Below are positions 1-64,000 of a stretch of DNA of 64,000 nucleotides, piece after piece. The notes under the pieces are model-generated. The model saw only the letters and a list, made by a program, of their open reading frames with translations. It did not search any database and was not told the DNA's origin. Positions within the stretch are counted from its first letter, which is position 1, and the number at the start of each line of letters is the position of its first letter. Made by a program: the position numbers and the translations under genes. This DNA is from Gammaproteobacteria bacterium (lineage in GTDB: Bacteria; Pseudomonadota; Gammaproteobacteria; Steroidobacterales; Woeseiaceae), in NCBI GenBank assembly GCA_029864095.1, contig JAOTUB010000005.1:1-64000 (forward strand), in the 5' to 3' direction.

Positions 1-111
1 TGACGCAAAAGTTCCAGCAACGCCAAGAATTGCGCCGACGACGAGCCCGCATGGTGCTGCTATTTGGCGATGAGACTCACTCATTTCATTCACTCCCGGA
101 ACTTCCGCTTT

Positions 112-266
112 GGGTCATTTGCGGATCCCCATGATACGCCGAAAGCGGCCGCTCGAGCCGCTGGTATTGACGGTATAGTGGACCTCGCCATTCACGGAAA
201 GCAGCCATTCGTGAGCGGCAAGTTTTGGGATCAGAACGAAAATTCCGAGCGGAAAGTATTGGCCGA
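112..266 (+). repeat. Left copy of a ~155-bp imperfect inverted repeat (partner 606-760)
   Basis: gggtcatttgcgga..cccatgatacgccgaaagc...gccattcgtgagcggcaa...gtattggccga here matches the reverse complement of 606-760 with scattered mismatches (roughly 80% by eye). Confidence 0.8.
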
Positions 267-605
267 TAATCCACTTTGTATCCGCGTGCCGCGTTCCAGC
301 CGCATCAATCCGAAAAGTGCCGGAATTTCGGGCCAATTCCGCCTAAGAGTGACGGAGTTATGTCCTGAGGTTCAGCAGTGGTTCTTGGTAATAAAGATTT
401 GAAAAACGACATCTGTATTTCAATGACTTGCGCCCTCATGGCTAGAATGAACGATTGTAAACACTTCAAAAATGACCAGTACAGTGATTTTGGATGCATC
501 GAAACGGAATAAACATTTAAAATTCTAATCATCGTTAGATTTTCAAATTCTTTTCACTCGTATAACCTAGTACGGCCATAATCTACCGTTCGTAAGCGGT
601 TAGAG

Positions 606-760
606 TCGGCCAATACTTGCCGCTCGAGCTCCCTCGTTGTTTCCCAGAATTTGCCGCTCACGAATGGCCGCTTTCGGCGAATGGCGAAGTCCGCTATACC
701 CCCAATACCAGCCGCTCAAACGGCTGCTTTCGGCGTATCATGGGAGTCCGCAAATGACCC
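606..760 (-). repeat. Right copy of the ~155-bp inverted repeat (partner 112-266)
   Basis: Reverse complement reads gggtcatttgcggactcccatgatacgccgaaagcagccg...gtattggccga, matching 112-266. Confidence 0.8.
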
Positions 761-1011
761 AATCCGGACATTGAAGCGGTACACATTATGTGAAATTAAG
801 TATATTCGCGAATTGACGCGTACCGTCCATTCCGAGATACACGAATGTGAAAACCGACAAAAGCCAAGCTATCGAAAGTCGGGGACAAAACATCACGCTT
901 CCTCATCTCGAAGCAATTTGTTATGAGCATGTGATTCCAGTCAGTTGTGCGCCGACATCATAATTATGCAGAATAATTTCTAGGTCCGATCCGGATTAAT
1001 CGGAGGTAAAG

Positions 1012-2016
1012 GTGGCATTGTTGCGAATTTTAGGCTATTCAAGCTTGTTTCTAATGATTCTCGCACTACGCGCGGGCGCTGAAACAGTTACATTGTTCGA
1101 TAACGGCTCGTTCTCAGGATCACAAGTGCAGTTGCGCAATAACATGTGCGCTGAATTTGATGAAGAGGGAATATGCACAAGCCGGTTTACCATCTACGAT
1201 CAATTTGTATTGGTAAGCGACTCAGTAATTACATCGATTGAATGGCATCAGACTGAGCATAACCCGCAAAACTATGCTGGCACCTTGCTCACCATTGGTG
1301 TCGGGACTCCTTCACCTGGATCAATACTTCACGCGATTGATGTCTTAGCCAACCGCGTATTAACACCAATTCCTGATGGTGACCCTAGATTTGAGTCTAT
1401 TCCAAGCGGATCATTCGAGGCGGCGGCTAGTGTTCCCGGCCTCGCTATCGATTTAGCGCCCGGTACCTATTGGTTAGGAATTCACAACAAATTTCCGCAG
1501 TTCGGCGGAGGTTCCCAATGGACCCAAACAATTGGAACTAATCAGACGGTTTCCGGCCGGTGGCAGGGGGAGGGAAATCCATGTGGAGCATTTCCTCCGA
1601 GTCCAGACGGTGGATGTCTGAAGTATTTTCCGCAAGAAGACTCGGCGTTTCGAGTAATCGGTCGACTAGGAATTCTAATCGAGATTGATATAAAACCCGG
1701 TAGTGATCCAAATTGCTTTAATTCAAATAGCCACGGCGTTATTCCGGTTGCGATATTGGGCAGCGCTGAATTTGACACGTCCCTGGTTGACCAGGGCAGT
1801 CTTTCATTTGGTGGTTTACAGGTGCGTGTGAGAGGGAATAAGGGTCCATTCTGTGGCTCAGAAGATACTAATAGCGATGGATTTGCCGACCTCGTCTGCC
1901 ATTTTGAAGACGACACAAGTGCCTGGGTGGCGGGCAATAGTGGCGCGACTGTTACTGGCTCCCTGTTAGACGGGACAGCTATCGAAGGATCAGATTCAAT
2001 TTGCATCGTGCCATAG
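1012..2016 (+). CDS. Secreted hypothetical protein with N-terminal signal peptide and C-terminal IDIKPGS-type domain
   Basis: 334-aa ORF; ggaggt RBS just upstream of a GTG start; hydrophobic N-terminus MALLRILGYSSLFLMILALRAGAE; C-terminal IDIKPGSDPNCFNSNSHGVIPVAILGS motif common in secreted bacterial proteins. Confidence 0.75.
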   Translation: MALLRILGYSSLFLMILALRAGAETVTLFDNGSFSGSQVQLRNNMCAEFDEEGICTSRFTIYDQFVLVSDSVITSIEWHQTEHNPQNYAGTLLTIGVGTPSPGSILHAIDVLANRVLTPIPDGDPRFESIPSGSFEAAASVPGLAIDLAPGTYWLGIHNKFPQFGGGSQWTQTIGTNQTVSGRWQGEGNPCGAFPPSPDGGCLKYFPQEDSAFRVIGRLGILIEIDIKPGSDPNCFNSNSHGVIPVAILGSAEFDTSLVDQGSLSFGGLQVRVRGNKGPFCGSEDTNSDGFADLVCHFEDDTSAWVAGNSGATVTGSLLDGTAIEGSDSICIVP

Positions 2017-2147
2017 TCGCCGCAGCCGTCACTTAGACCGGCCGCTCCTGGCCGGTTGCTGCCCTTGCAATCGTGCCATTGCACGAGAACTGAACGACCG
2101 CTTCCGAGCAAAGCAGACACTCGCCGAGTAGGGCGCTAGGAACTATG

Positions 2148-2211
2148 CAGTCACCAGCGGCACATCCAATACAATCAGTTGCTTGCAAGGCCTTGCTAAC
2201 GTACACAGCGC
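2148..2211 (+). repeat. Direct repeat copy A upstream of the MccB-like cassette
   Basis: cag..acca.cggcacatccaatacaatca...gtacacagcgc; shares an exact 20-bp core and flanking similarity with 4901-4965. Confidence 0.75.
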
Positions 2212-2499
2212 ATCCACGCCAAAGGTCGGGGCTTCACTTTGAGGACAACGGTGTGGCCACCAAAGACTCCCCGCCAGCAGACAGGGGTCATGCAACGCCC
2301 GATGCTATCGATTGTCCTTCTATTGTATCCTGATTTAATCTTTCCAGAGAGGCTAGCCCTCGGACTACACATGGCGGTCTTTACATTGTGATGGTGGACA
2401 GGTGCGCTGAATATGACTTATTCTCGGGACCGTTATAGTGTTGAGAAAGCAGCAACATTCTTGGCTTCTCTAGTTCTTGGTGATTGGGAGGGTTGACTG

Positions 2500-2718
2500 A
2501 TGGCAGCGAAGAAGAAACGCAAAACCGCAAAAAAGAAGCGCAAGGTCACGAAGAAGAAAGCCGCAGCCAAACGTGCAGTGAAAGTGCGTCTGAAATTGAC
2601 GCCAGAGCAAGAGGCGGAATTGGCTAAAGCTTTCGGTAAAGCATCCGTTCGGCGTATTAAGAACATTTCGATAGAGAAGATCGCCGGTTACCTCGCATCC
2701 GATGTTGGTATGAATTGA
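2500..2718 (+). CDS. Small Lys/Ala-rich protein ending in Asn; candidate RiPP (microcin C-type) precursor
   Basis: 72-aa ORF MAAKKKRKTAKKKRKVTKKKAAAKRAVKVRLKLTPEQEAELAKAFGKASVRRIKNISIEKIAGYLASDVGMN; gggaggg RBS upstream of ATG; stop overlaps the TTG start of the MccB-like gene; C-terminal Asn like MccA-type substrates. Confidence 0.7.
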   Translation: MAAKKKRKTAKKKRKVTKKKAAAKRAVKVRLKLTPEQEAELAKAFGKASVRRIKNISIEKIAGYLASDVGMN

Positions 2719-3677
2719 TTGTCCGCAGTTTAGTGGATGACAATCTGCCAGACGGCTGGCGCATTGAAACTACTTCTGTGCTGTCCCGTGATGGGGACAA
2801 TATAGGGATTTTGCATCCCGCAACTCTGCATGAAATTGTGGGCGATGAAATCTCTGCCATCTTAGGTCCTGCGGGCCGAGTAGCCTTAACGGAAGGAACC
2901 AACTACATCGAGGCATTGTCCGCATGTGGCGCATTGCTGCTCGGGCACAGGGAAGAGATTTCCAAAGTGTCAACGCTACTTCAGTCCGCGCGGATGAGCC
3001 GAACAACATCGTACTTGTGTTCTATTTCGGGGAATTGCCGCCAAGTGCTGACAGCGGTTCGACACATACAGACAGCTCGTGTAGCCGTAGTGGGCTGTGG
3101 CGGTATAGGTTCGCTTGCTGCCATGTTATTGGCGGGTAGTGGAATAAGGTCTTTAACGCTTGTCGATAATGACACAATCGAGGAGTCCAACCTAAACCGA
3201 CAAATCGTGTGGTCAAAAGATGATATTGGTCAACTCAAGAGCGATGTGCTGGCAAGAGAGCTGCAGAGGCGATTTGACGATGTATCGTTGGCTCTTTACC
3301 CACGACGTGCAGATAGAAGCTTTCTTCAACTGCTGTTGTCGGAGAACGATGCTGTCCTGCTAACGGCAGATAGCCCTCTCGGCATAGTTCCAGCCGCGCG
3401 CCGCATCGCTGCTCGCTTGTGTTCGCTGTTGGTTACCGGCGGTTACAGTTTCAAACATGCTATTGTTACTGTAACAAATAGTCAGTCTAACTCTGCCGGT
3501 AAAGAAGGGAATTGGCAGTCTCTCGAGTTTTGCATACCCCCAAGTTTCGGGCCAGCAAACGCTCTTTTGGCCGGCGCTACAACGAGTGCTCTACTGCACC
3601 AATTATGCGAGTTAGCTGACTACGGCGCTTCATCCATCTTTGGATGGGACGTAGATACGCTCAAAAACTCTGCCTAA
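2715..3677 (+). CDS. ThiF/E1-like adenylyltransferase, MccB-like
   Basis: 320 aa; AVVGCGGIGSLAAMLLAGSGI nucleotide-binding motif, LVDNDTIEESNLNRQIVWSKDDIGQLKSDVLARELQRRF and a TAD motif in the position of the MccB SAD motif; ~115-aa N-terminal extension like the MccB peptide-clamp. TTG start overlaps the upstream stop (TTGA). Confidence 0.85.
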   Translation: MIVRSLVDDNLPDGWRIETTSVLSRDGDNIGILHPATLHEIVGDEISAILGPAGRVALTEGTNYIEALSACGALLLGHREEISKVSTLLQSARMSRTTSYLCSISGNCRQVLTAVRHIQTARVAVVGCGGIGSLAAMLLAGSGIRSLTLVDNDTIEESNLNRQIVWSKDDIGQLKSDVLARELQRRFDDVSLALYPRRADRSFLQLLLSENDAVLLTADSPLGIVPAARRIAARLCSLLVTGGYSFKHAIVTVTNSQSNSAGKEGNWQSLEFCIPPSFGPANALLAGATTSALLHQLCELADYGASSIFGWDVDTLKNSA

Positions 3678-3683
3678 GTCCTA

Positions 3684-4868
3684 ATGAGCAGTTCTGGCTT
3701 GAATTTCGTTGAGCGTTACGAACATGTCCTCGATCTAAGTGATCGTGCTCGCTCCCTCGGTTTGGCATTGTGTCGTGCCCAACGTCACTTCGGGGACTTC
3801 TTTCTAAAGACGTTACTCGCAAGAGTCGCCGGGCAAGTATTCTGGCTCCACGTTGCACTGGCAAAGAAAGTAGAACTCTTGGGGCCGCTATCAGCGAGAC
3901 TGCAATTTTCAAGAAGATCAGTTACCGCCGAGCCCCCAACACTCAAACGCTTTCAATCAGAATTGTCTGCCATTAACAAATCGCTTCGGAAGCTCAGAAA
4001 ATCAGCGAGAAACCATGTAGATACAAGCTTAGAATTCTTGGCGGCTGATGCTTTGACAAGGCTTGAAGATTGTTTTGCGGAAATTGAATTGTGGATCGAC
4101 GATGGGCCAACCCCTGTCACAATGCTAGCGGCATCTGATGGGCTACTCCGCGACTGTATTTTGTATGAACAAACTGGTCCCGCTCGAAAGGGCAACGAAC
4201 TCAGGGACCGTATCCTACAAAAAGATAGCATTCGTGCGTTATATCTGTCCGCCAATGCATACCTCGAGCTGTCTGCCGTTGACATCGTTTCCGATCTTAT
4301 TTTGATTGTCGATGCCGAAAGGCCCAATGGCTTTCAGTCACTGATAGCAGATTTGGCCAGGCAGCTAGTTGACGAAGTTCGGCATGCAGAACTTCTGGCT
4401 AATCGCGTTGCTGACATGGGCTTCGAATTTGGATGTGCGCCGGTAACACTTCACAGTTGGCGAGCATACAATTCTGTTAATACACTGCCAGAAAAGCTTG
4501 CGATGCAGCACGTTCTCCAAGAGGGTGTAGGATTGGATGCCAGTGCGCGGAACGTCAAGAAGCTACAAGATATTGGAGATCTCAAATCAGCGGATCTTTA
4601 CGCACAAATCGTTGCAGATGAAATGAATCACGTGCGCCTCGGCACGCGGTGGCTGAAGAGGCTTGTCGGTCGGCGAATGTGGAAAGTTGTAGCGAAGGTT
4701 GAGGACGTTTCCAAACAGATCGACCCGCTTCCGTCTATTCCGATTGCTGTTGAATTGCGTTTGGCATGTGGATTTTCACGTAATTACGTGTCAAATCGAC
4801 GATTAGCCCACGGTGCCCAAGACCTGAAAGACCACCTTCCTCAATGGCACAATAACTGCGACACCTAA
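3684..4868 (+). CDS. DUF455-type ferritin-like di-iron protein with long N-terminal extension
   Basis: 394 aa; DEVRHAELLANRVADMGFEFG...LPEKLAMQHVLQEGVGLDAS..NVKKLQDIGD...IVADEMNHVRLGTRWLKRL follows the DUF455 pattern (DEARHF..LL..RL..LG..YG; RLA...LEARGLD; DEI.HV..G..WF). 6 nt between genes. Confidence 0.75.
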   Translation: MSSSGLNFVERYEHVLDLSDRARSLGLALCRAQRHFGDFFLKTLLARVAGQVFWLHVALAKKVELLGPLSARLQFSRRSVTAEPPTLKRFQSELSAINKSLRKLRKSARNHVDTSLEFLAADALTRLEDCFAEIELWIDDGPTPVTMLAASDGLLRDCILYEQTGPARKGNELRDRILQKDSIRALYLSANAYLELSAVDIVSDLILIVDAERPNGFQSLIADLARQLVDEVRHAELLANRVADMGFEFGCAPVTLHSWRAYNSVNTLPEKLAMQHVLQEGVGLDASARNVKKLQDIGDLKSADLYAQIVADEMNHVRLGTRWLKRLVGRRMWKVVAKVEDVSKQIDPLPSIPIAVELRLACGFSRNYVSNRRLAHGAQDLKDHLPQWHNNCDT

Positions 4869-4900
4869 AGCCTTCGCGGAGCAGGACGCCCAATCTTAGG

Positions 4901-4965
4901 CAGCTACCAACGGCACATCCAATACAATCAACGGCTTAGGGGGGGCTTGGTAACGTACAAAGCGC
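4901..4965 (+). repeat. Direct repeat copy B downstream of the MccB-like cassette
   Basis: cagctaccaacggcacatccaatacaatca...gtaacgtacaaagcgc; matches 2148-2211. Confidence 0.75.
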
Positions 4966-5076
4966 GCCGGCGCTACGCATCGACGGCTACCGGTCGCTTT
5001 CTAAACTGCCGCTGAGGAACTACTGACCCAAAGTAGACATCTTCTACTCTGGACGGAGCAGCGATGATGCGTCGGG

Positions 5077-5141
5077 TGTCCGTCTTCAAACAAATGGAAC
5101 AGACGAAGCGATTATCTAATGGAGAGCTTTGTTCCTCGTTG
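5077..5141 (+). repeat. 65-bp direct repeat, copy 1; includes a solo IS3-type left-end-like sequence
   Basis: tgtccgtcttcaaacaaatggaacagacgaagcgattatctaatggagagctttgttcctcgttg, 4 mismatches to 13201-13265, which contains the left terminus of the IS at 13219. Confidence 0.9.
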
Positions 5142-5478
5142 CCCTGACTGCGCCGAAAAAGGATTTAATCCCAAGGATACTGCCTTGCTTTATTATCTCG
5201 CTATCACAACAGACGATGGCGATACGCGATACAAAATTGGAATTACTAACCGTGCAGTTGAGCAACGGTTTAATACGCCAGACTTGGCGCGCATCCGCAT
5301 TGTAAAAACATGGCGATATGCCATTGGTCGCGCTGCGGCAGAACGTGAAGCAGAGATTCCTTGCCAATGTGCAGGGGACGAATACTACGGACCAGATATT
5401 TTGACATCTGGTGGTAATTCCGAATTATTCACGCACGATATATTGGGGCTGGATGCTGGCGATGACTCGGGTGATTAA
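5119..5478 (+). CDS. GIY-YIG/T5orf172-like small protein
   Basis: 119 aa; CPDC N-terminal motif, YYLAITTDDGDTRYKIGITNRAVEQRF resembling the GIY-YIG core (Y...YKIGIT...R). Confidence 0.6.
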   Translation: MESFVPRCPDCAEKGFNPKDTALLYYLAITTDDGDTRYKIGITNRAVEQRFNTPDLARIRIVKTWRYAIGRAAAEREAEIPCQCAGDEYYGPDILTSGGNSELFTHDILGLDAGDDSGD

Positions 5479-5562
5479 TCGTCTGCTCGCCGCCGTTTCC
5501 GACAGGTTGGGAATGCCGCGCCGAACGGCTGCTATGCTTAGCAGCAGCCTTTCGCCCAGTTG

Positions 5563-6174
5563 TTAGCGACTCTCGTTGATCCGGACGTGTAGCTTCGGAA
5601 AGTCGCGGTCGGGTGGCGCGTAGACTTTGCTAACGACAGCTTTCAGCTCACGCCCTGCATCCAGCCATTGCGCAATCTCCTTATTTTCGGTCCGCGGCAG
5701 ATAGCCAACCCGTCGCCACTTGCTGCCGAATATGCCAGGCACCTTTGCCAGAACGGCGATAGCGTTTGGGTCGTGCTTGTTGCCTGGTTCACGCCTAAGT
5801 TGCAGCGTGGTTCCTTTTTCACAATGAGAGCGAATCAACTTTGCTCGCGAATCAAACCCAGTCCCAGCCACGACGTAGACGCGGCTCTTGATAGCCCTAC
5901 GTGAACCGGACTTCCGTGTGCGTTTTCGCTTGGCGGTTTTTTTGGTCGGTAATTGGGCGATCTCCAGAAGCAGCGCCTCGAGTTTTGCTTTAGTTTCTGC
6001 GTCCGGTCCCTCACGCAGCGCGATTCTGGCCACGGCGCCAGCAAGGTCCGGATCATTGTCCTTGCGCAACGCTGAATCGGCATCTTTCAGAAGTTCAGCA
6101 GGGTCACCAATTTCTCCCATATCTTGTCCCTTCGGCCAGATATGGCCGCTGCTCTGACTGACCCAATCATTCAA
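5563..6174 (-). CDS. HIRAN domain-containing protein
   Basis: 203 aa; C-terminal VYVVAGTGFDSRAKLIRSHCEKGTTLQLRREPGNKHDPNAIAVLAK...VGYLPR typical of HIRAN. Confidence 0.75.
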   Translation of the reverse strand: MNDWVSQSSGHIWPKGQDMGEIGDPAELLKDADSALRKDNDPDLAGAVARIALREGPDAETKAKLEALLLEIAQLPTKKTAKRKRTRKSGSRRAIKSRVYVVAGTGFDSRAKLIRSHCEKGTTLQLRREPGNKHDPNAIAVLAKVPGIFGSKWRRVGYLPRTENKEIAQWLDAGRELKAVVSKVYAPPDRDFPKLHVRINESR

Positions 6175-6267
6175 TAATAGCCCATGCTCACCCGTCTATA
6201 CGTAGAGGCCCTATTATCCGACGAGGACTGAACCGCACCGGGTATACCGGAGACTCTTTTGTGTGAG

Positions 6268-7165
<898 letters not shown>

Positions 7166-7166
<1 letters not shown>

Positions 7167-7486
7167 TACTTCGGTCGGCGGTCGAGCTCCGCCTGGGCAA
7201 AATAGGCTGAGGCCTTACGCAGGATCTCGTTGGAGCGCTTCAGCTCGCGGTTCTCACGCCTGAGTTGCTTCAGCTCTTCCTGTTCGTCGGTCGTCTGGCC
7301 CGGCCTAATACCCTGGTCACATTGTGATTGTCGAACCCAGCGACGCAACGTCTCCGGTACGCAGCCCAGCTTCTCTGACAAAGAACGAATGGCCGCCCAC
7401 TCCGACGATCCTTCCTTCTGCTGCTCTTCAACCAGCCGTACCGCTCTCTCCCTAAACTCCGGGGAATATCGTTTTCTTGTATTCAT
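7166..7486 (-). CDS. IS3-family transposase orfA
   Basis: 106 aa; MNTRKRYSPEFRERAVRLVEEQ...LRRWVRQ...ELKQLRRENRELKRSNEILRKASAYFAQAELDRRPK. Confidence 0.9.
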
Positions 7487-7914
7487 GACCCAATCCTCTC
7501 AAAGAATTGAGCCTCCGAGAAACCCGGGGCGGTTCAATGCTCGAGAGGATGTATGCAAAGAGTCAGCGGCCAGAATTGGCTAGGTTGCTTGAGATGCGGC
7601 GAGAAGAACTCGATGACCTGTGGAAATGCTTAAGTCGCGCGCCACATGATCCAAAGCGCCACAAACCCGTCACGACTAGAGAATACAATTTGCTGCAAGC
7701 GACTCGAATGGTCCGGGAAATCGCCAGCACATTGCTAGGGCGCGTGGCGTAGAGGTCTCCTTTTGCCCGGAAGCCACCCGTCACCCTGGCTGAGAGTGAA
7801 CGGCTGGTAAGCGCTCGAAAGCAGCCGGTCGAGTGATGAACTAACGAACGACTGCTACTGAACCCACAGCAGCCGTTCGCATTCCCATCTCAATTCACTC
7901 GCAAAGGACCAGAA

Positions 7915-8184
7915 ATGGACGTTGACGATTCGGTTCGGACACGATTTGGCGTAGTCGCATGCCTGCGTGACATGGGAAACGGCACAAGTCGTCTATTCAT
8001 CGACGATGTTGAAGGGAACCGCATTGAAAACCCGATAGATTGGTCTCACAAGTGGTTCGTGACCTTCACGCCGGAAATGGAGAACGACGCCATTGAGAAG
8101 ATGGACATCGACGACGAACTTCTAAGGACAATCGGTGCGGCTGTTCTGGCCAGATGTTTCATACACAACAACCCGACCGATTGA
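7915..8184 (+). CDS. Hypothetical protein
   Basis: 89-aa ORF with possible RBS (aaagga) upstream; no family recognised. Confidence 0.4.
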   Translation: MDVDDSVRTRFGVVACLRDMGNGTSRLFIDDVEGNRIENPIDWSHKWFVTFTPEMENDAIEKMDIDDELLRTIGAAVLARCFIHNNPTD

Positions 8185-8386
8185 GTTTTCAACGGCTGGT
8201 TCTGGCCGTTTGCAGCCGGTCGCCACTTCCCTAAAGGGGACACTTGAGCGGCCGGATTCGGGAAAAGCAGACGTTCAGCCTGGGTGGCAAGAAGGGGTCA
8301 GAACTTGCCGCCGATCGCTTTGATCCACAATTCATTGTAGTCGTCAGTTACTGCTCTTCTCTTTTGACCTTTCCCTGTCTGTTGGT

Positions 8387-9664
8387 TTAAGCAGGCGTGT
8401 GCTTCATTGAAACCACGACAGGCTCGGGCCCCCCAGCGGCTTCCTCAGCGGCCTCGGTTGGTAGCTGGATCGGCGGCAGGCGCCTTTCTGCGGGAACGTC
8501 CTTCTCGCGTCGTAGCGTGTTGACTTGGATATGTGGCCACAGCGTCGTCTCGCCATCCGAGCCAAACATGAATTCGAAGTCCACAATCTGCTCGTACTGC
8601 AGCTGGTCAATGACCTTCTCGCTCTCAGGATCGAGAATTTCCTCCAACCACATGCGAAAGCGCATCCGGGCTACTCGGCAGTAGCGCTCAATCATCACGT
8701 TGTTGATGGTGGCGCCTTGAACACCTGTCTGGTGGAACGAGTCCAGCTCGATCAAATCGTACTTCTGAAAGTTCAGGCCCTCGTTGGCATCAATCAACTT
8801 CAGGTTCGGTTGAACCGTGTATGGAAACTTGGCCCCGAATTGGTCGTAGTTGAAAATCTTCTCGAAGTAGGCACGCCCGCTGTTGACGCCGCTCTCTCTA
8901 GGGCCTCCGTCAGGCTTTTGCTTTTCGCGCGGAAGTTTTGTCCAGTCCGGCTTGGCCCGCGATCCTTGTGTGAGGTCGGGATCGGGGGCTTCAAGATTGA
9001 TGCCCATGGTTGGCGACACGGAAAGATATTGTGGTTCCCAGAGATCAGCAATTTCGGGCGCCTTGCCGACTTCGGATTCCTTAATGTTGCCGGTCAAGTG
9101 AATGGTTGTGCCGTGGGGAATTACTCCAGAACGCGAGATCGTATGAGGTGGTATAAACTGGGAACCAAGTTGTCCCGGGGCCAAGACTGGATCAGCACCG
9201 TCCGTTTTCACTGATTCTGCACTCGATGGATGCCTGAACAGGTTTGGCGGTTTTTGATAAGCGCTATTGGGATCCCAAGGCATATGGTTGTCACCCATCC
9301 AGATGTACATTCCGTCTTCGAAGTGTTGGAGGGCGTTGTCGTTGTCAATGATCGCAGTTTCGTACTTGACGGCACCGTTGAACTGCTCGTTTGATCCTGC
9401 ACGATTGCGGACGGGGGCGTTGACTTGAGTGAACTTGAGCTGCTCCCTGTACTCCTGGGACTTGAAGTGGAAGACGCCAAATACCGTCTCTGAAGATGTG
9501 CCAGGCGATGGCATCGGCGTGGTGTGCAGCCCAGTCGGACCGCCTTTCCAGTTAACCCAGGTGCCATTGAGTTTGGACAGGATGCCGAATTGTGGCCCGG
9601 TGGGCAGCCCTTCCTTCCATTCCGGGTAGGGTTTGACGGAAGATTTTTGTGGTTCCTTTGGCAT
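8387..9664 (-). CDS. Heme-binding/peroxidase-like protein (FMP-like)
   Basis: 425 aa; GPQFGILSKLNGTWVNWKGGPTG...FHFKSQEYREQLKFTQVNAPVRNRAG...YIWMGDNHMP pattern recalled from proteins annotated as heme-binding or FMP-type peroxidase; downstream of flavin oxidases. Confidence 0.5.
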   Translation of the reverse strand: MPKEPQKSSVKPYPEWKEGLPTGPQFGILSKLNGTWVNWKGGPTGLHTTPMPSPGTSSETVFGVFHFKSQEYREQLKFTQVNAPVRNRAGSNEQFNGAVKYETAIIDNDNALQHFEDGMYIWMGDNHMPWDPNSAYQKPPNLFRHPSSAESVKTDGADPVLAPGQLGSQFIPPHTISRSGVIPHGTTIHLTGNIKESEVGKAPEIADLWEPQYLSVSPTMGINLEAPDPDLTQGSRAKPDWTKLPREKQKPDGGPRESGVNSGRAYFEKIFNYDQFGAKFPYTVQPNLKLIDANEGLNFQKYDLIELDSFHQTGVQGATINNVMIERYCRVARMRFRMWLEEILDPESEKVIDQLQYEQIVDFEFMFGSDGETTLWPHIQVNTLRREKDVPAERRLPPIQLPTEAAEEAAGGPEPVVVSMKHTPA

Positions 9665-9798
9665 GGTCTTTTCCTTTGGTCTGTAGCTCTGTCGGCCTTA
9701 CCGGAGCTCTCTGCAGCTCGGCGTTATTCGAAGCCTTGATCGAAGAGGCGAGCCTCCGCAATCCGTCGTCAGGCGCTTCTTGCAGCGCAACACGGCCG

Positions 9799-11604
9799 CT
9801 ACCCGCAGATCAGTGGATACTGAGGAGCGGTGGTAGTGGCAATCGTCTTGGCGTCGAGGTACTGGGTCAACACAGACTCGGCCGTGCAAAATGCACCCTC
9901 CACCCAAGCCTGATCGTTGGAGTACGCCGACCCCACGATGTAGACCGCCCCATCGCCTCCCGCCAGCTTGGCGGGAGTGCGGATCTCCTGCATCACGTCC
10001 ACGATGTCGTAGTGAGCAGCCCAGGCGTGGTATCCGGCGCCGAACGGACTCAACGCCCAGTCCATGAACTTGGTCTCTAGTGGCTGGGGTATGTCCCAGG
10101 CCTTGTCTGGATCGCCCCAGTGCACCTTGGCCAGCTCGAGCATGAGCATTTGTATCATGACCCGAGAGGCTTCTCCGGCAGCTTGGAGCGGCTGATAGTT
10201 CTGACTCAGCGGCACCTGACGACGCTGTGTCACCTCGAGCTCGAGCTCCTGCCAAAAGCGGGTGAACCGCATATCGTCATACGAGGCGAGAAGGCCGTAG
10301 ATTGTCTGGCTGCCGCCGTTCGGCGCGTTGTTGCCGAAGTAGTAGATCTGCCGTAGCGGCAGGTCGGTGATGGTCGGGCCGAACACGTTGGCACCGGGCG
10401 AACGGTTGTGTTGAGTGTTGGACTTGTTCACCAGATCCGGCGGGTATTTGCTCTGCTCCCACCAGGGGGCATCGAAAAACATAGCGATCTTGTAGGAAGG
10501 CTGCTCGATTACCGATTCAACGTAGTTCTGGACCCTGGTTGCGTTGAGGAAATCGGTCTTTCCACCCATGTCCTGGTAGCGGGTAGCCCGAGCCACCAAT
10601 TCGATCGAATGCCTTGGCATCGCAAGAAACGCGTAGTCCGCGGTTTGGGGCGGGCCTGCCGGCGTGTTCGGGTTGGCTGCACTGGCGATTTGATAGTAGA
10701 TCGTCGAGCCTTCCATCCAGATGGAGTGGAGCCGAGTCTGCTGGGTCAGGGTGAAGTCGATGCCTCTCGATTGAGCTGCCGACTGGGCTTGTTTGAATAA
10801 CTCGACGAACAACTGCGAGTAGCCGGTTTTGAGAGTCTTGAACGTACCGCCCGGGGCAAACTCACCGTTGTAGACAGCAGCGTTCGCGGCGTTCCAATTG
10901 ATGACGTTGGAGCTGTAACCACCGGCATCAGCCGCATACTGATAGCCTTCGTTGCCAGCCTGGTCGTAGAAAAAATTCCAGTAGCCGATGTTGCCCACGT
11001 TGTCGCCAGCGTTGTAAACCACCGAGCTCGTGCCCGACGGAAGCCTGCCACCGGAGTAGAAACGGCACTGCGCCGTCCTACACGAGACGTCGCTCCCTTC
11101 GGTCATCAGACCCGATATGTGGCTGACCTCATCGTCGGCGGGCTTCTCATTGACCCCGGGCGTGTTGTACGGCGCGGTTACCGGGCAGGTGGGCGGGGGT
11201 TTGCTCGACGGAAGCTGATTCTGGTAGAAGGGAACGCCTCTCAGATAGAAGAACGGATTATCGGTGGTCAGGAAGTTGATCACCTCGCCGTCCAGACCCA
11301 GCAGGTGGACGGTCGTGGTGACGAGCTGATGGCCCTCGGTCCCATCCCACTCCAGATAGCGCATGCCACCGATCTCCACATAGGAATTGTCGGCACGGCC
11401 CTGGTAGTGGTGGCTACAAATCCGGCCGGCAGGAAGTCGGGTGCCGCCGTCGCCGGCGGCAAACGAGAAGTGGCCCCATTCGACGAGCTCGATCGAGTCA
11501 CCCTCGTTGACCAGGGGATTACCGTCGGTCCTCGTGCCCGTGATGAGCCGCCACGCCGTGTAAAGACCGCCGGGACCGGCGCCGAAAACCTTGTAGTTGG
11601 CCAT
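9799..11604 (-). CDS. FAD-dependent amine/L-amino-acid oxidase-like protein
   Basis: 601 aa; N-terminal FAD motif VFGAGPGGLYTAWRLITG; C-terminal GGDGAVYIVGSAYSNDQAWVEGAFCTAESVLTQYL typical of amine oxidases. Confidence 0.7.
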   Translation of the reverse strand: MANYKVFGAGPGGLYTAWRLITGTRTDGNPLVNEGDSIELVEWGHFSFAAGDGGTRLPAGRICSHHYQGRADNSYVEIGGMRYLEWDGTEGHQLVTTTVHLLGLDGEVINFLTTDNPFFYLRGVPFYQNQLPSSKPPPTCPVTAPYNTPGVNEKPADDEVSHISGLMTEGSDVSCRTAQCRFYSGGRLPSGTSSVVYNAGDNVGNIGYWNFFYDQAGNEGYQYAADAGGYSSNVINWNAANAAVYNGEFAPGGTFKTLKTGYSQLFVELFKQAQSAAQSRGIDFTLTQQTRLHSIWMEGSTIYYQIASAANPNTPAGPPQTADYAFLAMPRHSIELVARATRYQDMGGKTDFLNATRVQNYVESVIEQPSYKIAMFFDAPWWEQSKYPPDLVNKSNTQHNRSPGANVFGPTITDLPLRQIYYFGNNAPNGGSQTIYGLLASYDDMRFTRFWQELELEVTQRRQVPLSQNYQPLQAAGEASRVMIQMLMLELAKVHWGDPDKAWDIPQPLETKFMDWALSPFGAGYHAWAAHYDIVDVMQEIRTPAKLAGGDGAVYIVGSAYSNDQAWVEGAFCTAESVLTQYLDAKTIATTTAPQYPLICG

Positions 11605-12852
11605 CTACCTCTCCTTGGCGGTATCGGGGCCGCCCCAATTGATCGCGAAGTTGGAGCGATCGATTCTGTAATCTCCGAATTCGAAGTACTGGAGGTACTC
11701 GTCCGCCAGCATCTGGCAGATCATCTCGCCGAGGATAGGGATGAACTTGGCTGCCCAGCCGGCGCTGTAGGTGACAATGCTCTGAGCGTTCGGAACAGAG
11801 CCGGGGGCATAGTCGAGCAGCAGCTCTTTGGTCTCCGCTCCACTGGAAAGCGCAATCAGGCAGGTCGAAGTGAACTCGGACGTCGAGTCGAGGCCCATCA
11901 TATGGTCGCGTACCCAGGCTTCGTTGTAACCCAGGCTCTTTTCACTCGGATCGGGATTCCTCTGGCTCGGGTCCGTGAGGATCTTGTCCGGGATGTCGGG
12001 AGCTACCCTGATGTAACCGGGGTGAGCCCAATCGACTTCAGGGAAACCGTAGTACAGAGAAGTGTTCTGGGGCTCCTGGAAGACGAACCAGGTTGGCAGC
12101 ACCAACTGCGGGTCGGTCTTGCGATAGTAGGCGGACGACATTTCCCAGATCTCGATGTCGACCGAAAGACCCAGATGGGCAAGAACGACATTGACGTACG
12201 GACCGGGCGTTATGGCCAGCTTTTGCGTCGTGTAGGTCGCTTTGTCGGTCGTTACCTCGATGACGCCGCCCTCGACCGAAGAAATGCCGATGACCGTTTC
12301 CTGATCGTGGAACTCCACCGGTCCCGTCGCCTCGGCGCCTTGGAACAGGGCACGCTCGGTCGCCTTGAGGTTGATGATTCCACCGTCCGGCTGAAAAAAC
12401 CCACTGTAGTCCGACGGCAGGCCGCGAAACGGGTAAGCGCTTTCGATGGCGGCCGCGTTGGCAAGCGCCGTGTAGGCGATGCCTAGCGAGTCCATCGTAT
12501 TCATCGCGGCCTGAATGCCGCCTTCTTGCGAAGACAACGCCGGGTCACCGAACCAAAGGCTGCCACCGTGTCCCTTGAGCAGGTCGCTGCTATAGCGCTG
12601 AATGTCGTTCCAGAAGGGAATCGCCGACAGAGCCAACTCCGACATGTAGTGTTGGGAATACTGCACCCGGAATTGGCGCGACGCGCCGGCCGAACTGCCC
12701 TGGTCATTTAGAAAGCCGAACTGCTCGATCACAAGCGTGCGCCACTGCCGGCCCGCGGCATGATACGCGGTGGAAAGACCCACCGCTCCGCCGCCGATGA
12801 CGACCAGATCGTAGACAGTACCTGTGGTCATGAGACCACATCCGCAGAGCAC
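11605..12852 (-). CDS. FAD-dependent oxidoreductase, sarcosine/N-methyltryptophan oxidase-like
   Basis: 415 aa; YDLVVIGGGAVGLSTAYHAAGRQWRTLVIEQFGFLNDQGSSAGASRQFRVQYS. The stop codon (TAG) directly abuts the ATG of the next gene. Confidence 0.8.
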   Translation of the reverse strand: MLCGCGLMTTGTVYDLVVIGGGAVGLSTAYHAAGRQWRTLVIEQFGFLNDQGSSAGASRQFRVQYSQHYMSELALSAIPFWNDIQRYSSDLLKGHGGSLWFGDPALSSQEGGIQAAMNTMDSLGIAYTALANAAAIESAYPFRGLPSDYSGFFQPDGGIINLKATERALFQGAEATGPVEFHDQETVIGISSVEGGVIEVTTDKATYTTQKLAITPGPYVNVVLAHLGLSVDIEIWEMSSAYYRKTDPQLVLPTWFVFQEPQNTSLYYGFPEVDWAHPGYIRVAPDIPDKILTDPSQRNPDPSEKSLGYNEAWVRDHMMGLDSTSEFTSTCLIALSSGAETKELLLDYAPGSVPNAQSIVTYSAGWAAKFIPILGEMICQMLADEYLQYFEFGDYRIDRSNFAINWGGPDTAKER

Positions 12853-13200
12853 AGCTCCCCTGCCTTAGGGGCCGCGATGGCGGCGCTCACAACAAATAGG
12901 GCTCCGGCTACTAGTACAAAAGTCGGTCTTTTGATAGCGGTTTCTCCTCGTACTTTGGGATGCGGACCCAGGGTCGGACACGCAGGCAAACACGCACGTT
13001 TTGTATAAGTATAGTCTGTGAGAATTTCGAAGCGAGGCGGCACGGCCACACAGAAACGGCGAAGGACCGCTGTGGGTCGCAAGCCGACGGCGTTACCGCA
13101 GTAACGTGACCGGCAGCTCCGGGTCAGAAGCCGCCATTCTAACTCGAATCACCAGGACGGCTAGAGTCGGCCACTTGCGGACCGTGGCCTAAGCGCTGCT

Positions 13201-13265
13201 TGTCCGTCTTCAAACAAATGGAACAGACGTAGCGATTATTTAGTGGAGAGTTTTGTTCCTCGTTG
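13201..13265 (+). repeat. 65-bp direct repeat, copy 2 (spans the left end of IS copy 2)
   Basis: Nearly identical to 5077-5141 (4 mismatches). Confidence 0.9.
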
Positions 13266-13348
13266 TCATGTTACGCGGCGTGTCGTTGGTAGCGCAAACG
13301 ACGTTTCGCGAGAGTCTTTCGCTTGATCCTTTCTCGTTGTGCCAGTAT

Positions 13349-14251
13349 TCATTGCCCGCGTCCAAAGTAAATATCGGCTGGCGTCAGGTTTTTCAAGCTC
13401 TCATGGTATCGCTGATGGTTGTAGTGATCGACGAACGCCTCGATCTGCGTTTCAAGATCACCGGGCAGAAAGTAGTTCTCCAGCAATATCCGGTTCTTCA
13501 ATGTCTGATGCCAGCGCTCGATCTTGCCTTGTGTTTGTGGATGATACGGAGCACCGCGAACGCGACTCATCTCGTTGCCAGTGATCCAGTCGGCGAGCTC
13601 GTTTGAGATGTAGCTCGAGCCATTGTCAGAGAGCAAGCGTGGCTTGTGGGTGACATCGGCCTGGTCACAACCCGATGCCTGAAGAGCAAGCTCCAGGGTC
13701 TCGGTGACATCGCGGCTGGTCATGCCGGTACACAGCTTCCAGGCAATGACGTAGCGGGAGAAGTCATCCAGAATGGTGGACAGATACATCCAGCCCCAAC
13801 CGATGATCTTCAAGTACGTGAAGTCGGTCTGCCACATCTGATTGATGGCCGTGGTCTTGTCCTGGAACTCGCTAGCGGCCTTCATGACAATGAAGGCCGG
13901 GCTGGTGATCAGATCATGGGCTTTGAGAAGCCGGTATACCGAGCTTTCCGAGACAAAATAGCCCTCGCTATCGGTGAAAGTAACGGCCAGCTCACGCGGG
14001 CTCAGTTCGGGACGGTCCAGTGCCAACGTGATTAATCGGGCCCGGACATTGTTGGGAATACGGTTCCACACCCGGGCCGGCAAAGGCGCTTTGTCTTGCA
14101 GCGCTGTTTCCCCGTCGGAACGATAGTGTGCGTACCAGCGGTAGAACGTGGTGCGAGCAATGCCCAGCCTATCGAGCGCCTGCTTGGCCGGAAGGTGCGA
14201 CCGTTCTACCAATCGGATGATCTCAAGCTTCTCAGAGGCCGGGTATCTCAT
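13349..14251 (-). CDS. IS3-family transposase orfB (DDE integrase)
   Basis: 300 aa; INQMWQTDFTYLKIIGWGWMYLSTILDDFSRYVIAWKL...LLSDNGSSYIS...HPQTQGKIERWHQTLKNRI. Confidence 0.95.
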   Translation of the reverse strand: MRYPASEKLEIIRLVERSHLPAKQALDRLGIARTTFYRWYAHYRSDGETALQDKAPLPARVWNRIPNNVRARLITLALDRPELSPRELAVTFTDSEGYFVSESSVYRLLKAHDLITSPAFIVMKAASEFQDKTTAINQMWQTDFTYLKIIGWGWMYLSTILDDFSRYVIAWKLCTGMTSRDVTETLELALQASGCDQADVTHKPRLLSDNGSSYISNELADWITGNEMSRVRGAPYHPQTQGKIERWHQTLKNRILLENYFLPGDLETQIEAFVDHYNHQRYHESLKNLTPADIYFGRGQ

Positions 14252-14622
14252 TCGAGTTCCTCCCCATCCCCGAGCATGCTTTTTTTGAGCAAGCGCAGTT
14301 CCAGCGTTTGCTCGGCAACTACCTCTTTGAGATCTCGGGCTTCACGCCTCAGGTCAGTGACTTCGCTAGTGTTGGCCTGACGGACAATGTCTCCGGCCAG
14401 GCGCTTCTTGCCGGCCTCCATGAAGTCCTTAGACCACTTGTAGTACAGATTCTGGGCAATACCTTCGCGTCGACACAGCTCGGCAATGCTGTCTTCGCCA
14501 CGAAGCCCATCCAATACAATGCGGATCTTCTCCTCCGCACCGTATTGCTTGCGCGTCTTGCGCTTGATGTCTCGAATGGTTTGTTCTGACGACGATGGCC
14601 GTCCTGTCGGTCTCTGTTTCAT
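14248..14622 (-). CDS. IS3-family transposase orfA
   Basis: 124 aa; RKQYGAEEKIRIVLDGLRGEDSIAELCRREGIAQNLYYKWSKDFMEAGKKRLAGD; overlaps orfB at ATGA. Confidence 0.95.
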   Translation of the reverse strand: MKQRPTGRPSSSEQTIRDIKRKTRKQYGAEEKIRIVLDGLRGEDSIAELCRREGIAQNLYYKWSKDFMEAGKKRLAGDIVRQANTSEVTDLRREARDLKEVVAEQTLELRLLKKSMLGDGEELE

Positions 14623-14708
14623 CTCAACTCCTCAGGTTAGGATGAACAAAAACACTCCTTTAAACCACAACTAAATCTGTTCCATAGGCGGTGACGGCGC
14701 ACACGCCA

Positions 14709-15164
14709 CTATTGCGGCCCTTGGCTTGATGCTGAGGAATCGAGTGTTTTCAACTTCGAGATCGCGATCATATGCTTATTGTCACGCGCCGAATATCGAG
14801 AGTTGTCGCGAACTACAGCGAATTCACCGAAGTAGACTTCCGACCACGTCCCATCGGGATTCACACCAACAACCAGCAGTAGATCGGCTTCGTCTCTGAA
14901 GCCAATTTGGTTGGCATGATAATTGGTCTTGATCTGAACAGTCTTACCATCAACCGTCGAGGCATCGTAGCCACTCGATCCGCCGGGTGCTTTAGAAAGG
15001 CCGTAATGATTGATCGCGACGAATTCGCCGAAGTCACCAAGCAGGTTACCAAGACCGGTCCACCGGTACTCAGGAGCAAGAGCACGCAAAGCTCTCTGCG
15101 CCGTAAAGATGCTAGCAAGCATATGCTGAACGGCAGCTACTTTGTCAGGAATTTCAGCCATCAA
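14709..15164 (-). CDS. DUF6998-like / PD-(D/E)XK nuclease-like protein
   Basis: 151 aa; LGDFGEFVAINHYGLSKAPGGSSGYDASTVDGKTVQIKTN, with a D...QIK pattern typical of restriction-endonuclease-like folds. Confidence 0.55.
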   Translation of the reverse strand: MMAEIPDKVAAVQHMLASIFTAQRALRALAPEYRWTGLGNLLGDFGEFVAINHYGLSKAPGGSSGYDASTVDGKTVQIKTNYHANQIGFRDEADLLLVVGVNPDGTWSEVYFGEFAVVRDNSRYSARDNKHMIAISKLKTLDSSASSQGPQ

Positions 15165-15175
15165 CTCATTGGGTC

Positions 15176-15931
15176 CTACGTTGATTTGTTGAGATTAATC
15201 AGAAGTTCACTGCTCCGTTTTTCGCCTGGACCTGTTACGTGATAACTTCCATCGTTCGTCTGATATACGTACCTTTTACTGGTCAATGCCTGCAAATTCC
15301 GTGTGACTGTGGAAGGAGAATACTGGGTTGATCTGCCCAATTCAGTCCGGCTAAGTCCCGTTGATCCAGCATCAATAAGTAACAACAGTATCTCAAGTTC
15401 GCATGGCACGGCATGAGTTACGACGGTTTCTCCGGCAATGGACTCAATTAGCGGCGTGTAGGTGCGCATCAACGAAGCCATCGCACTTTCAACCTCTGCC
15501 TCATCTGACAGATGAAACTGTCGAATAAATTCAGCGACAATCCATGATGCAGCGTGCACGGCTAGCGATGCGTCAATTCTACGTGGGTCCAGTTCTTTGA
15601 CGTGAACAGCTCCCGTCTTGCTCCTAATGTCGTAGACCATCGACATCGCAACGCGTGGAACAAGAAGACGGAGTGACTCCGGCAGCGATGTGTCGTTCTC
15701 TAGCGCTACTCTGGTTTTCGACGCGTTTTTGATTTCGGGCAGCACTTTGCCTGTTCGTAGGAATTCTAGTGCCCTGAGTGTATTCTCAACGAATTTTCCG
15801 GACGCGGAAAGACACCCATCGAGATCGTTTTTTCTGTAGCGTGTGACAATCTCATCGTAACTCTTGAGCAGGTCCGTAGCTATTTCGCTATCGATGGCGG
15901 ACGAAAGGTCGTTTAGCAATTGGCTGGACAT
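15176..15931 (-). CDS. Uncharacterised protein with C-terminal MarR-like winged helix
   Basis: 251 aa; C-terminal LEILLLLIDAGSTGLSRTELGRSTQYSPSTVTRNLQALTSKRYVYQTNDGSYHVTGPGEK reads as a wHTH with beta-wing. Confidence 0.6.
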   Translation of the reverse strand: MSSQLLNDLSSAIDSEIATDLLKSYDEIVTRYRKNDLDGCLSASGKFVENTLRALEFLRTGKVLPEIKNASKTRVALENDTSLPESLRLLVPRVAMSMVYDIRSKTGAVHVKELDPRRIDASLAVHAASWIVAEFIRQFHLSDEAEVESAMASLMRTYTPLIESIAGETVVTHAVPCELEILLLLIDAGSTGLSRTELGRSTQYSPSTVTRNLQALTSKRYVYQTNDGSYHVTGPGEKRSSELLINLNKST

Positions 15932-15936
15932 GCGTG

Positions 15937-16643
15937 TTAAGTCTTTTTCGTCCTATAAACCCACACTGATTTTCCGTCCACTTCCTCTTTTTTCCGCGTC
16001 AAGGTCCTGTCCGTGCGAACGGCCTTGTTGACGTACTGCGGGATGGTCGAGAGCTTGACCATTACTGCCTCCTCGTGAAATCTGTCTCGAACCTCGGCCG
16101 TGGTACGCCCGTTGTCAAAAAACCCTGAGCGATCCACTTATCAATCGTTTCGCCAAGTCCCTTGTTCTTCTTGTTGCTTGTTTTCTTGCTTGTCTTCGGC
16201 TTGGCTTTTTTTGCTGATTTCTTTTCGGCCGATTTTTTGTGGCGATTTCCTGGTTTATTGGCTTGACCCGCACCAGTTATGGCTTTTTTTACGGAATCGA
16301 GATGGCTGGGACGGACGGAATATCTGCTGTTCTTGACCGATACGAGATGACTATCTTTCAGCTCCACCAATATCCGCCTTACAGTTCCTCCGGCTATTCC
16401 CAGCATTTCTGATATGTCTGCGGGCTTCGCGCCGGTCGGTACGTCATCGTCAGTTACGAACGGCCAACCTTTTAGGCTAACCAGGTAGACGAGAATTTTC
16501 GCTTTGCTTCCCAACCCAGCAAAATCTGGTGTAAATGCGATTTCCAATTCGTCGATATCGTACCGAACGTAATCAGCTACAACTGATTCGATCGCTTCTT
16601 CCGTCATTGCGGCCTTTTGCGCAACTAATTCTTTCAATCCCAT
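15937..16643 (-). CDS. Winged-helix/Lys-rich-linker protein in two frames joined by a T_TTT_TTG slippery site (frame 0: 16062-16643, 193 aa; -1 extension to 15937)
   Basis: Frame 0 runs ...GLGETIDKWIAQGFLTTG; the -1 frame continues as ...GFFDNGRTTAEVRDRFHEEAVMVKLSTIPQYVNKAVRTDRTLTRKKEEVDGKSVWVYRTKKT, which reads as a coherent wHTH domain. The shift point is the 6-T run (minus strand) at 16117-16122. Confidence 0.6.
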
Positions 16644-16707
16644 TGACTGTGTCTCTTATCGATGCAAACGCGAGGCCGCAAGTACTCGACTGCGCGGGTT
16701 CACAGCC

Positions 16708-17259
16708 TTATTGCGACTTGGAAGATTTAGGCAAGTCGTGTTCAACGAAATTCTCCCCCATAGTCGTCAGTTGTAGATTCTCAAGATCGCTTGAATCGAG
16801 CCATCCGGCGGAACCAGTTTGATGAATCATGTTCTTGAGATCCGCTGGCAGTCGCCACTTCAGCCACTTGAACGACGTGTAGACATGATTGATCGATACT
16901 GAACCCGCATCCACGTGGTTCGCCAAGTAGTATGCGCACACCGCGATTTTCGCCTTCATGCTGCTTGGCTGTTTCTGCCCGACAAATTCGGCCAAGGAAA
17001 GGCTATCCTTCGGGTTGAGATTCAAATCCTTGACGAGTGTTAGGGCTTCTTTTTTCTTGGGTTTCGAGGTACCTTTTGGTTTTGGCTTAGCCCTAGCAGC
17101 CTTTTTGAGGGTGGCTGCCGGCCTCGAGACTGCGGTATCACCGACATACTTATCCCATGCCCAACGAACCAAACGTTCGGCCGCTGCCTTATCATTCAGT
17201 CTATTGAGGGTATCTGAAATACTCTTTAGTGCTTCAATTTCATCTACTTTTTCTGTCAT
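16708..17259 (-). CDS. Uncharacterised protein with Lys/Pro-rich linker
   Basis: 183 aa; helical N-terminus, KKAARAKPKPKGTSKPKKKEAL linker, C-terminal domain LSLAEFVGQKQPSSMKAKIAVCAYYLANH...; first gene of the minus-strand operon. Confidence 0.55.
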   Translation of the reverse strand: MTEKVDEIEALKSISDTLNRLNDKAAAERLVRWAWDKYVGDTAVSRPAATLKKAARAKPKPKGTSKPKKKEALTLVKDLNLNPKDSLSLAEFVGQKQPSSMKAKIAVCAYYLANHVDAGSVSINHVYTSFKWLKWRLPADLKNMIHQTGSAGWLDSSDLENLQLTTMGENFVEHDLPKSSKSQ

Positions 17260-17944
17260 AACCTGATTCTCTCGATCACAAAACTGGAAGATCTATTTCC
17301 CCGTCAAGGAAGTCAGACCCGAAAGTATCAGGAAGTTGCCTATTTATCCACATTTTCTTGGAATTTTCGTTGCACGTCGGATTTTTCGTCAAACCTTCTA
17401 TCGTGTTAATTTCAGGGCTAATTGGACGAACACATGAACTGTTCACTAAATGAAAGAGTAATTTGGATCATTTATTTTGATATTTCGACTATAAATTATT
17501 GATTATCATGGCTTTTACTTTATTCGAAAGTTGTCGGACTTTTTCTATTTCAGCGCTTTGGTCATGTAACTTTCTATTCGCTTGGTCACGAAAGAGATGG
17601 ACAGGTTTCTTGATTTCGAGATTATGTACAAAAGAGCTTGGCCCCCCCCGCAATCCGGTGTCGCAAGTCCTTGATCCCTGGCATTTTTCCATTTCCGTAG
17701 CTGATTGGCAGATGCATAGCGCCACGAAATACAGGACCGGTGCTAGTCGATCCTTACTCAGGCTAATCGCGCCCGCCAATCGTCACGAGTTAGGGATGAG
17801 TTGGGAGTGCCGAGACGCTTACGCGCAGAAACGTAGCCGTTGGTTCATCCGCCCTGTTCTAGGGATTCACGGCAACGAATTGTGTGTGCGACTCCCGAGT
17901 GATCTCCGGATGCCCGACGGACCACATGGCCCGTGAGGCGGAGA

Positions 17945-17994
17945 TGGCGCGCCCGGAGAGATTCGAACTCCCGACCGCCTGGTTCGTAGCCAAG
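17945..17994 (-). tRNA. 3' fragment of a tRNA-Arg(ACG)-type gene (anticodon arm through CCA); no matching 5' acceptor arm
   Basis: Minus strand reads cttggctacgaaccaggcggtcgggagttcgaatctctccgggcgcgcca, i.e. anticodon loop, T-arm (ttcgaat), acceptor 3' strand and CCA. The complementary 5' gcgcccg is not found upstream. Confidence 0.65.
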
Positions 17995-18185
17995 AGGACC
18001 GCAGATTAGACGAACTACCAATCTGCTCTCAACATCACATCCGCGCGAGTTCAAAACATTAGGAGCCCAGGTCCTTTGCCGTCTGAGCCTATCTGGCTGA
18101 TCAAATATTAGCCAGTCGTCAGCTTAGCAACCAATATTGGTTCATGCGTCTTCTAGTTCTCGCCGGTAACGCGCTGACTTCGTGC

Positions 18186-18222
18186 AGTTCAAAACTTTAT
18201 TAGGTAGTTCAAAACTTTATTA
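18186..18222 (+). repeat. Short tandem direct repeat (agttcaaaactttatta x2, 20-bp period)
   Basis: agttcaaaactttatta at 18186-18202 and 18206-18222; a partial third copy (agttcaaaacatt) at 18048-18060. Confidence 0.9.
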
Positions 18223-18254
18223 CGAAGGACCAGCAGGTCGCGGACATGCTCAGG

Positions 18255-20087
18255 CTACTCGACGGTCACCGACTTAGCGAGATTTCTCGGCTGATCGATG
18301 TCGGTGCCTCTGAGTACCGCAACGTGGTAGGCGAGTAGCTGCAGTGGAACCGTGTAGACGATGGGTGCGATGAGCCGGTCCGCATGCGGCATCAGAATGA
18401 CCTTCATCCCGTCTTCATTCTTAATGCCGGTTTCGGCGTCGGCAAAAACGTACAGTTGCCCGCCTCGCGCGCGCACGACCTGCATATTGGACTTCAGTTT
18501 GTCGAGCAGCTCGTTGTTCGGTGCGACGACGACAACCGGCATTTCATCGTCGATCAACGCCAGCGGTCCGTGCTTAAGTTCACCTGCGGCATACGCTTCG
18601 GCGTGAATGTAAGAAATTTCCTTCAGCTTCAACGCGCCTTCCATTGCGATCGGCCACATTGGGCCCCGCCCGAGAAACAGAGTGTGATTCTTGTCGGCAA
18701 AGTCTGCGGCGACACCCCTGAGCTGATCGCTCATTTTCAGCGCCAGGTCGGACGCCGCGGCCGCATGCGTCAGGTTCGCGACGAACTCCTGCTCCCGCTT
18801 TGCTGTAAGGCCGCGATGCCGTGCCATCATCAATGTCACCAGCAGGATCGACAGCAACTGTGTTGTGAACGCCTTGGTGCTCGCAACGCCGATCTCCGGC
18901 CCGGCCTGGGTCAACATGACGAGATCCGACTCGCGCTCCATCGAGCTGTGCGGGCTGTTGCAGATCGTCATCGTGCCAATATAGCCGGATTCCTTCGCAA
19001 GCCGCAGCGCCTCCAGCGTATCGGCCGTTTCACCGGACTGTGACAGTGTCACGAACAGCGTTTTCGGCGGCACGACGCAATGGCGGTAGCGGTATTCGCT
19101 GGCGATTTCGACCTGGCACGGAACACCCGCTATCGACTCGATCCAGTACTTCCCGACACAGCCGGCGTGATAGCTGGTTCCGCAGGCGACAATGTGGATA
19201 TTCTCAACATGCCGCAGCAATTCCGCAGCCTTGGGCCCCAGCGACTCGGGGATGACGCGCTGGTTTGAGACGCGCCCGTACAACGTGTCCGCCAGCGCGC
19301 TCGGCTGGTCGAAGATCTCCTTCAACATGAAATGCTCGTACGGTGCCTTTTCCGCCGACTCGCTGTCCCAGTCGGTTTCATGTACCTCGCGAACAATCTT
19401 CTTACCGTCGGTGTCCACGATTCGCACGCCATCGCGGCGAATTTCGGCGAGGTCGCCCTGTTCCAGGTAGATGAATTTTTTAGTCACCGGCAATAATGCG
19501 GGCACACCACTGGCAACAAAATTCTCGCCGTCACCCAGCCCTATAACGAGCGGGCTTGCGACGCGGCTGACAACAATCCGATCCGGGTCTTCCGCATCAA
19601 CGACCAGCAGTGCGTACGCTCCTTCAAATCTTTTGACGGCTTTGCCAACGGCTTCCACCAGGTCGAGTCCCTGCTGCAGGTAATGGTGAATAAGGTGTGC
19701 TGCAACTTCGGTATCCGTTTCCGACGCGAATTCGTACCCCATCTCGAGCAACTCTTCCTTGATCGGCTGGAAATTCTCGATGATGCCGTTGTGAATAACG
19801 GCGACACGTCCGCCGGAAAGATGCGGGTGCGCGTTCGCTTCGGTCACTCCACCGTGCGTTGCCCAACGCGTATGCGCGACGCCAAGGCACCCGGTCAACG
19901 GGGATTTCGCGAGCTTGTCATCCAGCTCCGAGACTTTTCCCACGGTCCGGCAAAGTCCGATGACTTTGTCGTCGCCGACAACCGCGACGCCCGCGGAATC
20001 GTAACCTCGATACTCGAGACGACGCAATCCGTCGACCAGTGTCGGAACAACATTCTTTTCGGCGATCGCGCCGACAATTCCGCACAT
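18255..20087 (-). CDS. glmS: Glutamine--fructose-6-phosphate aminotransferase (isomerizing)
   Basis: 610 aa; MCGIVGAIAEKNVVPTLVDGLRRLEYRGYDSAGVAV..., C-terminal LRGTDIDQPRNLAKSVTVE. Confidence 0.99.
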   Translation of the reverse strand: MCGIVGAIAEKNVVPTLVDGLRRLEYRGYDSAGVAVVGDDKVIGLCRTVGKVSELDDKLAKSPLTGCLGVAHTRWATHGGVTEANAHPHLSGGRVAVIHNGIIENFQPIKEELLEMGYEFASETDTEVAAHLIHHYLQQGLDLVEAVGKAVKRFEGAYALLVVDAEDPDRIVVSRVASPLVIGLGDGENFVASGVPALLPVTKKFIYLEQGDLAEIRRDGVRIVDTDGKKIVREVHETDWDSESAEKAPYEHFMLKEIFDQPSALADTLYGRVSNQRVIPESLGPKAAELLRHVENIHIVACGTSYHAGCVGKYWIESIAGVPCQVEIASEYRYRHCVVPPKTLFVTLSQSGETADTLEALRLAKESGYIGTMTICNSPHSSMERESDLVMLTQAGPEIGVASTKAFTTQLLSILLVTLMMARHRGLTAKREQEFVANLTHAAAASDLALKMSDQLRGVAADFADKNHTLFLGRGPMWPIAMEGALKLKEISYIHAEAYAAGELKHGPLALIDDEMPVVVVAPNNELLDKLKSNMQVVRARGGQLYVFADAETGIKNEDGMKVILMPHADRLIAPIVYTVPLQLLAYHVAVLRGTDIDQPRNLAKSVTVE

Positions 20088-21455
20088 TCAGCTTGCTCCG
20101 CTTTTCGTGGGTTTCTTCCAACCGCGAATGGTCGTTTGCTTCGATCGTTCTAGTGTCAACTCACCCTCCGGGGCATGTCTTGTGATTGTCGAACCGGCAC
20201 CGATGGTCGCGTCTCTGCCGATCTCAACCGGTGCGACAAGGTTTACACCGGAGCCAATGAAGGCGTTGTCGCCTATCGTCGTTTTGTGCTTGTTGGCACC
20301 GTCGTAATTACACGTGATCGTGCCCGCCCCAACGTTGACGCCTGTCCCAATTTCGGTATCACCTATGTAGGTCAGATGATTGATCTTGCTGCCATCCGCT
20401 ACAGTGCTCTTCTTGATCTCGACAAAGTTACCGACTTTGACGTTGTTGGCCAGCTCCGCACCCGGGCGCATGCGAGCAAATGGGCCGATCTCGCAATTCT
20501 CTCCGGTGGTTGCGCCCTCGATGTGGCAATTGGAATGCACGACCGTACCGGCACCGAGCTTGCTGTCGCGAATCAGGTTGTTCGATTCGATCCGCGTGCC
20601 ATCTCCCAATGCCACATCACCCTCGAAAACAGCGTTCACGTCGATGAACACGTCCTTACCGCACACGAGATCGCCGCGGATATCTACCCGCGTCGGGTCG
20701 GCGAAGCCAACGCCGTTGGCCATGAGTTCGTCAACCAGCCGCGCCTGCAGTGCACGCTCGGCTTCGGCCAGCTGCTTTTTGTCGTTTATGCCCATTACCT
20801 CTGTCCAGTTGCTTGCCTTGATGCCGTGCACGGTTACTCTGTCGGCGACAGCCATGGCAATTGTGTCAGTTAAATAATACTCGCCCTGGGCGTTGTCGTT
20901 ACTTAGTCTATTCAGCCAGCGTTTCAGTTTGCCTGCTGGGCACGCCATCACACCCGTGTTGATTTCCGAGATTGCCTTTTCAGCCTCGCTTGCGTCTTTT
21001 TGCTCCACGATGCCAATGACTTTGTCACCATCGCGAACGATCCGTCCGTAGCCGCTCGGGTCGTCCATATCCACCGTGAGCACGGCGAATTCATTCTTCG
21101 GCGTTGCGTCAAGAAGCTTGCGTAGCGTGGAGACTGTCAGCAACGGCACGTCGCCAAACAGCACCAGCACCTGGTTATCATCGGGCGTCTCCGGCATCGC
21201 CTGCTGTACCGCGTGTCCGGTACCAAGCTGCTCGGCCTGCAGGGTCCAGCGCACGCCTGCGCCCGAAAACCTGGCGGGCACTTCGTCTCCGCCATGGCCG
21301 TACACGACACAGACATCGTCAGCGCCGAGTTCCCTGGCGCTATCCAGTACGTAACCGAGCAACGGCCGGCCGGCCAGCGGCTGTAATACTTTCGGCAGGT
21401 CCGAGCGCATGCGCGTTCCCTGGCCGGCGGCGAGAATGATAATGCTTAGGCCCAA
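20088..21455 (-). CDS. glmU: Bifunctional UDP-N-acetylglucosamine diphosphorylase/glucosamine-1-phosphate N-acetyltransferase
   Basis: LSIIILAAGQGTRMRSDLPKVLQPLAGRPLL; left-handed beta-helix repeats; GAGTITCNYDGANKHKTTIGD. Probable TTG start at 21455 preceded by gggag; the ORF-track start at 21569 is too far upstream. Confidence 0.97.
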   Translation of the reverse strand: MGLSIIILAAGQGTRMRSDLPKVLQPLAGRPLLGYVLDSARELGADDVCVVYGHGGDEVPARFSGAGVRWTLQAEQLGTGHAVQQAMPETPDDNQVLVLFGDVPLLTVSTLRKLLDATPKNEFAVLTVDMDDPSGYGRIVRDGDKVIGIVEQKDASEAEKAISEINTGVMACPAGKLKRWLNRLSNDNAQGEYYLTDTIAMAVADRVTVHGIKASNWTEVMGINDKKQLAEAERALQARLVDELMANGVGFADPTRVDIRGDLVCGKDVFIDVNAVFEGDVALGDGTRIESNNLIRDSKLGAGTVVHSNCHIEGATTGENCEIGPFARMRPGAELANNVKVGNFVEIKKSTVADGSKINHLTYIGDTEIGTGVNVGAGTITCNYDGANKHKTTIGDNAFIGSGVNLVAPVEIGRDATIGAGSTITRHAPEGELTLERSKQTTIRGWKKPTKSGAS

Positions 21456-21574
21456 ACCGGAAACTCCCTGTTTCGTAGCCTGCGAATGATACCGCAAGAG
21501 CCGCGGCAGAGGCGTGCCGCTTCGGTGGCAAACAATGCTAATCTTGCCGCTCGGCAACAACAAGAACAATCAAT

Positions 21575-23044
21575 ATGTCGACAGAAACGATCATTTTTGC
21601 GGGCGTCGCCGTCTACATGCTTGCCATGCTCGTCGTCGGCTTCTACGCATCGAAAAAGACACACACGATCACCGAATTCGTCGTTGCCGGCCGGGGCCTG
21701 CCGGTCTGGCTGTGTTCGATGACCGTCATCGCGACCTGGTTCGGCGGCAGCACGATGATGGGTGGTGCAGGTGCGGCCTACGATGAAGGGATGCTCGGAG
21801 TCATAGAGGATCCGTGGGGCGGTGCTCTCGCCTTGATCCTTGTCGGCTTCTTTTTTGCACGGATTTTTCGTCGGCTTCGCGTAATGACAGTGGCCGATTT
21901 CATGGAGCAGCGCTACGGCCGCGTTGCCGCGATGGCCATCACGGCCTCTTCGTTGTTCTCCAATATTGCCTGGGTCGGTGCGGTGCTGGTCGCGTTTGGC
22001 CTGATCTTCGAGTCGCTGACGAGCATCCCGCTCGAAGTCGGCATTATCAGTGGCGCAATCGTCATTTTTGTTTACACCGCCGTTGGTGGCATGTGGGCGG
22101 TCGCCCTGACGGACTTCATCCAGATGCTTATCATCATTCTCGGCCTGATCATGCTGCTGGTCGTTATCCTGGTCGACGTTGGTGGCTGGGGAGCTGTGTC
22201 CCCACACCTCGACGAGTACACGTTTCGCCTGTTTCCTGTCGACAATACTCCCGAACAGTGGCTCAACTACCTGCGCGCCTGGACGATCATCGGCGTTGTC
22301 GATGTCTCGGCACAAACGCTGTTCCAAAGAGTTTCCGCCGCAAAGAACGAGCGCGTGGCGCAGAATTCGTTTTACCTCGGCGGCATCGGCTACCTTATTT
22401 TCGGCTTGATTCCCGTGTTTATCGGGATCATTGCGAGCGTGACGATGCCGGGGCTCGCGTCATCAGAATCGGTTATTCCGACCATGGCGATTGAGCATCT
22501 GCATCCGGTTGCTGTTGCTATTTTTGTTGGCGCTTTGCTTGCTGCGATCATGAGTTCCGGAGATAGTGCGCTACTGGCTTGTGCCAGCTTGCTTGCCAAG
22601 AACGTTCTGCCGCTCGTCAAGCACGATCCGTCACCGAAACTTTCCCTGCTCGTAGCACGCCTGGCGATCCCGGCATGCGGCATCATCGCGATATTTGTCG
22701 CCCTGAAAATCAAGGTCGTATTCAACCTGATGGTCGATGCCAACATACTGGGGCTCGCAGCGATTATCGTGCCGTTCGTTCTGGGCGTGTGGTGGAAAAA
22801 GGCCAATCGCACGGGCGCACTTGCGGCAATGGGCGTCGGCCTGAGCGCGTGGATCATGACGCTGTTCGTCGCCCCTGAGTTGCCGGCCGACTTTATCGGC
22901 CTGGCAGCATCGCTGGTCACGATGCTTGTCGTGACGCCACTGACACAGACATTCGACCCGCCGCGAGAGCTGCGTGACAGTGATAACAATCCAGTGGAGA
23001 TGAAGAACCGGCTCGGTGTGCTGCCGCTCTTCGAGCGGACCTAG
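21575..23044 (+). CDS. Sodium:solute symporter family protein (SSS)
   Basis: 489 aa, multiple TM segments; TITEFVVAGRGLPVWLCSMTVIATWFGGSTMMGGAGAAYDEG. Confidence 0.88.
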   Translation: MSTETIIFAGVAVYMLAMLVVGFYASKKTHTITEFVVAGRGLPVWLCSMTVIATWFGGSTMMGGAGAAYDEGMLGVIEDPWGGALALILVGFFFARIFRRLRVMTVADFMEQRYGRVAAMAITASSLFSNIAWVGAVLVAFGLIFESLTSIPLEVGIISGAIVIFVYTAVGGMWAVALTDFIQMLIIILGLIMLLVVILVDVGGWGAVSPHLDEYTFRLFPVDNTPEQWLNYLRAWTIIGVVDVSAQTLFQRVSAAKNERVAQNSFYLGGIGYLIFGLIPVFIGIIASVTMPGLASSESVIPTMAIEHLHPVAVAIFVGALLAAIMSSGDSALLACASLLAKNVLPLVKHDPSPKLSLLVARLAIPACGIIAIFVALKIKVVFNLMVDANILGLAAIIVPFVLGVWWKKANRTGALAAMGVGLSAWIMTLFVAPELPADFIGLAASLVTMLVVTPLTQTFDPPRELRDSDNNPVEMKNRLGVLPLFERT

Positions 23045-23463
23045 CGTCTGCCCTTGCCTTTGAGCTTCCGCGCTGCCTGGTAGCGCGCACGCGCTTCCTC
23101 AAGCTCCCGCGTCGCGCGGGCGATGTCGGTCTGCTCGGACGCACCCTTCAGCGCCTCTTCAGCCGCGTGCCGCGCAGCAAGCGCCGCGGCTTCATCGAGT
23201 TGCGAGCCGCGCAGGGCCGTATCAGCAAGCACGGTCACCATGGTCGGCTGTACTTCCAGCATACCGCCCGTGACGTAGAAGAAGTGCTCTTTGCCTTCGG
23301 GGTCCTGCACGCGCACTTCGCCGGGCTTCAATGCCGTGAGCAGCGGTGCGTGACGTGGCGCGATGCCAATCTCGCCCATCTTTGCAGGTGCGAATACCAT
23401 CAGCGCTTCGCCGGAATGAATCTCACCTTCCGCAGATACGATATCGACGCGAATCGTGGCCAT
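23041..23463 (-). CDS. atpC: F0F1 ATP synthase subunit epsilon
   Basis: 140 aa; IRVDIVSAEGEIHSGEALMVFAPAKMGEIGIAPRHAPLLTALKPGEVRV; synteny. Confidence 0.98.
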   Translation of the reverse strand: MATIRVDIVSAEGEIHSGEALMVFAPAKMGEIGIAPRHAPLLTALKPGEVRVQDPEGKEHFFYVTGGMLEVQPTMVTVLADTALRGSQLDEAAALAARHAAEEALKGASEQTDIARATRELEEARARYQAARKLKGKGRR

Positions 23464-23528
23464 TTATCAAGAACCTCTTGTCGTACCGCTAACGGTCATG
23501 ATTTCTGTTGCTCCAGTCGGTCCTGTGG

Positions 23529-25794
<2,266 letters not shown>

Positions 25795-25797
25795 GGC

Positions 25798-27339
25798 TTA
25801 GTACGCACCCTTCTCGGCAAAATCGTCGCAAACCGCCTTCAGGCTCGCGGCGATTTCGTCGTTGTAATCGCCTGATGCGTTGATCGAGTCGAGCAGGTCG
25901 CCGTGATTGACTTTGGCGAAGTCATGTAGCTCATTCTCGAAATCACCAATCTTGTTGACTGCGACCTTGTCGAGGTAGCCCTCGTTGACCGCAAACAGGG
26001 ACAGCGCCATCTGTGCGACCGAGAGCGGACTGTATTGCTTCTGCTTCATCAGTTCGGTGACGCGTTCACCGCGCTCGAGCTGCGCTCGCGTGGTGGCGTC
26101 AAGGTCCGACGCAAACTGCGCGAACGCGGCAAGCTCACGATACTGTGCCAGCGCGAGCCGAACGCCGCCGCCTAGCTTCTTAATGATTTGCGTCTGAGCT
26201 GCGCCGCCGACGCGCGATACCGACAAACCGGCGTTGATCGCGGGACGGATACCAGCATTGAAAAGATCCGTCTCCAGGAATATCTGGCCGTCGGTAATGG
26301 AGATAACGTTGGTCGGTACGAACGCGGATACGTCACCGGCCTGCGTTTCGATAATAGGCAGTGCGGTTAGCGATCCGGTTTTGCCTTTGATCTTGCCGCC
26401 CGATACTTCCTCGACGTGCGCCGCGTTGACACGCGATGCGCGCTCGAGCAGGCGTGAATGGAGATAGAAGACATCACCCGGATACGCTTCGCGACCTGGC
26501 GGACGACGCAGCAGCAGTGACACCTGGCGATACGCCCAGGCCTGTTTGGTGAGATCGTCGAAGATGATCAGCGCATCCTGGCCGCGGTCGAGGAAGTACT
26601 CCCCCATTGACGTGCCCGAATACGGTGCTATGTATTGCATCGCGGGGCTATCCGCAGCTGCGGCGGCTACGACGATCGTATGATCCATCGCGCCTTCTTC
26701 TTCGAGCTTTCGGACAACGCCCGCGATTGACGAAGCTTTCTGGCCAATTGCGACGTAGATACATTTGATGCCGGTACCGCGCTGGTTAATGATCGTGTCG
26801 ACGGCAACGGCGGTCTTGCCCGTCTGCCGGTCGCCGATAATCAACTCGCGCTGACCGCGGCCGATCGGCACCATAGAGTCAATGGACTTCAGCCCTGTCT
26901 GCACCGGCTCGCTGACCGACTGGCGTTGAATAACGCCGGGCGCAACTTTTTCGATCGGTGCTGTCAGGTCTGTGTCGATCGGACCCTTGCCGTCGATTGG
27001 CATTCCGAGGGCATCAACCACGCGCCCGAGCATCGCCTCGCCGATCGGCACCTCGAGAATGCGGCTCGTCGTCTTGACCGTGTCACCTTCCGAAATGTGC
27101 TTGTAGTCGCCAAGGACAACCGCACCCACCGAGTCCTGCTCGAGGTTCAGGGCCATGCCGAATGTGTGTTGCGGGAATTCGAGCATTTCACCGTAGCGAG
27201 CATCGCCCAGGCCGTGAATACGGACGATACCGTCCGTCACGCCGATGACCGTGCCAACATCACGCGCCTCTGCGGATGCCTCGAAGTTCTCGATGCGTTC
27301 TTTAATCAGCCGACTGATTTCAGAAGCTTTGAGTGCCAT
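25798..27339 (-). CDS. atpA: F0F1 ATP synthase subunit alpha
   Basis: 513 aa; [18 protein letters not shown]. Confidence 0.99.
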
Positions 27340-27352
27340 GTTGTTTTCCTCT

Positions 27353-27910
27353 TTACTTGGCCAGTTCGGTTGCGAGGCCTTCCAGCCTTGCCCGAAGCGA
27401 ACCGTCGATTACGACATCGCCGGCCCGGATTACTGCGCCGCCGATGAGATTTTCGTCAATTTCCGTCACGATATTCACGTCGCGACCGAGCCGCTCCCGC
27501 AGCGCGCCCGAGATCGTGTCCTGCTGCTTCTTGCTGATCGGCGCCGCCGAGGTCACCGTGACTTCAACGATATTCTCGACCTCGGCTTTCAACGCCTCGA
27601 AATGCCCCGAAATCTCGGGGAGAACCGCGATTCGCCGGTACTCCAGCAGCAGCTTCAGGAAGTTTGTGCCTTGCGTGTCTTTGCCGCCGAGCATCTCGGC
27701 ACCGGCTTTGGCGAAAAGCCCGGACAAAAACTCGAGCCGCTGCGAGTCATTGAACTCGGGGTCGCCCAGGTACTCAATGACCTGCCCGTCCTGCAGCAGC
27801 GCCCCGGCGATACCGAGAACCTGCGACCACGCGTCAAGCTTGCCGGACTCGTCGGCGAGTTCAAAGACGGCCTGCGCGTAGGGCCGGGCGATTGTGGTGT
27901 TGTCAGCCAT
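27353..27910 (-). CDS. atpH: F0F1 ATP synthase subunit delta
   Basis: 185 aa; [27 protein letters not shown]; synteny. Confidence 0.97.
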
Positions 27911-27916
27911 TGCTAT

Positions 27917-28387
27917 TTACAGCTGCTGCGCGAGCTTGCCGAGAATGTCCTCGTGCTGCTTGTCGTCGATCTCGCGCTGCAGAATCTTCTCGGCGCTCGC
28001 AATCGCGATCGCCGAAACCTGCCTGCGCAATTCCTCGCGAGCACGATTGGTTTCCTGCTCGATCTCGGCCATTGCTGCACCCAGCTGCCGGTTGCGTTCT
28101 TTGACGCCGTCCGCCTTTCCCTCGGCAACGATTACATTTGCACGCGCGTGCGCTTCATCCAGAATGCCGGTTGCCTGCTTGCGTGCGTCGCTGACGATTT
28201 CCTCAGCCTGAGCGTTGGCCTCTTCGAGTGCTTGTTCGCCTCGCTCGGCAGCGGCAAGGCCGTGGGCGATCGTCTCCTGACGTTCCTCGATGGCGGCCAG
28301 CAGCGGCGGCCAGATGAACTTCATGCAAAACCAGACAAACACGATCATCGCGATCGTCTGGCCGATGAGAGTCAGATTAATATCCAC
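27917..28387 (-). CDS. atpF: F0F1 ATP synthase subunit B
   Basis: 156 aa; [37 protein letters not shown]. Confidence 0.98.
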
Positions 28388-28448
28388 CTGTAGATACTCC
28401 TTACGTGTATCTCTCGAAACCTGTCGCTATAACGGCGACGGTTCTGTC

Positions 28449-28736
<288 letters not shown>

Positions 28737-28780
28737 CTAGATAGGATCAAGTCCAGCTTGTTGAATTAAATCGAATAAAA

Positions 28781-30005
<1,225 letters not shown>

Positions 30006-30221
30006 TTTCTGCTTTTCTCCGGCACTAAAAACGCCACGTCCAGCGGGCTAACCGGCGGCTTGTGGCGCATGTCGTTGCGGGGTATCCAGGCGGGCCTGTA
30101 TCAAGCGTGCGCATTATAGTGTCAGCCCTCCGGCATGGCAACAGGGTTCGCGGCGGTATTCGGGGCCGTTTTGCTCTGTTTTCCCGGCGTTTATGGTGTC
30201 TTTCGACGGAGCCCGCTCAAC

Positions 30222-31232
30222 TCAGGTCTCGCGGACGATTAGCTCTGTCCTGATCACGCCCGAACTCGGCCGTTCTCCATCGAGAATTCTCATCAACTTG
30301 GCGACAAGGACCCGGCCGGCCTGGTGGATATCCTGCCGGATCGTGGTCAGGCGCGGCGTGAAATAGGCAGCCGAAGGAATGTCGTTGTAGCCGACGACGG
30401 ACACGTCTCCGGGCACCTGCAGTCCGGCTTCACGAAACGCGCTGATAAAGGCCATTGCCGCCGTATCGCTGAAAGCGAATACACCGTCCGGTCGAAGCTC
30501 CGTGACATCGAGATAGTGATTCGCTGCGTCATGAGCCGCTTCGTAGGAAAAGTTGTGCAGCTCGATGCAGTCGGTTTTCACATCCCGGTTACGCGCGGCG
30601 ACCGCGCTGCTGAAGCCCGAGAAGCGCAGCCCGATTTCCCGAAAGGACGTATCGCCGACGAACACAATGTGCCGGCATCCTCGGTCCATCAGGTAGTCGC
30701 CTGCCAGTCGACCGCCCAGATGATTGTCACTGCCGACGACGCAATATGGCGCGCTCTCAGCGCCCGCACCCCATACGACGAGCGGCGCGCCGGTGGCAGC
30801 GAATTCGTTAAGCATTTCTTCGCGATGTCCTTGTCCCAGAATGATGAATCCGTCCGAACCTCTCGACCAAAGTATGTTTTGGAATGCGTCTGTGTCGTTG
30901 TGGTTCGGCGCACACAGCAGCAGATCCTGGTTCCGGTCGCCAAGCGCCTCGGATACCCCGGCCAGCAAGTCGAACATGAATGGATCAGAGATGTGTCCCT
31001 GCTGGTGGGATCGGAAGTCCAGCGACACGGCGATCGTATTCGTTCTCTTGCGACGTAACTTCTGCGCATTGCGATTGACCGCATATCCGTGCTTGCGCGC
31101 AACCGACAAGACTCGATTCCTGGTCGCCTCCTTGACCAGCGGGCTACCACTCAATGCGCGCGACACTGTGGGTTTCGAAACTTCGGCGAGCCTCGCAATA
31201 TCGTCCATGGTTATCGCGCGTTTATCGCTCAT
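30222..31232 (-). CDS. LacI family transcriptional regulator
   Basis: 336 aa; MDDIARLAEVSKPTVSRALSGSPLVKEATRNRVLSVARKHGY HTH. Confidence 0.96.
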   Translation of the reverse strand: MSDKRAITMDDIARLAEVSKPTVSRALSGSPLVKEATRNRVLSVARKHGYAVNRNAQKLRRKRTNTIAVSLDFRSHQQGHISDPFMFDLLAGVSEALGDRNQDLLLCAPNHNDTDAFQNILWSRGSDGFIILGQGHREEMLNEFAATGAPLVVWGAGAESAPYCVVGSDNHLGGRLAGDYLMDRGCRHIVFVGDTSFREIGLRFSGFSSAVAARNRDVKTDCIELHNFSYEAAHDAANHYLDVTELRPDGVFAFSDTAAMAFISAFREAGLQVPGDVSVVGYNDIPSAAYFTPRLTTIRQDIHQAGRVLVAKLMRILDGERPSSGVIRTELIVRET

Positions 31233-31290
31233 ATCACAGGACTTCCAGTATCATGTAAGTGATTAAATTATAGAGGAATAGTACGTGTTT

Positions 31291-31327
31291 CTGAAACGCA
31301 TTACAAAATGTTTGAAATGCGTTTCAG
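31291..31327. promoter_or_regulatory. Candidate LacI-family operator, 12-bp inverted repeat with 13-bp spacer
   Basis: ctgaaacgcatt - acaaaatgtttga - aatgcgtttcag, in the divergent intergenic region between the LacI regulator and the TonB receptor. Confidence 0.8.
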
Positions 31328-31468
31328 ATAGGTGTAGCTTTTTTGCTCAAGCAGGGAGGTTTCGGGGGAGATGTCGAACTGCTCAATCATCTCTGTCACA
31401 ACCCGGCCACGACGCACCTTGTCGTGCTTCCCGTCCATTCATTGACTCCAGCTGACAGGGGTGTGCAC

Positions 31469-33745
31469 ATGACTATCAACACATTCAGGGCAAACCAGTT
31501 CTTGCACGGCGCCGTACTTGCGGTCGTGCTCACTTTCGGTCCCGGCGCGGCGCTTTATGCGCAGGACACCGATAACGATGAGGTGATTGAAGAAATCGTC
31601 AGTATCGGCACGCCGGGTGGTGGCGGCGTGGAGAGGCAGCAAGCGAGCTTCGCGTTAACGACGATCGATCCGGAAGCCATTGCCAAGTTCTCTCCAAAAA
31701 GCACCGCGGACCTCTTCAAGTCTGTGCCGGGCGTATGGGCGGAAAGCTCGGGCGGCGTCGCCGGAGCTAATATTGATGTGCGTGGACTGCCCGGCGGCAG
31801 CGACGCGCCTTTTGTCACTCTCGCAATCAATGGCTCGCCGATCTACGGGACAGAGATGCTGTCCTTTTTCGAGCAATCCTCGATTTTCCGCGTCGACGAA
31901 ACCATAGCCGGCGTTGAGGCGCTGCGCGGCGGCCCGAATGCCGTGTTCGGCAAGGGCGAGCCTGGCGTAACCGTGAACTTTAATCTGAAGGAAGGCAGCG
32001 AAGACACCGAGGGCCGAATCAAGTACACGACCTCCGACTACGGCTTGCAGCGTCTCGACGGCGTGCTTAGCGGTGAGCTGACGGAAAACCTGTATTACAT
32101 GGTCGGCGGCTACGTCTCGTCGTCCGATGGTATCCGTGACCCGCAGTTCTCGGCAGAGGAAGGCAGTCAATTCACGATCAACCTAAATCGCGTCTTTGAT
32201 GACGGCGAGATCAACCTGTTCGCCAGGGTGACAGACGATGTTGGTCAGTGGATATTGCCGTTCGCGCTCGACACGGGCAACGACAAAGGCGAATTCGCAC
32301 AGCTCGGCAACGCAACCCGCTTTCGTGAGATCCCGATCAACCCGGCCGGCGACACGAAGGTTTTCGACTTCGCCAACGGCCGTGGCTGGGATGGCCTCGT
32401 GGCCGGCGGCAGCGCAGAGTTTGAGTTTGGCGATGGCTGGACGTTCCGCGATCAATTTACTTACACGTCCGGCGATGCAAACACGTTCGGTTTTGTGCCG
32501 TCTGGCAGCCCAGTTTCGGTATCGGACCTCGAGGCGGTGATTGGTGGACCCGTCACGACGGAAAGCGGTTCGACGCTGTCGGGTTCGGATTGGGCACAGA
32601 CTTACGGCCACTGGGTCGTGTTGAAAGATCTCGAGGCCAAGATCAACGACATCAGCATCAACAAACAATTCGAGAACCACGACCTGACGTTCGGCTATTA
32701 CGCGGCGCGCTGGTCGGCGGACGACTGGTGGACGCTCGGCAATCCGATCCCGGTGCAGAATATCAAGAACGGCGAGCCGCTCGATTCCTCGATTACACCG
32801 GCTGACATCGCTGCCGCCGGTGGAGACGCCGGCTTCCTGTTCGGGTTGCAATCATCCGGCGACGCAAGCGCCGAGGCGTTCTACATTGCCGATTCCTGGT
32901 ACATCAACGACCGGTGGCGCATCGATGCAGGAGTGCGCCGCGAGTCGTTCGAGACGGACTACGTGGACGACGAGGGCAGTGGTTTTCCCGACGGCACAAA
33001 CGACGTCATAACGGACCTCTCCGACAACGAGACCGCGTGGACCGTTGCGGCAAACTTCGACGTCAATGACGATCTCGGCGTTTATGCGCGCTACTCGGAC
33101 GGCTTCCTGTTCCCGCACTTCGACGACATTCGTGGCGGTTCGGAGACAGTCAACGCGGTCGAGCAGCTCGAAGCCGGTGTCAAGTTCACCAGTGACTGGC
33201 TTGAGCTTTATGCGACCGCTTTTCACAACACCAATGACGACTTCAGCTCGACGGTTGGTTCTACCGTTCCTGCCGCAGCCTTTGAGACGGAATCAACCGG
33301 CGTCGAGGCCGACGGCACGCTGATTTTCGGCGAGTTCACAATCAACTTCCTGCTGACCGTGCAGAATGCCGAGATCACGAAATCGACCACGGTAGAAGAC
33401 GAAGGCAATGCGGTGCGCCGCCAGCCGGATTTCCAAGCGCGTATTTCTCCTTCGTATAATTTCACGGTCGGGGAGTTTGACGGTTCCGTGTACGCGGCAT
33501 ATACAACGGTTGACGATCGCTGGGGCGACGACGCCAACACGGTCAAGCTACCGAGCTACAACAAGTTCGACCTCGGCGTGCTGCTCTATCATGACGCGGG
33601 CTTTTTCTTCCAGCTGCATGGAGACAACGTGAACGACTCCGACGGTATCACGGAAGGAGATCCTCGTGATCCAACCGCTCCGAACGGTCGGCCGATCTTC
33701 GGCACCTCATGGCGACTCAGCGTCGGCTACGATTTCGGCGACTAA
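31469..33745 (+). CDS. TonB-dependent receptor
   Basis: ORF track 31343-33745; likely start MTINTFRANQFLHGAVLAVVLTFGPGAALYAQ at 31469. Plug ADLFKSVPGVWAESSGGVAGANIDVRGLPG; C-terminal beta-barrel ending GTSWRLSVGYDFGD. Confidence 0.93.
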   Translation: MTINTFRANQFLHGAVLAVVLTFGPGAALYAQDTDNDEVIEEIVSIGTPGGGGVERQQASFALTTIDPEAIAKFSPKSTADLFKSVPGVWAESSGGVAGANIDVRGLPGGSDAPFVTLAINGSPIYGTEMLSFFEQSSIFRVDETIAGVEALRGGPNAVFGKGEPGVTVNFNLKEGSEDTEGRIKYTTSDYGLQRLDGVLSGELTENLYYMVGGYVSSSDGIRDPQFSAEEGSQFTINLNRVFDDGEINLFARVTDDVGQWILPFALDTGNDKGEFAQLGNATRFREIPINPAGDTKVFDFANGRGWDGLVAGGSAEFEFGDGWTFRDQFTYTSGDANTFGFVPSGSPVSVSDLEAVIGGPVTTESGSTLSGSDWAQTYGHWVVLKDLEAKINDISINKQFENHDLTFGYYAARWSADDWWTLGNPIPVQNIKNGEPLDSSITPADIAAAGGDAGFLFGLQSSGDASAEAFYIADSWYINDRWRIDAGVRRESFETDYVDDEGSGFPDGTNDVITDLSDNETAWTVAANFDVNDDLGVYARYSDGFLFPHFDDIRGGSETVNAVEQLEAGVKFTSDWLELYATAFHNTNDDFSSTVGSTVPAAAFETESTGVEADGTLIFGEFTINFLLTVQNAEITKSTTVEDEGNAVRRQPDFQARISPSYNFTVGEFDGSVYAAYTTVDDRWGDDANTVKLPSYNKFDLGVLLYHDAGFFFQLHGDNVNDSDGITEGDPRDPTAPNGRPIFGTSWRLSVGYDFGD

Positions 33746-33752
33746 GTAGCAG

Positions 33753-33781
33753 TGGCCGCTGAGACATTGTCTCAGCGGCCA
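33753..33781 (+). terminator. Candidate transcription terminator after the TonB receptor gene
   Basis: Hairpin tggccgctgagacattgtctcagcggcca followed by a T-containing stretch (weak U-tract). Confidence 0.65.
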
Positions 33782-33839
33782 TCCTTTGATTGTTGCTAAC
33801 TCCAATTAGAGTCGTCGACAGCCGCCGCCGGGACCGGAT

Positions 33840-35075
33840 ATGAAAAACTGGCCTATCAAGGTCTCGCTGTTCATCAACTATTTCGTGTTCGCGATTCTGT
33901 TGAACAGCGTCGGCACCGTGATCCTGCAGGTGCAGAATAGTTACGGCGTGACCGAGTCGTCCGCCGCGGTCCTCGAGGCGTTCAAAGACCTTTCGATCGC
34001 TTTAACGTCGTTCCTGATCGCGTCTTTCATTGTCCGGGTCGGCTACAAACGCACAATGCTGGCCTCGCTCGGCTTTATAGGAGTTGTTTGCCTGGCGATG
34101 CCGCAGCTGCCCGTGTTTTGGATGACCAAACTGATGTTTGCGGCAACCGGCGTCGGCTTTGCCCTGGTCAAGGTGTCCGTCTACGCGACGCTCGGTCTGG
34201 TTACCAAAGACAGCAAAGAACACGTCAGCATCATGAATTTCCTCGAGTCATTTTTCATGGTTGGCGTGCTATCAGGTTATTTCATCTTTGGTGCGTTTGT
34301 TGATGATTCGGATCCGGCATCGACAAGCTGGCTGACCGTGTATTACGTGCTTGCCGTGCTGTCGTTTCTTGCGTTTGCGCTACTGCTGTTTGCAAAGCTC
34401 GACGAGTCCGCGGCACAAAGCGCCACCCCGAAGTCGCTGGCGCAGGAATTTGTGGACATGATGGCGCTTTGCATCAAGCCACTTGTGCTGATCTTCGTCA
34501 TCAGTGCATTCCTGTACGTCCTCATCGAACAGAGCATCATGTCGTGGTTGCCCACGTTCAACAGCCGCATTCTCAATCTCTCGACGTCATTGAGTATTCA
34601 GATGGCCAGCATTCTGGCAGCGGCAACCGCTTTGGGCCGATTCACAGCCGGAATCGTTTTGAAAAAGTTCGACTGGTACCGGGTGCTGACAATCGGCCTG
34701 CTGCTGGCAGCCGCGCTCGTACTCGTCGCGCTGCCAATGGCCCGATCGGTGTCGGTCACGGAGGTGACGACTCTGGCCGCAGCGCCTTTGGCCGCCTTCG
34801 TTTTTCCACTGATCGGCTTTTGCATCGCTCCGATTTACCCGGCCATCAACTCCGTCATACTCTCCGCGCTGCCGACGCATCAGCACGGGTCCATGGCCGG
34901 GCTGATCGTCGTTTTTTCCGCGCTCGGGGGAACATCCGGGTCGATCATCACGGGTTACCTGTTTGAAATAGTCGGCGGTCAGACCGCTTTCTATTTCTCG
35001 CTAATACCGATAGCCGTTATTTTGTTCACTCTCTACCTCTTCAAACGCAAGGCCGAAGAACTGGGGCACGCGTAG
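33840..35075 (+). CDS. MFS transporter
   Basis: 411 aa, ~12 TM segments; lies between the TonB receptor and trehalase. Confidence 0.88.
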   Translation: MKNWPIKVSLFINYFVFAILLNSVGTVILQVQNSYGVTESSAAVLEAFKDLSIALTSFLIASFIVRVGYKRTMLASLGFIGVVCLAMPQLPVFWMTKLMFAATGVGFALVKVSVYATLGLVTKDSKEHVSIMNFLESFFMVGVLSGYFIFGAFVDDSDPASTSWLTVYYVLAVLSFLAFALLLFAKLDESAAQSATPKSLAQEFVDMMALCIKPLVLIFVISAFLYVLIEQSIMSWLPTFNSRILNLSTSLSIQMASILAAATALGRFTAGIVLKKFDWYRVLTIGLLLAAALVLVALPMARSVSVTEVTTLAAAPLAAFVFPLIGFCIAPIYPAINSVILSALPTHQHGSMAGLIVVFSALGGTSGSIITGYLFEIVGGQTAFYFSLIPIAVILFTLYLFKRKAEELGHA

Positions 35076-35085
35076 AGGTCCGGAG

Positions 35086-36594
35086 ATGCAGAAATTCAAA
35101 GGCCCAGACGAGATTTACGGCGAACTGTTCGAGCTGGTGCAGTCGCGTCGCATATTCCCGGACTCGAAGACCTTCGTTGACGCTACACCCAAGTCTGATG
35201 TATCGGCAATTCTGGCAGCCTTCACAGGCGTCGATCAGGATAGTCCGGATAAGGTCAGGTCCTTCGTCCGCAAGCATTTTTCACTGCCCGCAGACGGCGA
35301 CGTCGCGGCCGGGCTGACAAATGTGCCGCCCGTTCGTGATCGTATCGAGCAGCTATGGAGCGTTCTTTCCCGAGCCGCGGATCACGTCGATCCGAATTCG
35401 TCACTGATCGAATTGCCCCGACCGTACATTGTGCCCGGCGGGCGGTTTCGGGAAATCTATTACTGGGACAGTTATTTCACGATGCTCGGCCTGGCCGAGG
35501 CAGGCCGTTATGACGCTATCGAAGACATGGTCGACAATTTCGCCCACCTGATCGACCAGATCGGCTTCATTCCGAATGGCAACCGCACTTATTTTTGTAC
35601 CCGATCACAACCACCATTCTTCGTGCTGATGGTCGAACTGTTGACCGAGGTCCGTGACGACGAGTCGGTAGTCCACAACTACGTGCAACAACTGCAAAAA
35701 GAATACGATTTTTGGATGCGAGGAGCCGAGTCGTTGCCAGAGAGCGGTGGCGTTATGCGCCGCGTTGTCAGGGTCGGTGACGGCTACCTCAATCGCTATT
35801 GGGATGACAGCGACAAACCACGCCAGGAGAGTTATGCCGAAGATGTCGAGCACGCCGCAAGTTCCGCCCGTGACGAAAGGGACTACTGTCGGAACATTCG
35901 CGCTGCTTGTGAATCGGGGTGGGACTTCTCTACGCGTTGGCTCGATGATTCGGCTGCCCTTGAGTCGGTTCGAACGACCGAGATTCTCCCTGTCGATCTG
36001 AACGCTTTGCTATATCGGCTCGAGTGTCGCCTTGCCAGCTGCTACGAAGGGTCGGATAACGCACTGGCTGAGCGTTTCGCGGGTCGGGCGGCGTACCGCA
36101 AAGAGCTTCTGCAAACCCTTTTCTTCGATGACGACGCGGCGTTCTTCGCGGATCTCAATTACCCAAGCCTGAAACCAACCAATGTTCAATCACTCGCCGC
36201 AGCGTTCCCCTTGTTCCTCGAGATCGCCACCGCCGCGCAGGCAACCCACGTGATGACGAAAATCCAGAACGAGTTTCTCGCGTCCGGTGGCTGGCTGACG
36301 ACGCTGCATACGAGCGGACAGCAGTGGGACCGGCCCAACGGCTGGGCGCCGCTGCAGTGGGTCGTTTTCGAGGGATTGCGCAACTATGGTTTCGTCACGG
36401 AGGCGGAACTCGGCGGGACGCGGTGGGCCTCGGACAATATCGAAATATACAACCGAACCGGCAGGTTATTCGAGAAATATGACGTCGAACACACTCAGGC
36501 GCTGGCAACAGGCGGCGAGTACGATGTGCAGGACGGCTTTGGCTGGACCAACGGCGTTTTGCTCAAGCTGATGAATCAGCTCAACATCAATTAA
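35086..36594 (+). CDS. Trehalase (GH37)
   Basis: 502 aa; PGGRFREIYYWDSYF and QQWDRPNGWAPLQW trehalase signatures. Confidence 0.95.
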   Translation: MQKFKGPDEIYGELFELVQSRRIFPDSKTFVDATPKSDVSAILAAFTGVDQDSPDKVRSFVRKHFSLPADGDVAAGLTNVPPVRDRIEQLWSVLSRAADHVDPNSSLIELPRPYIVPGGRFREIYYWDSYFTMLGLAEAGRYDAIEDMVDNFAHLIDQIGFIPNGNRTYFCTRSQPPFFVLMVELLTEVRDDESVVHNYVQQLQKEYDFWMRGAESLPESGGVMRRVVRVGDGYLNRYWDDSDKPRQESYAEDVEHAASSARDERDYCRNIRAACESGWDFSTRWLDDSAALESVRTTEILPVDLNALLYRLECRLASCYEGSDNALAERFAGRAAYRKELLQTLFFDDDAAFFADLNYPSLKPTNVQSLAAAFPLFLEIATAAQATHVMTKIQNEFLASGGWLTTLHTSGQQWDRPNGWAPLQWVVFEGLRNYGFVTEAELGGTRWASDNIEIYNRTGRLFEKYDVEHTQALATGGEYDVQDGFGWTNGVLLKLMNQLNIN

Positions 36595-36601
36595 GAATGA
36601 A

Positions 36602-37498
36602 CTATTTGATGTGTTTGAGGATGCCGTCGAGCTCGTCGAGGCTGTTGTAGCTGATCACGATCTTGCCCGAGCCTTTCTTGGTGTGATTGACGTGCACTAT
36701 TGCGCCGAGCTTTTCCGATACCTCGATTTCCAGCCGTCGAATATCCGCGCTGCCTGTTTCAGGCTGTTTCGCCGCCTTCGGCTCTGTCGCGGTGCCGAGC
36801 ATACGTTTGACCAGTCGCTCGGTCTCGCGCACCGATAATCCTTTCTTGACGACCTGTCTTGCCGCATCGTGTTGTTGGACCGCATTACTGATTGCCAGCA
36901 GCGCACGGGCATGGCCCATTTCGAGCTGCCGGGATTCGAGCATGGTCTTCACTTTCTCCGAGAGCTCCTGCAAGCGAAGCAGGTTGCTGACCGCCGCGCG
37001 CGATCGGCCGACCGCTTCTGCCGCTTCGGCGTGGGTCAGGTCGAACTCGCGAATCAGGCGCTCGAGAGCACGCGACTCTTCGAGCGGATTCAGGTTCTCG
37101 CGCTGAATATTCTCGATAAGCGCGGTTGCAATGGCTGCCTCGTCTGGAACCTCTCTGACCACGGCCGGGATTTCATCCAGTCCGGCCATTTGCGCCGCTC
37201 GCCAGCGGCGCTCGCCCGCGACGATTTCGTAGTGCTGCACGCCGTCGAAGTGGCCGATCGGCCGTGCGACGATGGGCTGTACGACACCCTGAGCACGAAT
37301 CGAGCTCGCAAGATCCTCGAGTGTGTCCTGGCGAATATCGACGCGGGGCTGATACTGACCGCGCTGCAACAGATCGACCGGAATTTGCCGTAGCTGGTCG
37401 GGATGCGGTGCGCCAGGTATGGCGGCGGTCTCGGCGACCGGTTTGCTGAGCAGTGCATCGAGGCCACGGCCCAGTCTTTTCTTTGCTGTCATCTGCAT
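36602..37498 (-). CDS. parB: Chromosome partitioning protein ParB
   Basis: MQMTAKKRLGRGLDALLSKP start at 37498 (37492 also possible); GERRWRAAQMAGLDEIPAVVREV, ENIQRENLNPLEE. The ORF-track N-terminus from 37849 overlaps parA and is unlikely. Confidence 0.97.
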   Translation of the reverse strand: MQMTAKKRLGRGLDALLSKPVAETAAIPGAPHPDQLRQIPVDLLQRGQYQPRVDIRQDTLEDLASSIRAQGVVQPIVARPIGHFDGVQHYEIVAGERRWRAAQMAGLDEIPAVVREVPDEAAIATALIENIQRENLNPLEESRALERLIREFDLTHAEAAEAVGRSRAAVSNLLRLQELSEKVKTMLESRQLEMGHARALLAISNAVQQHDAARQVVKKGLSVRETERLVKRMLGTATEPKAAKQPETGSADIRRLEIEVSEKLGAIVHVNHTKKGSGKIVISYNSLDELDGILKHIK

Positions 37499-37503
37499 AA
37501 TTC

Positions 37504-38295
37504 CTAAACTGCGCGCAGGTGGCCCTCGCGGGCGTCTTCCCTGCGCAAGATTTCCCCTGCTAACGCAAGATATGAGATTGCCCCGCGCGATGCGCGATCG
37601 TGCAGTAATACCGGCCGGCCGAAACTTGGCGCCTCGGCGAGTCGGATGTTCCGCGGTATGACTGTACGGAATACTTGTCTGTCGAAGTGCTCGACTAGCT
37701 GCATCGACACTTCGTTGGACAGGTTTATACGTGGGTCGAACATTGTTCGCAGTATGCCGAAGACTTCGAGACCCGGGTTCACCGAATCCCGCACCTGCTC
37801 GATCGTATTCAAGAGGGAGCTCAGCCCTTCGAGGGCGTAGTACTCGCACTGCATGGGGATCAACACGCCATCTGCCGCGGCCAGCGCGTTGACGGTCAAC
37901 ATGTTAATCGACGGAGGGCAGTCGATCAGGATGAAGTCGTAAAGACCGATTACCGGGGCGAGCGCTTTTTTGAGCTTCATCTCCCGACCGATTTCCTGCA
38001 GCAGGTTGACCTCGGCGAGCGTCAGATCCGCATTGGAGGGCAGCACGGCAAACCCACCCTCAGGCGGCGAGATGATAGTATCGGCAGCGGTCGCTTCGCC
38101 AAGCAACACATCGCAAGTCGAATTCTCCAGCTCCATCTTGTTGATGCCGCAGCCCATCGTCGCGTTGCCCTGTGGGTCCATGTCGACCAGCAGCAAGCGG
38201 CGCTGTGTCGCCGCCAGCGATGCCGCAAGGTTGACGCAGGTCGTCGTTTTGCCGACCCCGCCCTTCTGGTTTGCTACTGCAATGATGCGCGCCAT
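37504..38295 (-). CDS. parA: Chromosome partitioning ATPase ParA
   Basis: 263 aa; IIAVANQKGGVGKTTTCVNLAASLA. Confidence 0.98.
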   Translation of the reverse strand: MARIIAVANQKGGVGKTTTCVNLAASLAATQRRLLLVDMDPQGNATMGCGINKMELENSTCDVLLGEATAADTIISPPEGGFAVLPSNADLTLAEVNLLQEIGREMKLKKALAPVIGLYDFILIDCPPSINMLTVNALAAADGVLIPMQCEYYALEGLSSLLNTIEQVRDSVNPGLEVFGILRTMFDPRINLSNEVSMQLVEHFDRQVFRTVIPRNIRLAEAPSFGRPVLLHDRASRGAISYLALAGEILRREDAREGHLRAV

Positions 38296-38299
38296 AAGC

Positions 38300-38890
38300 C
38301 TATCTGTGCTCGATCAACACGGCGTGCCGGGAACCCGCCTCGAGTCCCGGTACCTTGAGTTCCGTCACGTCAAATCGCCAATTGTCGGGCAACGATTCTA
38401 ATTCTTCTGCCGGATCGCGGCCCTTCAGGGCAACAAACACCCCGTCCTCTCCAACGTGGTGCCCGGCAAGCTCCAGGAGCCGCGGCACGGCAGCCACGGC
38501 CCGGGCAATCACGGTATCAAAGCGGTAGCCGGGTGCATAGTCCTCAATGCGGGCTTTCGTGGCCCTGACGTTGCTCAGGCCGAGCAGGCCGGCGACGTGT
38601 TGGACGAACATCACTTTCTTGTTGTTGCTGTCGACGAGATCGAATTCCCGATCCGATTCGACGATTGCGAGCGGGAGTCCGGGGAACCCGGCACCCGTAC
38701 CGACATCGAGCACGTGCCGGCCACGCAGCAGTGGCTGCACGGCCAGACTGTCGAGCAAGTGGCCGGTGATCATCTCGTCGCGATCACGTATTGCGGTCAG
38801 GTTGACCTTGCTATTCCATCGCTCGAGCTCATCGAGCAGCGTCGAGAATTTTTCGACGCAGTCGTCCGGATATGTTTTCAGGCGATGCAG
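38300..38890 (-). CDS. rsmG: 16S rRNA (guanine527-N7)-methyltransferase RsmG
   Basis: HVLDVGTGAGFPGLPLAI SAM motif; synteny with parA. The ORF-track start (38773) lacks the N-terminal domain; in-frame LHRLKTYPDDCVEKFSTLLDELERWNSKVNLTAIRDRDEM extends to a CTG at 38888-38890. Confidence 0.93.
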   Translation of the reverse strand: MHRLKTYPDDCVEKFSTLLDELERWNSKVNLTAIRDRDEMITGHLLDSLAVQPLLRGRHVLDVGTGAGFPGLPLAIVESDREFDLVDSNNKKVMFVQHVAGLLGLSNVRATKARIEDYAPGYRFDTVIARAVAAVPRLLELAGHHVGEDGVFVALKGRDPAEELESLPDNWRFDVTELKVPGLEAGSRHAVLIEHR

Positions 38891-38893
38891 TGT

Positions 38894-40870
38894 CTACTCC
38901 TCGCCGATCAGGTGCTCGCGAAGAAACAGAACCGTTGCCTGCTGGTAGATGTCGCGGTTCTCTTTCTTGCGATAGCCGTGACCTTCGTTGAACGCATTCA
39001 TGTACCACACCGCGTTGCCCTGCTTGCGCAGCGCATCGACCATCTGTTCGGACTCGGTAACCGGCACGCGCGGATCATTTTGCCCCTGCACGACAAAGAT
39101 CGGCACGTTTATCCTGTCGACATTATTGACCGGGCTGATCTTTTCAAGGTGCGCACGCATCTCCGGGTCACGCTCGTCGCCATATTCTGCTCGCCGCAGG
39201 TCACGACGATAGTCCTGGGTGTTTTCGAGGAACGTCACGAAGTTGCTTATCCCGACGATGTCCACGACCGCCTTGAGCCGGTCACCAAAGTGCACGGCGC
39301 TGGCGAGCACCATGTAGCCTCCGTAGCTGCCCCCGAATACCGCCACCCGATCGGCATCGAGATCCGGCTGCCGCTCTACCCAGTCCAGCAGCGCGCCGAT
39401 GTCCCGGACCGAGTCTTCGCGTTTGAAGCCGTTATCGAGGCTCAGGTATTCCTTGCCGTAACCGTTCGAGCCGCGCACGTTCGGCACAACAATCGCAACA
39501 CCGAGTTTTTGCATCCACATCTGGTACGTACTGCTGAAGACCGGGCGCGACTGGCTTTCCGGACCGCCGTGAATCGAGACGACGACCGGGAACGGACCGT
39601 CACCGGCCGGCTTGTAAACCCAGGCGGGTATCTGCCGATGCAGGCCATCCACCTTGTCGAATGTCGGGTACGTTACGCGTTGGGGCTCCCGAAACTGCGT
39701 CGTGTCCAGACCGCCCACTTCACTGGTCGTCCAGCGCACGAGCTGTCCGAACTGCAGCGGTTCGGGGCCGAGGTCCAGCACGAACGTATCGGACGGGGTC
39801 GACGCCGTGTTCAAAGTCATGGCGAGTTTGCGATCATCCGGGCTGAAACCCAGCCCGAACGCGAGGCCGATCGGGATGTTATCCACAGGGCGATACTTCC
39901 GCGTGCGCGTGTCCATCAGATACACGCGCGACATGCCGTCCTCGTTGACCGTGAACGCGATGCGTCGTCGGTCGTGGCTGATGATCGCGTTCGTGATATC
40001 CCAGTCAATATCGTTTGTGACGATTTCGACGCCTGCTCCGGGTCTGACTGCCTGCCAGGCCAGTCTCTGGAAATTGCTGCCCTGACTCGTAATCAGCCAG
40101 AAACCGTCGTTATCGTCATCGAATGCCACTGGGTAATTCGTGGTCTGTGCGCCTGTGCCGCCAGCAAGCAGTGTTGCTTCTCCCGAATCGAGGTCGATCA
40201 GGTGTACGCGAGAGTCGGCGATGCTGACGTAGTTAAGCGCAAGCAGGCGGTTGCCGCTCGCCGAAAACTCGGTGGGGCCCCACCAGGTGCCGTCCGGGGA
40301 CTCGAGAACTATTTCAGCCTTGTCCGGATCCTCGGGATACATGAGCCAGATATCGTTCGATGCACCGTTGCGTCGTGTGCTCGGGTAGGCGATACGCCGC
40401 CCGTCGCGGTCCCAGCTTGGTGCACCGTTGCGCGATTCGCCATCGCTCAGCATGACGGCGCTGCCGGTAGCAGGGTCCAGCATGAAGATTTGCGTGAACT
40501 CGCTGCCGCCGACATCGCGTGTGAAAATGAGTTTCGACCCTTGCGGCTGACCGGATACAACGCCGACCGGTTCTTTGTAGAAGGTCAGCTGGTGCCGGGC
40601 ACCGCGCGGCATATCAACCCGGTGCAGCTGTTCTACGTCGGCAAACCGTGTTTTCACAAACAGCCCTGAACCGTCCTTCTGCCACGCTGCAAAACCAGCT
40701 GAGCGTACATTTTGAAAACGGTTGAGGCTGTCCACGATTTCTTCGGAGATGGCTGGCACATCTTCCATGAGCAGATTGCCGTTGTTCACCACGGTTCGGG
40801 AAACCTCCTGCGCGCCCGCAATACCGCCTGCAGAAAAAGCGCTCAGAACTACGAGGATCGTTGTTCTCAT
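38894..40870 (-). CDS. S9 family prolyl oligopeptidase
   Basis: ORF track 38894-40915; likely start MRTTILVVLSAFSAGGIAGAQE at 40870. VAVFGGSYGGYMVLASA (GxSxG) and C-terminal catalytic region with GHGYRKKEN. Confidence 0.92.
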   Translation of the reverse strand: MRTTILVVLSAFSAGGIAGAQEVSRTVVNNGNLLMEDVPAISEEIVDSLNRFQNVRSAGFAAWQKDGSGLFVKTRFADVEQLHRVDMPRGARHQLTFYKEPVGVVSGQPQGSKLIFTRDVGGSEFTQIFMLDPATGSAVMLSDGESRNGAPSWDRDGRRIAYPSTRRNGASNDIWLMYPEDPDKAEIVLESPDGTWWGPTEFSASGNRLLALNYVSIADSRVHLIDLDSGEATLLAGGTGAQTTNYPVAFDDDNDGFWLITSQGSNFQRLAWQAVRPGAGVEIVTNDIDWDITNAIISHDRRRIAFTVNEDGMSRVYLMDTRTRKYRPVDNIPIGLAFGLGFSPDDRKLAMTLNTASTPSDTFVLDLGPEPLQFGQLVRWTTSEVGGLDTTQFREPQRVTYPTFDKVDGLHRQIPAWVYKPAGDGPFPVVVSIHGGPESQSRPVFSSTYQMWMQKLGVAIVVPNVRGSNGYGKEYLSLDNGFKREDSVRDIGALLDWVERQPDLDADRVAVFGGSYGGYMVLASAVHFGDRLKAVVDIVGISNFVTFLENTQDYRRDLRRAEYGDERDPEMRAHLEKISPVNNVDRINVPIFVVQGQNDPRVPVTESEQMVDALRKQGNAVWYMNAFNEGHGYRKKENRDIYQQATVLFLREHLIGEE

Positions 40871-40886
40871 TCCAACCTCCCGATAA

Positions 40887-42335
40887 TCAGACGACGAGTA
40901 ATGCCATGAAATCATCGACGGCCGTCGCCGCGAGTCTATCTCGATTAACGCACAGTGCGTTCAATGTTTCCCATTGCTTCGCGGCAAGCTTTGGCGACAC
41001 GCTGTCGATGAACTTTTGCTTCAGCACCGGAATGCCTTCTTCACGCCGTTCGCGATGGCCAATCGGAAAATCGACGGCGATGCGATCCGTGCGGCTGCCA
41101 TCATTGAAGAACACCTGCACGGCATTACCGATGTAGCGCTTCGCGGGGTCGAAGTAATCATTCGTGAACTGCTCGTTCTCGCGCACTTCCATTTTGTCGC
41201 GTAACGCATCGATGCGCGGGTCATTTGCCACGTCGTCTTCGTAATCGGCCGCCGTGAGCCGCCCGAAGATCAGCGGCACTGCCGTCATATACTGAATGCA
41301 GTGATCGCGATCGGCCGGGTTGTCGAGGGGCCCGGTCTTGTCGATGATGCGAACGCCGGCTTCCTGTGTCTCGATAACGACCTTGTCGATATTGTCAATT
41401 CGATCTCTGACCTCGGGGTGCAGGGTCATCGCCGCTTCAACGGCGGTCTGCGAGTGGAACTCTGCCGGGAACGAGATTTTGAACAACACGTTCTCCATAA
41501 CGTAGCTGCCGTAACCGCGCTGAAAACCGAATGGCTTGCCCTTGAACAACACATCGTAGTAACCCCAGGTTTTCGCCGACAGCGCGGACGGGTAGCCCAT
41601 CTCGCCGGTCATTACTATCAATGCCAGGCGCACAGCCCGGCTGGTCGCGTCCCCGGCCGCCCAGCTCTTACGGGACCCCGTGTTGGGCGCATGCCGGTAG
41701 GTGCGCAGAGCCCCGCCATCGATCCAGGCATGCGACAGGGCATTCTGCACTTGTTCCTTGCCACCGCCGAGCATGCGTGTGACCACCGCGGCCGAGGCAA
41801 CGCGCACGAGCAGTACGTGATCGAGGCCAACCCGGTTGTAGCTGTTCTCCAGTGCCAGCACGCCCTGGATCTCATGCGCGCGGATCATCGCATCGAGCAC
41901 GTCGTGCATCGTGAGCGGTTCCCTGCCTGCCGCCCTGTTTTGCCGGCTCAGATAGTCGGCAACGGCAAGTATACCGCCGAGGTTATCGGACGGATGGCCC
42001 CACTCGGCCGCAAGCCAGGTGTCATTGAAGTCGAGCCAGCGATTCATGGCGCCGATATTGAACGCGGCCATGACGGGCTCGAGTTCGTAGGACGTGCCCG
42101 GTACCCGGGCGCCTCCGGCCAGCGTGGCGCCGGGCACAACCGGGCCGAGCAGCTTGGTGCACGCCGGATAGTCGAGCGCCTGAAAACCGCAGGCGAGCGT
42201 GTCCATCAGGCAGTAGCGTGCCGTCTCGAACGCGAGGTCGCTGTCGATTTTCATGTCGCAAACGAAATCCGCAATGTCGACGAGTTCTTTATCCCAGTCG
42301 GCTCGCTGCGCCGACCGAATATCTATGCTGGACAT
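40887..42335 (-). CDS. prpD: 2-methylcitrate dehydratase (PrpD family)
   Basis: 482 aa MmgE/PrpD-like; synteny with prpC and prpB. Confidence 0.93.
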
Positions 42336-42365
42336 GATGTCTCCGGGTACTGCTGTCTGACGCGC

Positions 42366-43490
42366 TCAGGCGCGGTCTTCGATAGCTACCCACTCCTGCA
42401 GCGGCGGGCCGATGTATTCGGCAGCGGGACGAATCAGCTTGTTGTCTGCGCGTTGCTCCATGATGTGCGCAGCCCAGCCGGTGATTCGCGAACAGACGAA
42501 TATCGGCGTAAACAAATAGGTCGGAATTCCCATGAAGTGATACACGCTTGCCGCGAAAAAGTCGGCATTCGCAAACAGCTTTTTCTCGTCCCACATGACT
42601 TTCTCGATCGCTTCCGAGATTTCATACAGCCGCATGTCGCCGGCCTCTTCAGCGAGCTTCTTCGACATGGCCTTGTTGACCGAGTTACGTGGATCCGACG
42701 TCGTGTACACGCGATGACCGAAGCCCATGATCAGCTCCTTGCGCTCCAGCATGCCGAGCACGCCTGCGATTGCTTCTTCTGCGGAAGCGAATTTCTGAAT
42801 CAGCCCCATCGCCGCTTCGTTGGCGCCTCCGTGCAGCGGACCACGCAGCGCGCCGATCGCGCCGCTGACTGCCGAGTGCATGTCCGACAGCGTGCCCGTT
42901 ATGACTCGGCCGGCAAATGTCGATGCATTGAACTCGTGCTCGGCATACAGAATCAAGGTCGTGTTGAGAGACTTCCGGTGTAGCTCGGGGGGCGGCTCGT
43001 CGTGCAGTAAATGCAAGAAGTGTCCGGCAATGCTGTCATCATCCGTCTCGGTGTCGATGCGCGTGCCATCGGTGTGGTAGCGATGCCAGTACAGCAGCAT
43101 TGACGGCAAACAGGCGAGCAGCCGATCTGCGACGTGCTGCTGATTCGAGAAATCGCCTTCGGGCTCGATGTTGCCCAGGAACGAAACGCTCGTGCGCAGC
43201 ACGTCCATCGGGTGCGCGTTGGCCGGCACCATTTCGAGCACCGTCTTGAGCGCGTCGGGCAGGCCGCGCAGCGATTTGATCGTTGCGATGTAGCTGTCCA
43301 GTTCCGCGCGAGTCGGCAGCTTACCGTGCAACAGCAGGTACGCAACTTCCTCAAACGTTGCGTTGTCCGCCAGATCATAAATGTCATAGCCGCGGTAGGT
43401 CAGGCCTGCGCCCTCTTTGCCCACGGTGCATAATGCTGTTTTGCCCGCCGTTACGCCGGCCAGCCCACCTGTTTTTTTTGTTTCTGCCAT
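42366..43490 (-). CDS. prpC: 2-methylcitrate synthase
   Basis: 374 aa; citrate synthase family LTYRGYDIYDLADNATFEEVAYLLLHGKLP, MGFGHRVYTTSDPR. Confidence 0.95.
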   Translation of the reverse strand: MAETKKTGGLAGVTAGKTALCTVGKEGAGLTYRGYDIYDLADNATFEEVAYLLLHGKLPTRAELDSYIATIKSLRGLPDALKTVLEMVPANAHPMDVLRTSVSFLGNIEPEGDFSNQQHVADRLLACLPSMLLYWHRYHTDGTRIDTETDDDSIAGHFLHLLHDEPPPELHRKSLNTTLILYAEHEFNASTFAGRVITGTLSDMHSAVSGAIGALRGPLHGGANEAAMGLIQKFASAEEAIAGVLGMLERKELIMGFGHRVYTTSDPRNSVNKAMSKKLAEEAGDMRLYEISEAIEKVMWDEKKLFANADFFAASVYHFMGIPTYLFTPIFVCSRITGWAAHIMEQRADNKLIRPAAEYIGPPLQEWVAIEDRA

Positions 43491-43525
43491 GAGTCTCTTC
43501 CTTGCCCGTTTTTTTATGACGGGCG

Positions 43526-44416
43526 TCAGTCTTTTGCGGTCTTGATTCCCTGCTCGGCAAAAAGCTCGTCGAGCTTGTCTTCGTAGGCTTGATAACCGAG
43601 GATGTCGTACAGCTCCATGCGCGTTTGCATTTTCTCCAATGATGCGGCTTGCGTGCCTGCCCGGCGCAGGTTGGTGTAGACATCTTCTGCTGCCGCGGAC
43701 ATGGCTCGGAAAGCGCTGAGTGGATACAGCGCCATGCGCACACCGACCTGGCCCAGTTCATCGGTCGTAAACAGCGGCGTCTTGCCAAACTCGGTCAGAT
43801 TGGCCAGCACCGGTACCGTTATAGCGTCCGTGGCCTGCCGGTATTCCTCGAGAGTCGTCAGCGCTTCAGCGAATATCATGTCGGCGCCTGCCTCGACATA
43901 AGCCGCGGCACGATCCAGTGCCGCCTGTTGTCCTTCAACCGCGTGCGCGTCGGTGCGCGCCATGATGACGAACTGATCATCGATGCGGCCGTCGACTGCC
44001 GCCTTGATGCGATCACACATTTCTGCAGCATCGACGAGCGCCTTGCCCGGCCGATGACCGCAGCGTTTGGCCGCAACCTGATCTTCGAGATGGCAACCAG
44101 CCGCGCCGGCCCAGGTCATCTCACGAATCGTCCTGCCGATCATGAACGCACTTCCCCAGCCGGTGTCGGCATCGACGAGCAGCGGCAGGTCAGTCGCCGA
44201 CGCAATTCGGTGAACATCTTCGCAGACGTCGTTCAGTGTCGTCATCGCCAGGTCCGGCAGGCCAAAGGACGCGTTCGCAACGCCGGCCCCCGACAGATAG
44301 ATCGCCCTGAACCCGGCCCTTTCTGCCAGCAAGGCAGTGAACGCGTTGATTGTGCCAACGATTTGCAGCGGCCGCTCGGCGTCGAGCGCGGCGCGGAAAC
44401 GGGCTCCTGCACTCAT
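43526..44416 (-). CDS. prpB: Methylisocitrate lyase
   Basis: Likely start [35 protein letters not shown] at 44416; [20 protein letters not shown]. Confidence 0.95.
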
Positions 44417-44445
44417 GCCATGTGTCCTCCGGAGTGGTTTCAGCT

Positions 44446-44469
44446 TAATTTTAATGGGCATTAAAATTA
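44446..44469. promoter_or_regulatory. 24-bp palindrome upstream of prpB; candidate operator
   Basis: taattttaatg-gg-cattaaaatta, perfect 11-bp arms, ~30 bp upstream of the prpB start. Confidence 0.7.
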
Positions 44470-44668
44470 TCGGGACAGCGATTCTAAACCACGCCGACCA
44501 CGATTCCCAAATGGACCGACTGGTTAATTTTGTGTGGTGCCGAGATCGCTCGGACGATCGTCGTACGTCGCCGTGGGCGGGACGTTGCTCATCGGAAGTA
44601 AAGCGCAGCGCCGCGAGCTCCCGTCAGGCGGGATTGAGACATGAAGATGAACAACGTCGCGGCCGCAG

Positions 44669-45658
44669 CTACGTTATTGCGACGACCGTGCGGCCCGTGA
44701 CGGTGCCATCGAGGTAAGCCTGGAATGCGCCGGGCAGTTCATCGAAGCCGATCGTGCGGCTGCCGATCGTATCGAGGTGGCGCGGCATCAGATCACCGCC
44801 GATTCTCGACCACACGGCAAGGCGCAACGCTCGCGGCGTGTCCACGGAATTTATGCCAAGCAGACACACGGCGCGCAGAATAAATGGCAGCACGGTTGTC
44901 GTCAGTGCCGCGCTTGAGGCAAGCCCGATGCTCGCGATATTGCCGCCGTAATCCGTCGTCCGGGTGAGCCAGGTCAGGTAGTCCCCACCGAGATTGTCGA
45001 TCGCGCCCGCCCACTCTGCTTTTTCCATCGGCCGCTTTCCGAGGTCCAGCTGATCACGCAACAATATTCGGCGCGCGCCAATGCTTTTCAGATAGTCCTG
45101 TTCGGTGGCCTTGCCTGTGACGGCCACAACTTCGTAGCCGCGGCCATCCAGCATGTCTATCGCAATGCTGCCCACGCCACCGGTCGCGCCAGTCACAACG
45201 ACCGGGCCGTTTTCTGGCAGCTGGCCGTTTTGCTCCATGCGATGAATCGCCAGCGCCGCTGTGTATCCCGCGGTTCCAATTTGCATGGCCTGCGCCGTGC
45301 TCATGCCTTCCGGAACCGGCACGATGCAGTCGCTGCCGACGCGCGCGTACTCCGAGTAGCCACCATCAACCGTCTCACTGAGCCCGCAACCATTAACGAG
45401 CACAGCGGTGCCTGGCGGCAACTCGGCGTTTTCCGAGCTGACGATGGTTCCTGCGAGATCGATGCCGCCATTCAATGGATAGCGACGCAGAATCTTGCCA
45501 GCTCCGGTTGCCGCCAACGCATCCTTGTAATTGATCGTCGAGTGGCTGACTTTGATGACCGCGTCGCCCTCGGTCAGGTCATCGAGCGTGAGCTCCTGAA
45601 ATCCGGCGACAACCTTGCCATCCTGCTCATCGATACGATAAGCGCGAAATTTGTCCAT
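44669..45658 (-). CDS. acuI: Acrylyl-CoA reductase-like zinc-free MDR (AcuI/YhdH family)
   Basis: MDKFRAYRIDEQDGKVVAGFQELTLDDLTEGDAVIKVSHSTINYKDALAATGAGKI...DLAGTIVSSE; start at 45658 rather than 45679. Confidence 0.85.
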   Translation of the reverse strand: MDKFRAYRIDEQDGKVVAGFQELTLDDLTEGDAVIKVSHSTINYKDALAATGAGKILRRYPLNGGIDLAGTIVSSENAELPPGTAVLVNGCGLSETVDGGYSEYARVGSDCIVPVPEGMSTAQAMQIGTAGYTAALAIHRMEQNGQLPENGPVVVTGATGGVGSIAIDMLDGRGYEVVAVTGKATEQDYLKSIGARRILLRDQLDLGKRPMEKAEWAGAIDNLGGDYLTWLTRTTDYGGNIASIGLASSAALTTTVLPFILRAVCLLGINSVDTPRALRLAVWSRIGGDLMPRHLDTIGSRTIGFDELPGAFQAYLDGTVTGRTVVAIT

Positions 45659-46611
45659 CACTTGCTCCTCCGCAGCCATACATCAAGGCCCTGCGTATTC
45701 AGATCAACCTCGATGTCCAGTACCGAATGCATCGCTTCGCTACTGCCTCTGTAGCCGTGCTCGTCGAGTCGGCTTGCAAAATACTCGAACATGCTGGTTT
45801 GCAGAGACTCAATACGGTCCTCGTCGTGCTCGTGTTGCCGCGCCATCGCGACGTACGCGTCGATGCCTTCGTGCATCTCTGTCATCAACCGATCAAGATT
45901 GCGCACGCGGCTGTAGTGCGTCAAATACAGCTGCTCCGGTTCACACGCCATGATTCTGTCGACGGCCTTATGCGCCTCCACCGGGTCGAACTGCACAGGC
46001 GTCGTCGTTGGAAAAACTATTTCGCCCCGTGCTGTATCGAGTTCCCGATACGAGACGCCAAAACTGTCCCCCGTGAACACGCCTTTTGACTCCGGATCAT
46101 TGAGTACATAGTGATGGCGCGCGTGACCTTCAGTGTAGATCGTTTGCATCGCACGGCCATTGAAATCGAACCACTGTTCATTGTCGGCAATAATGATCCG
46201 GCGTTCATCGATAGGCTCTATGCGTCCATAGATTTCGGCCGTGCGCGCTGCGCCGTAAACGGCTTCGGTTCCGGCCACGAGCTTTGCCGGATCGATCATG
46301 TGTGGTGCTCCGTACGGGTGCAGGACACAACGCGCATTAGGCAGCTGCTGCATCAACAGGCCTGCGCCGCCAGCATGGTCGAGGTGAACGTGCGTCAGAA
46401 AGACGTAGTCGACATCGCCAACGTCCAGATCCTGTTGCGCCAATGCATCAAGCAGCTGCGGCACGCTGTCGTTGACGCCCGTATCGACGAACGCGGCCCG
46501 GCCACGGTGCCTGATGAGGTGACTCGCATCCTGCAGCGGCCGTGCGTATTCGGTATCGATGGCGACTATGCCGTCATTGAGTGCTGTCGTTTGCGCGCGA
46601 TGTCCCTGCAT
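45658..46611 (-). CDS. MBL-fold metallo-hydrolase
   Basis: 317 aa; VFLTHVHLDHAGGAGLL (HxHxDH). Confidence 0.92.
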   Translation of the reverse strand: MQGHRAQTTALNDGIVAIDTEYARPLQDASHLIRHRGRAAFVDTGVNDSVPQLLDALAQQDLDVGDVDYVFLTHVHLDHAGGAGLLMQQLPNARCVLHPYGAPHMIDPAKLVAGTEAVYGAARTAEIYGRIEPIDERRIIIADNEQWFDFNGRAMQTIYTEGHARHHYVLNDPESKGVFTGDSFGVSYRELDTARGEIVFPTTTPVQFDPVEAHKAVDRIMACEPEQLYLTHYSRVRNLDRLMTEMHEGIDAYVAMARQHEHDEDRIESLQTSMFEYFASRLDEHGYRGSSEAMHSVLDIEVDLNTQGLDVWLRRSK

Positions 46612-46637
46612 TACATCGGCTTTCGCACGGCGCGCGC

Positions 46638-47258
46638 CTAATTGGCCTTCGACGTTTCGAGGCCTTCGAGCCCGGCGTAATACTTCGCAAGCAATGCGAT
46701 GTCACTGTCTGTAAGCGCCGCAGCGAGTGGCATCATCAGCACATTCTTGCGCGTGCCGTCACGATACTGTTTCAGGGCATGCACAAGATAATCTTCGTGC
46801 TGCCCCGCAAGCGTTGGCCAGGTCGGCGAAACGCTGATGCCGTTCTGTCCGTGGCACGCGGTACACGCTGTCGTTTCTTCGAGACCTGGTGCCGTCGAAC
46901 CGCCCGCGGCAACCGTATCGCCGGAAAGGCTCGCCAGATACGCCGAAACGTCTTCAATGTCCTGGTCGGTCATGCTCGAGGCTTGTGCGGCCATTGTCCG
47001 GTGCGGCCGGCTGCCATCCCGGTAGCCCTGCAGGGCGGCGACGAAATACGCGGCTTTCTGCCCGCCGAGCCTGGGCACACGAAAGGACGGGTAGGCGTTG
47101 CGATAGCCCTCAATCCCATGGCAGCCAAGACAGGTATAGCCGAGCTTCTCGCCGCGGGCCATATCGCCTTCGGCAAATGCCGTTGGCGTCGCGCCGGCGA
47201 GCAACAGTGCCGCAGCGATCACGGCCATCTTCATCTTGCCAATCACCATATTTTTCAA
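46638..47258 (-). CDS. Di-heme cytochrome c (c4-like)
   Basis: 206 aa; signal peptide; two CxxCH motifs (CLGCHG, CTACHG). Confidence 0.92.
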   Translation of the reverse strand: MKNMVIGKMKMAVIAAALLLAGATPTAFAEGDMARGEKLGYTCLGCHGIEGYRNAYPSFRVPRLGGQKAAYFVAALQGYRDGSRPHRTMAAQASSMTDQDIEDVSAYLASLSGDTVAAGGSTAPGLEETTACTACHGQNGISVSPTWPTLAGQHEDYLVHALKQYRDGTRKNVLMMPLAAALTDSDIALLAKYYAGLEGLETSKAN

Positions 47259-47399
47259 TGTCTTGTATGTTAGGGCGGATGTGCCGGGACGTTTCGAGGG
47301 CGCTATGTTAGTGACAACACGCGGCTAATTCCAGCCCGAAGGCCACCGGGTCGCATGCTAGCATCTCGCCCCTATGCAATCAGCCCATGAGGATGTGCC

Positions 47400-48716
47400 G
47401 TGAAAAAAGGCTTTGTCGCTTTGCTTGTCGTGCTCGCAATTGTCGTCCTGGTCTCGCCAGGAATCGTCGGCCGCCTTGCAGAGCAATCGATGGACGAGAA
47501 TCTCGACTGGGCCGCCGCCGAGTCTCAGGAGGTGACGGTTACGTCACAAGGTTTTGACCGCGGCTGGTTCTCGTCAGAAGGACAACATCGCGTCGCGATT
47601 CGCGACGGTGAACTCCGCGACGCACTGCTGGGCATGGCGGCAGTTCAGGGCGACGATGAGATTCCGGACCTGGTAATCGACACGCGGCTCGATCACGGCC
47701 TCGTCCCCTTTAGCTCCATGGCTCGCGCCAGGGGCTCGCTGATGCCTGGCCTCGGCAGCGCTGTCTCAACCCTCAGTCTCGAGTTTCCGGACGGCGTCAA
47801 ATATGACTTGCCGGGCACGATCTACAGCAAGGTCGGACTGACCGGCGACCTTGAGTCCAACCTTATCCTCACAACCGGCTCATTCTCAGAAGATGGAGAT
47901 ACCGCGACCTGGGGTGACGTCGACATCGTCGTCACGATCAGCCCGACCAGTAGCATCATTGGCTTTGACGGCGCTGTCGACTCGTTATCGTTCGCCTCTG
48001 TCAACGATAATTTCGATATCGGCAAGATAACTTTCTCAGGCAATCAGCGGCAGACAAGATTCGGATTCAGCGTTGGCGACGCAACGATCACCGTAGCTTC
48101 CGTCACCATACTGTCTGCACAAGGTGCGCAGACCATTGGCCCGCTATCGGTTGACACGGACGCCAAGCTTGACGGTGATCGTGTTTCCGGCCGCGGCAGC
48201 GTGCGGCTCGACAATTTGCCGGTTCCAAACCTCGGAGCCGGAAACGTCATGATCGACATTACGCTCACGGATATGGATGGCGCCGCACTCGGAAATCTCG
48301 CGCGCGCTTTGGACGACTTGGGCGCCTACATCAGTGGCGACGATATAATGATCGCAATGGAGCCCCACCTGCAGCGACTGCTTGCTTCAGGCTTCGAGCT
48401 TGATTTCGATCAGATCGACATCTCGTTGCCGCAGGGCACGTTAGCAACGCGATTGACCTTGAAGCTCGCAGAAACTGATCTCGATCGCTTCGCCTGGCCG
48501 TCCGTGTTGCTCGCGCTTGACGCAACCCTCGATGTCAGCATGCCCGCTGAACTCGTCGACATTGCGACAGCAACGGACCCGCAATTCAACGCGGCGATCG
48601 GCATGGGCGTTCTCAGAAAGAACGGCGACGTCTACGAAATGAACGCCGAGTTCAAAAAAGGTTTGCTCACGGTCAACGGCGCTCCGATGCCGATTCCCAT
48701 GCCAGGCATGCAGTAG
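47400..48716 (+). CDS. DUF945 (YdgA-like) protein
   Basis: 438 aa; KGFVALLVVLAIVVLVSPGIVGRLAEQSMDENL, QGFDRGWFSSEGQHRV typical of the YdgA/DUF945 family. Confidence 0.8.
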   Translation: MKKGFVALLVVLAIVVLVSPGIVGRLAEQSMDENLDWAAAESQEVTVTSQGFDRGWFSSEGQHRVAIRDGELRDALLGMAAVQGDDEIPDLVIDTRLDHGLVPFSSMARARGSLMPGLGSAVSTLSLEFPDGVKYDLPGTIYSKVGLTGDLESNLILTTGSFSEDGDTATWGDVDIVVTISPTSSIIGFDGAVDSLSFASVNDNFDIGKITFSGNQRQTRFGFSVGDATITVASVTILSAQGAQTIGPLSVDTDAKLDGDRVSGRGSVRLDNLPVPNLGAGNVMIDITLTDMDGAALGNLARALDDLGAYISGDDIMIAMEPHLQRLLASGFELDFDQIDISLPQGTLATRLTLKLAETDLDRFAWPSVLLALDATLDVSMPAELVDIATATDPQFNAAIGMGVLRKNGDVYEMNAEFKKGLLTVNGAPMPIPMPGMQ

Positions 48717-48756
48717 GCATGAAATACGAGAGCATCGATCCGGTTGTTGCTTATCT

Positions 48757-50499
48757 TCAAATCTCGTCCGCCAGATGACAAGCGACCGTTGTGCCGTCCA
48801 GCGTTCGTTGTCTTGGTACCTCGGATTTGCAGATGTCGCGCGCATATTTGCACCGCGGGTGGAACATGCAGCCGCTCGGCGGCGTAAGCGCCGACGGAAC
48901 CTCACCGGCCAGGGTCGCCTTGCCGCCAGCGTGTTCAGGGTCCGCAATCGGTACAGCTTCGAGCAAGGCCCTCGTGTATGGATGCCGCGGTCGCCCGAAC
49001 AATGCGGCGTTGCCGGCCAGCTCGACCAGTGCGCCCATATACATAACGAGCACGCGGTGACTGACGGCGCGCACGACGGACAGGTCGTGTGTGATGAAAA
49101 CGATCGCCAGGCCGCTGTCGACCTGTACCTCGCGCAGCAGTGCCAGAATTTGTTCCCGCACTGTACCGTCGAGCGCCGCAACCGCTTCATCACATACGAG
49201 CACTTTCGGCTTGAGTATCAACGCACGCGCAATCGCAACCCTCTGTGCCTGGCCGCCCGATAATTCGTGCGGATAGCGCTGCAGATATTCCTCGCCGAGC
49301 CCGGTGCTCTCGAGCATTACAGCCACTTCTTTTTGCCGGTTAACTGCCGATAATTCGGGTTTGTGCACCAACAGCGGCTCGGCCACGATGTTCGCGACTC
49401 GCATCTGCGGATTCAGCGATCCCACCGGATCCTGAAACACGAGCTGCATACCGCGCCGCACTTCCGTCGGCCTGTCTTGCACGGACCCATGCAGCGCCGT
49501 TCCGCAAAAAACGACGCGCCCCGACTGCATTGGGATCAGCCCAAGCACGGCCCGCACGAGGCTCGACTTGCCCGAGCCCGACTCGCCCACAACCGCCACC
49601 GTCTCGCCGGTTTGAATTGTCAGATCGACATCCCGTACGGCCTGCAGCCTCCCGCGCCCAGTTTCCCTGTAGCTGACCGACGCGGCCTCTATTTGCAGCA
49701 GCTCCTCCCCCGTCGAGGGCAACGGGATGTTTATCGTATCGAGTCGCGGCGCGGCCGCCAGAAGCCGTGCCGTATGCGCATGCCGGGGCCGCGCAAAAAC
49801 GTCACGCGTCGCGCCTTGCTCCACGAGTTCGCCTTGCTCCAACACGAGCATGCGCTCGCAGTGGCCGGCAACGACACCAAGATCATGCGTAATGAGCAAC
49901 AGCGCGGTGTCCGCGCGAATTTCCTCCAGCAGCTCGAGTATCTGCGCCTGCACCGTGACATCGAGCGCCGTCGTCGGCTCGTCGGCGATGAGTAGCGCCG
50001 GCTCAGCAATCAATGCCGACGCGATCATCGCGCGCTGGCGCATGCCACCTGACAGCTGGTGAGGATACGCTCGGTACTGCCGCTCTGGATCCGGTAACCC
50101 GACCCGCTTGAGCATGTCGATGACCCGCGCCTGCGCTTCTTTGCCGTCCGCCAGCCGGTGCTGCACAAGAATTCGCCGCAGCTGCTCGCCGATTCGCAGG
50201 AACGGGTTGAGCGCCTGCATCGGATCCTGAAACACGATTGCAGCGCGCTGCGCTCGCACCGCATTCAGAATGTGCTCGCTCACGCCCAGCAGCTCGCCTC
50301 CTTCAAGCCTGATGCTCCCGCCGATCTCGGCATTGCCCGGCAGCAGCCCGAGGATGGCCAGTGCGGTCTGCGATTTTCCGGACCCCGACTCGCCGACAAG
50401 CCCGACCGACTCGCCCTTTTCTACCGCGAAGCTCAGGCCGCGAACCACGGCGGTATCGTCGTAGCGAATCGTCAGCTCTTGCACCTCCAGCAGGCTCAC
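48757..50499 (-). CDS. Peptide ABC transporter, fused tandem ATP-binding protein (OppDF-type)
   Basis: Two ABC cassettes ([12 protein letters not shown]...[21 protein letters not shown]...LSGGQAQR). Likely GTG start at 50499 overlapping the oppC stop. Confidence 0.94.
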
Positions 50500-51341
50500 C
50501 GTGAAGACCTCGAGTCGAAGACGTCGCGCATTGCATCGCCGAGAAAGTTGAAGCACAACAAAATACTCGCGAGCAGCGCCGCCGGAATCAGTAACATCCA
50601 CGACGCACCTTCCATCTGGTTCACGCCTGCGTGGACCAGCGCGCCAAGTGATGTTTGCGGCTCCTGAATGCCGAGGCCGAGAAAGCTCAGAAACGACTCG
50701 ACGAGAATCGCCTGCGGGATTGTAAGCGTCACGTAAACGATGACAACCCCGATCAGGTTTGGCGCAATGTGCCGACGTATGATGTCCCTGGTCGACACGC
50801 CCGTCATTCGCGCCGCGTCGACAAACTCCCGCTCGCGTAGCGACAAGGTCTGGCCGCGAACGATGCGCGCCATATCGAGCCAGTTAATCGCGCCAATCGC
50901 AACGAAGATCAGCAGGAAGTTGCGCTCAAACGCGACCATCAGAAGAATGACAAAGAAAATGAAAGGCAGCGCGTAAAGCGTATCGACGAAGCGCATCATT
51001 ACTGCGTCGACGCGCCCACCGACGTAACCGGCTATCGCGCCATATGCGACGCCGATAACCAGGCTAACGATGCTCGCAACAACCGCAACGAGGATGGTGA
51101 TCCGCACACCGAGCATCGACCGCACAAAAAGATCACGACCAAGATCGTCAGTGCCAAAAAGGTGAAACCCGCTGGCTGTCGGACGCTGTAGCAGCGCATC
51201 AAAATTGGTCTGCAGATAATCGTGCGGGCTGACAAGCGGGCCGACCAGGGCAACAAGCACGATGCCGGCGAGGACACCGCCGCTCACCAAGACAGAGCGG
51301 CTTCGACGCACGCGATGCCAGATGTCAACAAGCGCCTTCAT
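50496..51341 (-). CDS. Peptide ABC transporter permease (OppC/DppC-type)
   Basis: 281 aa; HLFGTDDLGRDLFVRSMLGVRITI; TM segments. Confidence 0.94.
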   Translation of the reverse strand: MKALVDIWHRVRRSRSVLVSGGVLAGIVLVALVGPLVSPHDYLQTNFDALLQRPTASGFHLFGTDDLGRDLFVRSMLGVRITILVAVVASIVSLVIGVAYGAIAGYVGGRVDAVMMRFVDTLYALPFIFFVILLMVAFERNFLLIFVAIGAINWLDMARIVRGQTLSLREREFVDAARMTGVSTRDIIRRHIAPNLIGVVIVYVTLTIPQAILVESFLSFLGLGIQEPQTSLGALVHAGVNQMEGASWMLLIPAALLASILLCFNFLGDAMRDVFDSRSSR

Positions 51342-52261
51342 CGTTGCCGAATCCGTGGATCGATTACGCCATACAGTATGTCGACAACGAGGTTCAGCAG
51401 CACGACGAGCGCCGCATAAAAAACCACGATACCGAGCACCAGCGTGTAGTCGCGGTTCAGCGCACCGCGCACGAAAAATTGCCCGAGCCCGGGAATGCCG
51501 AAGATTTCCTCGACGACGACAGACCCAGTCAGAATAGCCGCTGCTGCTGGCCCCATGTATGACAACACGGGAAGTAAGGCTGGCTTGAGTGCGTGATACC
51601 GAACGACGGCCGTCGTACCCAGGCCCTGCGCGCGCGCGGTGCGGACAAAGTCACTCGCCAGCACGTCAATCATGCTGGCCCGCGTCAGACGTGCGATATA
51701 CGCGATCTGCGGTAGTGCCAGAGCAATGACGGGCAATACGAATTTTGTGGCGCCTACGTTGCCGCTCCAGCCCGCCGGCAACCATTGCAGCCTGACCGCG
51801 AGCAGCAGTACGAGCAATGGTGCAATGACGAATATCGGAATCGATATCCCGGTCATCGCAACTGCCATAACCGAGCGGTCCAGCAGCGTGTTTCGACGCA
51901 GCGCGGCGAACGACCCCGCGGCGACGCCGACGACAAGCGCCAGCAACATCGCCATTGCACCCAGCTTCAGGGACACGGGAAACGCCGTGCCGATCAGCTC
52001 ACCAACCGTGTGGTCCCGGTAACGATATGAGGGCCCGAGGTCGCCGTGCACGAGGCCGGAAAGGTAGCGAATGAACTGTTTGTGCAGCGGCTCGTCGAGG
52101 TGATATGCAGCCGCTATGTTTTCCTCGATTTCTGCAGGCAGCACACGTTCGTCGTCAAACGGACCGCCCGGCGCGGCGTGCACCATCAGAAACGCGAGCA
52201 CAATTACCAAGAACAAAGTCGGAATTGCACCCAGCAATCGCAGCAGGGCGTATCTCAGCAA
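51338..52261 (-). CDS. Peptide ABC transporter permease (OppB/DppB-type)
   Basis: 307 aa; MLRYALLRLLGAIPTLFLVIVLAFLMVHAAPGGPFD. Confidence 0.94.
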   Translation of the reverse strand: MLRYALLRLLGAIPTLFLVIVLAFLMVHAAPGGPFDDERVLPAEIEENIAAAYHLDEPLHKQFIRYLSGLVHGDLGPSYRYRDHTVGELIGTAFPVSLKLGAMAMLLALVVGVAAGSFAALRRNTLLDRSVMAVAMTGISIPIFVIAPLLVLLLAVRLQWLPAGWSGNVGATKFVLPVIALALPQIAYIARLTRASMIDVLASDFVRTARAQGLGTTAVVRYHALKPALLPVLSYMGPAAAAILTGSVVVEEIFGIPGLGQFFVRGALNRDYTLVLGIVVFYAALVVLLNLVVDILYGVIDPRIRQR

Positions 52262-52274
52262 GGCTGTGTTCCGA

Positions 52275-53903
52275 TCAACGTGTGGCGGCAGTCGGCGCCA
52301 GACTCAGATGCTGACTGTAATGATAATCCAGCACATTGTCTCCCCAACCCTGGACCTCGGGACTGACCAGGTGCTTGCTGACGTAAAAATACAGTGGAAT
52401 CACAGGGTGGTCAGCGAGCAGCACGCGCTCCGCCTCTTCAAGAAACAGGCGTCGGCGATCGGGCTCGACCTGGTCGGCCGCCTGCCGCATTAAATCGTCA
52501 AACTTTCCGCTTTCGTAGCCTGGCATGTTTGACGGGTTGCCGCTTTCCATGATGCTCAGGAAGGTATGTGCATCGTTGTAATCTCCAATCCAGCTGGAAC
52601 GGAATACCTGCGTCACCTCGCGGTCACGCATATTGGCCAGCAGCACCTGGAACTCCTCGCTGACGAGCGTCGTCTCAACGCCGAGCACTTCACGCCACAT
52701 CGACTGCACCGCGAGTGCGATCTTCTGCTGCGTATCGGAGGTGTTGTAGCGCAGTTCGATTTGCAGTGGAGTATCAGGACCGTATCCCGCTTCGCGCAGC
52801 AGCCGTCTTGCGTGCGCGTTGCGTTCTTCCTGGTTTTGTTCCGCGTAGATAAATCGCCGCGGCTCGTAGTTGTCGACCCCTGGTGGCACCCAGCTGTATG
52901 CCGGCTCTTCGCCACGGCCCGTGATGCTGTTGACCAGCACATCGCGATCGATTGCCATCGATAACGCTTCGCGTAGTTGCGGGCTATCCCTGAACGGCGG
53001 CTTGGTCAGGTTGAAGCCGTAATAGTAAACGCCAAGGTACGGCGCGATATGCAGCTCCTCGGGATACTCCTGCCGCACCTGCGCGAAGTTGTCTGGAGGT
53101 ACGCTGCCCGTGATTTGAATTTCGCCGGCACGATAGCGGTTGAGTTCTGTCATCTCTTGCGTAATGACGTGATGCCACACATTATCGATCGCCGTCCCGG
53201 CATTGTTCCAGTAATACTCATTGCGGCTCAGCTCGACGACCGACCCCGGCTCCCAGGCATCGAGTTTGTAGGCGCCGTTCGACACAAGGTTTCCGGCCCG
53301 CGTAAAAGCATCACCATGTTCGGCAATCGAGCCCGGGTGAACCGGAAACGTGCTCGGGGCTGTCAGCAAGCTCAGGAGATACGGTGTAGGCCGCTCGAGC
53401 GTAATGACAAGCGTCCGCTCATCGATGGCCTCGACACCAAGCTCGGCCGGCGGCAATTCGCCGCTAATGATGTCCTTCGCATTGACAATATCGCCGAGCA
53501 TCTGCGCATAGAACGCTGCCGTCGCCGGGTTGACGAGGCGCCGCAGGCTGAACGCGAAATGCGGCGCCGTTACGAGCTCCCCGCTCGACCAGCGCGCATC
53601 TTCGCGAATGCGGAATGTGTACGTCAGACCGTCTTCGGAAATGGTCCACTCAGACGCCGTGCCGGCCACGAGCTCCCCCGTCGCCGAATACGCCAGCAGG
53701 CCCTCGCCGATATCCCGCAGCACTTCCGCCGCCTGCACGCTGCGCGCCTTGTGTGGATCGAGCGACTCCGGGTCGGATGAGAGCCCGCGGTGCAGCACCG
53801 ACTCCGCGGCGATTTCGCTGGCAGGATCGCTGCACGCAAATAACAGCGCGCCGAGCAGAACAATGCTTGCGGCAAGCAATGCACCAAGACGAAGCGCTTT
53901 CAT
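52275..53903 (-). CDS. Oligopeptide ABC transporter substrate-binding protein (OppA-type)
   Basis: 542 aa; lipoprotein-type signal LLGALLFACSD; RGLSSDPESLDPHKARSVQAAEVLRDIGEGLL. Confidence 0.93.
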   Translation of the reverse strand: MKALRLGALLAASIVLLGALLFACSDPASEIAAESVLHRGLSSDPESLDPHKARSVQAAEVLRDIGEGLLAYSATGELVAGTASEWTISEDGLTYTFRIREDARWSSGELVTAPHFAFSLRRLVNPATAAFYAQMLGDIVNAKDIISGELPPAELGVEAIDERTLVITLERPTPYLLSLLTAPSTFPVHPGSIAEHGDAFTRAGNLVSNGAYKLDAWEPGSVVELSRNEYYWNNAGTAIDNVWHHVITQEMTELNRYRAGEIQITGSVPPDNFAQVRQEYPEELHIAPYLGVYYYGFNLTKPPFRDSPQLREALSMAIDRDVLVNSITGRGEEPAYSWVPPGVDNYEPRRFIYAEQNQEERNAHARRLLREAGYGPDTPLQIELRYNTSDTQQKIALAVQSMWREVLGVETTLVSEEFQVLLANMRDREVTQVFRSSWIGDYNDAHTFLSIMESGNPSNMPGYESGKFDDLMRQAADQVEPDRRRLFLEEAERVLLADHPVIPLYFYVSKHLVSPEVQGWGDNVLDYHYSQHLSLAPTAATR

Positions 53904-55804
53904 CAGGCTGATTTCCTGAGATGTCGCTTTTTGAGATGGATAAGCAGCAGCGACACAGCCGACGGCGTCATGCCTTCCAGCCGGGACGCCTGACCCAGCG
54001 TAACGGGTCGCGCAACTTCGAGTCGTTGCCGGGCTTCATTGGAAAGTCCGTCTACCGACGCGTAATCGATGTCGTCGGGCAGGCGTAACGATTCCTGTTT
54101 GACGTGCTTCGCGATTTCCCGCTCCTGGCGATCTATATATCCGGCATACTTGGCCTGGACTTCCAGCTGCAGCTCCACCTGCTCTCGCTGCTCATCGCTC
54201 TCGAGCCCGTGCGCATCGTGCGCGCCAACCATCGACAGCCCTGACACCGTCGCGTAATTGAGTTCCGGGCGGCGCAGCAACTCCAGAGCAGTGCACTCGC
54301 GCTGCAGTTCCTTGCCGACGAGACTTTTGTCATTTTCGCTAAGCAGCGACGGTCGCAGCGTCGTGCTCGCGAGTCGTTGCTGTTCTCTCACAACCGCTTC
54401 GCGTTTCCGGTTTAACGCCGACCAGCGTACGTCATCCACAAGCCCAAGCTCGCGGCCCACGGGCGTCAACCGCAAATCGGCGTTGTCCTCTCGCAGCGTC
54501 AATCGATACTCGGCACGACTCGTGAACATGCGATACGGTTCGCTCACGCCCCGCGTGATCAGATCATCGACAAGCACGCCGATGTATGCCTCGTCGCGTC
54601 GCGGAAACCACTGCTCTTGCTGCTGCGCATGACGCGATGCGTTGATTCCGGCAAGCAGCCCCTGCGCGCCGGCTTCTTCGTAACCGGTCGTGCCATTTAT
54701 TTGCCCCGCAAAGTACAAACCGCCAATGAGCTTGGTCTCAAGCGTGGGCCGCAGGTCACGCGGATCGAAATAGTCGTATTCGATCGCGTACCCGGGCTGC
54801 GTAATGCGCGCGTTTTCAAACCCGGGAATCGTGCGCACGAACCGCTCCTGTACCTCGGCAGGGAGGCTCGTCGAAATCCCGTTCGGATAAACGACGTCCG
54901 TGGTCAGCCCTTCAGGCTCAACGAAAATCTGATGCGATGCCTTGTCCGCAAAGCGCACGATCTTATCTTCTACCGACGGACAATAGCGCGGCCCGACGCC
55001 CTCGATCGCGCCCGTGTACAGCGGCGATTCATCGAGCGACGCACGAATAATGTCATGCGTCTCGCTCGTCGTATGGGTGATGTAACACGAAATTTGTTGC
55101 GGATGATCGCTGCGCCGGCCGAGGAAAGAGAACACGGGTATCGGATCATCACCAGGCTGTTCCGCCATCGTTTCGTAATTGAGTGTTTTGCCGTCGAGCC
55201 TCGGTGGTGTCCCGGTCTTGAGCCGCGCAACCCTGAACGGCATTTCGCGCAGGCGCTCAGCAAGCCTGATCGCTGGCGCGTCGCCCACGCGACCGCCGGC
55301 CGTTTCGCTGCCACCTATCAGAATGCGCCCGCCAAGAAACGTGCCAACGGTCAGCACAACCGCTCGCGCCCGAAACTCGATTCCGTCTGCCGTCACAGCA
55401 CCGGTTACGTTATCCCCCGCCACTAGCAGGTCGTCCACCGACTGCTCTGCAATCGCGAGATTCGGCTGATGCTCCAGAATGCGGCGAATCTCGCGCCTGT
55501 AGAGCGCGCGGTCGGCCTGCGCGCGAGTCGCCCTGACCGCCGGACCCTTGCTCGCGTTCAGGGTACGAAATTGTATTCCTGCGCGGTCGATGGCCACAGC
55601 CATTGCGCCACCGAGCGCATCGATTTCCCGGGTCAGGTGGCCCTTGCCGATGCCACCAATCGCCGGATTGCAGCTCATCTGCCCCAGCGTCGCGACGCTG
55701 TGCGTCAGCAGTAGTGTGCGCGCACCGCTGCGTGCGGCAGCCAGAGCGGCTTCCGTGCCGGCGTGGCCGCCGCCGATTACGATGACATCAAAGACTTCGG
55801 GCAT
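53903..55804 (-). CDS. mnmG: tRNA uridine-5-carboxymethylaminomethyl modification enzyme MnmG
   Basis: 633 aa; [53 protein letters not shown]. Confidence 0.99.
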
Positions 55805-55911
55805 GGCGCAATACTGAGCAATACGGGCCGCGCATTCTAGTCGTTGCCCGCCATCGTCGCCACAAACTGCGCTTCATATATGGTCTGTGGGGCGCTTCTC
55901 GCCGGCTTTAC

Positions 55912-57423
55912 TTGTGTCTGCCAACTCGCCAAGATTGCAGCGCGCAACGATACGGCGAATTCTTTATGCTCCGAAACACGGTCCTGGCGTCGCTTTTGCT
56001 GATGGCAGCGGCCGGCGCCCCTGCTGCGCCAGCCCTCGAGCTGGAAGACTGCCGCATCAGCGCCGGGCCGGGCTATCCCGGCATCAGAGCACGGTGCGGG
56101 GCGGTGCTGCGGCCCGTGAATCCCGACGACCCGGAGTCCGGACAACTGGAACTCGCCGTTGCGGTTGTGCCGGCGCTCGACCTCGACCCCGAGCCGGATC
56201 CGCTGGTGCCTCTCGCCGGCGGCCCGGGCGGCGGCGCCATTCAGTTCTACTCCGCGTATGCAGGCGCTTTCGAGCCGCTGCGCCGCGATCGGGACATATT
56301 GCTTGTCGATCAGCGCGGCACGGGCGGCTCGGCGCGCATGGACTGTCCCTTCGATGACGATATCGTCGAAGGTCTGTACACCGACGAGCAGACCCTCGAA
56401 TTCGCCCGGTCATGCCTGGAGCAACTTCCGCACGATCCGCGGTTCTTCACGACCAGCATCGCTGTCGGTGACCTCGAGGCGGTGCGGCTTGCTCTGGGTT
56501 ACCCGTCTTTGAATTTGCTCGGCACGTCTTACGGGACGCGTGTCGCGCAGCATTTCGCGCGCCGCTACCCCGGCTCGACTCGCACGCTCATTCTCGACGG
56601 GGTGGTCCCGCCGCAGGTTCCTCTGGGCCCCGAGATCGCGACCGAGGCACAGCGGGCGCTCGATGAGATCCTCGACCGCTGCCTGAACGATGCGGCCTGC
56701 AGCGAGCGTTTCCCCGAAATCGACCTGGATTTCGCGTCGCTTCGCGCACAGCTGAAAAAAGCGCCTGTGCGAGTGGAGCTGTCGGACCCGATTACCGGTA
56801 AGCGGGAGGCTTTGGACTTTGGTCACAACGAACTCGCGGCCGCGCTTCGATTGCTGGCATATCAGCCGCGCTCTGTGGCGATTGTCCCACTTCTCATTCA
56901 CGAGGCCGCCAACAATAATTTCGTGCCGCTCGCCGCGCAGTTTCAGTTGACGGTCAGCAGTCTCGCTGACGCCCTGGCGCTCGGCATGCACAATTCGGTC
57001 GTCTGCACGGAGGACCTGCCGTTCATTGACAGGAGCGCCATTGACTTTGCTGCGCTCGATGCCACTTACATCGGCGCATTGCAGCTCGAGGCGCTCGAGA
57101 CAATTTGCTCGGTGTGGCCACGCGGCCCGATCGACAATGGCTTGACCGAGCCACTTGCTACCGATATTCCGGTATTGCTGCTGTCGGGCGATGCGGACCC
57201 GATCACACCTCCGCGCTATGCGGAGCTTGCCGCCGTCAAGCTTGCCAATGCTCGCCACCTGATCGGCGACAGACAGGGACATGGCCAGATAGCCGCTGGC
57301 TGCATGCCCAAACTCATCGCACGATTTGTCGCTGCCGCGGACGCTGCCGATCTTGATGCATCGTGTATGAAAGACACGTTTGTCATGCCGTTTTTTCTGG
57401 ATTTCTCGGGGCCCACGCCGTGA
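55912..57423 (+). CDS. Secreted alpha/beta hydrolase (TAP-like)
   Basis: 503 aa; PLAGGPGGGAIQFYSAYAGAF, DQRGTGGSARMDC, LLGTSYGTRVAQHFARRYP; TAP-like C-terminus. The true start may be MLRNTVLASLLLMAAAGAPAAPA, further in. Confidence 0.88.
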   Translation: MCLPTRQDCSAQRYGEFFMLRNTVLASLLLMAAAGAPAAPALELEDCRISAGPGYPGIRARCGAVLRPVNPDDPESGQLELAVAVVPALDLDPEPDPLVPLAGGPGGGAIQFYSAYAGAFEPLRRDRDILLVDQRGTGGSARMDCPFDDDIVEGLYTDEQTLEFARSCLEQLPHDPRFFTTSIAVGDLEAVRLALGYPSLNLLGTSYGTRVAQHFARRYPGSTRTLILDGVVPPQVPLGPEIATEAQRALDEILDRCLNDAACSERFPEIDLDFASLRAQLKKAPVRVELSDPITGKREALDFGHNELAAALRLLAYQPRSVAIVPLLIHEAANNNFVPLAAQFQLTVSSLADALALGMHNSVVCTEDLPFIDRSAIDFAALDATYIGALQLEALETICSVWPRGPIDNGLTEPLATDIPVLLLSGDADPITPPRYAELAAVKLANARHLIGDRQGHGQIAAGCMPKLIARFVAAADAADLDASCMKDTFVMPFFLDFSGPTP

Positions 57424-58148
57424 TCATCGTCGACAATATCCATAAGTCGTTCGGCAAGGTCCACGCCGTTCGCGGTGTGAGCTTCAGCGCCCCGGACGGC
57501 AAGATCACCGGATTACTCGGCCCTAATGGTGCCGGCAAATCGACGACCTTGCGTATTTTATACACGGTGCTGACTCCCGATAGCGGCAGCGCATCGATAG
57601 ACGGCGCCGATGTCGTGGCCGACAGCCTCAAAGCGCGCCAGAGCATCGGTGCGTTGCCGCACGGCGCCGGCCTGTATCCGCACCTGACCGCACGCGAAAA
57701 CATCGTTTACTACGCCAAGCTCTGCGGCCTCGAGAAAGACCTCATCGACGCGCGAGTGGAGGACATCATGACGTTGCTGGAGATAAGCGACTTTGCTGAC
57801 CGCCAAACGAAGGGCTTTTCGCACGGTCAGCGCACGAAAGTCGCTCTTGCCCGAGCGCTAGTGCACAACCCGCAAAACGTCATCCTCGACGAGCCGAGCA
57901 ACGGCCTCGATGTCATGGCGACCCGCTCGCTGCGCAAATTGATTCTGAAGCTAAAGGACGACGGCCGGTGTGTGCTTTTTTCCAGCCACGTTATGCAGGA
58001 AGTGGCGGCTCTCTGCGATGACATTGTGATCATCGCGAACGGCAAAGTGGCGATAGACGACTCCGCTGACGGCATACGACAGCGGACGGGCTGCGACGGC
58101 CTCGAAGACGCTTTCGTGCGCGCGATCGAAATGGTGCGACCGGCCTGA
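57420..58148 (+). CDS. ABC transporter ATP-binding protein (NatA-like)
   Basis: ORF track 57363-58148; likely GTG start at 57420 (MIIVDNIHKSFGKVHAVRGVSF) overlapping the upstream stop (GTGA); GPNGAGKSTTLRIL. Confidence 0.93.
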   Translation: MIIVDNIHKSFGKVHAVRGVSFSAPDGKITGLLGPNGAGKSTTLRILYTVLTPDSGSASIDGADVVADSLKARQSIGALPHGAGLYPHLTARENIVYYAKLCGLEKDLIDARVEDIMTLLEISDFADRQTKGFSHGQRTKVALARALVHNPQNVILDEPSNGLDVMATRSLRKLILKLKDDGRCVLFSSHVMQEVAALCDDIVIIANGKVAIDDSADGIRQRTGCDGLEDAFVRAIEMVRPA

Positions 58149-59326
58149 TGCGCACGCCGATCACGGTTTTCATAAAAGAGGTCATCGATAACATTCGCGA
58201 CCGGCGGACGCTTGCATCCGCACTGATCATGGGCCCGCTGTTCGGTCCAATACTGTTTGTTTTCGTCATCAATCTCTCGATAGAGCGCTCGCTCGACGAT
58301 GCCGAGCGAATACTGGAGCTGCCCGTTATCGGCGAACAGCACGCGCCAAACCTGATGCGCTATCTCGAAAGCCACAACATCGACGTTGTCGAGGGCCCCA
58401 AGGACCGCGCGGCTGCAATGGCCGCAGTTACGACGGGCGCACAAGACGTCATCGTCGTTGTCCCCGAAAATTTCGGGGAACAACTTGCCGACACGATACC
58501 GGCAAAGATCGAACTGATCTCCGACCAGGCGAATACGCAGGCCGAGCGCGATGCGCGTCGAGTGCGAACGGCGCTTCAGTCATACAGCCAGGAACTCGCC
58601 ACCATCCGTCTCATAGCACGAGGCGTGAGCCCCCTGGTGTTGCGGCCCATCAACGTTGACGAGGTCGACGTTTCAACGCCTAGCGGACGCTCCGCAATAT
58701 TGCTTGGCATGATGAGTTATTTCTTTATCTTTGCCCTGCTGATGGGTGGCATGTACCTGGCTATCGACACAACGGCCGGTGAGCGAGAGCGCGGCTCGCT
58801 GGAACCGATTCTTTCCTTGCCCGTAACGAGAGATCAGCTAATGTTGGGCAAGATAGCTGCGACCTGCCTGTTCATGGCTGTGTCGCTATTTCTGAGTCTG
58901 TGTTCATTCTTCGTCGCGCTCAAGTTCATGCCGCTGCAAAAGCTCGGCATGACGCCGAACTTCGGTCCTGACGTCGTCGTAGCAGCATTCTTTGTGCTGG
59001 CGCCGTTCATATTGCTTGGGGCCTCGCTCATGACCCTCGTCGCTTCATTTACAAAAAGCTATAAAGAGGCACAAACATGGCTCAGCGTCTTGCTCGTTGC
59101 GCCGACGCTGCCTATCCTGGTTGTCAGCATTCTGATGCTGCGCCCCAAGCTCGAATTCATGTTCGTGCCCAGCCTGAGCCAGCACCTGTTGCTTGTCGAC
59201 ATGATCAAGAACGAGCCCGTGAACATCCTGCATGTCGCTATCTCGGTAACCAGCACGCTTTCGATCGGTGCTGTGCTGACCTGGATCTGTGCACGGCTGT
59301 ATCGGCGAGAGGGGCTGCTGGGTTAG
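58148..59326 (+). CDS. ABC transporter permease (NatB-like)
   Basis: 392 aa; N-terminal anchor, C-terminal TM bundle; GERERGSLEPILSLPVTRDQLMLGKI. Confidence 0.9.
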   Translation: MRTPITVFIKEVIDNIRDRRTLASALIMGPLFGPILFVFVINLSIERSLDDAERILELPVIGEQHAPNLMRYLESHNIDVVEGPKDRAAAMAAVTTGAQDVIVVVPENFGEQLADTIPAKIELISDQANTQAERDARRVRTALQSYSQELATIRLIARGVSPLVLRPINVDEVDVSTPSGRSAILLGMMSYFFIFALLMGGMYLAIDTTAGERERGSLEPILSLPVTRDQLMLGKIAATCLFMAVSLFLSLCSFFVALKFMPLQKLGMTPNFGPDVVVAAFFVLAPFILLGASLMTLVASFTKSYKEAQTWLSVLLVAPTLPILVVSILMLRPKLEFMFVPSLSQHLLLVDMIKNEPVNILHVAISVTSTLSIGAVLTWICARLYRREGLLG

Positions 59327-59335
59327 GATGCCGCT

Positions 59336-60997
59336 ATGGCTGTGTTTGCCGAACTTCGCCGCCGCAACGTCTTCAAGGTTGCGCTGCTCTACGCCATAGC
59401 AAGCTGGCTAATCATCTGGTTTGTCGGCGCGATTGAGTCCACCTCCGACGTGCCGGTATGGACCGAGACGTTCGTTCTGTTCGTGCTCGCGATCGGCTTT
59501 CCCGTTGCGCTGTTGTTTGCGTGGACCTACGAAATCACGCCTTCCGGCCTCAAAAAGGCCGTCGAGGTCGATCAGACACAATCTATCGTTTACAAAACCG
59601 GCCAAAAACTCAATGCAGCGGTCGCCGTGCTTGTGGTTCTCGGCGTGTTGGCCGTCTTTGGCCAGCGGCTGCTGCCCACGTTCGAGTTCATCCTGCCTGG
59701 CATCCCCGAAGGTGACGCCCCGCTGTCCGAAAAGGCGCCGGCCAATATCCGCAGCCTGACGCTCGACAATGGACTCAAGATCATCGTCTGGCCTGATCAC
59801 GACATCCCCAATGTCGTCATGTACAACTTCGTTCGCGCTGGCGGCCGTAACGAATATCCCGGCATCACGGGCCTGTCGCACTTTTTCGAACATATGATGT
59901 TTCTTGGCACCGAGAAGCGAGAGCCTGGCGAGTTTCTTCGGGTGCTGGAGGCCGCCGGCGGCGACTACAACGCTTATACGTCATCTGACGTAACGGTCTT
60001 TCAGGACTGGTTTCCGCGCTCTGCGCTCGAGGTGGTATTCGAGCTCGAGGGGGACCGGTTTCAAGACCTTGCGCTGGTTCCCGAGGTCGTCGAAAGCGAG
60101 CGGCAAGTCGTTTTTTCCGAGCGCCGCTCCAGCATCGACAACGATAACTTCTGGAAGCTCGCGGAACAGGTACAGGCAACCGCGTATGTCGCACACCCGT
60201 ATCAATTTACCGTGATTGGCTGGCCGTCCGACATCGAGTCATGGACACAGGAAGATCTGATCAATTACTACCGAACGTATTACGCGCCGAACAACCGCAC
60301 GATCGTATTCACCGGTGACGTAACGCCCAGGGTGATTTTCTCGCTGGCCGACGAATACTTCGCGGAGGCTCCAGCGCAGGATCCGCCGCCACCGGTGCGA
60401 ACGGTCGAGCCCGAACAACAGGGCGAGCGGCGCGTCGTTGTGCGGGCGCCGGCGCAAACGCCGCTGTTGCATATAGCGTTTCACGCGGGCAGCGCCGCGG
60501 ACGCCAGCACCTTGCCGATGAGACTGTTGCTCAACATCCTGACAGGCGGTGAATCGTCGCGCCTGCACCGCCTTCTGGTCGAAAACGCCGGCATCGCCGT
60601 TTCGGTTGACGGCTATCAGGACGAGGGCTTTGATCCAGGATTGGTCTGGTTGTATATGACGCTGCCTCCTGGCGGCGATCCGCGTGTCGTCGAGCAACGC
60701 GTCCTCGAAGAGCTCGCGCGCGTCGCCGCAGACGGCGTAACCGCAGCGGAGCTCGCCAAAGCGCGGAACATTATGCTGGCTGATTTCTGGCGCGGCCTTG
60801 CGACGATCGATGGCAAGGCTGAGGCGCTCGGACAGTACGAAGTATTCCACGGCGATTACGAAAGGCTGTTCGACTTGCCCGCGGCGATGAAGGCCATAAC
60901 CGCCGCGGATTTGCAGCGCGTCGCGGCGAAAGTCTTCCGCGCAAACAACATGACCGTTGGCGTGCTGCAGGCGCCGGACTCCGAGGGTGCGCAATGA
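59336..60997 (+). CDS. M16 family zinc metallopeptidase with N-terminal two-to-four-TM domain
   Basis: 553 aa; TM domain MAVFAELRRRNVFKVALLYAIASWLIIWFVGAIES..., then GLSHFFEHMMFLGTEKR (HxxEH). Confidence 0.9.
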   Translation: MAVFAELRRRNVFKVALLYAIASWLIIWFVGAIESTSDVPVWTETFVLFVLAIGFPVALLFAWTYEITPSGLKKAVEVDQTQSIVYKTGQKLNAAVAVLVVLGVLAVFGQRLLPTFEFILPGIPEGDAPLSEKAPANIRSLTLDNGLKIIVWPDHDIPNVVMYNFVRAGGRNEYPGITGLSHFFEHMMFLGTEKREPGEFLRVLEAAGGDYNAYTSSDVTVFQDWFPRSALEVVFELEGDRFQDLALVPEVVESERQVVFSERRSSIDNDNFWKLAEQVQATAYVAHPYQFTVIGWPSDIESWTQEDLINYYRTYYAPNNRTIVFTGDVTPRVIFSLADEYFAEAPAQDPPPPVRTVEPEQQGERRVVVRAPAQTPLLHIAFHAGSAADASTLPMRLLLNILTGGESSRLHRLLVENAGIAVSVDGYQDEGFDPGLVWLYMTLPPGGDPRVVEQRVLEELARVAADGVTAAELAKARNIMLADFWRGLATIDGKAEALGQYEVFHGDYERLFDLPAAMKAITAADLQRVAAKVFRANNMTVGVLQAPDSEGAQ

Positions 60998-62391
60998 CTT
61001 ATCTGCGCCCAGCCTGGCTAGCGCTCTCGGCCTGTTTGTGCGCCGGCACGGCGCTCGGCCAGGGTGTGACACTGCCCGATGTACACCGCGTCGAGCTCGA
61101 CAATGGCGCTGTATTTATCCTGGATGAAAAGCACGACGTGCCGCTTATCGGTGTTGAAGCCATCATCCGCGGCGGCGCCGTAACGGACCCCTCCGGCAAG
61201 TCCGGCATGTCCAGCCTGCTGGCCGGCATGCTCAAGAAGGGTGCGGGTGACCGGGATGCAGCGACATTTGCCGAGGCGATCGGCGCCGTCGGTGCTTCGC
61301 TCGAGGCCCGCGCGGGGCTCGAGTCGATAACGATCTCGGGTGAGTTCCTCGCCCGCGACGCAGACCTGATGCTCGAACTCCTCGTCGACATGCTGCGGGC
61401 ACCTACGCTCGGCTATACCGAAATGAAAAAGCTTCGCGACCGGAAGATCAATTTCATTCGGGCAGCGAAAGACAGCGACCTGCGGCCGCTTGCACCGGCG
61501 TACGGCAACGCGTCGCTGTTTGGCGAACATCCTTACGGCAATCCGGTCGATGGCAACGAGGAGTCGTTGGCGAAAATTTCGCAGCGTGAGCTACGCGCGT
61601 ATTATGGCGAGCACGTCGGCGCCGACCGCCTTATCATCGCCGTCGTGGGTGACTTCGATGCCGCCGCAATGAGCGACACCCTGTCTGCCGCATTCGGCGA
61701 CTGGCAGAAGGCCGCCGCGCCATTACCCGAGTTCGAAGCACCCGTCCCCGAGGAGGGTCGCCGCGTACTGCTCGTCGACAAACCGGGCGCAACGCAGAGC
61801 TACTTCTGGATAGGCAATGTGGGTGTTGCTGTCGGCTTCCCGCAACGGGCGGAGCTCGATATTGCCAACACGCTGTTCGGTGGCCGCTTCACGTCGCTGC
61901 TCATGGCCGAGTTGCGCACCAAGGCCGGGCTGACCTATGGCGCGCGCTCGGTATTGCTGCGTCCGTCCAGGCCCGGCTCGGTCTCGATCAACTCGTATAC
62001 CAGGACCGAAACGACTATCGAAGCGATCGATCTGGCGCTCGCGCTGCTTGCGCAGCTGCATGAGACCGGCTTCGACGAAGAGGCCATTCAGTCGGGCAAG
62101 AATTACATTCTCGGCCAGTTTCCGCCGCGTCTGGAAACGGCGGCGCAGCTCGCCGCTCAGTTTGCGTTTCTGGAAGCGCACGGCCTCGATGCCGCGTTCG
62201 TTAACGACTACGGCGCCGCCATACTCGCGGCCAGCCCGGAGGCCATACAGTCTGTTATCGGCAGCGTTTATCCTGAACCGGATAATCTGGTTTTCGTCGT
62301 CCTCGGCGACGCCGAACTGCTTCGCAACGACATCGCGAAATACGGCCCTGTTACGGAGATTGCGATCACCGAACCGCGCTTTCGGCCCTGA
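60994..62391 (+). CDS. M16 family peptidase-like protein lacking HxxEH (probable non-catalytic partner)
   Basis: 465 aa; signal peptide; SGKSGMSSLLAGMLKKGAGDRDAATFAEAIGAVGASLEA in place of HxxEH. Confidence 0.88.
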   Translation: MTYLRPAWLALSACLCAGTALGQGVTLPDVHRVELDNGAVFILDEKHDVPLIGVEAIIRGGAVTDPSGKSGMSSLLAGMLKKGAGDRDAATFAEAIGAVGASLEARAGLESITISGEFLARDADLMLELLVDMLRAPTLGYTEMKKLRDRKINFIRAAKDSDLRPLAPAYGNASLFGEHPYGNPVDGNEESLAKISQRELRAYYGEHVGADRLIIAVVGDFDAAAMSDTLSAAFGDWQKAAAPLPEFEAPVPEEGRRVLLVDKPGATQSYFWIGNVGVAVGFPQRAELDIANTLFGGRFTSLLMAELRTKAGLTYGARSVLLRPSRPGSVSINSYTRTETTIEAIDLALALLAQLHETGFDEEAIQSGKNYILGQFPPRLETAAQLAAQFAFLEAHGLDAAFVNDYGAAILAASPEAIQSVIGSVYPEPDNLVFVVLGDAELLRNDIAKYGPVTEIAITEPRFRP

Positions 62392-62402
62392 TCCCCCGGC
62401 GC

Positions 62403-63743
62403 CTATTTGCCGATGCAGAAATCGGCGAAGATCCGGCCGAGAAGATCGTCCGAAGACATCGCCCCCGTAATCTCACCAAGCGCTTCATGCGCGAGCCGCA
62501 GCTCTTCGGCAAGCAATTCGCCAGCGCGGGACTCGTCCAGGGCAGCGCAGCCGGCAACAAAATGCGCAGCCGCCCGACTTAGCGCATCGATGTGGCGCTT
62601 ACGCGCTGTGAACGCTCCTTCACCGAGATTCTCGTAGCCGGCCAGTGCACGGAGCCGCTCGCGTAGCGCATCGATACCGGCTCCTGTTTTTGCGGACAGA
62701 TTAATCACCGCCGCGCCGTCACTCGCCGCGCCGGGCTCCTCACCGGTCAGATCGATTTTGTTGCGAACGACCGTCACCTTCGCGCCATCCGGAACCTCCT
62801 CGCCCATCGCGGCATCGTCGCTGTCGCTCGCATCCTGTATCCAAAGCACGGCATCTGCGCTTGTCAGTGCCTCACGCGCGCGCCTTATGCCTTCTGCTTC
62901 GATGCGGTCCGGGTTGTCGCGCAAACCGGCCGTATCCACAAGCTCCACCGCAAGACCGTCGATATTGATCTGTTCGCGAAGGACGTCTCGAGTCGTGCCC
63001 GCCACTTCAGTAACGATGGCCGATTCCTCGCCGCTGAGTTTGTTCAGCAAACTCGACTTGCCGGCATTGGGTTTGCCGACGATCACGACACGGAAGCCGT
63101 CGCGCAGCACGCGTCCGACGGCTGCCTGATTCTGAAGCTCGTCAAACGCGTTGCGACAATCTTCGAGCTGCGACAACAGCGCCTCATCCGACAGGAAGTC
63201 GATTTCCTCTTCGGGAAAATCGATCGCCGCTTCCACGTGCATACGCAATCGCACGAGCCGCTCTGCGAGCGTATCGACCGCGCCGGAGAAGGCACCCGAC
63301 AGCGAGCGCAGTGCCGCCCGGGCCGCCTGCGCCGTGCCGCTGCCAATCAGGTCCGCAATCGCCTCCGCCTGCGCAAGATCCAGCTTGCCGTTGAGAAACG
63401 CGCGCTTCGTGAACTCCCCGGGCTCGGCAAGTCTGGCGCCGAATTCGATCGCGGCATCGACGAGCAGCGACATGACCACTGGCCCGCCGTGTCCGTGCAG
63501 CTCGAGCACCGCTTCGCCGGTAAACGACGCCGGTGCGGGAAAATACAGCGCCACTCCGGAGTCGAGCTTTTCGCCGCGAGCGTTGCGGAATGTCCGATAC
63601 GTCGCGTAACGCGGTTCGGGTAAACTTCCGAGCATGCCTCGCGCAATGCGCTCGGCCTCGCTGCCGGACAGTCGCACAATCCCCACACCAGCCGTTCCCG
63701 CTGGTGTTGCCGTTGCGACGATCGTGTCAGGGGCGCTTGTCAT
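62403..63743 (-). CDS. mnmE: tRNA uridine-5-carboxymethylaminomethyl synthesis GTPase MnmE
   Basis: 446 aa; [32 protein letters not shown]-terminal [11 protein letters not shown]. Confidence 0.99.
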
Positions 63744-63772
63744 GTGCCAATGAGACCACAGGAATCGATGCT

Positions 63773-64000
63773 ATGCAGAATCTGAAGGTAGAGTTCGAAA
63801 ATGACGAGGGCCAGAAACTGGCCGGGATCCTCGACCTGCCAGCCACGAACGTGCGCGCCTACGCCCTGTTCGCCCACTGTTTCACGTGTTCGAAAAACCT
63901 CAAGGCCGCGACAAACATCAGCCGCGCAATGACCGCGGCGGGCATTGGCGTGTTGCGCTTTGACTTCACCGGCCTGGGACAGAGCGAGGGAGACTTCGCC
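63773..64000 (+). CDS. Alpha/beta hydrolase, partial (runs off the window end)
   Basis: [76 protein letters not shown]. Confidence 0.8.

Follow-up and report, generated by a model that had tools for sequence, protein, structure and literature searches.

A candidate ThiF-type peptide-activation cassette with a DUF455 di-iron partner in a gammaproteobacterium of the family Woeseiaceae

The window analyzed here (the whole stretch of 64,000 nucleotides, taken from the end of a 70-kb contig) carries, ∼2.5 kb from the contig start, a compact three-gene cassette that encodes a small basic protein (gene 1), an E1-type adenylating enzyme related to MccB (gene 2), and a ferritin-like protein of the DUF455 family (gene 3). 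The explanation that we favor, with about even confidence, is a ThiF-type peptide-activation system, similar to those that make ribosomally synthesized and posttranslationally modified peptides (RiPPs), with a di-iron partner. In such a system, gene 2 would encode an enzyme that binds a polypeptide, probably the product of the upstream gene 1, and adenylates a carboxylate at the expense of ATP; the C-terminal carboxylate is the simplest candidate. Once activated, this end could rearrange, or it could be attacked: microcin C offers a precedent for a nucleotide as the attacking group, and pantocin and GRC peptides offer one for an internal nucleophile. The gene 3 product could contribute an oxidative step. 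We infer that gene 1 encodes the substrate, that its C-terminal Asn is the modified site, and that the gene 3 protein acts on the same product.

The products of ThiF-type RiPP enzymes vary widely in their chemistry, and most of these enzymes are uncharacterized. To our knowledge, the pairing of such an enzyme with a DUF455 protein would be the first known; no ThiF-type RiPP enzyme paired with DUF455 or another ferritin-like protein was found in the literature searched. If real, the pairing would tie an uncharacterized family of iron enzymes to peptide tailoring. A more specific proposal, that the cassette represents a new class of ThiF-type RiPPs in which a zinc-free relative of MccB acts on a long basic precursor to activate its C-terminal Asn and DUF455 then oxidizes the product further, seems rather doubtful; if true, it would assign a function to DUF455. 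The readings weighed below, namely, a peptide cassette, a microcin C-type system, an E1 of another kind, and an unrelated gene 1, partly overlap.

Organization and genomic surroundings of the cassette

All three genes are on the plus strand at window positions 2500 to 4868 and code for products of 72, 320, and 394 amino acids (aa). The features of the cassette and its immediate flanks are as follows.

2144..2211, plus strand: degenerate direct repeat of ∼68 bp, copy located 5' of the cassette (80% identical to the copy at 4897..4965, with an E value of 7e-10)
2486..2492, plus strand: Shine-Dalgarno-like GGGAGGG, ∼8 nt 5' of the gene 1 ATG, read in the sequence
2500..2718, plus strand: gene 1, 72-aa basic protein, candidate substrate or precursor (ATG-start open reading frame [ORF])
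2715..3677, plus strand: gene 2, 320-aa ThiF/E1-type adenylating enzyme, MccB-like (TTG-start ORF; Pfam ThiF)
3684..4868, plus strand: gene 3, 394-aa DUF455 ferritin-like protein (ATG-start ORF; Pfam DUF455)
4897..4965, plus strand: downstream copy of the ∼68-bp degenerate direct repeat (repeat search)

The TGA stop codon of gene 1 (2716 to 2718) overlaps the TTG start codon of gene 2 (2715 to 2717), so that the two genes share 4 nt, and genes 2 and 3 are separated by just 6 nt. These coordinates agree with the tight packing and the stop/start overlap noted in the preliminary description of this DNA, and, judging from this arrangement, the three genes seem to form one translationally coupled unit. 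Also in agreement with that description, no microcin-type exporter or immunity gene was found among the neighboring genes in the visible part of the contig, and neither was a protease gene. Since the contig begins only 2.5 kb upstream of the cassette, further upstream genes may have been cut off. No genes for a ubiquitin-like protein (Ubl), an E2, a JAB protein, or a sulfur carrier adjoin the cassette.

The chromosomal core starts at ∼18 kb, with glmS, glmU, mnmG, and mnmE genes (recognized by family match) and ATP synthase genes (recognized by eye). The region downstream of glmS is a common site of insertion. In the window, glmS occupies positions 18255 to 20087 on the minus strand, and the region downstream of it (positions 1 to 18254) is variable: it holds two insertion sequence (IS) elements and genes for a HIRAN protein, a DUF6998 protein, an FMP-type peroxidase, and an FAD-dependent amine oxidase, and it includes lower-GC stretches (48 to 51%, versus ∼58 to 60%). 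No Tn7 transposition genes were seen in this region. Given its position downstream of glmS, the lower GC content, the IS elements, and the unrelated genes, the cassette probably belongs to a variable island. Two other features of this region are an ALIL pseudoknot (Rfam accession number RF01497, 113 bits) at positions 7092 to 7208 on the minus strand, inside the genes of an IS3-type transposase, and, at the very start of the contig, an imperfect inverted repeat of 127 nt (positions 104 to 230 and 642 to 768), whose arms are 87% complementary and lie 411 nt apart.

The direct repeat that flanks the cassette is an addition to the preliminary description. Its third copy (73%) is located elsewhere in the genome (G000:C173:1765-1845). 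The flanking repeats and the low GC content prompted a comparison with integron cassette arrays, which was negative: the folding of the repeats was within the range of the shuffled controls, no attC core sequence was seen in them, and no integron integrase scored above the cutoff.

The E1-type enzyme and the small upstream protein

The gene 2 product belongs to the ThiF family (Pfam accession number PF00899, E value of 3e-31) and contains all the motifs listed for it in the preliminary description (GCGGIG, VDNDTIEESNLNRQ, GQLKSD, and TAD). It retains every residue of the E1 adenylation site: Asp151, Asp153, Asn159, Arg162, Gln163, Lys175, Asp212, and Asp219. The N-terminal extension, put earlier at ∼115 aa, does exist but is somewhat longer, with ∼126 aa preceding the GxGGxG loop. 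The earlier assignment of this enzyme as MccB-like was upheld by sequence and by fold. MccB is its best sequence match in PDB (76.6 bits, E value of 1.9e-20), followed by the ubiquitin E1 and ThiF at ∼52 bits and PaaA at 48 bits; in the Foldseek comparison of the AlphaFold model, MccB occupied ranks 1 to 23 over the full length, with PaaA, also a full-length match, coming next. The best plasmid matches were the MccB genes of Escherichia coli (query residues 49 to 244, E value of 4e-17), and the best viral match was an MccB gene followed by a gene for an exporter of the major facilitator superfamily in a virus-classified contig (E value of 2e-22).

Several features set gene 2 apart from MccB. 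The enzyme has no CxxC motifs, and therefore both Cys pairs of the zinc site are absent, a point not made in the preliminary description. From the start of the glycine loop it extends for 194 residues; nearly all other examined members of the family have both CxxC pairs and at least 210 residues from this loop onward. The peptide clamp of MccB is built in part from ∼20 residues at its C terminus (reviewed in PMC12250964). Gene 2 encodes no counterpart of this clamp tail, and its crossover loop is shorter. In the first phylogenetic tree, gene 2 was grouped with other long branches; after the removal of the worst of these, it joined the side of the ThiF enzymes that carry a RiPP recognition element (RRE) (support of 95/89) and was left outside the clade of MccB proper (support of 99/98).

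The N-terminal part of the enzyme is where the proposed clamp/RRE similarity would be expected, and here the sequence comparison gave no support for it. Residues 1 to 118 scored no better against MccB N termini than shuffled sequences did (30 of the 100 shuffles attained the score), and profile comparison detected no sequence similarity of residues 1 to 88 to the MccB recognition domain. In the AlphaFold model, the core is predicted with a pLDDT of ∼90, and residues 28 to 90 are mostly below 50. The modeled N terminus consists of three strands and three helices in the order expected for an RRE, at a pLDDT of ∼45, and, since the underlying alignment held one true MccB, its agreement with the MccB fold is not independent.

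These observations bear on a somewhat unlikely reading, in which gene 2 encodes an E1 of another kind (a small-molecule, tRNA, or bacterial Ubl-type enzyme) and gene 1 does not encode its substrate. The E1 core taken alone matches the MoeB/ThiF profiles equally well (177.9 versus 168.9), comparison with PADLOC gave strong matches to E1-E2 proteins, and the approximately unbiased (AU) test rejected neither the grouping of gene 2 with generic E1s (P = 0.22) nor that with bacterial Ubl-type E1s (P = 0.26). However, the best and longest full-length matches of gene 2 are to MccB, and in the profile alignment, MccB-type enzymes cover residues 89 to 317, compared with residues 116 to 236 for MoeB and ThiF. 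The lack of an adjoining gene for a Ubl, E2, JAB, or sulfur carrier protein, along with a gene 1 product that does not end in Gly-Gly, also speaks against this reading.

The 72-aa protein encoded by gene 1 is rich in Lys and Arg (18 and 6 residues, respectively; pI of ∼11), with a net charge of +15 in residues 1 to 26, and had no matches to ubiquitin-like families in the Pfam search. As described earlier, its C terminus reads ASDVGMN, so that it ends in Met-Asn. Homologue searches with gene 1 found none; a weak match in one sampled genome (G336, E value of 0.04) was discarded, as it has no E1 gene alongside and overlaps an unrelated reading frame. The working criteria used to call MccA genes are a strong Shine-Dalgarno sequence, a C-terminal Asn, and a location immediately upstream on the same strand, and the MccA-type precursors reported so far consist of 7 to 8 or 17 to 56 aa (PMC6495379). 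Gene 1 satisfies these criteria, although its 72-aa product is longer than any in those ranges. Asn is expected as the last residue by chance in a few percent of proteins, so the terminal Asn alone is weak evidence.

A narrower version of the favored explanation is a true microcin C-type system, in which gene 2 would activate the Asn of the gene 1 product via a succinimide, a nucleotide would be joined by a P-N bond, and the gene 3 protein would modify the product. We consider it improbable as it stands. The earlier proposal of microcin C-type chemistry is supported in part. In its favor are the similarity of gene 2 to MccB, its nearest solved relative, the complete set of adenylation residues, and the upstream Asn-ending ORF with its strong Shine-Dalgarno sequence; against it are the missing zinc site and clamp tail, the exclusion from the MccB-proper clade, and the precursor length. 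Genes for an MccC exporter and for MccE, MccF, or HIT-type immunity proteins were also not found nearby. With the zinc site and the tail missing, the enzyme placed outside the MccB clade, and its N terminus unmatched, microcin C-type chemistry becomes just one of several chemistries of ThiF-type RiPP enzymes that could be considered here.

Another observation beyond the preliminary description is that residues 24 to 46 of the gene 1 product match the HTH_OrfB_IS605 domain with 26.6 bits, above the Pfam cutoff of 21. Judged by this motif, gene 1 may instead have originated as a nucleic acid-binding or TnpB-derived sequence, which weakens the case for it as the substrate. Taken to its end, this view makes gene 1 an N-terminal fragment of transposon-derived TnpB/OrfB or some other nucleic acid-binding protein, leaving genes 2 and 3 as the functional unit; it is compatible with gene 2 encoding an E1 of another kind. 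The very basic N terminus and a weak match to Cas12u4 would fit such an origin, which we nevertheless regard as unlikely: the match covers only the N-terminal half of the 47-position model, no TnpB remnant is present downstream of gene 1, and the strong Shine-Dalgarno sequence and the overlap with gene 2 point to a maintained and coupled gene.

The DUF455 protein and the distribution of the cassette

The gene 3 product was correctly recognized in the preliminary description as a di-iron protein of the DUF455 type: it matches this family (Pfam accession number PF04305) with an E value of 5.5e-30 and 105 bits, against a cutoff of 34.3, and has the complete set of ligands (Glu195, Glu231/His234, Glu280, and Glu313/His316), which are invariant across an 18-row alignment. 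In the structural model, the DUF455 domain is preceded by an all-helical N-terminal extension, and matches to bacterioferritins are weak (best E value of 0.006). The LEARGLDVTP motif of ordinary DUF455 proteins is replaced by QEGVGLDAS. The nearest long relatives, encoded on the Geobacillus plasmid pGS18 (L047) and in Tahibacter (L083), are similar to gene 3 in their size (∼390 to 415 aa), the long N-terminal region, and the QEGxGLD or GEGNGLD motif, with ∼31 to 33% identity across the di-iron domain. In contrast to gene 3, neither has an E1 gene alongside, and the copy on pGS18 is flanked by transposases on both sides.

Seventeen DUF455 relatives were collected in the genome scan with patterns steered by an alignment that included two artificial rows; these rows served solely to steer the DUF455 search patterns and entered no other result. 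In 14 of the 17 loci (L082 and L084 to L096), tandem DUF455 genes are accompanied by a gene for a conserved helical protein of 186 aa, and most of these loci also contain genes for PqqD, HPr kinase-like, and S26-like proteins. Such operons are found in Gemmatimonadota, Acidobacteria, and Betaproteobacteria (e.g., L089:5607-9406 and L087:4827-9655) and look like a peptide-maturation system. The PqqD protein of L087 has a C-terminal tail that ends in ISVASCWWGACSVGCP and shows a below-cutoff match to TIGR04353 (HPr-rel-A PqqD). The DUF455 group nearest to gene 3 comes mostly from these operons; its members there have the identical ligand set but, unlike gene 3, are encoded by short, paired genes. 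No homologue of gene 2 was found alongside any of the DUF455 relatives, and the idea that the helical N terminus of gene 3 corresponds to the helical protein of 186 aa from these operons received no support from profile comparison. The recurrent peptide-maturation-like setting supports, without proving, a tailoring role for gene 3, and the tandem operons with PqqD and HPr kinase-like genes provide an independent hint of a link between DUF455 and peptide tailoring.

No second copy of the cassette was found in ∼1,200 sampled genomes, and no relatives of the cassette were detected in a scan of the genomes of 85,462 species, viral contigs, phages, and plasmids; the contig scans relied on exact matches to short peptide patterns and may have missed distant relatives. 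When genes 2 and 3 were each used alone to scan viral and genome contigs, nothing was found. Two-sequence DUF455 alignments made poor search patterns, and the best-scoring E1s of related genomes matched no more than the generic core (approximately residues 116 to 220). Accordingly, the conserved MccB-DUF455 pairs that had been proposed as a check were not found in any of the genomes, viral contigs, phages, or plasmids scanned, and, in the absence of a second copy, there is no co-conservation. On the Acinetobacter johnsonii plasmid pXBB1-8, a separate locus (L135:789-5384) has a small ORF together with genes for an ABC transporter and two ThiF adenylyltransferases, the latter two adjacent to each other, and is possibly a two-E1 peptide-modification system.

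Comparison with known peptide systems

The E1 systems that act on ThiS, MoaD, or ubiquitin-like proteins have a partner that ends in Gly-Gly and an enzyme with zinc-binding CxxC motifs, whereas the cassette combines a Met-Asn end with an enzyme devoid of CxxC motifs and a small protein without a match to ubiquitin-like families.

Microcin C (MccA-MccB-MccC) is closer. As in that system, a short Asn-ending ORF with a strong Shine-Dalgarno sequence lies directly 5' of the gene for an MccB-like E1, which keeps the adenylation residues and has MccB as its best match by both sequence and fold. The cassette differs from microcin C in its 72-aa basic precursor, its DUF455 partner, and the lack of an exporter or immunity gene, and its enzyme differs from MccB in having no zinc Cys pairs, a short C terminus, and a position outside the MccB clade.

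The remaining ThiF-type RiPP systems include those of PaaA (pantocin), GrcB, EnfB, and IndF (PMC12250964 and PMC12150305). The ind cluster has transporter and protease genes, and the cassette has none; the review of ThiF-type RiPP enzymes does not mention a di-iron partner, such as the DUF455 protein found here. In such enzymes, an RRE is expected to be fused to the ThiF domain; the N terminus of the gene 2 product is RRE-like in a low-confidence model (pLDDT of ∼45), with no match by sequence. What they share with the cassette is a stand-alone, N-terminally extended ThiF enzyme encoded next to a small ORF, and PaaA is the fold match of gene 2 that comes next after MccB.

Follow-up and report, generated by a model that had tools for sequence, protein, structure and literature searches.

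Four closely spaced genes on the minus strand at positions 14709-17259 raise the question of whether they act together as a defence system, and of which genes such a system would comprise. They lie in a 64,000-nucleotide stretch of DNA from a gammaproteobacterial genome, called the window below. The original prediction, made from the sequence alone, had proposed an anti-phage or restriction-like module. All four genes were found at the coordinates it gave, in the order A, B, a continuation of B, C and D down the minus strand. They are tightly packed, with 64 bp between A and B, 5 bp between the continuation of B and C, and 14 bp between C and D. On balance, we consider it probable, with modest confidence, that A, B and C constitute a sparse, widespread and horizontally moving HEPN-based defence cassette, lying beside an independent nuclease encoded by D.

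Genomic setting of the locus

The operon is bounded downstream by an IS3-type element on the minus strand (13349-14622; OrfA 14248-14622, OrfB 13349-14251), recognized by matches to rve, HTH_32 and HTH_Tnp_1. Beyond the right end of the operon lie the 3' part of a tRNA-Arg(ACG) gene (17945-17975, minus strand) and then glmS. The tRNA fragment resembles an integration (att) remnant. It is an exact 31-mer that also occurs in the intact tRNA-Arg gene on contig C63 and in a second fragment on contig C174. The domain matches and the 31-mer copy agree with the predicted setting between an IS element and a tRNA fragment near glmS. The AT-rich leader that had been proposed (17260-17500, minus strand) was confirmed by measurement, with a GC fraction of 0.41, compared with 0.48-0.50 in the operon and 0.57-0.61 in the flanks. 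Promoter-like matches in the leader (17409-17381 and 17392-17363) were at chance level (4 sites in the region against 3.6 expected), and Rfam gave no credible match to an RNA element there.

C and D are present in the window genome, whereas a search of 59 relatives found neither. Window positions 5.0-18.2 kb had nothing in common with the region that follows glmS in relatives, so no empty site could be defined. Because of the low GC, the absence from the 59 relatives and the unshared flanks, the A-D locus is most simply read as acquired. No methyltransferase occurred among the genes at 13349-18250, so the cognate methyltransferase of a type I-III restriction-modification (R-M) system is missing. 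We also considered glmS as a preferred site. The window copy and those in L014 and L022 have glmS close by, but the majority are found elsewhere; no Tn7-type genes were seen, and we took the proximity as chance.

Other features of this region were noted. Contig C174 carries further tRNA-Arg(ACG) 3' ends at 3160-3190 and 18200-18230, about 15 kb apart, which may mark both ends of an integrated element of the kind that left the window fragment. A second IS3-type OrfB-like transposase, recognized by eye, lies at window 6268-6909, about 6.4 kb from the first, and the first 18 kb of the window look like a composite acquired region. Two adjoining minus-strand genes at window 9799-12852 encode an FAD-dependent oxidoreductase (DAO) and a 601-aa flavoprotein-like protein; the latter had no Pfam match.

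Gene C combines a HEPN-like bundle with a winged helix

Gene C (251 aa; 15176-15931, minus strand) is the conserved core of the module and has a homolog in a Xanthobacteraceae genome (locus L012; E 6e-71). The AlphaFold2 model of the whole protein had a mean pLDDT of 87. The C-terminal MarR-like winged helix that had been predicted was recovered by both Pfam and Foldseek at residues 177-250 (15182-15403, minus strand), but the HEPN-like N-terminus, the most informative signal in the protein, had been missed. The winged helix gave moderate matches to HVO_A0261_N (4e-7) and MarR_2 (3e-5) and a match above cut-off to HTH_IclR, and Foldseek aligned it with the pNOB8 centromere-binding protein (4rs8; TM 0.78 on the target).

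Residues 1-155 (15467-15931, minus strand) form the HEPN-like helical bundle, as indicated by the domain model, Foldseek and hhalign. The Foldseek search with the whole protein was uninformative for the N-terminus, so this domain was folded alone. The resulting AlphaFold2 model (pTM 0.84) has helices at 15-33, 37-60, 85-104 and 116-139, arranged as a four-helix bundle of HEPN topology. Its most probable Foldseek matches were largely HEPN proteins, among them the archaeal ST0689 HEPN protein (prob 0.94), Csm6 (0.90) and sacsin HEPN (0.87); AbiV and a HEPN toxin ranked further down. The E-values of the HEPN matches were weak (0.5-2, and 0.5-1.2 for those with prob 0.87-0.94), as is usual for small helical bundles. 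Alignment to Abi_C proteins with hhalign placed the motif described below in register, with a probability of 36% and E 4e-4 in one comparison, while the Pfam HEPN family PF05168 reached E 0.048, in three members of the C family only. Given these scores, we assign C to the HEPN group on the agreement between the fold, the motif and the Foldseek list.

The motif, R103-SKTGAV-H110 (15602-15625, minus strand), lies in the loop that joins long helices three and four. Its histidine is invariant in the C family (25 of 25), and the form R-[NS]-x5-H occurs in 14 of the 25 members. The other 11 carry ASNRGxRH, from which the usual arginine is absent, and nearly all of them have S3-type partners. From its sequences, this branch may be inactive, may work differently or may use another arginine. 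In an alignment of 21 sequences, the most strictly conserved positions were F47, E49, Y100, H110, D120, W130, E134 and R137, all within the N-terminal bundle.

These features bear on whether the operon merely regulates transcription or organizes the nucleoid, with C and its partners binding DNA and the bundle serving only for dimerization, devoid of enzyme activity. The best structural matches of whole C are indeed MarR-type proteins and the plasmid centromere-binding protein, a winged helix is present or possible in every component, and the standard HEPN arginine is missing in the 11 relatives. However, the strictest conservation lies outside the winged helix, the bundle resembles HEPN domains, and the distribution is sparse, acquired and partly beside R-M genes. 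We therefore regard a regulatory or nucleoid-type operon as improbable. A plain MarR-type regulator was rejected for C on the position of its conservation. The identity CasR/Csa3 suggested by PADLOC and NCBIfam was also rejected. C shares with these CARF-wHTH regulators (TIGR01884) a two-domain architecture with a C-terminal winged helix, but the match covers the winged helix only, at E ~1e-3 and far under the cut-off, and the N-terminus of C is helical rather than CARF.

The defence RNases of the HEPN superfamily include AbiJ, AbiV, Abi_C, Csm6 and their kin (Anantharaman et al. 2013, PMC3710099). C resembles them in its helical bundle, in the R-x6-H spacing in the loop that follows long helix three, in the Asn or Ser that follows the arginine in 14 of 25 members, and in lying partly among R-M genes. 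Proteins of this superfamily are commonly fused to other domains, and C has a winged-helix fusion. It differs in that no family model matches it (Pfam HEPN only at about 0.05, in the three members), in its near-obligate linker-winged-helix-like partner genes and C-terminal winged helix, and in the large branch that lacks the usual arginine. Taken together, C is the likely effector of the conserved module. C would be an RNase with R103 and H110 in its active site.

Partner genes A and B and the frame break in B

Gene A (183 aa; 16708-17259, minus strand) corresponds to the Lys/Pro-linker protein of the original prediction and defines partner family A. It consists of a helical N-terminus, a Lys/Pro-rich linker and a winged-helix-like C-terminal domain, and had no Pfam match. 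Its reality is supported by a homolog at L012:6805-7365 (36% identity over its length, E 4e-36). The C-terminal half of A also has kin in L013, L014, L018, L019 and L039, all of which are C loci.

Gene B, which defines partner family B, is split by a single-base frame change, as had been foreseen for a frameshift-linked winged-helix protein with a Lys-rich linker. The zero frame (193 aa; 16062-16643, minus strand) contains the winged-helix domain and the linker. It shares 39-50% identity with genes upstream of C in L012, L016 and L011 (E 2e-40 with the L012 homolog), although its winged-helix matches, at residues 71-110, were weak. The continuation in the -1 frame, called B2 (66 aa; 15937-16137, minus strand), encodes a second winged-helix-like domain and matches the in-frame C-terminal part of B in L012 (E 4e-9). 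The frame changes at the in-frame heptamer T_TTT_TTG, in a run of six T residues (16116-16122, minus strand; sequence GGT TTT TTG ACA).

L012 contains the same A-B-C set, with the counterpart of A placed after C, and B is a single 229-aa reading frame there. Because both halves of B form one frame in L012, the break in the window is genuine, and because A, B, B2 and C each match homologs in L012, these frames are real genes. The break fits programmed -1 slippage, a mutation that arose recently, an error in the assembly or translation of B2 on its own. B2 groups with B-type partners encoded by genes of their own in L021, L027, L028, L018 and L023, and a domain of this type was not seen in L011, L013, L014 or L016. 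Since it is a separate gene in L021, L027 and L028 and was not seen in those four loci, B2 looks optional in the module. A decayed B2 pseudogene in L011 was considered, but tblastn found no convincing remains, and B2 was treated as absent there.

The break counts against intact function, and the window copy is possibly damaged. The window copy might even be the broken relic of an integrated element, in which B was inactivated by the frame change; the adjoining IS element and tRNA-Arg fragment would suit such a history. However, A, C and D are complete and retain their conserved motifs, and in B2 an open, conserved frame runs on for 57 residues past the break. Other intact modules also do without B2, so losing it would not necessarily disable the system. 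We accordingly give decay of this copy little weight.

Many partners begin with a short N-terminal element and end in a winged-helix-like domain, with a variable linker in between, although the winged helix is weakly supported in every partner and best supported in B. BLAST of the small genes preceding C separated at least five partner families, not visibly related to one another.

Recurrence and spread of the A-B-C module

A profile built from three C sequences detected 19 C loci on genome contigs among 84,980 species. Whole-genome samples gave further copies in the class (3 of 369) and the phylum (2 of 399), with the window genome counted, and in the phylum of L018 (about 6 of 297 genomes sampled). 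Acidobacterial matches with E 1e-6 to 1e-3, which covered only the winged helix, were left out of the count. The approximately 25 relatives of C come from Pseudomonadota, Acidobacteriota, Chloroflexota, Nitrospirota and archaea, including a nanohaloarchaeon. The C tree mixes these phyla, as expected of horizontal transfer.

In nearly every C locus, one to three small partner genes precede C. The last partner lies -17 to +17 bp from C at the 19 junctions measured and usually overlaps it. The partner family follows the C tree, with 4 changes compared with 12.9 in shuffles, a value reached by 0 of 200. From these sequences, the tracking fits a specific pairing between partner and effector, although it would also arise if the cassette were inherited as a unit. 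We tentatively suggest that the linker-winged-helix partners, of which each locus has one to three, are interchangeable adaptors that would serve as recognition subunits and programme one conserved HEPN-winged-helix effector. Each of the five or more partner families would be tuned to its own clade of effectors, in bacteria and archaea alike; we hold this as a possibility rather than an expectation. It raises the question of whether several small winged-helix adaptors set what a single HEPN effector answers to. The module is compact, with two genes at its simplest, and its partner families can be exchanged, which makes cloning and chimeras easy.

The module is poorly represented in known collections. 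No system protein of PADLOC-DB 2.0 matched A, B or C over its length; A had no match and B and C had short winged-helix matches only. No Pfam, NCBIfam, PADLOC or PHROG model was found for C and its partners, with the members run against varying subsets of these libraries. The accessible parts of PMC3710099 and PMC12839542 do not describe the module; an earlier account elsewhere is possible, as subscription papers and newer defence libraries were outside the scope of the search. If C is an RNase effector, the module would be a defence (or toxin) cassette that spans several bacterial phyla and archaea and is not covered by the libraries searched.

The main rival to the defence reading is a toxin-antitoxin-like stability module, with which it overlaps mechanistically. 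C would then be a HEPN toxin and the partners its antitoxin and autoregulators, and phage protection would be secondary, if it occurred at all. A small DNA-binding-like gene overlapping a HEPN-like gene is a compact, horizontally moving pair of the right kind, and copies occur on a haloarchaeal plasmid and a prophage-type contig. The resemblance to HEPN/MNT systems, in which a HEPN-like gene lies beside a small partner in a compact, mobile unit, stops at the partners. In the C module these are linker-winged-helix-like, from at least five families and often several per locus. Up to three partners of different families before one C exceed the need of a simple pair, and neither A nor B contains a nucleotidyltransferase domain, so the MNT-type antitoxin is missing. 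Addiction modules are abundant on plasmids and phages, whereas 72,556 plasmids yielded almost no copies of this module and 50,697 phage records yielded none. We consider a toxin-antitoxin role unlikely on this evidence, though worth keeping in view.

An origin of C from phages or plasmids was rejected. Gene C itself matched nothing in INPHARED (phage) or PLSDB (plasmid). Among its relatives, the L020 protein matched one haloarchaeal plasmid, from Natronomonas pharaonis and partial, and no phage, and scans of viral contigs with C profiles found one contig with C.

Neighbours of the C copies and a possible mode of action

Several copies of C lie beside defence genes, including type I and type III R-M loci. 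C follows hsdM-hsdS-type genes in L021 (N6_Mtase and Methylase_S) and a Schlafen-group helicase in L028. It precedes a Mod-Res pair in L015 (N6_N4_Mtase and ResIII), mrr in L027 (Mrr), and a TIR gene with a second HEPN-like gene in L016, the latter recognized by eye. On the prophage-type contig, a partner and C lie between a DUF3800-like gene, also recognized by eye, and UmuC-like and endolysin genes. Many copies stand alone among housekeeping genes, and in L038 C directly follows rpoC. Defence genes were near about 6 of 20 C loci, the window included, a count made without a matched control, and the association of C with defence is suggestive. The R-M neighbours and the prophage-type copy, together with the acquired nature of the locus, uphold the defence-type part of the original prediction.

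The HEPN-based defence cassette could operate as follows. Its own winged helix and the short upstream partners from the same operon would tether C to nucleic acid. A and B would recognize an invader nucleic acid or nucleoprotein state, and either keep C inactive or recruit it. On infection, the putative HEPN site (R103 and H110) would cut RNA, so that the phage or the cell is stopped. Such a module would be small and probably abortive.

Two further arrangements were noted. In a Pseudophaeobacter metagenome-assembled genome (L029:5081-7019), a partner and C lie inside the S10 operon, between rplW and rplB, which is unusual for accessory genes. At L016:6838-8152, next to the TIR gene, another small gene of the linker type comes before one for a 279-aa protein, which carries an RNGCGH-type motif towards its end. 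This pair may represent the two-part plan of the module with the order of domains reversed.

Gene D is a separate nuclease-like protein

Gene D (150-151 aa; 14709-15161 from an ATG or 15164 from a TTG, minus strand) had been described as a 151-aa DUF6998/PD-(D/E)XK-like protein, and this description proved accurate. Pfam placed it in DUF6998 with E 6e-31 (107.7 bits against a gathering cut-off of 27). A phmmer search gave one relevant solved relative, Eco15I (8q5m; E 2.6e-4), and the PADLOC mREase_II models matched at 1e-6. E47, D67 and Q77-I-K79 of D (numbered from the TTG at 15164) align with the catalytic residues of Eco15I, in which changes of the catalytic Glu, Asp and QIK residues abolished activity (PMC11347163). 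Because these residues align, D very probably has a nuclease fold, with its active site intact. This gives a checkable function to a family marked as unknown.

BisI and Eco15I are modification-dependent endonucleases that act on 5mC/5hmC at GCNGC (PMC11347163, PMC4926085, PMC8281217). D shares with Eco15I the catalytic Glu of the first helix, the Asp of the 'AD' motif and QIK, but only about 100 residues align, D belongs to DUF6998, and the extra C-terminal domain of Eco15I is absent. D is plausibly a modification-dependent nuclease, separate from the module and similar to Eco15I in a type IIM/IV-like manner, that probably cuts DNA with modified cytosine.

Whether D belongs to the module depends on its company elsewhere. 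The module could be a single four-gene restriction-like system, with D as the effector and A-C recognizing the target or regulating the response. In the window, D lies 14 bp behind C in the same orientation and has its nuclease residues aligned. However, no D homolog was found in any other C locus examined, and the relatives of D lie beside XRE and reverse-transcriptase-like genes, or R-M or methyltransferase genes (near 2 of 4 plasmid relatives). A scan of viral contigs with D found none. A, B and C recur together elsewhere but D does not accompany them; DNA-binding-like proteins and a nuclease-like fold are both present, as predicted, but not as one unit. We consider a four-gene system very improbable, and D was rejected as a member of the conserved module. 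D would have been gathered separately into the same spot as the A-B-C defence cassette and would serve as a second, independent line of defence, with any cooperation between the two being conjectural.

Other members of DUF6998 occur in varied surroundings. A close homolog at L104:1082-3399 lies beside an XRE-type HTH gene and a reverse-transcriptase-like gene. Remote members in the same class (L106, L107 and L108) lie beside a DinG-like helicase or a tsaB-like gene, and perhaps represent a housekeeping branch of the family.
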